The notes under the pieces: generated by a model
Told to the model about the DNA's origin: nothing
Database searches by the model: none
What the model saw: only the letters and a program-made list of their open reading frames with translations
Made by a program: the position numbers and the translations under genes
Part shown: positions 1 through 64,000 of the stretch, piece by piece
Numbering within the stretch: position 1 is the stretch's first letter
Layout of the letters: each line of letters opens with the position of its first letter
Assembly (NCBI GenBank): GCA_964017185.1
Contig: OZ024873.1
Coordinates: forward strand, 46,362,760-46,426,759
DNA length: 64,000 bases
Direction: 5' to 3'
DNA from: Rugalucina vietnamica
Lineage: Eukaryota; Mollusca; Bivalvia; Lucinida; Lucinidae

Positions 1-570
1 AGTTTGTTTGTTGTCAAAACTAGACGTCAATCTGACGTGCTAAAGCCAACGTCGGTTTAACGTCTGAAAGCTGCCGTCAATCTGACGTCCTAAAAACGAC
101 GTTTGAATTCATGTCATATAAATAGTTTAAGGTGTATATTTTTTCGCATTTTTGAATAACAGTGGATTCAGAAGAGCAGTGATGCACTTTTGATAGTCCC
201 TTTCACTCCTTTGATAGAGTTTTTCGGAACATACAAAATGTTCAAGATATTAATTCAGCCTGATGTTGGTACATCTTATTTAAGCAAAATTTTATTGCTT
301 TATACTGCTAAAACCAATAAGACATTAGTGTGAGAAATAAGATTATTCTGAACAATGGTGAAATAAATATTAAAATATACAAATTTTATTTTCATCTTAA
401 TTGAAAGTTTGATAATTTAGTGAAAAACTTTATTTTGATTACTAGATAATCATTTTTTTCTACATTAATTAAGCATGAGGGCGAAATATGGGATTTCCCA
501 TACGAGACTCAGATATGACTTTTAAGTGGCAAGGTTGAAATTATTATTTGAATTTGATATTATATAGAGG

Positions 571-663
571 ATCTTACACGAGTGGTCATTTCATATGAAA
601 TTTATTAAACGAGCCTTCAGCGAGTTTAATAAATTTCATATGAAATGACCACGAGTGTAAGAT
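571..663. mobile_element. Perfect-hairpin MITE inside the foldback
   Basis: 93-bp inverted repeat running from ATCTTACACGAGTGGTCATT to its complement, with a short loop near CGAGCCTTCAGCGAG. It lies between the arms of the larger foldback and is much less diverged than they are, so it inserted later. Confidence 0.7.
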
Positions 664-757
664 TCGTTTTATCATATGACTTCTATCGCCTTCGAAGTGG
701 ACATATTTTCAATGAAAATTTACATTGTTGTTACGGACGTCGTCAATGACGTTACGT

Positions 758-866
758 CCCAGCAGGCACATGACGTCAAAATGACGTCATATCAATGTCG
801 ATGCGACGTCATGACGTCGCATCGCCGTTGATATGACGTCATTCTGACGTCATGTGCCTGCTGGGG
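758..866. mobile_element. CCAGCAGGCA-ended palindrome with CRE motifs
   Basis: About 109 bp from CCCAGCAGGCACATGACGTC to the complementary GACGTCATGTGCCTGCTGGG. The interior is almost only GACGTC-type motifs. The same CCAGCAGGCA end recurs at 1028 and, diverged, as TGTCTGCTGGG near 1945. Confidence 0.65.
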
Positions 867-974
867 TATTCCCGCAAAAGTGTTATTACACGTGTGGTCA
901 TACGATTTTTATGACATGACGTTATCCACTGGAAAACAGCAACGTCATATGATAATACATAATATGTGTAATAA

Positions 975-1227
975 ATTATGTCAGTTAAAGGGCAGCTAAC
1001 TCTGTCGACATATATGAAAAACACGTCCCCAGCAGGCATCTGACGTCAACTTGACGTCGGATATTGCCGATATTGGTTGTATTTTGGTCACGACGTCATA
1101 CAACCAATAACCAACGTCCACCTGACGTCAGTGGACGTATTGATATGACGTCGAAATGACGCCGGATTCAAACGTAAGTCTAACGTCATATGTCGACAGA
1201 GTTAGCTGCCCTTGAACTGACATAATT
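975..1227. repeat. Inner inverted repeat of the foldback
   Basis: 975-1015 and 1187-1227 are inverted copies (AATTATGTCAGTTAAAGGGC against GCCCTTGAACTGACATAATT). Between them is another TGACGTC-rich stretch containing a CCAGCAGGCATCTGACGTC end. This gives nested stems within the larger foldback. Confidence 0.6.
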
Positions 1228-1953
1228 TCTTGCGCAAATGTAACAATAATAATTTCAACATTGCCACTTTTAAAAAAGCCATATCTAGGTCTCGTATCGG
1301 AAATCACCATGCTTAATTAATTTAGAAAAAAATAATTATTTGTTAATCAAAATAAAGTCTTTCACTAAATTATTAAACCTTCTATTAAGACGAAAATGAA
1401 ATTTGTATATTTTAATACTTATTTCACCATTTTAAATTATTGATTGTTCACAATAGTCTTATTATTTACACTAATGTCTTATTTGTTTTAGCACCATATA
1501 ACAATAAAATTTGACATGAATAAGATATATACCAACATCAGAGTGATTTAATATCTTAAACATTTTCCCGAATAACTCTATCAAAGGAGTGAAAGGGAAT
1601 AACAATAGTGCATCACCGCACTACTGAATCCACTTCAGGATTTCAGAATGTTAATTAAACTGCGGACAAACATTCACGATATCGGTTTTAGCACGTCAGA
1701 TTGACGTCTGTTTTAGACGTCAAACAAACTTTCAAAATCAACCTAACCCCAACGTCATTATGACGTCACATTTGAGACATCAAACCAACGTTGTTCTTCT
1801 GACGTCAGAATGACGTCTGTTTTTGACGTCAGAATGACGTCTGTTTTTGACGTCAAACAAACTTTCAAAATCAACCTAAATCCAACGTCATTATGACGTC
1901 GGAGTCTGACGTCTATCTGACGTCCAACTGACGTCAAATGTCTGCTGGGTATA

Positions 1954-2461
1954 AGTATATGTACATCTAATTTCTAATGGGTAGAGTAACAGGCGTTAAG
2001 CAGTAGGCACATATTACCGAATAATGTCAACAGATGCCAAATGGACACAAAATGCATTAAATTAACATGTATACGGGTAACCAATAAGATATTATATACA
2101 GTACATTTTGTCTGGTGAAGAAAGTTGTCATTCAAGATAGGAGGAACCGCCTATCCATTATTTGTCCCGTGGCATCGGTTCCCAGTTTGAACCTGACCAA
2201 AGATTGTCACCAGATGAAACGGATACCTCTGGACAAGGAATGCATAAACCAAGTGAGGAATGGGCTAGAAACACATGAAACAAATAAGTAATGTATTCGA
2301 ACACACAATGAACGGACTGGAGACGATTCTGTTGGTTAGGCATCCCTTACTGCTGTCCGTTAATAAGTGACTGCTGCCTTAGCATTTGAATTTTAATGTT
2401 TGTTATTTTTTATTTCCCCTTGACTGGTATGTTGGTTTTAATTTTGCTTTGTAACACTAAT
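1954..2461. other. Unassigned stretch
   Basis: AT-rich non-coding DNA between the foldback and the first palindromic MITE. No exon, TIR or tRNA head was recognised. Confidence 0.5.
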
Positions 2462-2687
2462 ATGAGCCGCCTCGTGGGAAAACCAGCTATGTGGTTTCCG
2501 AACAGGTCTGACACAAACCAACCTGTACAAGCACAGAAAAGAGCTAGAAGCTTAAAAATTTCAGATTTAAGAAGAAGAGAGATTGTACTAACTGTGTAGC
2601 GAAAACAAAGGCGCTGATCAGCTTCGCGGTTACCGCGAAGCTGATCTGCGCCTTTGTTTTCGCATAGGCAAAAGTCAGGTCTCAAAT
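2462..2687 (+). mobile_element. Family A palindromic MITE, copy 1
   Basis: Reference copy for the most abundant repeat here (about 33 copies). Ends are ATGAGCCGC...GAGAAAACC and its complement. Towards the right lies a ~65-bp hairpin GCGAAAACAAAGGCGCTGAT / CTGCGCCTTTGTTTTCGC with inner stem AGCTTCGCGG-TTA-CCGCGAAGCT. Plus orientation is defined as the hairpin on the right. No coding capacity; autonomous partner not seen. Confidence 0.85.
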
Positions 2688-3296
2688 ACTTTTGGGGGGC
2701 AAATGTAAACACTTCAAACCTAAATCAGCTTTAAAAGGCATTTTCATGTCTTACATGGGTGTGCTACTCATTTTATGTCTTTAATGCTGTTTTTAATCTT
2801 GTTTGGATTTAATTCAGGCTATTTTCAGCAGCCAACAGGCTTAATTTCTGTATAGCTGTATCAAAATATTAGGAATGTGATTGTTGATTTACTGTCAACA
2901 TTACTTCAATCAAGTAAGCCATCAAGAGTCATTTTTAGATACCGGATGTTGGTTGGTAATTTGATGTTTTTTTTCCCCCCTCTGCAAGTTTCTTAGATCA
3001 TGAAAACCATGACAGACACTACTTTTGGTTTGTCATATCTTTGTCTGTATTTCTTGCACACCAGATCATGAGATGAGAAAATATCAGTGAATTCAAGGTT
3101 TTGGTTTGGGTTAAAAATTGCCACCTCACCCTGTGGTCACAACTGACACAAATTGGTTGTACAGAACATCACATTAACTTCATTGTTGCGTGATTATGAT
3201 ACAACAACATCAAAATGTTCAGTTTCAAAATGGTAGATGCAACTGCAACATTTTTATACGGTAAAGTTGACGAAAACAATCAAGTCTTGCTGCCTA

Positions 3297-3574
3297 CATC
3301 ACGAAAACATGTAATGTATAGTATAGCCCCTTGAACCCCACTTTTATATAGCAAAACTGGGGTATGCAGGGGTATACCTATTTTTCTTATTTTTGCTCCA
3401 AAACATAGATTGTGGGTACTCGTTAGAACCGCCTTGGTGAGGCGGTTCTAACGTGTACCCACAATCTATGTTTTGACCAAAAATAAGAAAAATATCAAAA
3501 ATTTTCAGCTGAAAATTTTCAATTTCTAAAGCTCAAAAAATCTCTGTTTATTGCATGGGCAAGTTTTCATAATG
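3297..3574 (+). mobile_element. Family B MITE with central hairpin, copy 1
   Basis: Ends CATCACGAAAACATG and complement. At its centre is GTTAGAACCGCC...GGCGGTTCTAAC flanked by GTGGGTAC and GTACCCAC. Contains ACCCCACTTTTATATAGCAA. Sister copies lie at 12409-12685 and 13379-13642. Confidence 0.8.
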
Positions 3575-3867
3575 TAAAGGTGTGCAAGAAAAAGGTTCAT
3601 GTGTGTAAGGTGTGGATACTCAAATCTGTCCCTCGGGTCATAATCTAGCAACACTCACAAGAGCCTCGTGATACCAAAGGGACAGTGTTGTACAATCCAT
3701 ACCTGGCACTCATTTTAGATATATTAAGATTGAATAATACTGAATCTGTTTTGCCCCTGTTTTAGCTAATTCACAGCATATAACATTGAGTTACTAATAT
3801 AGACCTGCAAAATTAACATTGTTTAATATACTTTTTAGCTTTTCCACATGCTTTTTTGCTTTAACAG

Positions 3868-3954
3868 GTCGTGTTTATACACGAAGTGTGTCAGAGGACC
3901 CTCATTGTCATTTGGCGGCCCGAGGGTCACTTATCCCCGCTAGTCTAGATAGAG
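3868..3954 (+). CDS. CABLES: CABLES exon a (first in window)
   Basis: 87 nt between a TTAACAG acceptor and a GTATAA donor. It starts with two bases of a split codon and ends with one. It encodes a Ser/Arg-containing stretch ([20 protein letters not shown]). This sits where human CABLES1 has a RSLS...GSLDTGSD segment just before YDPNLLDD. The one-base overhang fits the next exon exactly and gives a Val codon. The segment is short and weakly conserved, so the call rests mainly on phase and position. Confidence 0.72.
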
Positions 3955-6900
3955 GTATAATGACTAAATGGGAATATACTAACCAGAAAAGCCCTTTTTG
4001 TAGAGAATGAGACCTTTATTTGCTTGCCTTAGTTTAGATTGGATTTGCTTCTTTTAGGTTCACTAGGTTTGTGTAACACTGCATCTGTTTTTATGCACAC
4101 CTGTTCTATTCCTGTAATTATGAAGGGTGCTAATGAAATTGGGAGACAGATTTTGAAAATCTAGTTTGATTGCCGACTTAGGGAGCAACCCAAAAACATC
4201 TTCCAGGCTCCCCCATAAAAATCAAATGGTCACTCCTTTATTATTTGAATGTGCTGCCAAAAGGGAGCCTCTGATAGTAAAAGAAAAGGGATATTTATTT
4301 CACACCAGGACAGGCCATGCTTTTTGCCCAAGATTTTTGTGAATGTGGGTTATTAAGTCAATATTCCTGTTGTTTAAAGGCTAAATATGTTTTATAACTT
4401 TTAAAAATGACTGGTGCTCAGGATTTAGCTTAGGCATTAGAATTTATAGAATGAAGCTGTAAAACTAAAACTATGTGTTAACATCTGAGTTTGCATTTCT
4501 GTTGATGCATGAAAGTTTTCTAACACCATAATTTGTTTTGGGTAAAATATTAAGCCTCACTCTGGTATGTTTGTTTCAGGTTTATCAGTACTATGAGCCT
4601 TCGCATGAGAAAACCAACAGTCTGGGTTGCCAACCAGGTCAGACACAAATTGGCCTGTACAGTCACAGAAGCAGGCTAGAGGCTTGAAATTTTGGATTTA
4701 GGTAGAAGAGGAATTGTACTATGGGCAAACATTGTTGTATACAGTAAAGAATTAATATGCAGATATGAAATATGCAGACTAGGGGGATAGGCTGGGTACA
4801 CACTACTAAATATTCATGAGTACTCGCCCCGCCTTTTTCGGGGAGAGCATTTACTTTGTATTAGGGACAAAAATGACGTCACCTGTCAATAATCGTTGAT
4901 TGATTTCCGCTGTGAAGTGTTTGTTTTAACACTTGAAACATGCGCCGTTTCGAATGCCATGTTTTAGTCGATAAATCCCGGTATCGGATGGGAACGAGAC
5001 GGACTTTTCTGCATGAACCCCTCTGAAGACCCACCCGCATTACGAAACATGGTTTCTGAGGGTGCTTCCGTTTAACGGGACATAGCTTTGAATTGAGTAG
5101 GTAAACATGCTATTAATTTTCATTTGAATTAATGGGCTATGATGAACGTTTAAAATGAGACCAGTCTTGTGAATTTTGAATGTCTAGTTTTCGAGCTAGG
5201 TGACAAAACGTTAACATTGTCACCTATGGAAAACCTAATGGTGAAATGCAACCTAAAGGGAGATTGACGAGACAGACTATTGATTGGCTTTTCCTCTCTC
5301 TTGCGAAAATTACTGACTACAGCCGGTATGTATCTCTTCTTTTCTGGAAAACACTCCCTTCTGAATGAAATCCATACACAGAGTCCATGAGAAAGCGAAA
5401 AATTCATTGATTTTAGTGTCATTTTTGTAATGGGGTCCAAGCACTCGTTTTGTGGTCCTGCAGTCTTTCACGTTGGGGTAGGGGGTGGGGATAAAGAAAT
5501 GGCAAAGTGGCTCTTGTTGTTAATACTATGTAACAGCCAAGTTTTCCGTGAACGAAAGCAGTGTCATGTGGCTGTAACAAAATGCGACTTGGTAACGTAG
5601 AAACTAATTTGATGTCGAAACTCGGCTTCAAGTAGAATCAAGCATCTACTGAGAACAGGCTTATTCGTGGCCTACTTATACATAAAATGTCATATTGCCA
5701 GTAAATCATTTGTCTCGTAAAGCTTGGGTTCGCTGTTTTACTATGATTCATGTGAGTTTTACGCATTTTCACAGTCACATGGCTCATTTACCCCTTATAA
5801 TGCATGGTTGCTATGGAAAATTCGTTGTTTTACAATTTTCCAAAATAAAATGGGGGTATACCTAGAAAAAGTATGTCTGTAATACCAAAAATACGTGGCT
5901 GGAACATTTCATCTGTCATTTTGCATTGTCTGAATATTCTTGTAACATTCTGAAGAATAAAATGATACATTAATATAATACAATGCAAATTAGGTTAGAT
6001 TTACTCATCATTATTTCTCAAAATCGCAAATTAGAACAAATACGCTAAAATGAGGTAGGTGAGCATGTTTGCGAGTAAATGATTTGTATTGTAAGGAGTG
6101 TATGTGCTGTTTTACAAGGAATCATGTGTGTTTTACGCATTTAGACAGTTATGTGGATCGTTTTACCTGTCATAACGCATGGTTGCTATGGAAAATTCGT
6201 ATTTCCAATTTTCTTCGATAAATTGGGGGTATACCTAGAAAATGTATGCTAATTATTGTGCACATGCGTTTTTTGAACATTTTATCTGATGTTTTGTGTT
6301 GTACACATATTTATGCAACATGTTGAAGAATAACATGATGCATAAATGGAATACAATACAAATTAGGGTCGATTTTCTTATCAGTATTTCTCAAAATCGC
6401 AAATTCAAGCCACTTGGTAAAAATGAGGTGGGTGGGCATGCTTAATTGGCCATAACCGGAAAACCAGTTAACCGATCTCACTCAAACTTTGCATAAATGC
6501 TACACGTATAGTAAGTTTGCACAAAATACGTTCCTTTGATAGAATACAGCAAATTAAGGAATCAATTTAGGGTACACACTACTAAATATTCATGAGTACT
6601 CGCCCCGCCTTTTTCGGGGAGAGCATTTACTTTGTATTAGGGACAAAAATGACGTCACCTGTCAATAATCGTTGATTGATTTCCGCTGTGAAGTGTTTGT
6701 TTTAACACTTGAAACATGCGCCGTTTCGAATGCCATGTTTTAGTCGATAAATCCCGGTATCGGATGGGAACGGGACGGACTTTTCTGCATGAACCCCTCT
6801 GAAGACCCACCCGCATTACGAAACATGGTTTCTGAGTGTGCTTCCGTTTAACGGGACATAGCTTTGAATTGAGTAGGTAAACATGCTATTAATTTTCATT

Positions 6901-8683
6901 TGAATTAATGGGCTATGATGAACGTTTAAAATGAGACCAGTCTTGTGAATTTTGAATGTCTAGTTTTCGAGCTAGGTGACAAAACGTTAACATTGTCACC
7001 TATGGAAAACCTAATGGTGAAATGCAACCGGCTGGTTTTTTCTCTCTCTGCCTTTTAAAGCAAACATGAAAAAAAAATAATCTTGAATTACAGAATGACC
7101 ATATTTATTTTGAACAACACATGTACATGCACATGTATTTTGTTTTGCATGGTGGGGAAAAACTTATTAATCAAGAGGGAAATGTTTATGACCATTATTC
7201 AGTAATTGGGTGGAGGTTTATACTTGGGGAGAAAAAAAAAGATAACTTTGTTTTCAAATTATGTTTTTTCTGTTTGTAATATAACAATTTTTGTACTTTT
7301 TTGTCAGAACTTCAGTTTTACATGTGAATATTATTGGGAACATTATTTGTAACAGTAAAACCATCATTTAACTCATATAAGCCTGTCATCCTTTCTATGG
7401 GACCTAGGCAAACCGTATATCCCCAGATGTGACGCCGCAGAACATGACATACCATCTGGGACTATTCAGTTTGCTTAAAAGAATTTCATCAAAAAACTAT
7501 TTAAAATCGCTCCTGATCACACTTAAAATGAAATTGGACTCACATACTTATGATAATTATGGGAAAGTCCATTCATTCACTTATGGGTTAAGCATGTATT
7601 CGAATTTCCATGTTTTAATTTGTCAGGGTTGGGTCGCAGGTATTCTAGGAGTGTATCCGAGGACCCGTCAGTGACATCAACTCAATCTGGCAAAAGTTTA
7701 GTCGTACCTTTGGGTCTAAGGAGAGGTATTTACATCTGATTGCGTTAACTGCTGCAAAGTGCTAAGCGATTTACCTAAATTGCTTCGTTCACATTGCTTT
7801 ATTGTCATCAGCTTGTAATAGTGTTATTCTAAAAGTGGTCATGTTTTGCCAGATATATTGTTCACACGTCATGGCATCATCATGCTATTTAGTTACAGCT
7901 GATATTCTGCCATAGTGGTCATTATTGTCATCAATTTTAGGTCACAGCTTTTGTGCATTTCAAGTATGTCACTCGTCTTTCACTTTCTTTTGCATGTGTT
8001 TGTATTTGTTTGTGTTCATTAATAAAAAAAAGTGTCTCATAAAGCAGTCTTTCATTGAGATCTATCATGAAATGAGCTGCATGATGAGAAAAACAGAGCT
8101 TTGCCTATGCAAAATCAAAGGCGCAGATCAGCTGTGCAGTAACTGCACAGTTGATCAGCATCTTTGTTTTTGCTGCACAGATAGTGCAACCACTCTTCTT
8201 CTTAAATCCGAAATTCCAAGCTTCTACCTTCTTCAGTGACTGCACAGGCTGGTTTATGTCAGACCTGGTCGAAAACCCCAGAAGACCGCGTTCGATGGCC
8301 ATTCCCCATCTGCCACGGTAGGGTAGTTGTCAGTTTGCTGATGACAGGGTTTACATGCTGAGTAACCGCTTACTTAAAACTGCCTGAGAAACTTTTCCAA
8401 CATGATTAAAACTGTTAAACAGACATTTTTTCCTGCATCCAACTTTCTATCTACAGATTTTCATGCAATTAATCAAACTAATCAGTCAGAAGAGGAAATA
8501 AGATGCCTCTTAGATGAAAATTGAGAAGCTTATTCAGTTCTCTGTTGAGAAACTTGCTCATTTCTCTGTAAACTTCCTTATTAGTGCTTTTCAACATCAG
8601 GCAATTCGAGTTTTTTCTATGTTTAGCATCCGCGGGCCGGTTGGTTTTGGGCTTAAATTGAAAAAAAAAAAAAACAACAACAA

Positions 8684-8722
<39 letters not shown>

Positions 8723-11700
8723 ACACAAATAAATGTGCTTCCTCAATGAAAAAAATATATTGACCTTTCCGATTTTTTTACTTTTTTAAGTTTTGGACAA
8801 GTCTGATTTATGTTTTTTCTAGTCTGAGGCCATTATAATCCACACTTTGTTCAAATACATGACTTTATATTGTTTACCCAGTTTAAGTGTTTCTTTGTAT
8901 GTTATTTAACCTTAGTTAAATAGGATTTTTTTTTTTTTTTTTTTTTTTCAAGCTATGTTTGTTTCTTCCGGATAGGTAGGTAGGTTTTGCTGGCAGGGGT
9001 GGACGCTAAACATAGAATAAAATTGGAATGGCCTCATCGTTTTGAGGCAATTTTACCTCAACACTTATTATTCTCCAGTTTATAATCATTCATTATGCTC
9101 CATATTAAAATTGTGCCAATGTTAATATCAATGAATTATGTTATAGCTTGTTGTAATACATTTTTGTGAGTTAAATTGAAATGGCTTTTTAGTAAAAAAG
9201 AGTTTGTGTTAACTTTTTGCTTTGTGTGGCTTGTTATTTTAGCAAACTCTATGTACATTCCATAACAACCCTATACTTGTACATGCTTAAAAAATTTCTT
9301 GCCTCACCTTTTACTACTGAAAAGTTTTCAAGTTCGGTAGGTAGGTACTATAGCATATTTTTGTGTGTTGTACAGTTTATGGTAAAGCAATTTATTCTCC
9401 CAAGTGATTTATTTTCTTGATTTTTACAAATTATTTATTTTTGTGATTTGTCACAAGAAAAATTGAAAATGCCAGAAAAGTACAGCTAGAGACATAATCA
9501 AGAAATTTGATAGCTGTAAATATAAGTTGGGTTACAGTATTTAGGAACCAAATGAGTCGCAACGCGAGAAAAAATGGTCTTTGGGATTTCCGACCAGGTC
9601 TGACACAAACTGATCTGTACAGTCAGAGAAGCAGGCCAGACGCTTGAAATTTCGGATTTAAAAAGAAGAGAAATTGTACTATCCGTGTAGCGAAAACAAA
9701 GGCATTGATCAGCTTCGCAGTGACTGCGAAGCTGATCTGCGCCTTTGTTTTTGCATAGGCAAAAATCCTGTTTTCTCATGATGCTGCTCATCTAGACTGA
9801 TGTAAAACCAAGATGTTGACCAAAAATCACAAACAATATTACGCATGACATCAGGATTTGACAGTATTTCATGGAATTTACTATTGCAAATTTTTTTCAC
9901 TGTCACATTAGGCATTGCATTATATTTGCGAGTGTATTAGGGTAGGGGATCACCCCCTCAAATGTTTGTTTGTTTGTTTGTTTGTATTGAGGCTTAACGT
10001 CCCAGTCAACAATTTTTCAGTCATGTCGGGACGGAGCCAACTCTTCCTGGGTTTAACCAGTACTGTAGGGAGTAGATGTGTCTTGCTCAAGGACACAACA
10101 CGGTGACGCATGCGGGGATCGAACCCAGGACCTCTAGATTCGGAGTCCAACGCTCTACCACTACGCCACCGCGCTCCCTAAATGTTTGTTTGTTTTAGGG
10201 CCACATTTTCAGATAGTCTGGTCAAACAGTGTGTGCTTTAAAAGTGCAAGTTGATCAGGGTTATCATTATTGCTATGTGGTTCACTTCTTCTTGTTAGAT
10301 TTTTGAATTTTTGGTTGTTTGTAGCAGCGTAGTTTATTACTTTACAGCCTGGTCACCTACAATACCCCTTGTGGAAGTTTTGTCATGTCATCAAAATGAA
10401 TTTTATTAGCAAGGGAGATAATCCTTCATCAAGATATAGATTTTTTAATTTAGAAACTATTCATCTAATTGTCAACTAAATTTTAATTTTTGAAAGCATT
10501 TTGAGGCAAATGTAATTTTAGCACATGATAGATATTTGAAATTTTGCGATGTATTTCTTTTATTAATATTACCAGTAAATTGTTGTATGGATGAAAATTT
10601 ATTTCTTTTTTATGGGTGAAAAATCAAAACAAAGAAGAAAAAAACTCCTTTTGTAAAATATTTTATCATGGAATATGGATACTGTACAATTATTTAAATG
10701 GGCACTTTATCTAACTTTTGTTTCCAGTTCAAGAGGAAGATCAAGGTTATGACCCCAACTTATTAGACGACCCTGAACTACAATCTGGTGGCTACAGAAC
10801 AGTCCTCAACTTTTCTTCTTATATGGTAAGTACCGTAGATAATATGAGCCTTTGCATGAGAAACCAATGATCTGGGTTTCTGACCTGGTCTGACACAAAC
10901 CAGACTGTACAGCCACAGGAAAAAGCTAGTTGCTTGTAAAGGTGGAATTGTACTATCCGTTAAGTGAAAACAAAGGTGCTGCACCATTGTTTTTTCGCCT
11001 ATGCATGTTGTTGGTTTTCTTATGCAGTGGCTCAAATATTTTACAGGGAAAACTTGTGAGAGTCATATGATTCCTTCTCATTGAGACAATGATGGGATAT
11101 ATGGTACCCCCACACGGAACTTCACGCTGATAATTGTTATAGCATATAAAATGAGCCGCGGCGCGACCAGATCATACACAAACTGGTCTGTGCAGTCTCA
11201 GAAAAAGGCTAGAAGCTTGAAATTTCGGATTTAGGAAGAAGAGGAATTGTAGTATCTGTGTAGAGAAAACAAAGGCGCTGATCAGCTTCGCAGTTACCGC
11301 GAAGCTGATCTGCGTTACTGCGAAGCTGATCTGTGCCTTTGTTTTCGCACAGGCAAAAATCCAGATTTCTCGTGACAAGGCACAAATGGGCTTAGCCAGT
11401 CAGGTCCTGATAGAGCGTCCACTTCGGGACCACGAGGTCGTGGGTTCAGTCCCGGGCGCGTCAAACCAAAGACATTAAAAATGGTACCAGTGGCTACCTT
11501 GCTTGATGGATAGTATTATAAGGCAAGCACTGGCTTCTCATCTCCAAAACATATAGCACCAATAAAATTGCATGTTTAAACGAAAAAATTTGAAGTAGTC
11601 TGAATAATAATAATACATGTATTTAAAAAGGTCTAATAATAACCAATGTCTGTGTTCCTTGTGCTAAATATGTCATTCTCCTGAAGTATAGAGATTTTTA

Positions 11701-14666
11701 TTATTATATGTGTGAATACATGAATAGACTGTTAGCCCAATTAGCCTTGCATATAAGCTATATACATGTAGCCATTTAGAGTGACACTTCTTTCTAGGGC
11801 TTGAAATGTCATTCTCGATATGAAAAGTAAATCTCACACAAAATTTTGTATGTCTATTCCCACATGGTCATAGCTGTTTACTATGAAATTTAGGAACATC
11901 AATTTTTTTTTTTTTTTTGCAGACTTAAAAGTTGCAGCATTTTGCAAGAAGTTACAAGATGTATTAGTGTGATAAAATGAATATGAGCAGCGTCATAAGA
12001 AAACCAGATTTTTGGCTGTGCGAAAACAAAGGCACAGATCAGCTGTGCAGTAACTGCACAGCTGATCACAGCCTTTGTTTTTGATTCACAAATAGTACAT
12101 ATCTCTTTGAATATCTGAAAATTCAAGCTTCTAGCCTACTACTGTGTCTGCACAGGCTGTGTCAAACCTGGTCAAAGACCCCTTTTCTCAGATTGCGACA
12201 CAAATGATATCTTTTTTCCATTTCAGATCTCAATAATAGACTATGTGAAGCCCTCTACACTGAAAAAAGAACTAAATGAGAAATTCAAGGAAAGATTTCC
12301 CAATATTCAACTCACTCTTACAAAGTTTAGAAGGTATTATGTCTCCTCTACAATGTTATATGGAGAACGTTTTAAGTGGAGAAATACAACAGTCTCACGG
12401 TCATTTTCCATTACGAAAACACGCCCATGCAATATACAGAAAATTTTTTGGTTGTAAAATGACAATTTTCACTGGAAAAAAAAATGACATTTTTCTTATT
12501 TTTGCTCAAAACATGGATTGTGGGTACACGTTAGAACCGCCTGAGTGAGGCGGTTCTAACAAGTACCCACAATCTATGTTTTGGATCAAAAATGAGATAA
12601 ATATGTATACACTGCAAACCCAAGTTTTCCTATATATAAGTGGGGGTTAAGGGGGTATATATTGCACGGGCATGTTTTCGTGATGATTTTAAGCCATAAG
12701 ATACTATATTTCAAAATATCTAAAATCAAATGGTAGACTTAATAATTTTATAATACTATAAGTTTGTAAATGTTTGTTACATTTTTTTTCACTAACATTT
12801 GTGAATTGGTCACCTTTTGAATTTCTTGGTTTTAAAAATATACTCATGAATATTATAATATAATACATGTAATATTATTATGTAGTAAATTGAACACTCT
12901 CAATTGCTAGCTTATGCTTTTTGGCAATAAAAAATGCCTTCTTGGCAATCAAGAACTCAGATTCATATAAAACCTCATTCTGTTCCGCATTACTGCTTAT
13001 ACAGTGTGAATACTCAGAATTATGAATAATTTTGAATTAGAAAACTCATGTCATGCGGAGCATGTAGAAAAATAGAATAAAACCATTTGCCTGAATCTCT
13101 ATAGATCCTGGACGATCGTAGTAGACTTTCGTCACAGATTTACCGTTATAAATATGAATGACACCCCTGTTCCCATTGGTCAAATACATTCATTTCATTC
13201 ATACATGTATAACAGTAAACCTGTGACGTAAGTCTACTCTGATCGTCCGGGAACTATGATTGCAAGTCTACCTTCAATATTAGTATTTGTTTGTTTTCAG
13301 TTTGAAAAGAGAATTGCGTCATATAGGGCATGTGAAGGTAAAACTTTTTTATCATTTCAAAACAATTTTCATTTCAAACATCACAAAAGCATGTCCGTGT
13401 AGTGTATACCGGCTTGAACCCCACTTTTATATAGCAAAACTGGGGTATGCAGGGGTATGGCTATTTTTCTTATTTTTGTTCCAAAACATAGAACTGCCTC
13501 GTCGAGGCGGTTCTAACGGTACCCTTAATCTATGTTTTGAGCAGAAATAAAAAAAAAATATCAATTTTTTTTTCTGCTGAAAAGTTTTCAATTTTTAAAG
13601 CTAAAAAATCTCTGCTTATTGCATGGGCAAGTTTTTGTAATGAAACTACATTACTCTAGCTACCAGTAAGTCATTTTGAAAATGTTTTTAAGCAAAAATA
13701 AATGCATGTAGATTGATGGGCAGATCTTGGTCTGTTCTGATTATACATTATGAAATCAGAATACTGCTGTCTATTGATTTTTCTTGAACAAAATTATTCA
13801 GTAGTACATGCTGTTGTTTTGTTTTTGTTTTTCAGTGTAGTGTTGATTTATGGATAATTGCTCAAGCTTATGTATTCTTTGAAAAGTTAATTTTAAAGGT
13901 AAGTTCTAACGTCACTTATACAGACTAATAAACTGTTGATTAATAGCTTAGTGACCCAAATTTGAGCCTATTTGCTCATTATAACTGCACAAATTTTCAT
14001 CTTTTCTCAGACCATTTCTTCCAAAAACAATGATTGCTAAGTTTCACATAATTACATTAAACTCCTATGAATTCAACGCTTTATCAAAACACCACCATAA
14101 ATGTGTTGTGTATAACTCATTTGTTACTTTCTGTGATCTGAGTTTTGAATAAATATCTTTACTTCTCGTGACTTGAAATGTTAAACTTGTATTTGTCTGT
14201 TTCAGTTATTGATAAACAAACACAACAGGAAACTGTGTGCCAGTGCTTGTTTAATGTTGTCAGCTAAACTGAACGATATCAAAGGAGGGGATCTGGCAAA
14301 ACTAATAAAGGTAGTAATATCTCTTTTCTTGGCCAGTGCTAGCCACCATGATAAGCTTTTAGCACTTTTAAAATATAGATCAAGTACAATTTCCACACCA
14401 TATACTAAATCGCATATTGACATAATATTGCAACCATGATAAAAACTGGTCATGTAAATAACACAAAAGATCAAAACAACATCTTAAACTTCTTACACTT
14501 TCTTATATCTGTCTTCTGTTTTTAGCAAATTGAGGAGGATTTCCGACTCCACAGAAAAGAGATGTTATCCTACGAGTTTGCGGCTTTGGTGGCACTAGAG
14601 TTCTGTCTCCACATTCCTGACAGCGAGATATACCCACACTATCAGAGACTTCTCTACCAGTCATGA
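3868..14666 (+). CDS. CABLES: CABLES homologue, 3' part (7 exons, stop included)
   Basis: Adaptor of the Cdk5 and Abl enzyme substrate family. Known members link cyclin-dependent kinases to tyrosine kinases such as Abl, Src and Wee1 and carry a C-terminal cyclin-box-like fold. Exons: 3868-3954, 10728-10825, 12227-12333, 13301-13337, 13836-13898, 14206-14310, 14526-14666. All have AG/GT borders and the phases agree, giving 211 residues plus TGA. Recognisable blocks in order are [70 protein letters not shown] and [15 protein letters not shown], which match the human CABLES1 C-terminus as I remember it. The upstream exons, including the long disordered N-terminus, are outside the window. Introns are filled by MITEs, SINEs and one LTR-like element, but no coding disruption was seen. 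No AATAAA was found shortly after the stop, so the mRNA end is unknown. CABLES1 versus CABLES2 cannot be told apart; an invertebrate probably has one ancestral gene. Confidence 0.93.
4593..4722 (+). mobile_element. Family A MITE, copy 2 (left part only)
   Basis: Begins ATGAGCCTTCGCATGAGAAA and stops after GAATTGTACTAT; the hairpin half is missing. Confidence 0.7.
4795..5253. repeat. Left terminal direct repeat
   Basis: 459 bp, from GGTACACACTACTAAATATT to GTGAAATGCAACC, preceded by GGCTG. Contains one TGACGTCA and a short hairpin CCCCGCCTTTTTCGGGG. Confidence 0.8.
5760..6440. repeat. Diverged tandem halves inside the LTR-like element
   Basis: Segments near 5700-6060 and 6075-6430 align with each other. 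Shared blocks are ATGCATGGTTGCTATGGAAA or its variant, TGGGGGTATACCTAGAAAA, and CTCAAAATCGCAAATT. The period is about 370 bp. Confidence 0.6.
6571..7029. repeat. Right terminal direct repeat
   Basis: 459 bp, about 99.5 percent identical to the left copy by eye, followed by GGCTG. Confidence 0.8.
7372..7473 (-). mobile_element. Family J hairpin MITE, copy 1
   Basis: Imperfect palindrome with arms GCAAACCGTATATCCCCAGA and TCTGGGACTATTCAGTTTGC, preceded by a flank (GCCTGTCATCCTTTCTATGG) that matches, inverted, the flank of copy 2 at 17834-17873. Confidence 0.6.
7474..8071. other. Unassigned intron DNA
   Basis: AT-rich intron of CABLES. No exon-like or repeat-end sequence was recognised. Confidence 0.5.
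8072..8290 (-). mobile_element. Family A MITE, copy 3
   Basis: Hairpin stem is AGCTGTGCAG-TAA-CTGCACAGTT; ends somewhat decayed on the right. Confidence 0.75.
8291..9551. other. Intron DNA with poly(A) and poly(T) tracts
   Basis: Contains an A-rich tract with AAC units (8659-8720), followed by a short CA run, and a T tract at 8929-8948. Both are possible retroposon tails, but no head sequence was found. Otherwise AT-rich and featureless. Confidence 0.5.
9552..9791 (+). mobile_element. Family A MITE, copy 4
   Basis: Nearly full length; stem AGCTTCGCAG-TGA-CTGCGAAGCT. Confidence 0.85.
9962..10181 (-). mobile_element. tRNA-headed SINE, copy 1
   Basis: On the minus strand: head GGAGCGCGGTGGCGTAGTGG with A box, then B box GGGTTCGATCCC, body with TGTGTCCTTGAGCAAGACAC and CCCGACATGACTGAAAAATT, and a (CAAA)n tail. 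RNA polymerase III-type promoter boxes are intact. Not a functional tRNA gene. Confidence 0.85.
10182..10727. other. Unassigned intron DNA
   Basis: AT-rich CABLES intron; polypyrimidine tract and TTTCCAG at its right end serve exon b. Confidence 0.5.
10728..10825 (+). CDS. CABLES: CABLES exon b
   Basis: 98 nt, acceptor TTTCCAG, donor GTAAGT. It encodes [18 protein letters not shown] and ends with [17 protein letters not shown] is the most diagnostic block of the family. A palindromic MITE starts 18 bp after the donor. Confidence 0.93.
10844..11036 (+). mobile_element. Family A MITE, copy 5 (short)
   Basis: Ends present (ATGAGCCTTTGCATGAGAAA, TATGCAGTGGCTCAAAT), but the central hairpin is reduced to a short GTGCTGCACC remnant. 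Starts just after the donor of CABLES exon b. Confidence 0.75.
11151..11385 (+). mobile_element. Family A MITE, copy 6 (hairpin arm duplicated)
   Basis: After the stem AGCTTCGCAG-TTA-CCGCGAAGCT the right arm is repeated (GATCTGCGTTACTGCGAAGC), giving three arms instead of two. Confidence 0.8.
11386..11560 (+). mobile_element. Second-type tRNA-related SINE
   Basis: Head with GTCCTGATAGAGCGTCCACT and B box GTGGGTTCAGTCCCGGG, followed by a body containing GGTACCAGTGGCTACCTTGC. It starts directly at the end of MITE copy 6. Confidence 0.55.
11983..12203 (-). mobile_element. Family A MITE, copy 7
   Basis: Stem AGCTGTGCAG-TAA-CTGCACAGCT. Lies immediately upstream of the acceptor of CABLES exon c. 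Confidence 0.8.
12227..12333 (+). CDS. CABLES: CABLES exon c
   Basis: 107 nt, acceptor TTTCAG, donor GTATTA. It encodes [20 protein letters not shown] and then QLTLTKFR, ending with two bases of a split Ser codon completed by the next exon. It matches the start of the conserved cyclin-box-like region. Confidence 0.94.
12409..12685 (-). mobile_element. Family B MITE, copy 2
   Basis: Central hairpin GTTAGAACCGCC-TGAGTGA-GGCGGTTCTAAC with GTGGGTAC / GTACCCAC outside it. Begins 75 bp after CABLES exon c. Confidence 0.8.
13102..13256. mobile_element. 155-bp TIR element (family I)
   Basis: Inverted ends of about 45 bp: CCTGGACGATCGTAGTAGAC and GTCTACTCTGATCGTCCGGG, continuing inwards through CGTCACAG / CTGTGACG and GTTATA / TATAAC. 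No coding sequence. Confidence 0.75.
13301..13337 (+). CDS. CABLES: CABLES exon d (microexon)
   Basis: A 37-nt microexon encoding [13 protein letters not shown] between TTTTCAG and GTAAAA. SLKRE directly follows the previous exon in the human protein too. It lies between two terminal-inverted-repeat elements, at 13102-13256 and 13379-13642. Confidence 0.9.
13379..13642 (+). mobile_element. Family B MITE, copy 3 (core shortened)
   Basis: Same ends as copies 1 and 2, but the left half of the central stem is partly lost (AACTGCCTCG-TCGAGGCGGTTC). Confidence 0.75.
13836..13898 (+). CDS. CABLES: CABLES exon e
   Basis: 63 nt, phase 0 at both ends, acceptor TTTTTCAG, donor GTAAGT. It encodes [20 protein letters not shown]. 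The A-YV-FEKL pattern is the cyclin-box-like helix of the family. Confidence 0.94.
14206..14310 (+). CDS. CABLES: CABLES exon f
   Basis: 105 nt, phase 0 at both ends, acceptor TTTCAG, donor GTAGTA. It encodes [20 protein letters not shown] and then [28 protein letters not shown] is a family hallmark. Confidence 0.95.
14526..14666 (+). CDS. CABLES: CABLES terminal exon with stop
   Basis: It begins after TTTAG and encodes [31 protein letters not shown] and [12 protein letters not shown], then TGA at 14664-14666. The last 40 nt, from 14627, are also the first unit of an 83-bp tandem repeat that continues through the 3' UTR. The protein end is therefore copied several times downstream. Confidence 0.95.
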
Positions 14667-15017
14667 CCTTGGCTTCACTGGGGTTAAGGTCAAGCTGAGG
14701 TCACAGCTAGATATACCCACACTATCAGAGATTGCTCTACCAGTCATGACCTTGGCTTCACTGGGGTTAAGGTCAAGCTTGGGTCACAGCTAGATATACC
14801 CACACTATCAGAGATTGCTCTACCTGTCATGACCTTGGCTTCACTGGGGACAATGTCAAGCCAAAGTCATAGTGAGATATACATGTACTCACACTATCAG
14901 AGACTATCAGTCACGACCTTGGCCTCGTTGGGGTCAAGGTCAAGGTCACAATCCATCATTTCCAGATACATGTACTCCTCTATCAGTCATGACCTTGGCT
15001 TCTCTGGGGTCAAGGTT
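14627..15017 (+). repeat. 83-bp minisatellite seeded by the CABLES C-terminus
   Basis: Units start with GATATACCCACACTATCAGA at 14627, 14710 and 14793, and a diverged one at 14876, then a partial. Each also has CAGTCATGACCTTGGCTTCA and GGTCAAG stretches. Unit 1 contains codons for [12 protein letters not shown] and the real stop; later units lie in the 3' UTR. Confidence 0.88.
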
Positions 15018-15639
15018 ATTGTAAGAACAATGTAGTGTTTATTTGATTTCAGGTTATTTCTTAAACAGACTTGACACAAAATAGCTTCTACAGCTACACA
15101 AACTAGCTAGAAACTTGAGATTTCACCGCTTAATACCCAAATTATATCTAGGAAGTGACATATGCTCAAGTAATATCTAGGAAGTGGCATAAATACCTAT
15201 AGGACTTATGGCTTATCAGTTACTAGCATCTAGTAAAAATACAACTTGAAGTATAGGGAAAATCCCGCCCACTTCTGCAAACTCTTGGCGTGAGTCTCTT
15301 TGGTATAAAAGTGATTGATTCACATGCTAGGGCAGCAGGGCTGCACAATTTTTGCACATGAAATGCAAGTATTCTCTCATGTTAGTTTATTATGCCCCCA
15401 ACTTCGAAGAAGTTGAGGGGCATATTGGTTTGGGTCTGTCCGTGCAGTGCAGTGAGTGAGTGAGAGTGAGTGAGTGAGTGCGTGCAGTCAGTCAGTCAGT
15501 CTGTGATGCGTGAGCACTCGGTCAGGAACCGTTAGAGCTAGGATCTTGAAATTTGGTATGTAGTTTGTATATGAAAATTAAGAGGACCCATATTTTTTCT
15601 TTCAGGTAAATTCAAGGGACTAGGGGCCAATTTTGTGAG

Positions 15640-17320
15640 AGGTATTTCCCTTTTTAATTCTTGATAGTGAATAGATAGTGGATACCTTGTGTGGGCAACT
15701 CCTCTTACAGTTTTATTCCGATTCTCTTGAAACTTTACAGATGTTGTGACCATGCTTTGAAGATACGCATGTGGTTTGGATATACTCCTCAGATTAATTT
15801 TTGTCACTTTTTTCGCAATTTGAACTTAGCCATTTTTCGTGCATTTTGACAATGAAAGTCAATGGGAGGGGGTACCTTGTGTGCGCAACTCCTCCTACAG
15901 TTTCATGCCAATTCATTTAAAACATTACATGTATTATGGGCATGGTCTGAAGATATGCATGTGGTTTGGATATAATCCTTGGATTATTTTTTGTCATTTT
16001 TTTCACAATTTGAACTTAGTCATTTTTCCGGGCATTTTAGTGGATGGATAGAGGGTAAATTGTGTGCGCAACTCCTCCTACAATTTAATACCGATACTTT
16101 TGAAACTTTGCATACATTGTGACCATGCTTTGAAGAGATGCATGTGGTTGGGATATACTCCTCAGATTAATTTTTGTCACTTTTTGTCCCCCGCCTTTTC
16201 GAAGAAAAGCGGAGGGACATAGTTTTTTGCTTTCCGTCCTTCCGTCCGTCCGTCCTTCCGTCCCCCTATAGGAGTATGTACCTTGTGTGCACAACTCCTC
16301 CTACAGTTTTATTCTGATTCTTTTGAAACTTTACAGATGTCTTCATCATGCTTTGAAGATGTGCATGTGGTTTGGATATAATCCTCAGATTAATTTTTGA
16401 CACTTTTTTTTGCAATTTGAACTTAGTCATTTTTCGGGCATTTTGATAATGAAAGTGAATAGACAGTGGGTACCTTGTGTGCGCAACTCCTCCTACAGTT
16501 TTATTCCAATTCTTTTGAAACTTTACAGATGTCTTCATCATGCTTTGAAGATGTGCATGTGGTTTGGATATAATCCTCAGATTAATTTTTGACACTTTTT
16601 TTGCAATTTGAACTTAGTCATTTTTCGGGCATTTTGATAATGAAAGTGAATAGACAAAGGGTACCTTGTGTGCGCAACTCCTCCTACAGTTTTATTCTGA
16701 TTATTTTGAAACTTTACAGATGTCTTCATCATACTTTAAAGATGTGCATGTGGTTTGGATATAATCCTCAGATTAATTTTTGACACTTTTTTTGCAAATT
16801 GAACTTAGTCGTTTTTCGGTATTTTGACAATGAAAGTGAATGGACAGTGGGTGCCTTGTGTGCGCAACTCCTCCATCAGTTTTTAATTCAGATTCTTTTG
16901 AAACTTTACAGATGTCTTGATGATGCTTTGAAGATATGCATGTGCTTTGGATATAATCCTCAGGTTAATTTTTGACACTTTTTCGCAATTTGAACTTAGT
17001 CGTTTTTCAGGCATTTATACAATGAAAGTGAATGGACTTTGTGTACCTTGTGTGCAAACTCCTCAGTTTTATTCTGATTCTTTTCAAACTGTACAGATGT
17101 CCTGACTATGATTTGAAGATTTGCATGTGGTTTGAATATAATCCTCAGATTAATGTTTGACACTGTGACATGAAGTAAATGCATGTGATTTGGATATACA
17201 TTATTGTCAGATATATTTGTGTAACTAAACAATTAAGGCGGGGGACATAAATTGTCTGAATTTGCTTGTTTAACAATTTGAACTTAGTCATTTTTTTGAC
17301 ATTTTTACATATTGAAAGTG
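15640..17320 (+). repeat. ~190-bp satellite units
   Basis: The marker CAATTTGAACTTAG falls at 15816, 16006, 16413 and 16604, giving spacing of 190-191 bp except across the inner left end. Each unit contains GTGGTTTGGATATAATCCTC and CTTTACAGATGT. About eight units in total. Confidence 0.85.
16185..17248 (+). mobile_element. Hairpin-ended element nested in the previous one (inner)
   Basis: Left end hairpin TGTCCCCCGCCTTTTC-GAAGAAAAGCGGAGGGACA, then TCCGTCCGTCCGTCC, then about five ~190-bp units of the same satellite as the outer element, ending AAGGCGGGGGACA. Its termini differ from those of the outer element although the satellite is shared. Confidence 0.75.
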
Positions 17321-17569
17321 GCTTACCAGTTGGGGGCATAGTGTTTCATAAACACATCTTCTAGTTTAATGAAGTAACCGTGCAAAAGAAGAGCAGTGTC
17401 AATGGCATGGAATAACTGAACCAGAAACTTAAAGAATTTATCCATCTTTTTTGGCTTTCGGCCTGGTCTGTAACAGACAGCAGATTTTTTTTTCTGCTAA
17501 TGTGGCATAAGAGGTAAGGGTGAAAGATGATAATGACCAGGAAAAATACAATCATAAAAAATAAAAATG

Positions 17570-17945
17570 CCTCTGTGGCGTAGAGGTTAAACAAGTCTCT
17601 TTGTAACCAGAGGTCATGTATCCGATCCAGGCTTCTCCAGTCCGTAGGATTACACTTATGACGGATGGACTTGCCCATCATTATCATTTGGGTGAGTCCA
17701 CTTACATGTTTAAGGGTTTCAGGTGGGATTTTGACTTTTTATTCCATTTTTCGGTGAAATTCCTCCTAGCAAACAGAATAGCCCCAGATGGGACGCCACG
17801 TTCTGCGGCGTCCCATCTGGGGCTATACTGTTTGCCTATGTCCCACAAAAAGGATGCCAGGCTTATATGATTTAAATTGCGGTACCATTTCCATATGACT
17901 TTAGCTGTTGAGTTGGAAGTAAAACATAAAATTAACCAACAAACA
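17570..17945 (+). mobile_element. tRNA-related SINE split by a hairpin MITE
   Basis: Head CTGTGGCGTAGAGGTTAAAC with weak B box, body with ACGGATGGACTTGCCCATCA, tail CTTTAGCTGTTGAGTTGGAA and AAAACATAAAATTAACCAAC. Family J copy 2 sits inside it. Confidence 0.6.
17768..17873 (+). mobile_element. Family J hairpin MITE, copy 2
   Basis: Near-perfect stem AATAGCCCCAGATGGGACGC / GCGTCCCATCTGGGGCTATA flanked by AAACAG and CTGTTT. Confidence 0.7.
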
Positions 17946-17963
17946 GATCTGGTTGTCGGACTT

Positions 17964-18203
17964 TGTTCATCTTGCATGAGAAAAACAACAATTTGGGTTC
18001 CAACGAGGTCCGACACAAACCGGCCTGTACAGTCACAGAAGATGGTTAGAGGCTGGAAACTTTGGATTTAGAAAGTAGATGTATTGTTCTATCCGTGTAG
18101 CGAAAACAAAGGCACTGATCAGCTTCGCAGTTACTGCGAAGCTGATCTGCGTCTTTGTTTTCGCCATTGCAGATTGTTGGTTTTCCCATGGGGCGGCTCA
18201 TTT
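17964..18203 (+). mobile_element. Family A MITE, copy 8
   Basis: Stem AGCTTCGCAG-TTA-CTGCGAAGCT; right end TCCCATGGGGCGGCTCATTT. Confidence 0.85.
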
Positions 18204-18329
18204 GATATTACCATTGTGATATTTTATATATTGTATTTTTTGTCTTCAGTGAACACTTTGTCACTAAAGTATAAATATTTTCATTCGTCATTTTGGCATG
18301 AAGTACATGTACACTAATAGTTTGGAGAG

Positions 18330-18534
18330 TGCTGTGGCCATGTGGTAGAGCATCAGACTCTAAATCAAGAGGTCCTGGGTTTGAACCTTACTGGTGCCAA
18401 GTGGTGTCCTTATGCAATACACATTAACTCACCATAGTACTGGTTATGGTTAATACACATGTACCCAGAAAGCATTGACCTCATAAAATGTTGAAAGGGA
18501 TGTTAAAACCACAAAACAAACAAACAAACAAACA
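18330..18534 (+). mobile_element. tRNA-headed SINE, copy 2
   Basis: AGTGCTGTGGCCATGTGGTA (A box) and GGTTTGAACC (decayed B box), ending in (CAAA)n. More diverged than copy 1. Confidence 0.75.
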
Positions 18535-20037
18535 TAAATGCCTTAAGTTTGACCATGATCTGTATAACATTCATAGGAAGTCATTTTAATCTAATGCAAG
18601 GCGGTAAGAAAACTGAAATTTAATTACAACTTAAAACTGTGTCTGTCATGTTTGCTTGTAAGTAATACTGCTCGGATTGTAAATGACTCAAGTTTTTCTC
18701 TGTAGTTGGACACATCCTTTTGTGTAGCATCTGTCAGAGAAAAATGTTTACAGCCATAATTTCTCTTTCTGCATGCAGGAACGGGTAAAAAGATGACAGT
18801 CACAGTCAAATATGAATTTCTTGTTGTAAGCCTAAGGACTTTAGTGTAAACACAAAGATGTTGAAGAGATTGGGGAATGGTGCTTTGTTTTTCATAAGAT
18901 TGTATTATGTGAACATTAACATTATTGATATTGTTATTTGTTACTTGTTGAGAGTATTAAAACAATCAAAATATTCTATTCAGTTTACTTTTTACACCTT
19001 AATTATTGAATTACCCGGTTTCTACAGCTGTGCTGTCTCATTTTTGTCTTATTCTGTTTTAGAAACCAAAAACATTATAGACGAAAAATGGGCATAATGC
19101 TCTATGGCCTTGCCCAGGCACAGTGTAGTTAATAACTGACCATCCACATGATCACAATGAATTTGTTTACTGTAAGAATATTAAATCACTCGCTTTGCAC
19201 GCTCATTATTTGACTTTCTTTACAACTGACCGCCACACAGTGATTTAATACTCAACAAGTCACTACTAGAGCTGACCTATTTCTTGTAAAAATTAAGCCA
19301 ATAAGCTTAGAGTCTTTTTATCATAAATCCAGAAGAAAAAAAATATCTGCAGCGTAACTTTCAACTCCTTACTCAAATTAGTCATCATAATTTTGACATG
19401 CTGGGAGATAAGTCATTGTTTATTTACAGCATTCTACTATTTTTGTTTCTATATTGTCCAATTATACAATGCATCTGAACTTTAACTGAGTTTATGAACA
19501 CTTATTAGGAAGTTAAGCTGACAGAGTGCTTGTTAGAATGAATACAGTCTAGAAGTGGTTAATAACACATCAAGGGAAATAACTGGTGTGGATATTAAGT
19601 GCTAAGTGACCAAGAGTTAACTACAGTACTGCTCCAAATGAAATCACACCCAAATTGTTTAATTGACCGCATAAAAAAAGTACAGTATGTCACGAAGCAT
19701 GTCATGTATAAATTGATAAACATTTTGCTGCAGAAAAAAGGGTAACCAATAGTAACCAAGTCCAATAGTGGACCCATTACTTAATGCTGCTGATGATCTC
19801 TGGTTCAGTCTTTTATGCGAACGTGGTCATGAATATGTTCCTAGACTACAGCCATTCTTCCTCTTCTGTTAATTCAAGATCTCTTCTGTTAATTCAAGAT
19901 CTCAGCTGTAACTGTTGTCAGTTTTCTTTTATAATTCTCTTTTGCATTCTTTTCAAGATAATTTAACTCATCAAGACAGAGACATATATTTTGTTTCTGA
20001 TAAAGACGAGCCAATCAGCAGACAGACACACAAGAAG
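18535..20037. other. Intergenic stretch without recognised features
   Basis: AT-rich. A 21-bp direct duplication TTCTGTTAATTCAAGATCTC occurs at about 19864-19906. No exon or mobile-element end was identified. Confidence 0.5.
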
Positions 20038-20170
20038 TACTTGGTTTGTTCCGAATATGACCTGTATGGGGCTCGAACCCCCACTGGCTACAGCAATGAG
20101 ATGATCCAACAATTAAGAGTAGTACTAAATGAAATCAGCAACCCCAACCACTCAGCCACTTGGACTATTT
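20038..20170 (-). mobile_element. tRNA-Ser/Leu-like SINE head
   Basis: On the minus strand AAGTGGCTGAGTGGTTGGGG gives an A box, with a long variable stretch and B box GGGGTTCGAGCCCCATACAG. Resembles a class II tRNA but lacks a proper acceptor stem. Confidence 0.6.
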
Positions 20171-20330
20171 TGCCTAGTGTGAACACATGTACTCTAGATC
20201 AGATTGATCCAGTTTAATCTGATCCGATTAAAAATATATTGTTGATTTAATCTGGATCAGTCTAGTATCCAGATTCTGATCAAAATGTATAGTTTATGTG
20301 GCTGTAAAACATCAGATCAAACTAAAAAGA

Positions 20331-20481
20331 GCGAGGTGGTGTAGTGGTGTCAGACTCCGAATCTAGATGTCCTGGGTTTGATCCCCACAGGCGTCACCGT
20401 GTTGTGTCCTTGATCAAGACACATTAACTCCCTACAGTACTGGTTAAACCCAGGAAGCGTTGGCTGGTTGCCTTTGCCCAT
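20331..20481 (+). mobile_element. tRNA-headed SINE, copy 3
   Basis: GAGCGAGGTGGTGTAGTGGT and GGGTTTGATCCCCAC boxes; body as in copy 1 up to AAACCCAGGAAGCGTTGGCT, tail missing. Confidence 0.8.
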
Positions 20482-20999
20482 CCACTGTACACTGAAACAA
20501 AGTTATAAGAGGCCACCTCATATTTTGTCTTCTAGTTCAGAAAGTAAAATAGGATCAATTAAAATTCATGATCATATGAATAAACCAATGTCTAACAGTG
20601 GCTCTGTGAGTTTCTGCATTCCAAAATGCGTGATACTTCTCACACAGACGAAGCATGTGTAAAGGTACCCTATTTCAAAAAGTCACACTTTATTAACATC
20701 AAATTAAATGTCATATTATGACGTTGTGTTTTTACATTTTAATTTATTTGAAAGTGCTACTGACTGCCATGATGCAAGATAAAATTAAGTCAAAAGTGTT
20801 GCTGCAATAAGAATCTTCGTTTCTGTTTTGCACATGCAAGAAGACAACAACCTGAATAACAGGAATTCAGCTTTTGTATGCAATTTGCATACCCAACTTT
20901 GTTCTTCTCCAGTTGCGTTATTATCAGCAGCACGGCATTGAAATTTTCAGCGATTATTTAGGTCAAATACTAGACTCTGATAAACTTTGAAAATTAAAA

Positions 21000-21862
21000 A
21001 AATCGTCCACAAATTTTGTTATTTTGTTCGTTAAAAATTGGCATTGAAACCGGAAGTGTGCGGCAGCCTTGACATGTTGGTCCTCGAAAATGGCCAAAAA
21101 CAGTTCAGTCGAATTATATCTCTCATTTCCAGGCCTCATCAAGTGAATTTAACAGGGGTCAACATGTTTAAGAGGCACATTTATGAATTTTTCAAAAAAT
21201 TTCAAAATTGGCGATTTTTAAAAATGCATAAAAATTCTACCAGTAGAGAAAATTCGAATGTTTGATGTTTTTCCGAGCCGTAACGACCCCTTTGATGACA
21301 CCCGTTCCTAATTTCAATAAATGGTGTGCTGTATCCAATTTTTTATTCAAAAACATTGATTTTTGCATTTTTACTCCAAAAACGCCTTTAGTAAAAGAAA
21401 ATTATTTCTTAACACTTTGGAACTTTACTTACTTGAAAGACACGTCTTTTGGCAAAAAATTGTGCAATTTTGAACTTGGCTTAGAAACAAAAAATGAGTT
21501 TGAAAAATGGCCTCTTTATAACTTTGTTTCAGTGTACATATGACAGATTACCCACAATCCGAAACCGGAAGTTTACAAAAACTTGAGAGAAAAACTGAAC
21601 TTAATTTTGGAAATGATTTTCTAGTATTATATTTCCGTTTTAATGGGAAAATTATTGAGAGAACGACAAGATTTATTCAGGATATACAAGTGTTGGAAAA
21701 GGATGTGCAAATTGTTGTAAAACAATGTAATGACACGCGGAAAATGAGATTAGCCGCTTGTCGGCATACTATTTTCAATTTTGGTTTGATTTTTTAAACC
21801 ACATTTTTCCAACTTTAAATTTCATGTTTTGGACCTGTCAGTTTATTAATCTGTAGAATAAA
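21000..21862 (+). promoter_or_regulatory. Candidate TESK promoter / 5' UTR region
   Basis: Two ETS-type ACCGGAAGT motifs (21049-21058 and 21564-21572) and two AAAATGGCC motifs resembling YY1 sites lie within 900 bp upstream of the TESK start. ETS and YY1 sites are typical of TATA-less animal promoters. No TATA box or initiator can be assigned. Much of this stretch is AT-rich and may itself be an element: 20482-20512 and 21508-21538 are near-perfect inverted copies of each other, sharing TTATAACTTTGTTTCAGTGT or its complement. The promoter call is inference. Confidence 0.3.
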
Positions 21863-22159
21863 ATGACTCTAATGAGTGATATAATGATAAGTTCAAAGCG
21901 GGGAAAACTTAGTCGATCAAGGACACTAACAACAGAAAAATCGCATGAGGAAAATTGGCCAACCAAGCGTACCCCACCCACCCTAATTACTAATGGGGTG
22001 GGTGGTGAAAATGAAAATAACAATGAACCAGAAGAGGGGACTAAGCCTATGCCCGGTCCATCATGCAAAGCATTAAAACATGCTGTCTCGACGCTTAGTA
22101 GACTGGATGATTTTATATGTGAAAAACTTGGTGAAGGCTTTTTCGCTGAGGTGTTTAAG
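21863..22159 (+). CDS. TESK: TESK exon 1 (start codon and glycine loop)
   Basis: 99 codons from ATG to the donor GTGAGT. The N-terminal part is Ser/Arg/Lys and then Glu/Asn/Pro rich. The kinase domain opens with [20 protein letters not shown], close to the VDDFHC-EKIGAGFFSEVYK of human TESK1. A stop precedes the frame shortly upstream, so the start lies in this exon unless an untranslated exon exists further left. Confidence 0.92.
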
Positions 22160-25100
22160 GTGAGTTGTCGACTTGTGGGTTATTAGTTTGCCTTTATTCT
22201 GGTATTACTGACATTTTGTCAAGGACATGATCATCCATGTTGCGAAACCATGACTATGTTGGCAGTAAATCTGGTTTATTGGATTTGTTTGAGGGTCAGG
22301 TTTGAAAGCTATAAGCATGCCGAACCTGCAGTCTGCCGCGCCCAAATTATGAATTTTAAGGGTTAAAAATGAGAAATGACTACACTATAACTAACATCGC
22401 GCATATGAATGGGATATTCTCAAATTAACTTTTTGATTTTAAAGCCAGGCTAAAAGCCCGACACGGCAATCTGCAAGGTCAAATTTTGGGTAAAATCCCT
22501 GCTAAAGTTTCCCCCATATATGGCAAGCAACTACTATTTTCACACACTGCAATTTTGTAACCCTGAGTTACAAGGGTTACATGTTCTGTAGGATATATTT
22601 AGTTCCCCCTCCTGGAGGCTGACAATGATGAGGAATAACAGTTTGGAGTTGTTCTGATGAAAAAAATAATCAGTGGTTCTAATTTTTTAATTTTGGGCTC
22701 CATGTTTGATGCCTGTAAAGAAATTGCTTGATATATATCAAGAAAGAAAATGTTGAAATGATATGTTACACACAAGATTGAAGAACTTGCATCAAAAACC
22801 AACATTTTGAGAGGAGATGAACTTAAGTGTTAAGAATGTATAGCAAAACTACAAACAGGGCTTTTTCTGACCTTTATGGGAAACTTTTGGAAAGGGATGA
22901 AATTGGGAAAAAATAGCGTGCTGGGGGGGGGGGGATAGTATAACTTTGGTGAAAAATAGTGCAATTTTTAGTCAAATTAGAAAGTTTTATTTTTTAAATT
23001 TGGATTAGTTGATCTGGAATTTGCTTTTACCAGAAAACACATATTTTAGGCCCTATGTTGCTTGCATCTAAATTCAAATGAATATCAAATGCATGGACTA
23101 TGCATAAAGAAAACAAAAATGTTTTGGGGGTCTACATTTTTTTCTCCTTTCATTTAATGTGTCTTAATTCTAAAGGCTTTTTAACCTCTATTATCTCAAA
23201 GGTATATTTGTGAAGCACTTAAAGCAGTTCACAAAAGAAAATATGATTACTGCCTGTTATATTCATTAGTTTCACAGAGAGAAGGATTTATTCTGAGATT
23301 ACACCCACATAGAACAAGAGATGTAGTTCTAGAAACAAATTTGTTGGCAGATTTGTATCTAGAATCTCCCTCTTCAAAGTTCTAGAAGCTAGCCAAGATC
23401 TAAACACATGACATCATTGTTTTTAAGTAGTTTTAATTTTGGAAGATAGTTTTGATTTTCTGATGTTTAATTATTTAGCTTTAGTGGCTGCCTTTAAAGC
23501 TTTTACTCTGTGCTGCTTCCCTCATCATTATAGTGAAAGTTATGCACACATCTGCACATTTTCGTCTATGAAAACAAATCTCTATCAACATTTTATTTTC
23601 ATCAAGAATAGAATGCACCTGTTCTTACTTATTGCAGCTTTCAAACAAAAGTCAGTACAATACTGAACACTGTTAGGAGACTGCAAGAAACAGTGTTATT
23701 TGACATTGGAAAATTGTGCATTTACATGTGCGATAATGACTTTTTAGAGGAATGTGATGGGGCTTTGAGCTCCCTCTAGACTTATAGTTTAAAACCAAAC
23801 ATTTTAGGAGGCTTGAGTGTCATTGACCAAATTTTGTCATAAGTAATCTTGCATGACTGGTGTCTAATTATAGTATATCTCAAGTGCAATTATTTCCTGA
23901 TTACAAGTACTTAGTTAATAAACAGTCATTTTCATGACATTGAATTCTGACTGATAGGAGAATCCTTAAAATTTGTCAGAAATTTCTAAGATATGTCACT
24001 GTCAAGAGACTGTATCATCATTTCCCATAATTAGGATATATATATTTCGATTGCCAGTACACAAAAAATATTCATGTTAGATGCATCGTAAGATGCATGA
24101 GGCTCATGTAAACCAGTAGACTGGCCCCAGTCGTTATTGTTTTTTGTTTTTTATTATAAATTTTATTTAAATAAGAAATCTTTCAGTTCCTCTGTGCCTC
24201 TTTAATCCAAACTCACCTGTTACTCATGGCTCAACAATAATCTTTGCAATCAGGAAACTTAAGCAAGCAGAGAAATTATTGGTGTTCTAGATTTGTGTCC
24301 CTTCATAAAAAGAAGAAAAAAAAATGGATAAAAGGAAAAGATAGGGTCTGGGGCCAGACTAGTAAACCAGATTTAAACTACAAAAGTTTGCAAAATATGT
24401 CATGTAGAGAATGATGAGATCCGATATTTGTTCTTACCAACCCAGTACCCTGGCCTGACCCTATCATAATCTGATAATCTTCATTTGCCCCAGACATAAC
24501 ATGATACTTGATGCCTAAAGACTTTGACCATTGTAAATAAACAAGGCTATCATAGCAGACCTTAGGGCAGTTGTGTTTTTCTTGTTATAGATATGATCTC
24601 TGAGCCAGATCAGGAGAAAACCTGCCTTTAGAAGTTTATGACCAGGTCCGATACACACTGACCTGTACAGTTGCAGAAGAATGCTAGAAGCTTGAAATTT
24701 CAGATTTATAAAGAAGAGTGATTGTACTGGCTGTGAAGCGAAAACTAAGGCTCTGATCAGCTGCGCAGTTTCAGCAAAGCTGATCTACGTCTTTGTTTTC
24801 GCATAGGTATAAAGCAGGTTTTCTCATGCAGCAGCTTGAGATGTTATGATTGACTTTCAGTACTTATTGTCTGTCAATATGGAGGTCAAGATGGGTCAGC
24901 CTATAATTCTTGTCAGATTATTATTGATTTGGCAATGCATTATAACCAAAATAGAAAACAATCATGAATGATCATCCACCATGTTGGCCATAAGAAAGCC
25001 TCAATTGGCTTCAGGGTTTTCGACCAAATAAGGAACATCTTGGTTGAATTGAATTGTGGCTTAGTGTCCCAGTCAACAACTGTGGTCATGTCGGGATGTT

Positions 25101-28100
25101 GCCTCCATTTTACGGGAATTTTACCCAAAATTAGGATGTTGTGACATCCAAAAAGTGCTTCAAATATAACCACCCAAGTCAGCCTCTAAGGTTTATATTA
25201 TGAATAGTTTGACTTGAAACCACTTCTCCTGGGCAGGCTCAGATGAGAGAGGTTAACCAGTAACCAGATGGTCAGTCAGTAGCGTATAAACTTTTCCTGT
25301 CAAGCAGCCCATCTATTTCTTTGGGGCTCAGTAGGCTGGAGCTTGATAGTTATAATAAGCAGATAACTGGCTTTTCCATACTTTGTTGTCTGTGCATAGG
25401 TCAGCACTTAGCCAAGGACAGTTCGAAGATACCAGTGTTTCACAATTTTAACATTGGAAAATCAAGAAACTTGTATGGCATACAAGCCAGCCTGAATATG
25501 AATAGACTGCCATGTTCAGTGAATTCCTAAGGCTATGGTTTCCATGGCCATTTTGCTACTGTTTCAATAAGAGATATTGTAAGGTTAGTATGTGCACCAC
25601 AATATGGTAGCAAGTGTAAATGACCATCCAAGCTGTTGGCAGTGTCTATATAAAACATCACAACAAACAACCCAACTTTCAAGAGAAAATTAATTGTAAA
25701 TGAAAAGTTAAAAATTTTGGAGGCTGTGATCACTCACTCTTCCATTCCTGATTAAAGTTTTGATTAATTATACAAATCTATCATATTTGCTCAAGTGTTC
25801 ATGTAAAATGTAAGTCAGTTGAATTAATGTCTAAATTTTCACTAATTTAGTTTTTATATTAGAGGCCCTTCAGGCTAAATAAAATAAATGGCAACATAAG
25901 GAAACCACATAAGCACACAGTCGGATCGGCCATTTTGTTTTTGCCAAGCACTACATGCATATGGAGTAGTGTTTTGTTCTCGGCTTGATGTTGTCAAAGT
26001 TTCAGTCAGATCTTTTGATGACTGGAAATACCCAGAAAACAATCACGACATGGCTAATCCGTAATGCATAGGTCCAAATGACCAGGTCTTCCGTCCTGAC
26101 AAGATGCACCTTTATGATTCATCGGCCCGGACTGCCCTAGTGTAGTGTGGTACAATACTGAGTATCATTTGAGCGGCGACGCAAGAAAACCGGTCTTCGG
26201 CGTTTCCAACCAGGTCCGACAAAACCAACCTGTGCAAGCACAGGAGATGGCTAGAGGCTGGAAATCCCGGATCAGCGCCTAAATCAGCTTTGCAGTTCCT
26301 GTGAAGCTGATCTGGGCCTTTGTTTTTGCACAGGCAAAGATCCGGTTTTCTCATGACGCGGCTCATTTTGGGACATGCTATTTTGCCAATTTTCTTGCTT
26401 GCTTAAATACCTTTAAAGATTTCTAAACTTTATGCTAATTATCAGAATGAAGCATTGCATGTTGTAATGAACTTTGGTCCTTCTTGTCAGTTAGATTTGC
26501 CTATCCATTTACATTTAAAGTCTCTGTAATGACCTGATCTTTCATTGTTCCTGCCAGCTTTAACATGAGGTGGTTTTTTAATTATGATATAATTGTCTGT
26601 ATTAGGTGTCATAATTGCCTGTTTAAGTTTCATTCATAAACAGTTTTTAAAGCTTTAAAAGGCATAAAAGTTTAAATGAAGGGTTCAAACAGGTACACTA
26701 TGTATATTTGACAATCATGTAGTTTTTTTATGACTCAAAGCTCTTCACTCCCTAAATAATTATAGATGTCATATATGTTTTGCAAAACTTACTATAGATA
26801 TTCGTCCGAGGGACAAAATAGTCCGTTTTTGAAAGACTGTTTATTTGTCCAAATTATTTTTTTTTTTGAAATTTATATTATATTCTATTAATGAAAATCA
26901 ATTGTTTGGTCAATTGTGCTACTTAACAATTAGAATGGTATTAAAGTTTTGAATTGAAAAGTGAGATTATTGGCCATAATGCGTAAATTGTCCAGCCATT
27001 TCAGTTCATGGTCTGTGGGAGACGTATATTTTTCGCCCCCATTTATTTCGATACATATTGTTGTTTTGCTTTCTAAAGTATAATTACAGAATGTTCAAAC
27101 TTCATGTTTCAGCAATTTATTATAATGCTTTAATTGACTGTCTATTCGTGAGAATAATTATTTAATATGGTTTGTTTTTCGTGATGTACTGTTGGCTCTA
27201 TTATTTGTCCTTTTGTGATAATGTTTATATTATATTGGGTCGAAAAGACTCGATGTTCTGTTAAGGTACAGATTGTAGACTGCTCCACTGCGCACGTGTC
27301 GGATTTGAAAGCGTGAATAGCAGACTAATTGGCGGATTAGTCAATTCCGCTTATCGGAAAAGATGGCGATGACGTCATCAAGCTTACATCCGGGTCTCGT
27401 TCACGGGTACAACTTTACACAAGATGGCGGACTAATCAAGTGAATCGAAGCGTAATGTAATTAAGATAATGGATTATCCGTGAAATTCTACCAATAAAGA
27501 TGGGAAAATATTCCTGTGCTATCGGCGGATGCCCAGAGAAAAGCTACGCTAAATCTCCCGGCGTGAAGTTTTTCTATTTAGCGACATTGACGGACGAAAA
27601 TGTGAAGAATGCCTGGAAGGATAAAATTCTCAGCACTCGAGCGGACATTTCCAACCGAAATCAAATAAACGATGTAGCAATTTGCAGCAGACATTTCGTG
27701 GACGGGGACAAACGAATTTTGCCAACTATTATTCCTAAAGTGAACAGTAAGAAAGAAGTGATTTGGCCTGAACAGAAGACGAGACGGACAATCATAAGAA
27801 AGCTCCCATTCACCTCGCCAGTTTCAACGACCAAGCAGCCAAAAGAATCCCCACCCACTAATTCCCAGCCACACACACCACTTCCTTTGAAAGACAAGTT
27901 GCTGAAAATCCAGTCAGCATTGAATGCAACACCACCAAAAGAGGTATATACATGTATTTAATTCATTGTATTCTGTAAGAACTACCCTAAATCTGTTAAT
28001 GTCTGAATTTCGTGTAAAATAAATAGTTTTTAACCAACACCACTGTGTTGAGTCTGGGCAATACACTCCATGATGGCTGACATAGCTACATACTAAAGTT

Positions 28101-31100
28101 AAGGACTCCTTGGATGTCCCGACATGACTAAAATTGTTGACCGGGATGTTACAGTAAGAATCAACACATGCCTCATAACCGGGCTAGTCAAGATTTCACA
28201 GACATGGCTATGTTCTGCTTATGATCAAAAGGTTCCGTTTTTGTTGGGGTTTAACGACACACCAGCAGCTTAAGGTCATTCGGAGAAGGGGCTTCTGTTT
28301 AAAGTCCCAGCCGAAAAAAGTGAAGCCGGGGTGGGATCGAACCCATGACCCCTGCTTAGTCAGGCCAGTGTCTTAACCACTACACAACAGCGGTTTCGTC
28401 AAGAGTTTAAATGTGTTTGTATCTTTGCCCATTTGTTGAACATAATGCACCAGTCATTTGTATCTCCGGCTCCCCATAGGGCCGGGGATTAGCGGGGCTT
28501 TTAACTTTTCAATCTTTAAAGCCCTGTTAAAAGCCCAGCACTGCGGGGCCAGATTTGTGGTAAAATCCCTGCTAAAAGCCCCGGCTCCCCGGAGGCCGAC
28601 ATAATGTGGAACAACAGCTGCGAGTTGTCCCCGGCACATCCATGGGACTCATCAGATGTTAAAACCTGGCACTTCAGCCCCGCTGAGTCCCCGCTATCTC
28701 TGGCCCTAGGGGGCCGGGGATACAAATGACTGGTGCACAATAGTACATGTATATTGGTCATCGAGGACACCTAATTAATGATTGCGACAGTTCCTGATCA
28801 TTGCTTATTTTTATACATTTACTTTCATATAAAAATTTTAAACTGCCAACATGACTGAAAAATAGTTGACTTGGACGTTTAACCACAAAACCTACGAAGA
28901 ACATGTAAATGAAAGCCCAAGTTTTGACTGTTCCTCTTCTTCAAGGAGCTTTGGATAGGCTATGGTATATTACTATTTTATTTGTGGCACTCAAATGGCC
29001 ATTTAGCTGTTTAAATAAATGTCAATGGTGTTTTATCGTGGAATATTTGTGCAGCTAGCTATTCACTCTGCAGGTATAAATCATCTGACAGCAAATGGAC
29101 TGGTACAATGTGCATTTAGTTCTGGTAAATGATAAAGGTCACGCCTGTACGAAAATGTACAGCAATACTTCAACAATACTTTAGCTGTAAAGTAAAGCAA
29201 GATTCTTGGCAGGAAATTGTCTTTTTCAAGCTATAATGACAACAATACTTCAGCTATAATCTTAGGTAAAATATTTAAATTAGCAAGAATCTTGTCAAAA
29301 AATATTGCAATAATTCTAGCCAAAATATTGCCAGGATTCTTGCTATGGAAAATTATGGCCATAATTAATGCTCAAAATATTGCAATATTTTTTCAAAAAG
29401 TATGGCAATATTTTTTCAAAAAGTTTAGCAAAACTTTTTCAAAAAATATTGCAATAATTTGCTCACACATGTATGCGTATATTGATATTCACACAAAGAC
29501 CTTGACATTTTATTTCAAATTTTCAACACACTTCATAGCATATAGAAGAAGACATGTAACAGAACATGAAGCATGCTAATTTAGGGAGATAAGTTTCCAA
29601 GGCAACATCTTAGCTAAAGATGACCAGTCTTAGCCAGTTTGTTGAATAAAATTGGTGCCCAACTCCAAACACTCTAAAATTTAAAATTTGTTTGCCAGTG
29701 TAGGTGGGTGGGGTATTATAAACATTAAATCAATATAAAACTTGAAATTGTTAATTGAAATTGCTTTTTAAAAACATGCATAAAACACACTAACCTTTAT
29801 ATATCCATTTCATGCAAAATGTTGTTAACTTTTTCTTCAAATTATAGAAAATTTAAGCTTATTTAACTTGGAGCACATTTCTTCAGTCCTTAGATTTAAA
29901 CAGCATGTGTATTTACTGTGTGTTAATCTCAAGTTAACCTCCAAAACTATGATGCAACAGGAAGTTATTACTCAGCACCTTTTCTTCTGTTTTATGGCAA
30001 TATTTTCAGTGGTAGTATTTCTCCCAAATTCTTGCTAAACTTTTGTTCAAATTATTACAATATTTTTACTCATTTTATTGCAATATATTATTATTGTTGT
30101 AATATTGCTATAAAATCAAATTTTAGCAAGAATCTTGTTGACATATTGCAATAGTATAGCTGTACCTGTACGAAAATGTACAGCAATACTTCAACAATAC
30201 TTTAGCTGTAAAGTAAAGCAAGATTCTTGGCAGGAAATTGTCTTTTTCAAGCTATAATGACAACAATACTTCAGCTATAATCTTAGGTAAAATATTTAAA
30301 TTAGCAAGAATCTTGTCAAAAAATATTGCAATAATTCTAGCCAAAATATTGCCAGGATTCTTGCTATGGAAAATTATGGCCATAATTAATGCTCAAAATA
30401 TTGCAATATTTTTTCAAAAAGTATGGCAATATTTTTTCAAAAAGTTTAGCAAAACTTTTTCAAAAAATATTGCAATAATTTGCTCACACATGTATGCGTA
30501 TATTGATATTCACACAAAGACCTTGACATTTTATTTCAAATTTTCAACACACTTCATAGCATATAGAAGAAGACATGTAACAGAACATGAAGCATGCTAA
30601 TTTAGGGAGATAAGTTTCCAAGGCAACATCTTAGCTAAAGATGACCAGTCTTAGCCAGTTTGTTGAATAAAATTGGTGCCCAACTCCAAACACTCTAAAA
30701 TTTAAAATTTGTTTGCCAGTGTAGGTGGGTGGGGTATTATAAACATTAAATCAATATAAAACTTGAAATTGTTAATTGAAATTGCTTTTTAAAAACATGC
30801 ATAAAACACACTAACCTTTATATATCCATTTCATGCAAAATGTTGTTAACTTTTTCTTCAAATTATAGAAAATTTAAGCTTATTTAACTTGGAGCACATT
30901 TCTTCAGTCCTTAGATTTAAACAGCATGTGTATTTACTGTGTGTTAATCTCAAGTTAACCTCCAAAACTATGATGCAACAGGAAGTTATTACTCAGCACC
31001 TTTTCTTCTGTTTTATGGCAATATTTTCAGTGGTAGTATTTCTCCCAAATTCTTGCTAAACTTTTGTTCAAATTATTACAATATTTTTACTCATTTTATT

Positions 31101-34100
31101 GCAATATATTATTATTGTTGTAATATTGCTATAAAATCAAATTTTAGCAAGAATCTTGTTGACATATTGCAATAGTATAGCTGTACCTGTACGAAAATGT
31201 ACAGCAATACTTCAACAATACTTTAGCTGTAAAGTAAAGCAAGATTCTTGGCAGGAAATTGTCTTTTTCAAGCTATAATGACAACAATACTTCAGCTATA
31301 ATCTTAGGTAAAATATTTAAATTAGCAAGAATCTTGTCAAAAAATATTGCAATAATTCTAGCCAAAATATTGCCAGGATTCTTGCTATGGAAAATTATGG
31401 CCATAATTAATGCTCAAAATATTGCAATATTTTTTCAAAAAGTATGGCAATATTTTTTCAAAAAGTTTAGCAAAACTTTTTCAAAAAATATTGCAATAAT
31501 TTGCTCACACATGTATGCGTATATTGATATTCACACAAAGACCTTGACATTTTATTTCAAATTTTCAACACACTTCATAGCATATAGAAGAAGACATGTA
31601 ACAGAACATGAAGCATGCTAATTTAGGGAGATAAGTTTCCAAGGCAACATCTTAGCTAAAGATGACCAGTCTTAGCCAGTTTGTTGAATAAAATTGGTGC
31701 CCAACTCCAAACACTCTAAAATTTAAAATTTGTTTGCCAGTGTAGGTGGGTGGGGTATTATAAACATTAAATCAATATAAAACTTGAAATTGTTAATTGA
31801 AATTGCTTTTTAAAAACATGCATAAAACACACTAACCTTTATATATCCATTTCATGCAAAATGTTGTTAACTTTTTCTTCAAATTATAGAAAATTTAAGC
31901 TTATTTAACTTGGAGCACATTTCTTCAGTCCTTAGATTTAAACAGCATGTGTATTTACTGTGTGTTAATCTCAAGTTAACCTCCAAAACTATGATGCAAC
32001 AGGAAGTTATTACTCAGCACCTTTTCTTCTGTTTTATGGCAATATTTTCAGTGGTAGTATTTCTCCCAAATTCTTGCTAAACTTTTGTTCAAATTATTAC
32101 AATATTTTTACTCATTTTATTGCAATATATTATTATTGTTGTAATATTGCTATAAAATCAAATTTTAGCAAGAATCTTGTTGACATATTGCAATAGTATA
32201 GCTGTAGTATTGTAGTATTTTTCGTACGGGTAGTATTGTAGTATTTTTCGTACGGGTGACAGCTTTTGTTGCAAGTTCATTCTAGGCAGCACTCCGCAGC
32301 ATAAAATGTCATTTGATTGTGGCGTTTACAGCCCATCAACACATTTCTTGTTTGTTATAAAGCATACCAGCTTTGGTTTTTTAGAAGGATTAATGAAATG
32401 TAGAACAAAAATTTCAAATTTATATTTTTTTCTAAAATAAAATATCATTTCAGCAGTACATGATGGTAACATCCAATATGTCATACAGTGCATATACATG
32501 TATGTAGTTAAACAGTATATAAGAGTGCAGTGGCCTAGAGAATCACATAGGAGTTCTGGGTTGTGTTTTAGCAAATTGCATTGAATTCGCATACATGTAA
32601 TTTCTGGTTAATATACCATGTATGCAGAAAAGCTTAAATTTGCTGTCTCATCATAACTGAAAATTGTTTACTGGGAAAATAATTTAAAAAAAAAAAGATA
32701 AATAAATTTCATACTAATCATTTTCATACATGACTGATAAGTAATTTGAGCTACTGCAAGGGAAAATCAACAATCTGCATAGGCAAAAACAAAGTCCCAG
32801 ATCAGCTTCACAGTAACTGCAATTCTGATCAGAGCCTTTGTATTCACTACACGGATAGTACAATTCCTCTACTTCCTAAAATTCAAAATTTCCAGCCTCT
32901 AACCATCTTCTGTGACTGTACAGCCCATGTTTGTGTTGGACCTGGTTGGAACCCAAATTGTTGGTTTTCTGAAAATGAAATGTATTCATAATCATATATT
33001 CTAGGTTCGAGAGGCAGTGAAGCGTAAACACAGTGAGCTTGAAGCTATGTCACCGACTGTGCGGAGTATCGTTACAACCATGACAGTCCAATCTGCAGTG
33101 AAATCACCGCCCTTGTCCAAGAAGCTATCTTTAATGAAAGACAAGATAGGAAAAGAGCCCAACGGAGTAAGTTTGCTCCTTTCATACCCAATATGGGTCA
33201 GTAAGTTTTGTGTCGCACCATGATCTTTATTTGGTTTTCAGTGGCTATACTCTATATTAAATTCAGTTTTACATCATTTTCAAGATTATTTCACTCTCAG
33301 AGACAAATCAATCGGTAGGTTTTGGTAAATAAATACAATGCCATGGGGTACATGTTACAAGGATACATTTATACAATATCTACATGTACATACAATGCAT
33401 AAAATTATGTATTTTAATACATATTGTTCCATCTTCAACATGTTCAAAGCTTTGCGACATTTTGAGTGATATAACAATGTTGAAATTATAGTCTTAAGTG
33501 AATTGTATAACATGTGATGTTCATCAAAATTGCTTCTTGCAGTTGAGCATCTACCTTATAATCCCAAAAAAATCATTAGCTGTACATGGTTTGTGTGGGA
33601 CCTGATCAGAAATCCTATGGGAAATGTTTTTTGTGAATCTGATGCTAGACAAAGATGGATAAAATAATGAGCTTTATATACATGTAGGCCAGTGCAAATA
33701 TAAAACACAAACTGTCATGTAAGGCCAAAAAAAAAGGAATGTTTCCGGTAACCCGACCGACCCTGTCAAAAACTCCCCGACTCTAATATTTTTTTCCTGT
33801 TTTCCGAAAATAAAAACTCGAAAATAGAAAAAGATCATGTTTTTCAAGTATCGGACCGGCAAAAGAATAACAAATGTTGAATTGAAGTTTTAACTTAGAA
33901 GCTGTGCATGTGCACTGGACGAGAAAACAGTTTAATTCTGATTAAACTGTATATCTATGTTCAGGTACTTTACATGATAAGGCTTCCCTAAAAAAAAAAA
34001 AATCCCGACCTATCGACCCATTTTCTGGCATGTTACCGGAAACATTCTTATTTTTTTTTTTTTTTGGCCTAATGAACAAAATCTTATAACTACTCTCCTT

Positions 34101-37100
34101 ACACGATCCTTTGGAAACCTTTTTTTAGCATTTCAACATTGTCTGTTCACAATGCAGAACAAAATTACCTTTTGATCGATTTGCATATATAAAATCCTTT
34201 TAAAACTACATAAAATCAATTTATATAAAGGATTACTAATTTTTATGTTTTTGAAAAAGACAGAATGCAAAACAGGTTGCTTCCTAATGATTTTGCAAGG
34301 ACAGTATAAATTTTTCTCCTGATGTGTATGTAAAATATTTTTCAGGTTTCTGAAGTGACCACCACCAAGACACCCGTGATAAAGGATGAAACCATCAAAG
34401 AGTTGAAAAGGCTGTTAGATGAAGAGCGTGCCAAAAGTAGACAGCTCGAGTTAGAATTGGAAGAAAGTCGCAAGCAACAACTGTTTGGAATTGATCGATT
34501 CAAAGGAAATCCAATCGACTTCTGTTTTTATACGGGCCTGCCAGATTATATGACATTCTTGGCATTTTGTGATTTCCTCCAACCAGAACGACACCGTGTT
34601 TCTTCAATATATTACCAGACTAGACCTATCCATGATTCATACACCACAATGAGAGGTAGAGAACCAGTGTTGAGTGTTCAAAATCAAGTATTCCTTGTGC
34701 TGTGTAGGTTAAGACAGGGTTACAGAGAACTAGACCTTGCGCATCGCTTTGGTGTTTCCCAATCAACAGTGAGTGACATCTTCTGCAAGTGGATTAAACA
34801 TATGGAACATGTACTTTCTCAGTTACCCTTGTGGCCACCTAAGTCACTTATTCAATCAAGGATGCCACAGTCATTCAAGGACCTAGGGTTTGACCAGACA
34901 CGGTGCATTGTGGACTGTACTGAGGTATTCCTCCAACAGCCATCATCCAATCTAGTGCTACAATCTGTGCTTTTCAGCTCATATAAGAACCATCATACAG
35001 CCAAGGGCTTGGTTGCCATTGCTCCACATGGACCAATAACATTTGTGTCAGACTTGTATGTCGGATCAGCTAGTGATATTGAAATTACTCTATTCTATTC
35101 TATTCTAATTCTCATCTACCCTGTTCTGCTCCATTGTATTGTATTCTATTCTTTTCTGTCGTAAAGTTAGCTGCATGCGCTGTGCACATTTTGTGCTCTA
35201 AGGTGTCTTTTCGTCAAAGACATTGAATCCTGCAAGATAGCATCTAGCACCGATTCCAGGGATCTTTTGACTTTGCGGTTTAGCCAGCATCGACGTCACC
35301 ATCCCAACAAAAGCATTAGTATCTTCGTTGTTTGAGTATGAATTGAGCCTTCACGTGAGAAAACCAACACTTCAGGTTTCCAACCAGGTCCGACACACAC
35401 CAGCCTGTACAGTCAAAGAAGCATGCAAGAGAAATTATTTTTTATGTCTTTTGACATTATGAATAACGTTGTTCTACTAAAATTCATACTAAAAATCAAC
35501 CTGATGCTCAACTTAAAGTTGGTATATGTTTGATACTCAGCACAAACAATTTAAAAGGAGCGATGTATCCGCATTTATTTTTCCAGAGTCAAAAGAAGTC
35601 GAAATCTAACCAGTCAAAACGTGTAAGTTCTGTTATGACGGGTTGCTTGTTTGTTGTTTTCTTGTGTTCAAAGTCATTGCAACATACACCATGTCAAAAA
35701 TATGTACACAAAATCATATTCAGTACACATATACATAATGCTAACCATTAGAAATTTAATTCTTGAAATGGGTCTTTTACAGACTATCTTTGGAATTTTT
35801 ACCTCTAAAAAAAAGTTAAGTAAAGATTTCATTAACTGCCACCCATACACACTTTTTAGCTCACCTGAACCCAAGGCTCACAAGGTGAACTTATAGGATT
35901 ACCATGCTCCGGCATCCGTCCGTCCACAATTTCAAAGATTTTCTCATCTGAAACCGCTTGGCCAATCAAAACCAAACTTCATGTGGAACATCCTTAGGAA
36001 TGGGGTACAAAATATTGTATAATAGTCCAAGTCACATTACCAAGATCAACGCCATGGCTATAAATAGCAAAAATCCTTTAAAAATCTTCTTCTTCAGAAC
36101 CAGAAAGCATATGATTTTGAAACTTGGCATGAAGCATCAAACAATGGAGCTCTACAAAGTTTGTATAAATCATGACCCTGGGATGACCTTGACCTATTTA
36201 AAGGCAAAGTCAACTTAGATCACCCATGCATTTGAATGAAAAAAAATAGGTAAAATTAATAGCAAAAAACTTACTATAAAGCAAATGAGCAAATGAACAA
36301 AAGGTTTATGTTTATGAAAATATTTCGGCCCAGACGGCTGTCTGCCTCTGCCCTAGTTTTATATACATGTATATTCCCATTCTAGTCAAATTAGTTTATT
36401 AATATATATCTCCGGTCTCAGGTGAGCGTTTACATAACCATAAGTCTTCTGGTTTGCATTTATATACATATGTCTGATTTAGAGCAATGTAGTATGTATA
36501 TCATAGCCAAAGTCATTATGCATAATATGTAACGTTTGTATGTCCAGCTTTTTTTACATATTCCATATTTACTTTGTCTATTGTTACATGTACTTCAAAA
36601 TTAGCTGAGTTAGTCATGGGCATTTATATCCTGTGTTCTACATCTTGTTATCTCGGTAGTTATGCCATGTCACAGTTTCAATTTAATCATTACTTCCTAT
36701 ATAATTTCCATGTCATACATAATCTGGAAACAGTTCATGTAACCACTGCATAGTCACATTACAGCTGATGATTTAATCTCCACACTCATTTAGACCTAAA
36801 ATAAAAAATTCCTGTTCACTGCCAGTATTCATATTTTAATTCCATTTCAAACCTAATGAAAATTTTGGAAAAAAATGTAACATTACTACCTTGAACCATT
36901 TTTATATTCAAAACAACCCATATTCTACATGGCACCCAATAGAATCAACATCAGCTGTAAAGTCCATGACTAGCATTTCATGACTAAAAAACAGACAGTA
37001 AATTATTCAATAAGCATTGTCTTCTGTTATGTTTTTATACCAACTATCCGATTCTTTGTTCAACTAAGTCACCAGCTGACATGGTGAAAATTTAGTATGC

Positions 37101-40100
37101 CAACGAACTGGCTACATACATCGTCTTTCCCACCTAATGTAAACATTGGCTGTATTAAAGAGAATCATCATTTCCTACATCTTTATGACTCAATAAATGA
37201 CAAAACTGATTAAACGCTAACATATCAAGATGATTTTCTTCAACCACCCATACATGCGTATAAGCTTTACTTGTTAGCTTACCTGAGCCGAAGGCTCATG
37301 GTTAGCTTATAGCATGGTACTCGAACCGGCATGCATCCTACGTTAACACTTACAAAGATCTCTGAAACTGCTTGTAAAGCCATATCTCTAAGAAGGGGGA
37401 GCAATGTGTATATAAAAATACAGATCATATGAACATATAGCCACCATGTCCATAAATGATAAAAACCCTTCAAAAAAACTCTGAAACCAGTAGACTGATT
37501 TCAAAAAAAAAACTTGGCCTTAAGCAATAATGACTCGATACTACAATATTATGTATATAAATCGAAACCCTGTAATGACCATGTCCTACTTTACGACAAG
37601 GTGATGAAATAACATTTAAATTTCAGAACAACAAATGATGCCACTTTTTTATTTTTGATCGAGAATGAAAGTCGGATGCGTGGCAAATAAAACAGATAAG
37701 GGAGATACCTGACTAATTATTTTCAGCCGTATAGAAAAGTAAATGCAGCATATTTTCATAATTGAGTCAATTGATATGACACTTTGTGTCATATCTTTTC
37801 TTGTTACAAACTAGTTTTAAGCACTTTTAAGCCCACTACAACGTACAAGCTAATAGAAAGAGGCCAAGAAAGTGACATCAATGTACTGTAAATTCAGAAA
37901 TTTTCACGAGACTATTATTTCATAAATTTTCTTTTTTTTTTTTTTTTTTTTTAATTATTAGCTGAAATTAAGTTCTTGTGAACATTTTGGCACTTACAGT
38001 AATATTATGCGAGATGCCAAAGTCTGCATGCCTTTTTAAAGCTCCAATTGAGGGCTGGAAGTGGGTTGGGGTGGAACCTTAAAATTACAAGTGTTGAACA
38101 TCAGATAAATCGGAAGAATTTCTCAAATGATAGCAAATGATGGGATAATATTTGTCAGCTGATTATTCACAAAAATATTATGAGTACTTAAAATTTTATC
38201 AATTTATTATATCTTACCACCTTTTGTCAACAGATTTGTTGACAGAAGGTTTTGTTACAGCCCAACTAACTGAGCAGATAAAAAGATGACCCACAACAAT
38301 GTTATTTGAGCCGCGACGCGTGAAAACTGGTCTTTGGGGTTTTTCCCACCATGTCCGACACAAAACGGCCTGTTCAGTCACAGAAGAAGGCTAGAGGCTT
38401 GAAATTTTGGATATAGGTAGAGGAGGAATTGTACTATCCATGTAGCGAAAATGAAGGCGCTGATCAGCTGTGCAGTTACTGCACAGCTGATCTGCGCCTT
38501 TGTTTTCGCATGTAGGCAAAATTCGGTTTTCTCATGACGCAGCTCATGATTCACACAAGTATTTAGGTTGTCTGACCAAGATCTAGACCCTTTGCCAAGT
38601 CCACAGAATTATTAAACAAAGTTTACGAAAGAGTTACGAAAAATGGGTTTGACAAGTGTTGGCTTTTGTAAGAAGCCAAGATGTCGATAGTTTATACCAG
38701 TAATCCAGTATCTTACATTCATCATGCCAAGGCAGTACCTGTATTCCTTCTTAAAAGATGCCGGTGACGAACTCTAGTTATTGGTTTACTATCTAAGGGC
38801 TCATCAGTAAAGCGGGGAAAGGGGCCATCTTGTATGGAGACGAATCTTTTGTTTGTGTTTCTTCGTTTCATCCATGGGCTTGCTTTAATAGGTATTATGC
38901 TTTTTTTTTTCAAAGGGAAGGAATATTGGGCTCAAAATAATGAGGTGTGATGTGGTCAAGCCCTAAATTTTGTGAAAAATAGATTATTACGGTAGGCTGA
39001 ATAATTACTGCAGTTTAAGATTTTTAAGTATGTCAAAGATTAAAGGAATTTTAAGAAGCATTATTTGAACCACAAACCTACTTTCCCATGGAGTGTTTGT
39101 TCAGAGTATGTGCCGCAACACAAGAAAACTTGTCTTCAGGATTTCCGACCAAGGCTGACACAAACCGCCCTGTACAGTCAGAGAAGAACACTGGAAGCCT
39201 AGAATTTTGAATTTATGAAGACGAGGGATTGTACTATACATGTTGCGAAAATAAAGATGCTGATCAGCTGTGCTGATCTTCGCCTTTGTTTTCGCATATG
39301 CAAAAAGCCAGTTTTCTCATGGTACGGCTTGTATATAAACTACTTATAAGCCCTACTTTAAAAGTATAAGTTTGTTATTAGTCGCCCAGAATTTGTACAA
39401 CCCCCATTTTCGAGTGTCAAGTGTTTATTCAGGTCAGAAAAAAGGGACAATGAATATTTGCTTGTCTTTAAATTGTAATCATTGATTCTGACTGGTCCCT
39501 ACATGAAGTTTCCATACTGGGCTGGAAGCAAAGATGCATATTTTCATATTTTGCCATTTCTTGCCAGTTTGCCTTCACATAAAACCACTTTAATATTATG
39601 CACCAGTCATTTGTAACCACTGCGCCCCCACCTAATCTAATAGTCCTATGTGGAAGGGCGGGGATTATGACTTTTCAGTTTCAGTGCTCTGCTATGAGCC
39701 CCACCCCAGGGGGCAAACTGGAGGTCAAAACTTTGCACCTGTCCCGCCTTTTGTAATAGAAAAATCTCCCTGGGGTAAGGATCCTAACATCAAAACCCTG
39801 TCATTTTCCCTGCACTGCAGGGACACTTGAAAAGTAATTGCACAGCCGCACATTAGCTTGGCTATCCCCCACCCTTCCCCGTAGGTGTGTGTGTGGGGGG
39901 GGGGGGGGGGGCAGTGGTTACAAATGACTTGTGCATTATTAGTAGAGTGTCTGATTTTTATCCAAGCAGACCCAAGGATAGTAAGCAAATCGCACCAAAA
40001 ATTTTTTTTTCTTGCAGATTTGGTCATACAGATTTATTTGAGCCGCATCATGAGAAACCCGGCTTTTTGCATATGCGCAGATTAGCTGTGCAGTAACTGC

Positions 40101-43100
40101 AAAGCTGATCAGCATCTTTGTTTTTGCTACACAGATAATAAGTACAGTTCCTCTTCTACATATATCCGAAATATCAAGCATCTAAAGTGACTGTACAGGG
40201 CCGTTTGTGTCAGACTTGTTACAGTGACATGTACATGTATATGTGTACAGGTAACCCAGCGGAGCACTGGAGAGGTCCAGGTCCTAAATATATTACAGTG
40301 ACATGTATATATTACAGGTAACCCACCGGAGCACTGGAGAGGTCCAGGTCCTAAATATATTACAGTGACATGTATATGTAATAGTTAGAGTATGGAGGTG
40401 AGGTCAATACGAAAATTATAGACCCGGGCACGTGAACTTAAAGCCGACCGAGCGCAGCGAGGGAGGCTTTAAGTTCACGTGCCCGGGTCTATAATTTTCG
40501 TATTGACCGATACCGACATACTCTAACTGACTTATATACTGGCTCCTTTGTTTCGCTATAACATATGCTACACAGCGAGCCGATTGACCAAACCTTGCGC
40601 AGTATGCTTAGACCAATTATATTCTGTTAAAGCGTGTTTTCTCGCGACATGACTATTGGCCAAAAATCCCACGGACTAACTGTGAACAATATTTTCTTTC
40701 CTCGTGCTGCCATGTCCAAAGACAACTTTCACAGTATCTTCCCCTTAAAACGTCGTCGAGGTTATTTATTGATCAAGATTTAATGCAAATAATTCAATAC
40801 CATTTAAGTATGATTTTTGTATATCTATATATTGTGCGTAAACTGATTTGAAAGTGTAGATTACTTCTACTTGGATCTGTCATAGGCGAATCCCCATGCT
40901 GAAATGACAGAGGACCATTTACTGAATGCCCGGCTGTTTATGGGGGAAACAGCTGGTCAAAACTAACTTTGTGAAGTTTCTTCCTACTTCCGTGGTTTCT
41001 CATTAACCTCACACTAACCCTAACCTTCTACACTACCAATGAAACCATGGGACGAGGAATATTTTCACACAGAAATGTACGTGCAACGGTACGTTTGAAA
41101 TACCGGTTTGGGAAATTATGAATTATTGAAATAATACATATTTGCCTCATCTCAAAGAATTTCGGATACTCAGTAGGAAAACAATTTGTATTTACCTTTA
41201 GCATGATTTGCTGGGAAAACATACAATCAGCATAAGCATGAACACAGCGAAAGCATTTTTGCGGTGCAGCTGAACCGTTACATAAACTTACTGTTGTGTC
41301 TCATGCGCGGATCCAGAGAGGGGGGGGGGACCGGGGGTCCGGACCCCCCCTGGAATTTGAAAATTTTATCTTAAAAGGGTAATTTCGGGATTTTTGGGGG
41401 GTTGGACCCCTCCTCGTCTGTGACCAAAAATGGACCCCCTCTCATGAAAATTTCTGGATCCGCGCATGTGTCTAATATATAACAGATAACAGCGTACATC
41501 TACGGGAGGTTTATAAGTTTCCCGCCAGATATTATCAACCGGTTGATAATAAAAAGCGCGAATCTTATCAACCTCCGGCCTCCTAAATTTCCTTTGTTTA
41601 GCAGGTCAATACGTTTGTTATAGACCTGTTCGAAACAAAGGAGCCAGTATATAAATTACAGGTAACCCACCGGAGCACTGTAGAGGTTCAGGTCCTAAAT
41701 ATATTACAGTGACATGTATATATTACAGGTAACCCACCGGAGCACTGGAGAGGTCCAGGTCCTAAATATGTTACAGTGACATGTATATGTGTACAGGTAA
41801 CCCACCGGAGCACTGGAGAGGTCCAGGTCCTAAATATGTTACAGTGACATGTATATATTACAGGTAACCCATCGGAGCACTGGAGAGGTCCAGGTCCTAA
41901 ATATGTTACAGTGACATGTATATATTACAGGTAACCCACCGGAGCACTGGAGAGGTTCAGGTCCTAAATATATTACAGTGACATGTATATATTACAGGTA
42001 ACCCACCGGAGCACTGGAGAGGTCCAGGTCCTAAATATATTACAGTGACATGTATATATTACAGGTAACCCACCGGAGCACTGGAGAGGTCCAGGTCCTA
42101 AATATATTACAGTGACATGTATATATTACAGGTAACCCACCGGAGCACTGGAGAGGTCCAGGTCCTAAATATATTACAGTGACATGTATATATTACAGGT
42201 AACCCACCGGAGCACTGGAGAGGTCCAGGTCCTAAATATATTACAGTGACATGTATATATTACAGGTAACCCACCGGAGCACTGGAGAGGTCCAGGTCCT
42301 AAATATGTTACAGTGACATGTATATATTACAGGTAACCCACCGGAGCACTGGAGAGGTCCAGGTCCTAAATATATTACAGTGACATGTATATGTTACAGG
42401 TAACCCACCGGAGCACTGGAGAGGTCCAGGTCCTAAATATATTACAGTGACATGTATATGTTACAGGTAACCCACCGGAGCACTGGAGAGGTCCAGGTCC
42501 TAAAGATGAACAAAGTTACAGACAACCGACCCAACGTCTTACGGGAACTACAGCTCATGAATAGGCTGTCTCACAAAAACATTCTCAGGTGAGTTATGGC
42601 AAAAAATGCTAGCTTACTGATTAGGTATTCTAAGGAAGCATCTGACAGTACCATCCTGACATGACTGAAAAACTGTTGACAGGCACATTAAGCCCTAACA
42701 TACTAAATCTAGCGACTGACTTGTTTTCATCTAGCCTTAGTAATGACAGAATGCTCAGAAGTGAATAGAAGCATGCATTGTGTAGCCAATCGCTAAGTGG
42801 AAACAGGGTCGTGGGTTTGTATCTTGGTTTCTGCAGTTCTGAATTAGACTGCTAACTGAAAGTCATGTCTCCATATGACCATATATGTTGAGTGGGATTT
42901 TAAACATAAAATGTGAAAACAGGCCAGTGAGCTTCCCCAATTCGGTCAGTATGTTGTGTACCAGTCTATGACCCCAACTAGGATGATTTGTAAAGAGGAT
43001 AAGATTAGCCCACAATAGGTGGCCAGGGCTATTTAGAAACATCAATGGAAGATTTGTTGACATGAATCAGGAGTTTATCAAGTTGTTGAAGTCTACTTGA

Positions 43101-46100
43101 TGTCCTTAACCAAGACAAAATACCTCTGTGTCCAGGTTATGTGTGTGGGCAGTCCTGATAAATGAGCAGCAATTCGAGAAAACCGGTCTTTTGGGTTTCC
43201 GACGAGGTCTGACACAAACCAACCTGTACAGTCACATAAGAAGGCTAGAAGGTTGAAGTTTTGGATTTGAGACGAAGAGGGATTGTACTCTGTGGAGCGA
43301 AAACAGAGGCGCTGATCAGCAACTGCACAGCTGATCTGCGGCTGTTTTCGCATAGGCAAAAGTCTGGTTTTCTCATGATGCGACTCATATAATAGGGCAG
43401 ACAGTAGTTGGCAAATATTTTGTAAGGAAATATTTTTGTGAGAGAGAAAAAAAGCAAACTATCACATTGGGCAAGCTGACATCCATCATGTGTTTTTGCT
43501 ATGCGGTTTCATTATGTACCAATCAATAATATTTCAGTCAGGTCTGGATGGAGCCACCGATTCCTGCAATTTACCAGTAAAGTATGATGAAGAGGCAATG
43601 TGTCCTGCTCAAGGACACAACCTGCCCCATGCCAGTGGGAATCAAACCCTTGAAGTCTGACCTACTCTCACTGTTAGGCCACCGCCCACCTGGCTAGTGT
43701 TTAAACTGTTGGCAATTCTATGACAGTTTTGATGGTAAAAACTTTGGTTCTAAAAATTGATGACATGATGTTCTAACAATTGATGACATGATGAAAAACT
43801 ACGGAAAGTGACAGTTTTGGTCAGGTTGTGGGCTGATCACTTTTGTGTTGTTGTTTTTGTACAGTATCTGTCACCTGTCATCAACACTCATTGATGAAAA
43901 TTTGGTCAGCTGATAAAAACAATTAGTAATCATGCATTCTGATGATAATTGAGATACCATTCTTGATAAAATTGTTAAACAGCTGGCATTGTTGAAAGTT
44001 AAATGCTGGTTTCAAAGAGAGCACATGGAATTTCTGATAAGTTTATTGAAGCTTGTAATATAATAAGATTACAGTATATTGTATTGAAAACTGGAATCTT
44101 GCTATCATGCTAGCATACAAATGACATTTCAATGTCACCAGATCACCAGAACTGCAATGGCAAAAACGTAGGAGTTGCAGCCCTTTATGCATTCTTCCTT
44201 AGCCAAACAATGACTTTTTCCACTTTCCAAATTTTTCATTCATGATTTTGTGAATTAAGCTCTGAACCCGATTTTACACTTAATTTTAACAAGTTTGCTT
44301 GCGAAGATAATTGATTTGTTAACAAAATTATTCAGTATAAAAATTACTGAGCTGTGGATTTTATGAATTATGATATGAGCCGCGTCATTAGAAAACTGGA
44401 TTTTTGCCTATGCGAAAGCAAAGGCACAGATCAGCTGTGCAATAACTGCACAGCTGATCAGCGCCTTTGTTTTCGCTACATGGATAGTACTATTCCTCTT
44501 CTTCCTAAATCTGAAATTTAAAGCCTCTAGCTATTTTCTGTAGCTGCACAGGCCGGTTTGTGTCAGACCTGGTTGCAGACCCCAAAGGTCGGTTTTCTCG
44601 CATCACGGCTCATGTTACCTGATAGTTATGATGTCGTCACAAGAAAAACCTGTCACCATGTTTTCGGACCTTAAAATTGATCAGGACAAATTCAAAGTTT
44701 AGCCTTCTCTTGTCAATTAATGTTACAGACTTAGACTGCCAATCTCCTACACATACAAACATGAGTAAGGGCATCATCTTTGATATTGTCCACATTTTGC
44801 ATTAAGCAGATCTTCGATATGCGGCTCGATATGCAGAGCTTTGATATGCGGCTCAAAAAATTATATTCTTTATGGCATGGTTGGTAGTGTGGTTACATTT
44901 AATGCATGATGGTGTTTGTACTAGTTTTTTAAAAGTTAAAAGATGAAATAAATTAAGTCAGTGCCCCAGGTTATACATGTACTAATGAAATTGATATACT
45001 TTTGCATTGAAGACAAATAACGCTGTACGTGTCCAGGTCCCCTGTGTCCATCCAAGTTATGTATGTGAACAATCTGTGATCCATGGGTTGAAAGGGACAT
45101 TGGATTTGAGCTTACCGCCAAGTCCGATGGGAAAAAGAATTACCATTTATCCCAGTCACCAGGACACTTCAGTACGAACTGTTTGAGAGTAGAAATCAGA
45201 CTGTGCAAAGCTGCAGATACTACCGCGTCGTTAGAAAACCGGATTTTTGCTTATGGGAAAACCAAGGCGCAGATCAGCTAATCAGTAATTGAACAGCTAA
45301 TCAGCACCTTTGTTTTCGCTACACGGATAGTACATTCCCTTTTCATAAAGCTTCTGGCCTATTTCTGAGACTGTACAGGCTGGTTTGTCGGAAATCCAAA
45401 GACCAGTTTTCTTGTTTGTGTCACAGCTTATTTGATTTCAGCTTGATACTCTCTGTAAGTAATGCACCAGTCATTTTTAACCACTGCCCCCCACCCCACC
45501 CCACCCCACCTATGGGGAATGGTGGAGGATAGACAGGCTAAAGTGCAGGGCAATTTTCAAGTGTCCCCGCAGTGCAGGGGAAATGACGGCGTTTTGACAT
45601 TAGGATCCTTACCCCAGGGAGATTTTCTATTGCGAAGGGCGGGGCAAAGAGCAAAGTTTTGACCTCCAGTTTGCCCCCTGGGGGTGGGGCTCATAGCAGG
45701 GCACTGAAAGTGAAAAGTCATAATCCCCGCTCTTCCCCCGTAGGTGAGGGAGCAGTGTTTACAAATGACTGGTGCATAATGTATGATTTTACTGATATGC
45801 TGGATTTATTTTCAGGTTTATGGGTGTATGTGTTCATGAAGGACAACTCCATGCTCTCACAGAGGTAAGGAAAAACATGAGCCACTACTTGAGAAAACCG
45901 GGCTTCTAGGTTTCGGACCAGGTCTGGCACAAACAGGCCTTTACAGTCACAGAAGAGAGCTAGAAATTTTGGATTTAAGAAGAAGAGGGATTGTACTATC
46001 AGAGTAGCGAAAATAATGCACCAGTCATTTGTATCCCCGGCCCCCTAGGGTCGCGGATAGCGGGGATTCAGCGGGGCTAAAGTGCCAGGTTTTAACCTCT

Positions 46101-49100
46101 GATGAGTCCCGGCAGTGCTTGGGATGTGCCGGGTTTTTAATTTCCAGCCAATACACGGTCACATTATTTCAAATTAGATACATGCATTAAGTGTATTTTT
46201 AACATTTCATTACTTTTATGGTCCTTATTTAATTTGCAGATGTGCCTGTACTTTTACACGCATAAATCAAAGCCCCTCTCACATATTTCAGTTTCATCAG
46301 AACAACTCTCAGCTGTTGTTCCACATTATGGTAAGCCTCCGGGGAGCCGGGGCTTTTAGCAGGGATTTTAGCACAAAGCTGGCCCCCCAGTGCCGGGCTT
46401 TTAGTTGGGCTTTAAAAATTGAAAAATTAAAAGCCCCACTATTCCCCGGCCCTGGGGGAGTCCGATGTAAAAAATGACTGTTGCATAAAAACACTGAAAA
46501 CGCAGAAGAAATAGTGCTGCACTATATTTTTAAGAGTTAAGCTAGTTTACCACATGTTTTGCATGGCAGTGGTAAAGAGCATAAGCAAACCATGTATTAA
46601 CAGCGTGTGTGCACGTGAATCTCCTGATTAATACAATTTTCTTCATTAAGTCACCTTTTAATATCGTGTGGCACTGGAATTTATGTAAAGTAAGATTGTT
46701 AGTCATGAAAAGATGTGAATAGACTAATGGTCAAACATCACTTTAGTAGGTTAAGCCTGCCCAGGAAAGCTGGCAAGGAAGTGATTTTGTATGAATATGA
46801 CCACTGTTGTTTCCAGAACAAATGAAACTACATGTAATATAAGATCGGGATTCTTTTTTTTATTGATCATTAAATGTGTCATCTCATAATTTTGTCATAA
46901 TCACCTGAGGTTTGCATGTTCAGAAATCTGCTGCTATCCGTCACAAGAGATCATGTTTTCTGTGTTTCTGGGCAAGGTAAGATATGAGCTGAACTTGCTT
47001 AGGAACAGCGACAGGCAGGGCCACACAATAAAGTATTAAGCAGTTAAAGTCAAAGATGCTGGTCAGACTGCACATATGTGCAACTGATCTATGCCTTTGC
47101 TGTCTGCATAAGCTTCAAGTAAATTTTCATATGACAAGCTGAAATAAGCCGTGTTATGAGAAAGTGTTATGAGAAAACCAACAATGTGGTTTCTGAACAG
47201 GTTTGACACAAACCAAGCTGTACAAGCAGAGGCTGGAAATTTCGGATTTAGAAAGTAGAGGAGTTGTAATATCCCTGTAGCGTCTTTGCGTCTTTGTTTT
47301 TGCATATACAGATTGTTGGTTTTCCCATGCTGCGGCTCAAATAATAATTACAGTTCTCAGGTTGGCTATGTCAAGTTAACGCCTGTATTGACAGGTATGC
47401 TAGAACTGTCACGAAACTTAATGTCTGTGATTTGTCTTTGTCTGTAGCAAGGTTGCCAGAGACAGGAGGCAATGAAAATGTTGGCAAAGAATGTAATTAT
47501 GAGAACATTGTACATAATGTAGGTTATATTAGTACTTCTAGGGAATTATAAAACACACACGCCCACATACACACATACGCACACACATGAGAGAGATTTC
47601 TATTCTTTTCGGCATCTCTGGGCTAATCATTCAAAGTCCCTTTTCTATCACCAGACTTACTCAAATCAGGATTCTGTGGGCATCTGTACTTCCCTTTTGT
47701 GCATATTAAATTATATATTCAAGAGGGTAGGTTGTTAGTTACTGGTGTAATACTGTGCAAGAACTACTGGTAACCTGCCTTTAGGAGGTAATCTATCTTC
47801 TGATACTGAGTTGATCAATTTCTGATCATCACCTCAGGAGGTAATGTAATATAATGTTGAATGTCTGGTTCTCAGTGTCCCGATTCTTTCCATGGCTCAC
47901 CCCCATTTGTCCCATTGAAGACAAGTTGGTGTTCAGGATAAAGTTGATTGTGTTTTTACAGTAATAGTGTTAACCCCGGTGTAGGTCCAGTCTTTGAGAA
48001 GATGGACCTCAGTGGAGCCACATTGCCGACTGTGCCAGGATTATGGTGCCTCCACAGTGCCTCAATGTTACCCAGTGATTTCCAGTTGTGCCAGGATTAT
48101 TTCCCAATGGTGCCTTGATGTTACCCAGTGATTGCTGGTTGTGCCAGGATTATGTCCCAATGGTGCCTCGATGTTACCCAGTGATTGCTGGTTGTGCCAG
48201 GATTATGTCCCAATGGTACCTCGATGTTACCCAGTGATTGCTGGTTGTGCCAGGATTATGTCCCAATGGTACCTCGATGTTACCCAGTGATTGCTGGTTA
48301 TAGCCCCGCTTTGAAAAAGTGGGGCTATACTGGATTCACCCTGTCCTTCCGTCATTCCGTCATTCCGTCTTTCCGTGATTCCGTGAATATTTGGTTTCAA
48401 GTGGGGCTATACTGGATTCACCCTGTCCTTCCGTCATTCCGTCTTTCCGTCTTTCCGTGATTCCGTGAATATTTGGTTTCCGCTCAGTATCTTGAGAAAG
48501 AAATGACAGAATCTGACCAAATTTTGTATGCACAGCAACATTGACAAGATCTAGGTTGGGATTGTTGCCCGTCATTTTTCGCAAAATTTTGACGGAGTTA
48601 CAGCCCTTGATTGACGTCAGAATTTCGTTTCCGCTCAATATCTTAAGAACAGATTGACAGAATCTGACCATATTTTGTATACACATCATCATTGACAAGA
48701 TCTAGCTTGGGATTGTTGCCTGTAATTTTTCTCAAAATTTTGACAGAGTTACGGCCCTTGATTGACGTCAGAATTTCATTTCCGCTCAATATCTTGAGAA
48801 CCAATAGACAGAATTTGACAAAATTTTGTATGCTCATCTACATTGACAAGATCTAGCTTGGGATTGTTGCCTGTAATTTTTCGCAAAATTTTGACGTAGT
48901 TACGGCCCTTGATCGACGTCAGAATTTCGTTTCCGCTCAATATCTTGAGAACGAATGGACAGAATCTGACCAAATTTTGTATGCTTATCAACATTGACAA
49001 GATCTAGCTTGGGATTGTTGCCCGTCATTTTTCGCAAAATTTTGACGGAGTTACGGCCCTTGATTGGCGTCAAAATTTTGTTTCCGCTCAATATCTTGAG

Positions 49101-52100
49101 AACAGATCGACAGAATCTGACCATATTTTGTATGCACATCAACATTGACAAGATCTAGCTTGGGATTGTTGCTGGTCATTTTTCGCAAAATTTTGACGGA
49201 GTAACAGCCCTTGATTGATGTCAGAATTTTGTTTCCGCTCAATACCTTGAGAACGAATTGACAGAATCTGACCAAATTTTGTATGCCCATCAACATTGAC
49301 AAGGTCTAGCTTAAGATTGTTGCCTGTAATTTTTCGCAACATTTTGACGTAGTTACGGCCCTTGATCGACGTCAGAATTTCGTTTCCGCTCAATATCTTG
49401 AGAACAAATGTACAGAATCTGACCAAATTTTGTATGCACATCAACATTGACAAGATCTAGCTTGGGATTGTTGCCCCTCATTTCTCGCAAAATTTTGACA
49501 GAGTTCTGGCCCTTGATTGATGTCAAAATTTTGTTTCCGCTCAATACCTTGAGAACAAAGTGACAGAATCTGACCAATCTTTTTATGTGCATCAACATAA
49601 GCCAGAACTAGCTTGGGATTGTTGCCTGTCATTGTTTTTCTCAACCTGGCAAAAAGCTCAGAAGCGGGGCTATAGTCAGATCCTCTGACAATTCTAGTTG
49701 TGCCAGGATTATGTCCCAATGGTACCTCGATGTTACCCAGTGATTGCTGGTTGTGCCAGGATTATTTCCCAATGGTACCTCGATGTTACCCAGCGTTTGC
49801 TGGTTGTGCCAGGATTATGTCCCAATGGTACCTCGATGTTACCCAGTGATTGCTGGTTGTGCCAGGATTATGTCCCAATGGTGCCTTGATGTTACCCAGT
49901 GATTGCTGGTTGTGCCAGGATTATGTCCCAATGGTGCCTCAATGTTACCCAGTGATTGCCAGTTGTGCCAGGATTATGTCCCAATGGTGCATTGATGTTA
50001 CCCAGCGTTTGCTGGTTGTGCCAGGATTATGTCCCAATGGTGCCTCGATGTTACCCAGTAATTGCCTGTTGTGCCAGGATTATGTCCCAATGGTACCTCG
50101 ATGTTACCCAGCGTTTGCTGGTTGTGCCAGGATTATGTCCCAATGGTGCATTGATGTTACCCAGTGATTGCTGGTTGTGCCAGGATTATGTCCCAATGGT
50201 ACCTCGATGTTACCCAGCGTTTGCTGGTTGTGCCAGGATTATGTCCCAATGGTACCTCGATGTTACCCAGTGAGTGCTGGTTGTGCCAGGATTATGTCCC
50301 AATGGTGCCTTGATGTTACCCAGTGATTGCTGGTTGTGCCAGGATTATGTCCCAATGGTGCCTTGATGTTACCTAGTGATTGCCGGTTGTGCCAGGATTA
50401 TGTCCCAATGGTGCATTGATGTTACCCAACGTTTGCTGGTTGTGCCAGGATTATGTCCCAATGGTGCATTGATGTTACCCAGTGATTGCTGGTTGTGCCA
50501 GGATTATGTCCCAATGGTACCTCGATGTTACCCAGCGTTTGCTGGTTGTGCCAGGATTATGTCCCAATGGTACCTCGATGTTACCCAGTGAGTGCTGGTT
50601 GTGCCAGGATTATGTCCCAATGGTGCCTTGATGTTACCCAGTGATTGCTGGTTGTGCCAGGATTATGTCCCAATGGTGCCTTGATGTTACCTAGTGATTG
50701 CCGGTTGTGCCAGGATTATGTCCCAATGGTACCTCGATGTTACCTAGTGATTGCCGGTTGTGCCAGGATTATGTCCCAATGGTGCCTTGATGTTACCCAG
50801 TGATTGCTGGTTGTGCCAGGATTATGTCCCAATGGTGCATCAATGTTACCTAGTGATTGCTGGTTGTGCCAGGATTATGTCCATTGAAGACAAGTTGGTG
50901 TTCAGGATAAAGTTGATTGTGTTTTTACAGTAATAGTGTTAACCCCGGTGTAGGTCCAGTCTTTGAGAAGATGGACCTCAGTGGAGCCACATTGCCGACT
51001 GTGCCAGGATTATGGTGCCTCCACAGTGCCTCAATGTTACCCAGTGATTTCCAGTTGTGCCAGGATTATTTCCCAATGGTGCCTTGATGTTACCCAGTGA
51101 TTGCTGGTTGTGCCAGGATTATGTCCCAATGGTGCATCAATGTTACCCAGTGAGTGCTGGTTGTGCCAGGATTATGTCCCAATGGTGCATCAATGTTACC
51201 CAGCGTTTGCTGGTTGTGCCAGGATTATGTCCCAATGGTGCATCAATGTTACCCAGCGTTTGCTGGTTGAGCCAGGATTATGTCCCAATGGTGCATTAAT
51301 GTTACCCAGCATTTGCTGGTTGTGCCAGGATTATGTCCCAATGGTGCATCAATGTTACCCAGCGTTTGCTGGTTGTGCCAGGATTATGTCCCAATGGTGC
51401 ATCAATGTTACCCAGTGAGTGCTGGTTGTGCCAGGATTATGTCCCAATGGTGCATTGATGTTACCCTGTGTTTGCCAGTTGTGCCAGGATTATGTCCCAA
51501 TGGTGCCTCGATGTTACCCAGTAATTGCCTGTTGTGCCAGGATTATGTCCCAATGGTGCATCAATGTTACCCAGCGTTTGCTGGTTGTGCCAGGATAATG
51601 TCCCAATGGTACCTCGATGTTACCCAGTGAGTGCTGGTTGTGCCAGGATTATGTCCCAATGGTGCATCAATGTTACCCAGCGTTTGCTGGTTGTGCCAGG
51701 ATTATGTCCCAATGGTGCATCAATGTTACCCAGCGTTTGCTGGTTGTGCCAGGATTATGTCCCAATGGTGCCTCGATGTTACCCAGTGAGTGCTGGTTGT
51801 GCCAGGATTATGTCCCAATGATGCATCAATGTTACCCAGCGTTTGCTGGTTGTGCCAGGATTATGTCCCAATGGTGCATCAATGTTACCCTGTGTTTGCC
51901 AGTTGTGCCAGGATTATGTCCCAATGGTGCCTCGATGTTACCCAGTAATTGCCTGTTGCGCCAGGATTATGTCCCAATGGTGCATCAATGTTACCCAGCG
52001 TTTGCTGGTTGTGCCAGGATTATGTCCCAATGGTGCATTGATGTTACCCAGTGATTGCTGGTTGGTGCCAGGATTATGTCCCAATGGTGCCTCGATGTTA

Positions 52101-53131
52101 CCTAGTGATTGCTGGTTGCCCCAGGGTTATGTCCTAATGGTGCCTCAATGTTACCTAGTGATTGCCGGTTGTGCCAGGATTATGTCCCAATGGTGCCTTG
52201 ATGTTACCCAGTGATTGCTGGTTGTGCCAGGATTATGTCCCAATGGTGCCTTAATGTTACCCAGTGATTGCCAGTTGTGCCAGGGTAATGGTGCTTCAAT
52301 ATTACCCAGTGATTACCGGTTGCTCCAGAATGTTACCCACTATTAGAGATGATGTCTTTGCTAGATTATATATATTTTGAAATATGCCTAATCCTTTAAT
52401 TACTTTGAACTTATGTCTATATGGAAGATCTGCAAAACTAATAATATGAACATTACAAAATCACCTCACTGCAATTGGTATGCCAAAAAATGCACTAAAC
52501 CCCAAAATACTTTTATGGTTGTCAAAAATAGCTTGGCTGTAAACAGGGCTGGGCTGTAAGTTAGTAACAAAGACACAAAACTTTGGAATGAGTAGAGAAC
52601 TAAATATGCAAGTTGCATGTCTGCAGTGGGTGAAGAATTCTTTGGCATATATAAATGGATATTAATTGGGTGATTGAAATAGCTTGCATGATTGCTTTTG
52701 TTGCAGCACAGACTTGGCAGACACAAAGTTACTTTGTAATTGAGCCTCGACGCGAGAAAACCGGTCTTCGGGGTTTCCGACCAGGTCCGACACAAACCGG
52801 CCTGTACAAGCTCAGAAAAGAGCTAGAAGCTTGAAATTTCGGATTTAAGTAGAAGAGGAATTGTACTATCCGAGTAGCGAAAACAAAGGCGCTGATCAGC
52901 TTCGCGGTTACCGCGAAGCTGATCTGCGCCTTTGTTTTCGCATAGGCAATAATCCCGTTTTCTCACGATGCGGCTCAATTAATAGTGATGTGGGTGTTAC
53001 GCTGATCTCTTTCTTCAGACAAATGCCAAAAATCTAGACTGAGTTTGAGTACAAAGAAAAACAAATAAGGTGGTTTAACAGTTTTGTGGTCATTTAGGAT
53101 TGTTCATAGATTATGTTAGGAAGGCAAAATG

Positions 53132-53169
<38 letters not shown>

Positions 53170-56100
53170 TTTGTGTTTTGCATCCAACTGAACAACTAAA
53201 GTCATAGGGAGACTGGATCTCACTCAGTTTAAAGTCTTATCCAAAAGACTATCAAACCCACAACACCTGGTTGACGACCAGGTGAGTAGTTTTTCCAGTT
53301 GAAGGCAAGATCGGACACATTTGGAACAATGCCTTGACTAACAATAGTACTTGAATTCAGTTTAGAGATGATGAGTTTGCATTCTGTAAGTTGAATGACC
53401 CGATTCTTGTAATTATACCATATAAAGTGATGAATAAATAAAATATCCTATTGATCTGTAATTTATCAGGCATAATAGATCCACCTGAAAGGTTCTAAAA
53501 GTTTGGAATCCAAATTTCTTTGATCATCCTTGAGAACATTCAGAACCAATGTTCATCAGAACAATCTTCATGGGCCTCCTTTGGGCATAGTTCTCTTTGT
53601 GCAGAGTGCTGATCTAAGTCAATGGCAATATATTTACAAAGCCTAAATCTTGCCAAGCAGTGCTGCAGCACAAAATAATGTTTCTCTGATGCTCTTGGGA
53701 GACATATGAGCCGCCGCATAGGAAAACCAACAATCTGCATAGGCGAAAACAAAGGCGCAGATCAGCACTGCGAAGCTGATCAGTGCCTTTGTTTTCGCTA
53801 CATGGATACTACAATTCCTCTACTTTCTAAATCCAAAATTTCCAGCCTCAAACCATCTTCTGTGACTGTACAGCCCGGTTTGTGTCGGACCCCAAATTGT
53901 CGATTTTCTCATGCAGCGGCTCATATTCAAGGTCTGATTCCTTTCACTTATCTTATTACTGTCCTGCTTATTGTTGAGTGGCATCTTGAGAAAAACAGCA
54001 GTTGCTTTCATGGGTAGACTGATCAGCCTTACAGTGGCCAAGCTGCTGGAGGTAGCTTTAAATGCTAGTGCAATTCCCATGTGGTTCTTATATGTGACTG
54101 TATAAACAGACTGACTCCCTTACAGACAGCATTTATTGTGTCATTTCCTATTCCGAGCATTTATGTATATATTCTGAGAACATAACAAATAGAACAAAAT
54201 TATCTCCAATTTGGTGCCAGAACTGGTCTTTGTTGATGCCAATTTTTGTATTTATATGTCCCAATTAGGTCAAATATTTTACGATGGACTTCACAAGACA
54301 CTTCTTTAGTTAAGGCTCAATATGACCATAGCCTGCACAAGTACCAATAAAGGCTTAGTTCACATGGAAGACTACGGTTGGCCTTGCTTGTCTTAATTAG
54401 CCGTTCATTGAAATAATTTATTACTGTTGGTGTTACACTTAAGTCCAATTCGCATGCGCAAAAAATACACGCGTGTAAATATACTCCGGTGTGTATTTAT
54501 ACTCCGGTGTGCAAATCAACCTGAGAGTAAATTTAAATTGCATTCGCATGAGTTTTATCGCCAGGAGTATTTTTGTAGGTAAATTTATCATTTCTGGATT
54601 AAAACCTGTTCATTTAAGTTTTCTGCATTTGCAAAACAAGAAGAGGCTGCTTCAAGGTGTTTATGTAGACTTTGGCAGCAGAGGGGAATCATGTAATGGT
54701 CAGGCATAACCTTAGCAGTTATACAGTTCCCTTTTTTCATCCTTTCACAAGGAATTACTGTTAAAATGCCCCAAGAATCCTTAGACCAAGAATGATGAAT
54801 AATGTGGCTGTTTGCACTCCATATGATCTAAAATGTTATGAATGGCAATAAACTCTTATTTAGCAACAATGTCCACAGTTTCAGCAACTGTCATATAATC
54901 AGTTTGGAACAAAAAATGTGAAAATTTGTTATCTAAAAGCAGAATATTGACTTGAAATAAAAATACTCCTGGGTAAATTTTACTTTGCGTTCGCATGGGA
55001 CATAATAGTAAATTTACACGTGTGTATTTGTAAAAATAAAATTTGCATCTGGTCAGACCCAGGAGTAAATTTACCCATATGTAAATATACTCCGGTGTGT
55101 ATTTGCGTTCGCATGCGCCATTTACTTACCCCGAGTAAAATTTGCACACCGGAGTATATTTACACGTGTGTATTTTGGCGCATGCGAATTGGACTTTAGT
55201 TGAACGTTACTGATGAAAATATTTGCAGTGTGTACCAGTAAACTGATGCAAAAAAGTATGTCCAAAGAAACGTATGGTTTATATAGCAGACGAGCCTGAT
55301 AGTGGTATGGATTTGCTACTGTATTTGTCACCTGTGATGAGCTCTGTGATGATGTATTGTTTTCTGTAAATTGATTCTGGAAAATAAATCATTCAGGTCT
55401 CATGTAGTCTATCAAAACCAACAATGTGCCTATGAGCCCAGGAAAGACTTGGAGTGTCTGAGCATCCATCCACTCTGTCTTATCATTGCACAACAGACAT
55501 TTAAGACCATAGCTTCCCTTTTGCAAACTATAAAGACTGATTAGAGATTGCAAAATCTGAGTCTTGCCTGGTGTGAAAGCCACATTTTCAGATTTTGTAC
55601 AAATTTGTGTGAAACTTTGATGAATTGTTTACTGTTAACCTCAGAGGTTGTTAATGCCAAAGGTGACAGCTGAAATGATTCAATAATACTCTTAATGTCG
55701 GCCTTAATTACCACTACATGAATGATAATTAGCTAAAACACAGGTAATCAAGGTATCAATTTCTAAACAGGAGCTCATTTACAGTATTTAAAAGGGCATA
55801 TTGTCTTCAATTTGCATTATACAGGTGTATTTTAAAAAAGGTATACATTGTGTGCATCTTGTCCATTCTTGATGCCTGTCCTGGAAAAATACATGTAACA
55901 GACTTTTCTGGATCTGCCTGTGCCTGACCAATTTGCACATTCAGTTTAGAAAACTGTTACTCATCAGATCACATCACATACATGGCTAAATGTGCTATGT
56001 CAAGAGAAAACATGTACATAAGCTACTTGCTACATCTTAATCTCTTATCTGATATTTCATCATTTTAGCGGTATTCTGTACAATGTGGATGTTGTTGCAA

Positions 56101-59100
56101 TTGAGACTTTGATATAATTGTTTCAAGTTTCTTAAGAGGAGACACTTAATATGTTTATTTTTATGCAGCTGCATGCATGTGATGTGCGGTATGAAATAAT
56201 TATTTGAGCCGCCGCATGGGAAAAAAAAACAATCTGCATAGGCGAAAACAAATACGCAGATCAGCTGTGCTGAAGTAACTGCACAGCTGATCAGCGCCTT
56301 TGTTTTCGCTACACGAATAGTACAAGCCCTCTTCTACTTGAATCCAAAATTTAAAGCTTCTAGTCTGATTCTGTGACAGTACACGGAGGTTTGTGTCAAA
56401 CCTGTTCAGGAACCAAATTGTTGGTTTTCTCATGCACAGGCTCAGTTAAGAGGCTAATGCAACTTGTTGATAATTTCCATCTCTATTTTCAGTACATCAG
56501 CGGCGGTGACCTTGAGCAGCTTCTTGCGGACGAAAACATTGAACTGCCGTGGACCATCAGGGTAAAGATAGCCTCGGACATAGCGGTAGGAATGGCGTAC
56601 CTACACTCCAGGGGCTTCATGCACAGAGACCTCACATCAAAGGTATGGTATAAAGTTGGCTGCATTCACCAAATGGAATATATATGACACAATTAATGTT
56701 AAAGAAAGTATCTGAGCCTTCACATGAGGAAACAAGCAATTTGGGTTTCTAACCAGGTCCGATACAAACTGGCCTGTACAGTCACAGAAGCAGGCTAGAA
56801 GCTTGAAATTTTGGATTTAGAAAGGAGAGAGATTGTACTATCCCTGTAGCAAAAACAAAGGCGCTGATCAGCTGTGCAGTTACTGCACAGCTAATCTGTG
56901 TCTTTGTTTTTGCATATGCACATTGTTTTCTTGTACGGCACCTCATCTATTATGGCAAGACGGTCATTGTATACCACCTGTATCTGGGCATACAGTACAG
57001 GCATACCTATACAGTTGCTATTGTCTTGGCATAGCAGTCAGCCTCTCTTTTGTATCTTGTTTTCAGGACTCCATAATGTGAGCCTCAACAAGAGAAAACT
57101 GGTCTTCGGGTTTCCGACCAGGTCCAACAGAAACTGTTCTGTGCCGTCTATGAAGATAGCTAGAAGCTTTAAATTTTGGATTTAAGAAGAAGAGGGATTG
57201 TACTATCCTGTAGTGAAAACATAGGCGCTGATCAGCTGTGCATTTACTGCACAGCTGATATTTCTGCTTTGTTTCCTTATTGGCAAAAATCCATTATCCT
57301 CATGATGCGGCTCATGTAATGAATGTAATGGGACAGGGATATAATGTTAGGTCAGAGAAAAAAATCATATTTCCCTATTTGATCTGTTTTCCATAATCAA
57401 TATATAGTGTTTGTCTTGAGAAAAGTCTATATTATCAAGTTATTATCTGACAAAATGTGTTTACATTAGAGTACAGGATCCATTCATTTCTTTCCGATGA
57501 CCTACTTTCTGGTCCTTTTTATTTCCAGCAATGTGAAGGAATTTTTTTTTGCCGAAAAAAAAAATACACATTCAGTCAGCAATTGGGAGAATGATACACT
57601 CACCCAATGCTTTCAAACACTTCCCTGTTCCCTGTTTGGAAACTTTTGTTTTCAATAGATATGAACATAAGTCACAAGGAAGTATGAATCTGTACATTTG
57701 GTATTGACATTTCTTGGTCAGTAATAGGTTGTATTTGTACAGTGGCAGTTCTCAAACATGTTTTGGCCTAGTCAATCTAGATGCTATCACTGATCATACA
57801 TTGTTATCTACACATCAAGGCCCCGTGATTGTCTAAAAAGAATATGTAGAGATGGTAGAGATGGTCATCTGGTTATGAACTTTATTTCCCAAGTCAATTT
57901 GGTGTCATCATCATCATGTTGTGCCCTGTGGTGGACCTAAAAAATGTCACTAAACATTGCCTATTTTAAATGTAGAGAAATTGGGCATGGTAACATTCTT
58001 GCATTCTTTGCACTTAGTGCAATCATTTTGTCGAAAATTTCCCTCTTCCACTAATAATTCAAAAAAGCAATTTATCGAAATAAATAATGGCATTTAATAG
58101 CTATTAAGCTATTAGTGTTTTTAAAGTTTAACAGAATTAAATGCATGAAGAGCTTGTTTAAAGGGTATGCCTCTTGTATGATAATGTCTTCAGATGTGGC
58201 TGCAACAATCCTTATTGTTCACATTTATCAGGGAATGCAACATACCATGCGTAGGAAGAGAGTATTTTAAAAGTGATAAAAAACAGAGTAATAGATACAT
58301 AAAAAGGAAACCCAGACAGTGGCTTTCACCTTTTTTGAGAGAAATTGAGATGTAAATGATGTAACAACTGATCAGAAATGGCTGCAATGCTTATTATTAA
58401 CCATAATAGTCTTGTCCTTGAAACATATTGGGAAGGTAAAAAACTCTTAGGCATCTTAAGTCCTCTTGGCTTTCTTAAGATTTGGCCTTAATTTGAAAGT
58501 TTCTCGAAGTAAATTTGATTTCTTTTGTCTAAATCAAATTTTCAAGGCAAGTCTGAGATTTCTGTTCAAGTAAATTACTGTCCCAAGAGTGATTTTCCTG
58601 TTATTTTAGTGTCAGTTCTCTTTATTGGAAGTGTTGATGAAGCTTCTTTTAATTCGATTTTAAAGAAATTGGTTTCAAGGACATGATATGAGCCGCATCA
58701 TGAGAAAACCAGTTATTTGCCAGTGCAAAAACAAAGGTTGCTGATCAGCTGTGCAAATTAGCTGTGCAGTAACTGCACCTTTGTTTTTGCTTCACAGATA
58801 TTAGAATCCCTCTTTTTAAATCCAAAATTTTAAGCTTCTAGCCTTCTTCTGTAGGTCACGGGCCAGTTTGTCTATGTCAGAAACCCCAAAGGCAACTTTT
58901 GTTTCGTATTGCAAGGTTTGCAGTTATGGGTGGAGGGCAGGGTTTAACGGACTTTGCAAACCTTAGTGAGGTTTGAACTTAAACATTTAATTCCATTGAG
59001 GCTTGTTTTGAAATGGTGAGTGGCCACTTTTGCAGAAATAGCTGCTCTCCTGGTTTACTATATATTCTCTTTCCCACCTGTGTTTGTGTTTAACGTGAAG

Positions 59101-62100
59101 GGCGGGACTTTGGTTCTGATGACACCAGTTCCAGATCATTGTTTAACTTTGCTCTATCTTTTACTACGTGCCTTTTTAGCTCACCTGAGCTGAAGGCTCA
59201 CATGTGAGCTTATAGTATGTTCTGGTGTCCGTCGACGTCCGTTGTTCACAATTTTAAAGATCTTCTCCTCTAAAACCACTCAGCCAATCAAAGTCAAACT
59301 TCATGTGGAGCATCCTTAGGAAGGGGGAACGAAAGATTGTATTAATGGTCCAGGTCACATGACCAAGAGGGCGGCCTTGGCTATAAATAGCAAAAAAAAA
59401 AACCTTTAAGAATCTTCTCCAGAATTAGAAGGCCTATGGTTTTGAAACTTGGCATGAAGCATCAGGCAATGGAGCTCTAAAAAGTTTATATAAATCATGA
59501 CACTGGGATGACCTTGATCTATTTTTACGGCAAGGTCAACATAGGTCACCCATGCATTTAAATGGGGAAAATTGTTAAAATGTGATTTAAAGGGCAAAAC
59601 TTGCAGAAGATTGGCAAATGGACAGACTATTTATGTTTAAGAAAAGATTTTGTCCCCAGGGGTTGTCTGTCCCCACCCTGAAGTTATATATATGACCATA
59701 ATACATGTATTCAAACATCTTCTCTGAAACCGCTTGGCCAGTCAAAGCCAAACTATGTGGAGCATTGTTAGGAAGGGGCAATGAAAGTTTGTGTAAATGG
59801 TCAAGGTCATTTAACCAAGATGGTCGCCATGGCTATAAATAGCAAAAAATCTTCTCCAGAACTGGAGATTTAAGATTCTGAAAAGAATTTGGACCAGAGG
59901 GGTGGGTCTGCCCCTGCCCCATGGCATAACCACAATGTTCAAAGATCTTCTGCTCTAAAACTGCTTGGCCAATCAAATGCAAATTTTATAGGAAGCATCT
60001 GAATGAATGGGAACCATGCCTATATATGGTAAAAACCCTTCAAAAATCTTCTTTGCAGGAACTGCTGAACCTATTGCAACGGAACTTGATATGTAGCAAT
60101 TAAGACTAGAGTATACAATGTATGTGTAAATCATGATCCTATGATGACCTTGACAGATTTTACGGCAAGGTCAACATGCAGAAAACTTAAAATGACACTG
60201 ATTGAAAAAAACTTTTAGGAAATGGGCATGTGGACAGAATATTTTATGAATTTGAAAAAGAAATTATCCCCAGGGTTATTCTGATCCTGTCCTGGGTCTG
60301 TGTACATGTATATGAACTTTATAGTCAAACAAGTTTATTGATATATATCTCAGATGATCTCAGGTGAGCGTTTACAGGACCATTGGTCCTCTGGTGTTTT
60401 CTTTGTACCTAACAAGAAAAACACCTTCACTGTTTGAAATACATAATATTAGCTACCATTAGTTTGTTGACAGATTAACAGCTTGTAATAAACGAACTAC
60501 ATATGTATCCTTGACTTTATGTCCTCTTAATGTGAGCCGTGATGCGAGAAAACCAGTCATAGGGGTTTCCGACCAGTCTGACACAAACCATTTTGTACAG
60601 TCACAGAAGAAGTTTAGAAGCTTGAAAATCAGGGTTTAAGAGGAAGAGGGACTATACTATCCGTAAGGTGCTGATCAGCTGCTGCACAGCTGATTTGCGT
60701 CTATTTTTTGTATAAGCAAAGATCCGGGTTTTTTTCTCATGATTTGGCTCATGTAGTAGGTAATACCCTCAAGAAATATACATACTTCATCAGGCTAAAA
60801 AATAAGATGAAATAAGCTGTGTCATATGATAACTTGTCTTTAAGCTTTCATCCAGGTTCCATGCAAACCTGGCTGTATAACACAAGAGATAGTGACTTTA
60901 AGTTCAGATTATGAACTGAGAGATTTTACTACCCATTTAGGTGCTGATAAGCAGTGTGGCTACCAAATGCCTTCAACTGGGCATTTGTTTTTCCATTTGC
61001 AAAAAAACAGGTTTTCTCATGATAGAGCTCAATTAACATTGTAATTTAACTAAAAATTTTGTTTGATGGATTGTATGATTCTAAGTGTTTGCAGCAAACT
61101 TCTAACAAATAAAATAAAAGAAGCAAAAATAGACCGGAAATTCGGTAGCCTACTATAAATAAAAATCCTTTATGAACAGTCTTTCTGTGGCTTTCTTATT
61201 GTGCATGGAATCACATTTGAGTTACATCATGAGAAAATCAACAATGTGGTTTTCAAACATATCGGACACAAACTAGTCTGTACCATCACAGAAGATGGCT
61301 AGAAGCTTGAAATTTTGGATTAGAAAGTAGTGGAATTGTACTATCAGTATAGCGAAAACAAAGGCGCTTATCAGCTTTGTGGTTACCGCGAAGCTGATCT
61401 GCATCTTTGTTTTTGCATATGCAAAATGTTGGTTTTCTCATGATGTTGCTCATTTTATTCACCAAAAAACTGGATTTTGCATGAAAGATACTGGAATTGA
61501 CCTGATCAGCTGTTTGTTTACCTGTAAACAGGTGAGAGTGGCTCACTGCCAGCTTCTAATGTAGTTTACTCTGCTTTTTGTCCTCAACAGAAACTTTGCA
61601 TCAACAGAATTCTGGGTTGAAAGGCAGTTTTATTCCCCCATTAGCAGACAGAAAGAAATAAAATAGTACACTTATATCTAAGAGTGCAGATTGGTCAGAC
61701 TTTGATGTTTCCTTCATTTTGTATGTGCGGCGACACTAGAAAACCGGTCTTCGGGGTTTCTGATCAGGTCTGACACAAACCGAAGTGCACAAGCACAGAA
61801 GATGACTAGAAACTGGAATACTATCCATGTAGCGACAGCTTTGCAGTTACTGTGAAGCTGATCTGCGCCTTTGTTTTTGTCTGGGCAAAAATCCAGTTTT
61901 CGCACAACGCGGCTCATGTATGAGTCTAAATATTGAGCTTGTCTGTACAGTCTATCAGCTTTGTCAACCACCAGTCCTAAAGAGTAGTTGGATGTTATAG
62001 AATGGTTCTTTCTTTGGAAGTACTGTACCCGAATTTACTTCTGGTCTAGGTTAATTTCATCTCCTTAGCACTAAAACAGTCATATATACATTGCTTTTGC

Positions 62101-62299
62101 TCTTTGTTTGAATGTTTTGCCTCCATTTCTAGGTAAAATTCATGACTGTAAGAACTTTATCTAAGCTGGTGTGAGTTGAAAACACCTTCTAATATTTTAT
62201 TGTATCTCATTGACAGAATGTGTTGATCCGACAAGAGAACAATACCTATACTGCCGTGGTGGGGGACTTTGGACTTTCCGCCAAGATACCAGATCCACT
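21863..62299 (+). CDS. TESK: TESK homologue, 5' part (5 exons; continues past window)
   Basis: Dual-specificity protein kinase of the TESK branch of the LIMK/TESK family. Known members phosphorylate cofilin at Ser3 and so control actin turnover. Exons: 21863-22159, 42467-42588, 45816-45864, 56493-56642, 62217-62299, with all phases consistent (233 codons plus 2 nt). Visible elements: glycine loop GEGFFAEV at residues 90-97, catalytic Lys112 in [24 protein letters not shown] (the C helix), [16 protein letters not shown] at the hinge, HRDLTSKN from residue 200 (TESK has DLTSKN where LIMK has DLNSHN), and DFG at 223-225. The first ~75 residues are polar and unrecognised, as in human TESK1. The activation-loop remainder, APE motif and C-terminal tail lie beyond the window. 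The first ATG of the open frame is used; in-frame Met at codons 4 and 8 are alternatives. Introns of 20.3, 3.2, 10.6 and 5.6 kb are mostly repeats. Confidence 0.95.
22160..24600. other. TESK intron 1, left part
   Basis: AT-rich. 22430-22660 holds a decayed copy of the GC-rich TIR family D core (GCTAAAAGCCCGACACGGCA). A G tract lies at 22922-22934. Nothing else was recognised. Confidence 0.5.
24601..24840 (+). mobile_element. Family A MITE, copy 9
   Basis: Both ends present; stem decayed (AGCTGCGCAG-TTT-CAGCAAAGCT). Confidence 0.8.
24841..26167. other. TESK intron 1 DNA with a SINE fragment
   Basis: 25043-25100 matches the SINE body on the minus strand (GTGTCCCAGTCAACAACTGT, GTCATGTCGGGATGT). 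The rest is unassigned. Confidence 0.5.
26168..26367 (+). mobile_element. Family A MITE, copy 10
   Basis: Well-kept ends (TTTGAGCGGCGACGCAAGAA, TCATGACGCGGCTCATTT); left hairpin arm partly lost. Confidence 0.8.
26368..27284. other. AT-rich stretch before the THAP gene
   Basis: No feature recognised. The left end of the THAP element may lie in it, but no terminal repeat could be matched to the right side. Confidence 0.4.
27285..27499 (+). promoter_or_regulatory. Candidate promoter of the THAP transposase
   Basis: The 215 bp before the ATG hold a CACGTG E-box (27293-27298), AGATGGCG at 27361, a palindromic TGACGTCA (27370-27377) and AAGATGGCGG at 27421. The last and 27361 match the YY1 core, and TGACGTCA is the CREB/ATF site. 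The stretch is GC-richer than its surroundings, as expected for a promoter carried by the element itself. Confidence 0.4.
27500..27943 (+). CDS. THAP transposase exon 1
   Basis: 148 codons with a clear ATG and donor GTATAT. It holds the complete THAP finger ([21 protein letters not shown]) and a Pro/Lys-rich linker with [16 protein letters not shown]. Codon use and composition are more balanced than in the surrounding intron. Confidence 0.85.
27500..35164 (+). CDS. THAP-domain DDE transposase gene, 3'-truncated (PIF/Harbinger or ISL2EU-like)
   Basis: Three exons, 27500-27943, 33005-33166 and 34346-35164, all phase 0, predict 474 residues. Domains: N-terminal THAP zinc finger (C6-x4-C11, C62-x2-H65, LPTIIP at 74-79 in place of AVPTIF), a polar linker, a coiled coil (about 216-246), an HTH around 335-351 ([15 protein letters not shown]), then the start of a DDE_4-type nuclease. 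The nuclease has DCTE with the first acid at 392, [19 protein letters not shown], and YVGSASD with the second acid near 446. The third acid and the rest are missing. From about 35090 the reading frame runs into TTCTA-type microsatellite, adding about 24 spurious residues. It lies in sense inside TESK intron 1. The THAP-plus-DDE_4 arrangement is known from animal DNA transposons; a domesticated gene is possible but the missing active-site acid makes nuclease activity unlikely. Its first intron is 5.1 kb and filled with later insertions. Confidence 0.82.
28110..28396 (-). mobile_element. SINE fragments, including a TAGTGGTTAAG head
   Basis: 28110-28170 carries the SINE body motif (GTCCCGACATGACTAAAATT). 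28230-28396, read on the minus strand, has TGTGTAGTGGTTAAGACACT (A box), GGGTTCGATCCCACC (B box) and a different body, so it is another SINE family. Confidence 0.65.
28443..28741. mobile_element. GC-rich TIR element, family D
   Basis: Ends TAATGCACCAGTCATTTGTA and its complement TACAAATGACTGGTGCA. The core is full of CCCCGGC and GCCGGGG, with AAAGCCC repeats forming further inverted pairs. Relatives at 39597, 45460 and 46013. Confidence 0.8.
29137..32257. mobile_element. TIR element with internal 3 x 1021-bp expansion
   Basis: Left end GTCACGCCTGTACGAAAA and right end TTTTTCGTACGGGTGAC are inverted relatives. Further inward both sides share AATCTTG-type motifs. A 26-bp terminal segment with GTATTGTAGTATTTTTCGTA is itself duplicated at the right end. 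No known protein. Confidence 0.55.
29144..32206 (+). repeat. Exact tandem triplication, unit 1021 bp
   Basis: Unit starts at 29144, 30165 and 31186, ending at 32206, for a total of exactly 3063 bp. I saw no difference between copies, including the 120-codon open frame repeated in each. AT-rich with many TTGCAATATT and GCAAGAATCTTG motifs. Lies in the first intron of the THAP transposase. Confidence 0.93.
32745..32980 (-). mobile_element. Family A MITE, copy 11
   Basis: Hairpin decayed (AGCTTCACAGTAACTGCAAT). Ends 25 bp before the acceptor of THAP exon 2. Confidence 0.75.
33005..33166 (+). CDS. THAP transposase exon 2
   Basis: 54 codons between TTCTAG and GTAAGT, encoding [20 protein letters not shown] and then [16 protein letters not shown]. 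No domain is recognised. It resembles the spacer between THAP and HTH. The phase fits both neighbours. Confidence 0.75.
33719..34071. mobile_element. TIR element with ACCGGAAACATTC ends (family F)
   Basis: Left AAGGCCAAAAAAAAAGGAAT followed by GTTTCCGGTAAC; right GTTACCGGAAACATTCTTAT followed by a T tract and GGCCT. Non-coding, in the second intron of the THAP gene. Confidence 0.75.
34346..35164 (+). CDS. THAP transposase exon 3 (HTH and partial DDE)
   Basis: Acceptor ATTTTTCAG. It encodes [20 protein letters not shown] (coiled coil), [20 protein letters not shown] (HTH), [13 protein letters not shown] and [20 protein letters not shown]. Homology ends at GSASDIEIT; the following residues come from a TTCTA-rich simple repeat. 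The copy was therefore cut, or replaced by microsatellite, before the last catalytic acid. Confidence 0.85.
   Translation, partial: VSEVTTTKTPVIKDETIKELKRLLDEERAKSRQLELELEESRKQQLFGIDRFKGNPIDFCFYTGLPDYMTFLAFCDFLQPERHRVSSIYYQTRPIHDSYTTMRGREPVLSVQNQVFLVLCRLRQGYRELDLAHRFGVSQSTVSDIFCKWIKHMEHVLSQLPLWPPKSLIQSRMPQSFKDLGFDQTRCIVDCTEVFLQQPSSNLVLQSVLFSSYKNHHTAKGLVAIAPHGPITFVSDLYVGSASDIEITLFYSILILIYPVLLHCIVFYSFLS
35085..35162 (+). repeat. Decayed (TTCTA)n microsatellite
   Basis: TCTATTCTATTCTATTCTAA continues irregularly to TTGTATTCTATTCTTTTCTG. It replaces the end of the transposase coding region. Confidence 0.75.
35342..35430 (+). mobile_element. Family A MITE, copy 12 (left part)
   Basis: ATTGAGCCTTCACGTGAGAA to CAGTCAAAGAAGCATGC only. 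Confidence 0.65.
35855..36455 (+). mobile_element. CTCACCTG-ended element, copy 1
   Basis: Left end TTTTTAGCTCACCTGAACCC, hairpin with GGCTCACAAGGTGAACTTATA, then ATCCGTCCGTCCAC. Interior has ACCGCTTGGCCAATCAAAAC and AACTTGGCATGAAGCATCA. Right end CTCAGGTGAGCG complements the left. Confidence 0.75.
36456..37272. other. Unassigned TESK intron DNA
   Basis: AT-rich; nothing recognised. Confidence 0.5.
37273..37600 (+). mobile_element. CTCACCTG-type element, partial
   Basis: TTAGCTTACCTGAGCCGAAG then GGCTCATGGTTAGCTTATAG and scattered body matches (ACTCTGAAACCAGTAGACTG). The right terminus was not found. Confidence 0.55.
37601..38304. other. Unassigned TESK intron DNA
   Basis: Contains a T tract at about 37931-37951. 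No feature recognised. Confidence 0.5.
38305..38548 (+). mobile_element. Family A MITE, copy 13
   Basis: Full length; stem AGCTGTGCAG-TTA-CTGCACAGCT. Confidence 0.88.
38549..39117. other. Unassigned TESK intron DNA
   Basis: AT-rich; nothing recognised. Confidence 0.5.
39118..39332 (+). mobile_element. Family A MITE, copy 14
   Basis: Inner stem deleted, leaving GATCAGCTGTGCTGATC as a short palindrome. Confidence 0.8.
39597..39941. mobile_element. Family D TIR element, second core type
   Basis: Ends TTATGCACCAGTCATTTGTA and TACAAATGACTTGTGCATTA. The next bases are ACCACTGC / GCAGTGGT instead of CCCCGGC. A G tract lies at 39896-39911. The core matches 45460-45780 in inverted orientation. Confidence 0.75.
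40036..40219 (-). mobile_element. Family A MITE, copy 15 (truncated at right)
   Basis: Starts TTTGAGCCGCATCATGAGAA and runs to GTCAGACTTGT, where the 67-bp array begins. The array therefore abuts or cut into this copy. Confidence 0.75.
40383..40528. mobile_element. 146-bp palindromic MITE
   Basis: Arms of ~60 bp from AGTTAGAGTATG to CATACTCTAACT, with GGTCAATACGAAAATTATAG / CTATAATTTTCGTATTGACC and GCACGTGAACTTAAAGCC / GGCTTTAAGTTCACGTGC. The loop is CGACCGAGCGCAGCGAGG. Confidence 0.85.
40532..41654. mobile_element. 1.1-kb TIR element splitting the 67-bp array
   Basis: Perfect 24-bp terminal inverted repeats, TTATATACTGGCTCCTTTGT plus TTCG, and complement. The right side also has GGTCAATACG and TATAGACC, shared with the adjacent palindrome. 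Contains GGTTTCCCGCCAGATATTAT and an inner hairpin at TATCAACCGGTTGATA. No known ORF. Confidence 0.75.
41303..41470. mobile_element. GCGGATCCAGA-ended MITE nested in the insertion
   Basis: Ends CATGCGCGGATCCAGAGA and TTTCTGGATCCGCGCATG; interior G/C tracts pair as GGGGGTCC / GGACCCCC. Similar termini occur, to my recollection, in many marine invertebrates. Confidence 0.7.
42467..42588 (+). CDS. TESK: TESK exon 2 (catalytic Lys, C helix)
   Basis: 122 nt encoding [17 protein letters not shown] and then [20 protein letters not shown], with donor GTGAGT. Its acceptor ATGTTACAG and first 38 nt are the last unit of a 67-bp tandem array that begins at 40214. The copies diverge exactly inside the Lys112 codon. 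The exon starts GTAACC, so the junction reads CAG|GTAA and resembles a donor as well as an acceptor. Confidence 0.95.
42628..42700 (+). mobile_element. SINE tail fragment
   Basis: CCTGACATGACTGAAAAACT and GTTGACAGGCACATTAAGCC match the 3' body of the tRNA-headed SINE; the head is absent. Confidence 0.55.
43162..43390 (+). mobile_element. Family A MITE, copy 16
   Basis: Left hairpin arm shortened (GCTGATCAGCAACTGCACAG). Confidence 0.8.
43505..43695 (-). mobile_element. tRNA-headed SINE, copy 4
   Basis: Diverged copy; GTGTCCTGCTCAAGGACACA body and GGGAATCAAACCC (B box complement) are readable. Confidence 0.65.
43696..44374. other. Unassigned TESK intron 2 DNA
   Basis: A short direct duplication AATTGATGACATGATG lies at about 43757 and 43779. 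Otherwise nothing recognised. Confidence 0.5.
44375..44613 (-). mobile_element. Family A MITE, copy 17
   Basis: Full length; stem AGCTGTGCAA-TAA-CTGCACAGCT. Confidence 0.88.
45219..45433 (-). mobile_element. Family A MITE, copy 18
   Basis: Decayed ends; hairpin AGCTAATCAG-TAATTGAACAGCT partly mismatched. Confidence 0.7.
45460..45780. mobile_element. Family D TIR element, second core type
   Basis: Ends TAATGCACCAGTCATTTTTA and complement. Core is CCCCACC-rich with CCCCGCAGTGCAGGGGAAAT. Its right end lies 35 bp before TESK exon 3, so it supplies much of the upstream splicing environment. Confidence 0.8.
45816..45864 (+). CDS. TESK: TESK exon 3 (49-nt microexon)
   Basis: It encodes [16 protein letters not shown] after one base that completes an Arg codon. 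Acceptor TTATTTTCAG, donor GTAAGG. A TIR element ends 35 bp before it and a palindromic MITE begins 12 bp after it. Confidence 0.95.
45877..46011 (+). mobile_element. Family A MITE, copy 19 (left part)
   Basis: Starts 12 bp after TESK exon 3 and stops at GTAGCGAAAA, where a family D element begins. Confidence 0.75.
46013..46487. mobile_element. Family D TIR element, first core type
   Basis: ATAATGCACCAGTCATTTGT with CCCCGGCC next; right end AAAATGACTGTTGCATAA. The interior carries an unrelated AT-rich segment near 46140-46300, so it is probably a composite. Confidence 0.7.
46488..47143. other. Unassigned TESK intron 3 DNA
   Basis: AT-rich; nothing recognised. Confidence 0.5.
47144..47341 (+). 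mobile_element. Family A MITE, copy 20 (hairpin lost)
   Basis: A 13-bp end motif is duplicated (GTGTTATGAGAAA twice); the central stem is absent between GTAGCG and TCTTTGCG. Confidence 0.75.
47342..47911. other. Intron DNA with CA-rich microsatellite
   Basis: AAACACACACGCCCACATAC and ACACACATGAGAGAG at about 47550-47593; otherwise nothing recognised. Confidence 0.5.
47912..48164 (+). repeat. Array flank, first copy
   Basis: Single-copy-like sequence from CCATTGAAGACAAGTTGGTG through GGACCTCAGTGGAGCCACAT into the first degenerate units. It reappears unchanged at 50881. Confidence 0.9.
48299..49674 (+). mobile_element. Hairpin-ended element with 151-bp satellite, inside the 53-bp array
   Basis: Left hairpin TATAGCCCCGCTTTG-AAAAAGTGGGGCTATA, then CCTTCCGTCATTCCGTC repeated, then about eight units of 151 bp (marker TTTCCGCTCAATATCTTGAG, GACAAGATCTAGCTTGGGAT). 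Right end AAGCGGGGCTATA. The minus-strand open frames repeat with the same period and match no known protein. Confidence 0.8.
50881..51133 (+). repeat. Array flank, second copy
   Basis: About 250 bp identical by eye to 47912-48164, offset 2969 bp, lying between two blocks of the 53-bp array. Confidence 0.9.
52342..52738. other. Unassigned TESK intron 3 DNA
   Basis: AT-rich; nothing recognised. Confidence 0.5.
52738..52980 (+). mobile_element. Family A MITE, copy 21 (best-preserved)
   Basis: Full-length with AATTGAGCC...GGCTCAATT ends and perfect stem AGCTTCGCGG-TTA-CCGCGAAGCT. Good consensus seed. Confidence 0.92.
53130..53290 (-). mobile_element. SINE fragment with (TGAT)n tract
   Basis: 53131-53168 is TGAT repeated about nine times; on the minus strand the adjoining body has CTTTAGTTGTTCAGTTGGAT and ACTTTAAACTGAGTGAGATC, related to the SINE tails at 17905 and 28290. 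Confidence 0.55.
53704..53926 (-). mobile_element. Family A MITE, copy 22
   Basis: Ends ATATGAGCCGCCGCATAGGA and TCATGCAGCGGCTCATAT; left hairpin arm shortened. Confidence 0.85.
53927..54436. other. Unassigned TESK intron 3 DNA
   Basis: Nothing recognised. Confidence 0.5.
54437..55199. mobile_element. 763-bp MITE with ~54-bp inverted ends (family E)
   Basis: Ends CTTAAGTCCAATTCGCATGC and GCATGCGAATTGGACTTTAG, continuing inward with TACACGCGTGTAAATATACT / AGTATATTTACACGTGTGTA. CTCCGGTGTG and GAGTAAATTTA motifs recur on both sides and inside. Non-coding. Confidence 0.85.
55200..56202. other. Unassigned TESK intron 3 DNA
   Basis: No feature recognised. Confidence 0.5.
56203..56445 (-). mobile_element. 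Family A MITE, copy 23
   Basis: Stem AGCTGTGCTGAAG-TAA-CTGCACAGCT with a 3-nt insertion. Its end lies 47 bp before TESK exon 4. Confidence 0.85.
56493..56642 (+). CDS. TESK: TESK exon 4 (HRD loop)
   Basis: 50 codons, phase 0 at both ends, acceptor TATTTTCAG, donor GTATGG. It encodes [20 protein letters not shown], then [14 protein letters not shown] and [11 protein letters not shown] is the catalytic loop and DLTSK is TESK-specific. Base composition is visibly more GC-rich than the surrounding intron. Confidence 0.96.
56711..56949 (+). mobile_element. Family A MITE, copy 24
   Basis: Stem AGCTGTGCAG-TTA-CTGCACAGCT; starts 69 bp after exon 4. Confidence 0.85.
57077..57316 (+). mobile_element. 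Family A MITE, copy 25
   Basis: Stem AGCTGTGCAT-TTA-CTGCACAGCT; right outer arm decayed. Confidence 0.85.
57317..58686. other. Unassigned TESK intron 4 DNA
   Basis: 1.4 kb of AT-rich sequence without recognised features. Confidence 0.5.
58687..58920 (-). mobile_element. Family A MITE, copy 26
   Basis: Rearranged stem with an extra GTGCAAATTAGCTGTGC; right end poorly kept. Confidence 0.7.
59174..60395 (+). mobile_element. CTCACCTG-ended element, copy 2 (long)
   Basis: Left end TTTTTAGCTCACCTGAGCTG with hairpin to CACATGTGAGCTTATAG, then GTCCGTCGACGTCCG. Three tandem-like body units carry ACCGCTTGGCCA or ACCACTCAGCCAATCAAAG and GGCTATAAATAGCAAAAA. Right end ATCTCAGGTGAGCG with GGACCATTGGTCCTCTGG. 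Confidence 0.8.
60531..60754 (+). mobile_element. Family A MITE, copy 27
   Basis: Left arm reduced to GTGCTGATCAGCTGCTGCAC. Confidence 0.8.
60811..61033 (+). mobile_element. Family A MITE, copy 28 (old)
   Basis: Strongly diverged; ends AATAAGCTGTGTCATATGAT and TCATGATAGAGCTCAATT still readable. Confidence 0.55.
61216..61454 (+). mobile_element. Family A MITE, copy 29
   Basis: Mixed stem AGCTTTGTGG-TTA-CCGCGAAGCT. Confidence 0.85.
61723..61919 (+). mobile_element. Family A MITE, copy 30
   Basis: Left arm lost (GTAGCGACAGCTTTGCAGTT). Confidence 0.8.
62217..62299 (+). CDS. TESK: TESK exon 5 (DFG)
   Basis: 83 nt, acceptor TTGACAG, donor GTAAGT. It encodes [20 protein letters not shown] and then [16 protein letters not shown] is identical in human TESK1 as I recall it. 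It ends with two bases of the next codon, and the gene continues right of the window. Confidence 0.95.
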
Positions 62300-62387
62300 G
62301 TAAGTTGTATCACCTGATAATGAAATCAGCCATCACATCAGAACTGACATATGTGAAAACAACTTACATATGTGAAAACAAAGGCAC

Positions 62388-62640
62388 AGATCGAGAGGTC
62401 CTAGGTTTGAACCCCACTGGCGCTGAATGATATCCCTGAGCAAGACACATTTACTTCTTTAAGTACATGTACTGGTTCATACCCAGGAAGGGGTGGCTCC
62501 ATCCAGACTGAAAAATAACCATTAACTTGAATGCTAAACCTCAATACAAACAAACAAACAATTAATTCTTTGTGCCCTATCTCCAAATTACCATAGCAGT
62601 TGAGTTGGACATAAAACACAAAATCAGAAGTTAAGCATTA
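62388..62640 (+). mobile_element. tRNA-headed SINE, copy 5 (head truncated)
   Basis: Begins GAGAGGTCCTAGGTTTGAAC at the B box, runs through the body to (CAAA)n, then carries AGTTGAGTTGGACATAAAAC, the tail of another SINE type. A scrap of family A (GTGAAAACAAAGGCACAGAT) precedes it. Confidence 0.65.
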
Positions 62641-62959
62641 CCAGGTTGTGTGACCAACCTCAATCATATAAGATAGGTCTGTTATAAAGCTTAGCAACTT
62701 GGAAACGTGCTTTGGAGCCATTAAATGTTAATCATATGAGCCATGTAAAGAGAAATCAAAATAAGAAATCATGTAAAAGATTTGATACCCACAAGTCTGT
62801 ATAGCTGCAGTGACTAGCTAGTGGCTTCAAGCTTCATGCAAGTTAACTAAGGAACCCAGAAATGTAACACTTTCAGACAGGGATTGTCTGATCTGTGTCA
62901 TACTTGTTCCCAAGTATCAGAGACAGGTTTTGGAACAGAGGCCTGTATTTGTGTCTGTT

Positions 62960-63189
62960 CTGAGCTATGTCTTGAAATAATCCGTCTTTGGGGGTGTATT
63001 ATAAGGTCTGACATGAATCAGGCTGAGATGCTGCAGCTTTAAAGTTTGGATTGAAGAAGAGTAGGAAATGGACTATCTGTAGAGGGAAAATAAAGATGCT
63101 GATCAGCTGTGCAGTTACTGCACAGCTGATCTGCATCTTTATTTTCGCATGTCATGTAAAAGCAGTCTTTCTCATGAAGCGGCACATCT
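62960..63189 (+). mobile_element. Family A MITE, copy 31
   Basis: Left half old, but stem AGCTGTGCAG-TTA-CTGCACAGCT is perfect. Confidence 0.8.
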
Positions 63190-63966
63190 AAACGTCCTTT
63201 CCTGTTGTCTCGTACTTTTCCGATGATTGATAACAGGTAGCTTCTCGCTGTCTGCCAAACTTTGAAGGTAGTCAGGTGCCAGGTGAAACTGGGTGATAGA
63301 AAAAAGTAAAAGTCTTGTTGCGTAGAGACATGATTTCGGAGTTTCCGACCGGCCACACTGCTAGAATAAAGACACTATCTAGTAAAGCTGCAGTATAAAA
63401 CACTGGGCTTAAACACATGCCAACTTTCGCAAAGTCCTGCCATATAAGTCTTTAAAGTATAGGGCTGAGTATGTGTAATGCTCAGCAAAGTGCTAATTTT
63501 TGCATTCAGGTCCTTACGGTCACATGGCTTATTTGATGGTTATTTAGATATCAAAGACCACTGTTCTATTTGTTTTATGTTTTGGAGTCAAATTTTTGTG
63601 CTGTTTGAACCTTATGTACGTTTTCATATTTTTATTTTAGTTCGTATAACTATTGGGAAATAGCTGCTCACACAGCTTACAATATGTTTTCTAAGTACAT
63701 GTATATGTACCTAATTGTCAGTTTAGTTTTTGCCACCTTGATTTTTGGAGTTGTAATTTCTTTCTGATTGCGCCTTTTCCAGATCATTGCCTTCTTGTAC
63801 CTTTCTTTAAACAATAAAGACTAAGGAAGCTGTTTTGGGTTATTTTGACCCATGACAGACATAGTACATTAAGTTCAACAACAAGTTATATTACTGAAAC
63901 ATGTCTGTTTGCATGTGTTACTTATGCTCTGTTTGAAGCCTTATTTGTTGTAAACATGAAAAGAGA
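63190..63966. other. Unassigned TESK intron 5 DNA
   Basis: AT-rich with one AATAAAG at about 63811; nothing recognised. Confidence 0.5.
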
Positions 63967-64000
63967 CATGAGCCGCGACATGAGAAAACCGGTCTTTGAA
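63967..64000 (+). mobile_element. Family A MITE, cut by window end
   Basis: ATGAGCCGCGACATGAGAAA then ACCGGTCTTTG, a clean left end. Confidence 0.85.

Follow-up and report, generated by a model that had tools for sequence, protein, structure and literature searches.

We found that, in a TESK-like kinase gene, the edge between intron 1 and exon 2 has been copied into a 67-bp minisatellite, in which 14 near-identical decoy edges lie upstream of the true one within the 64,000-nucleotide stretch of DNA analysed here (the window). The anatomy of this array, its copy number, its reading frame and the local identity of the competing splice sites are observed directly. From the sequence and by analogy with the mirages published for lancelets, we infer that the array is probably a largely neutral mirage, whose last acceptor would be chosen by exon definition.

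The host gene was traced using the reading frame and the splice dinucleotides (Table 1; a slash marks a splice junction throughout), with exon 1 ending in ...GTGTTTAAG/GTGAGT at 22159. Joined in frame, exons 1 to 5 encode a single kinase, and the edge at 42467 keeps the frame open through exons 3 to 5. The joined product matches the Pfam families PF07714 (E 7.6e-34) and PF00069 (E 5e-31), its five best relatives of solved structure are all LIM kinase 1 or 2, and the lysine of its VLK motif pairs in the alignment with that of VMVMK in LIM kinase 1. Furthermore, exons 4 and 5 read ...HRDLTSKNVLIR...TAVVGDFGL, and the LIMK1 equivalent of the HRDLTSKN loop is HRDLNSHN. This loop together with TAVVGDFGL forms what we take to be a signature of TESK and not of LIMK, LIMK1 having been compared and the TESK side being assumed. 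Judged by its sequence, the gene is a protein kinase nearest to the LIMK/TESK group, and TESK-like. The part of exon 2 that lies outside the repeat has no match in plasmids.

Table 1. Coordinates in the window of the kinase exons, the array and the neighbouring DNA.
Feature	Position	Strand	Remarks
Exon 1, coding part, 99 codons	21863..22159	+	phase 0 end, AAG/GTGAGT; start codon inferred from open frame
Interspersed repeat	40034..40218	+	matched at 26 further places in the window
Array, 5' block	40219..40377	+	exon-edge copies 1-2; exon-like pieces from 40251, 40318
Inserted DNA splitting the array, ~1.3 kb	40378..41654	+	outer limits accurate to within a few bases
Array, 3' block	41655..42466	+	exon-edge copies 3-14 and intron end of copy 15
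Exon-like piece starts, copies 3-8	41662, 41729, 41797, 41864, 41931, 41998	+	
Exon-like piece starts, copies 9-14	42065, 42132, 42199, 42266, 42333, 42400	+	
True exon 2, 122 nt	42467..42588	+	first 38 nt are repeat copy 15; contains catalytic lysine codon
Exon 2 donor CAG/GTGAGT	42589..42594	+	
Exon 3	45816..45864	+	edges inferred from frame
Exon 4, ends HRDLTSK	56493..56642	+	edges inferred from frame
Exon 5	62217..62299	+	edges inferred from frame; gene traced to here

A scan of the plus strand of the whole window with GTAACCCA gave 15 matches, all inside 40251-42467, corresponding to the 14 decoys and exon 2 itself. TRF called a period of 67 at 40233-40377 (2.1 copies) and at 41650-42504 (12.7 copies, 97% matches); the whole array of 15 units occupies 40219-42504, and the edge of its final unit, at 42467, is where exon 2 really starts. 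Start-to-start spacing is 67 in 12 of the 14 intervals and 68 in one, while the remaining one, of 1344, spans an insertion. Each of the 15 units consists of 29 nt derived from the 3' end of the intron (most commonly TATATTACAGTGACATGTATATATTACAG) and 38 nt derived from the start of exon 2, the latter ending in CTAAA, that is, 2 nt into the AAG codon of VLK. This is the unit that an earlier, sequence-only reading had described, intron end plus first 38 nt of exon 2, broken off inside the codon of the catalytic lysine, and the pattern scan, TRF and the alignment with LIMK1 all bear it out. The stretch given in that reading, 40214-42588, does contain the array but also takes in all of exon 2, and the single intron-end sequence it assigned to every unit, TATATTACAG, precedes 10 of the 15 edges, the other five having ATGTGTACAG (edges 1 and 5), TAAATTACAG (edge 3) or TATGTTACAG (edges 14 and 15). 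Its count of 14 decoy acceptors is right for the copied edges, but it missed the inner AGs: TTACAG/TGACATG (TTACAGTGACATG) is present in 15 copies, each 5' of the true edge, and from 40219 onwards 29 TACAG sites precede the true one.

A repeat arisen by chance is excluded by the TRF calls and the 15-copy pattern scan, the array being far beyond chance expectation. A mobile-element origin of the 67-bp unit was likewise rejected, as self-BLAST of the window matches the unit in the array only. An exact scan with the pattern of the unit gave no match in viral_contigs.

The array was described earlier as lying upstream of exon 2; the 14 copies do so, but what had been overlooked is an insert that splits them into 2 decoys on its 5' side and 12 on its 3' side. 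The first part of this insert is a palindrome (40383-40528, 86% self-complementary, with perfect arms of 44 nt), and the second part is bounded by perfect terminal inverted repeats of 24 nt (40532-40555 and 41631-41654). RNA of 40378-40532 is predicted to fold into a hairpin of -117 kcal/mol (z -21). In the search of the window with Rfam at gathering thresholds, the sole match for a structured RNA was a weak tRNA on the minus strand at 10104-10175 (score 30.5 bits, cut-off 29), far from the array. On its 5' side the array abuts an interspersed repeat, at most some 200 bp long, with copies on both strands of the window; the copy that starts at 40034 stops at about 40218, where the array starts, and 11 other aligned copies continue. 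An exact scan with the core of this repeat gave no match in genome_contigs or viral_contigs. Both the interspersed repeat and the insert differ in sequence from the 67-bp unit and were rejected as its source.

We considered whether the array could be a misassembly, collapsed or expanded, of a shorter repeat, and judge this very unlikely. Some units have private variants, one unit is 68 bp long, and the interior of the array holds inserted DNA that self-BLAST found nowhere else in the window. In favour of such an error are the presence in the window of an exact period-1021 tandem run (29144-32206), which is an error-prone kind of place, and one globin mirage that was apparently wrongly assembled in a genome draft (PMC3087553). 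The number of copies may be wrong, but it is unlikely that the array as such is spurious. The period-1021 run has three copies without mismatch, and is either a recent triplication or an assembly fault.

Next, we compared the units with one another. The true copy agrees with the consensus at all 38 exon-derived sites, and at these positions the 14 decoys differ from it in 5 of 532 cases (0.9%). For the 29 intron-derived positions, 28 of 377 differ across 13 units (the true unit included, units 1 and 3 left out); a single indel-shifted unit accounts for 23 of the 28, and without it the count falls to 5 of 348 (1.4%). Set side by side, 0.9% and 1.4% do not clearly point to constraint on the exon-derived pieces. 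The idea that the decoys are coding exons under selection was rejected on this similar divergence of exon and intron pieces, and because 67 is not divisible by 3. Four units (41998-42265) are identical to each other, which we read as a sign of recent homogenisation. Compared with the true acceptor over 98 positions, 11 of the 14 decoys show at most 4 differences, and the decoys at edges 1, 3 and 5 have 45-47 mismatches because of an indel or insertion upstream.

As had been proposed from the sequence, a decoy transcript reaches TGA at codon 17: splicing exon 1 to any of the 14 decoys leads to the same TGA, the 17th codon past the junction, while the true edge stays open. At the inner TTACAG/TGACATG, TGA is the first codon in 12 of the 12 rows scored in register (15 rows in total, those from edges 40251, 41662 and 41797 being out of register and left out). 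If decoys were often used, this stop could send the mRNA to decay, and array length would tune the level of the kinase, making the array a poison-exon rheostat. Such a role is consistent with the early stop shared by all decoys and with the closeness of 11 of them to the true acceptor. Against it stands the distance of the majority of decoys from the exon 2 donor, up to which decoy exons would measure 189, 256, 323 ... 2338 nt, compared with 122 nt for the true exon; given the usual limits on exon length, just the nearest two or three decoys would be real competitors. The exon pieces of the decoys also lack clear constraint (5/532 against 5/348 in the intron pieces, one shifted unit dropped). 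Elsewhere, VNTR length does correlate with splicing and expression (ABCA7, where the length of an intronic VNTR correlates with exon skipping, PMC5954066), but published mirages are thought to be harmless to splicing. Taken together, we regard the rheostat as improbable.

How the last acceptor could be distinguished from its neighbour is constrained by their local identity. No base differs between decoy 14 and the true acceptor in the interval -73 to +38, so whatever favours one over the other must lie beyond it; candidate sources include features such as the remaining exon 2, its strong donor CAG/GTGAGT, and distance. This fits one of the two options put forward in the sequence-only reading, namely that exon sequence further downstream favours the last acceptor, with which the published relatives agree by analogy. 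Scored with a position weight matrix for donor sites, the exon 2 donor ranks top of the five traced donors (range 6.70-12.48). The pyrimidine fraction from -20 to -4 is 0.47 at the true exon 2 acceptor, as against 0.65, 0.82 and 0.65 at exons 3, 4 and 5, and this poor tract may make the choice of the true acceptor leaky.

A branch-site-like TCCTAAA, itself exon-derived, places a putative branch A 31 nt before edges 2 and 4-15 (32 nt at edge 5, 41797). It agrees with the branch consensus TACTAAC at 5 of 7 positions, the same as the best candidates for exons 3 and 5. Edges 1 and 3 lack TCCTAAA, and their best branch match is 4 of 7, as is that of exon 4. To judge from these motifs, intron 1 may now rely on the array within it to supply a branch point.

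Exon 2 begins with GTAA, and for this reason AG/GT recurs at every copied edge: all 15 edges read AG/GTAA (CAG/GTAACC) and are donor-like too, a potential that was absent from the earlier reading. With the same matrix, the donor at the array edge scores 7.26 and the one recreated by an exon 1-decoy splice 7.10, both inside the range of the traced donors; among 3737 GT sites outside the array, 52 reach 7.26. The edges could then act as dual-specific sites, both acceptor and donor, in an array that erases itself: splicing of exon 1 to a decoy recreates AAG/GTAACC, which is re-spliceable to a later edge, so that any route could still lead to the correct mRNA. The juxtaposition of acceptor and donor at 15 of 15 edges, the donor scores and the rarity of comparable GT sites point in this direction, and dual-specific sites do work in the tandem array of human UBC (PMC10809524). 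However, all 15 edge donors have C at +5, where the five traced donors all have G, and the same donor at the true edge would allow exon 2 itself to be skipped. We consider this self-erasing behaviour improbable as well. Its elaboration as a self-correcting splice ladder, in which a wrong decoy would be removable in 67-nt steps and intron 1 would perhaps be array-dependent for its branch point, is suggested by the sequence features but remains unlikely.

The neutral mirage that we favour accounts for the array as follows. A tandem duplication spanning the junction of intron 1 and exon 2 in the kinase gene would have given rise to a minisatellite, which would then have expanded and been homogenised, and at some point would have been split by the inserted DNA. 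The 14 upstream copies would be spliced out as part of intron 1. The last copy alone is contiguous with the remaining exon 2 and has the shortest distance to the strong exon 2 donor, and through this link to the exon body and the nearest donor exon definition would select it. Two features of mirages are found here: the unit spans the intron-exon boundary (29 + 38 nt, 15 copies), and the authentic edge is the terminal copy of the array, with the frame intact. On the other side, exon definition does not clearly exclude decoys 14 and 13, whose exons would be 189 and 256 nt long, and copied AG/GT signals could, by analogy with what PMC3087553 says of mirages, yield aberrant transcripts.

Tandem arrays abound in the window, and we also estimated how often an exon edge would fall within one. 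TRF intervals apart from the kinase array cover 12.0% of the window, and for the 9 traced exon edges about 1.1 (1.08) would be expected in an array by chance, a rough estimate that ignores selection against arrays at exon edges; one was observed, that of the kinase array itself, and none elsewhere. Adding the period-1021 run raises coverage to 16.4% and the expectation to 1.47 edges. A set of 13 hand-picked intervals had given 10.8% and 0.98 edges, and the final figures are those from the other TRF intervals.

Mirages have been described in lancelets (amphioxus) in Adh3, BflGb6, BflGb9, TnC and PGBD5, the last two being further cases and the PGBD5 repeats imperfect (PMC3087553 and PMC3902484). 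Like the kinase array, they are minisatellite-type tandem duplications of an intron/exon boundary, with homogenised units and AG/GT kept in many. BflGb6 repeats the 3' end of the intron and the 5' part of exon 2, as in our case, and the 67-bp unit falls inside the 10-72 bp range of Adh3 units (PMC3087553). In contrast, the two BflGb6 haplotypes have 6 and 3 repeat units where the kinase array has 15 copies; the gene is a different one, and the kinase array is split by inserted DNA. Lancelet mirage arrays are considered to leave regular splicing undisturbed (PMC3087553, PMC3902484), although the copied AG/GT signals could serve as cryptic sites, with possible aberrant transcripts (PMC3087553); it is by analogy that we carry this behaviour over to the kinase array. 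Lancelet clusters vary in length, with somatic instability at Adh3 (PMC3087553), and by the same analogy length variation of the kinase array is a fair expectation.

Other known systems share part of this arrangement. In human CBS 844ins68, a 68-bp duplicated intron/exon junction creates two competing sites; splicing strongly prefers the distal one and removes the copy upstream (PMC2630376). That source speaks of 'donor' sites, yet what exon 8 requires at its start is an acceptor, and there is one extra copy as opposed to fourteen. Human UBC is likewise a tandem array with AG/GT at each unit boundary (PMC10809524), but there the sites separate coding monomers and have been shown to undergo splicing, whereas those of the kinase array derive from an intron end and are putative. 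Intron gain by tandem genomic duplication at AGGT (PMC3443670) also involves a duplicated segment that contains AGGT; unlike there, the AGGT of the kinase gene lies at a pre-existing intron edge and no new intron is seen.

No report of such an array in a TESK gene was found among the matches listed in our literature search, part of which named TESK1. As far as this search shows, the TESK-like array is a new case of a class already in print. It provides a long and clean example of a little-studied class, and its last two acceptors, with their shared sequence, amount to a stringent natural experiment on how a 3' splice site is chosen. If the host is not a lancelet, the class reaches beyond the group of the mirage reports found.

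Two introns of the gene hold further features. Intron 1 carries a THAP-domain frame (27470-27961) and a HTH_Tnp_4/DDE_Tnp_4 transposase fragment (34334-35161). Intron 3 contains a large 53-bp minisatellite (48031-52284), for which TRF also called periods of 106 and 159 and a 151-bp array between its blocks.
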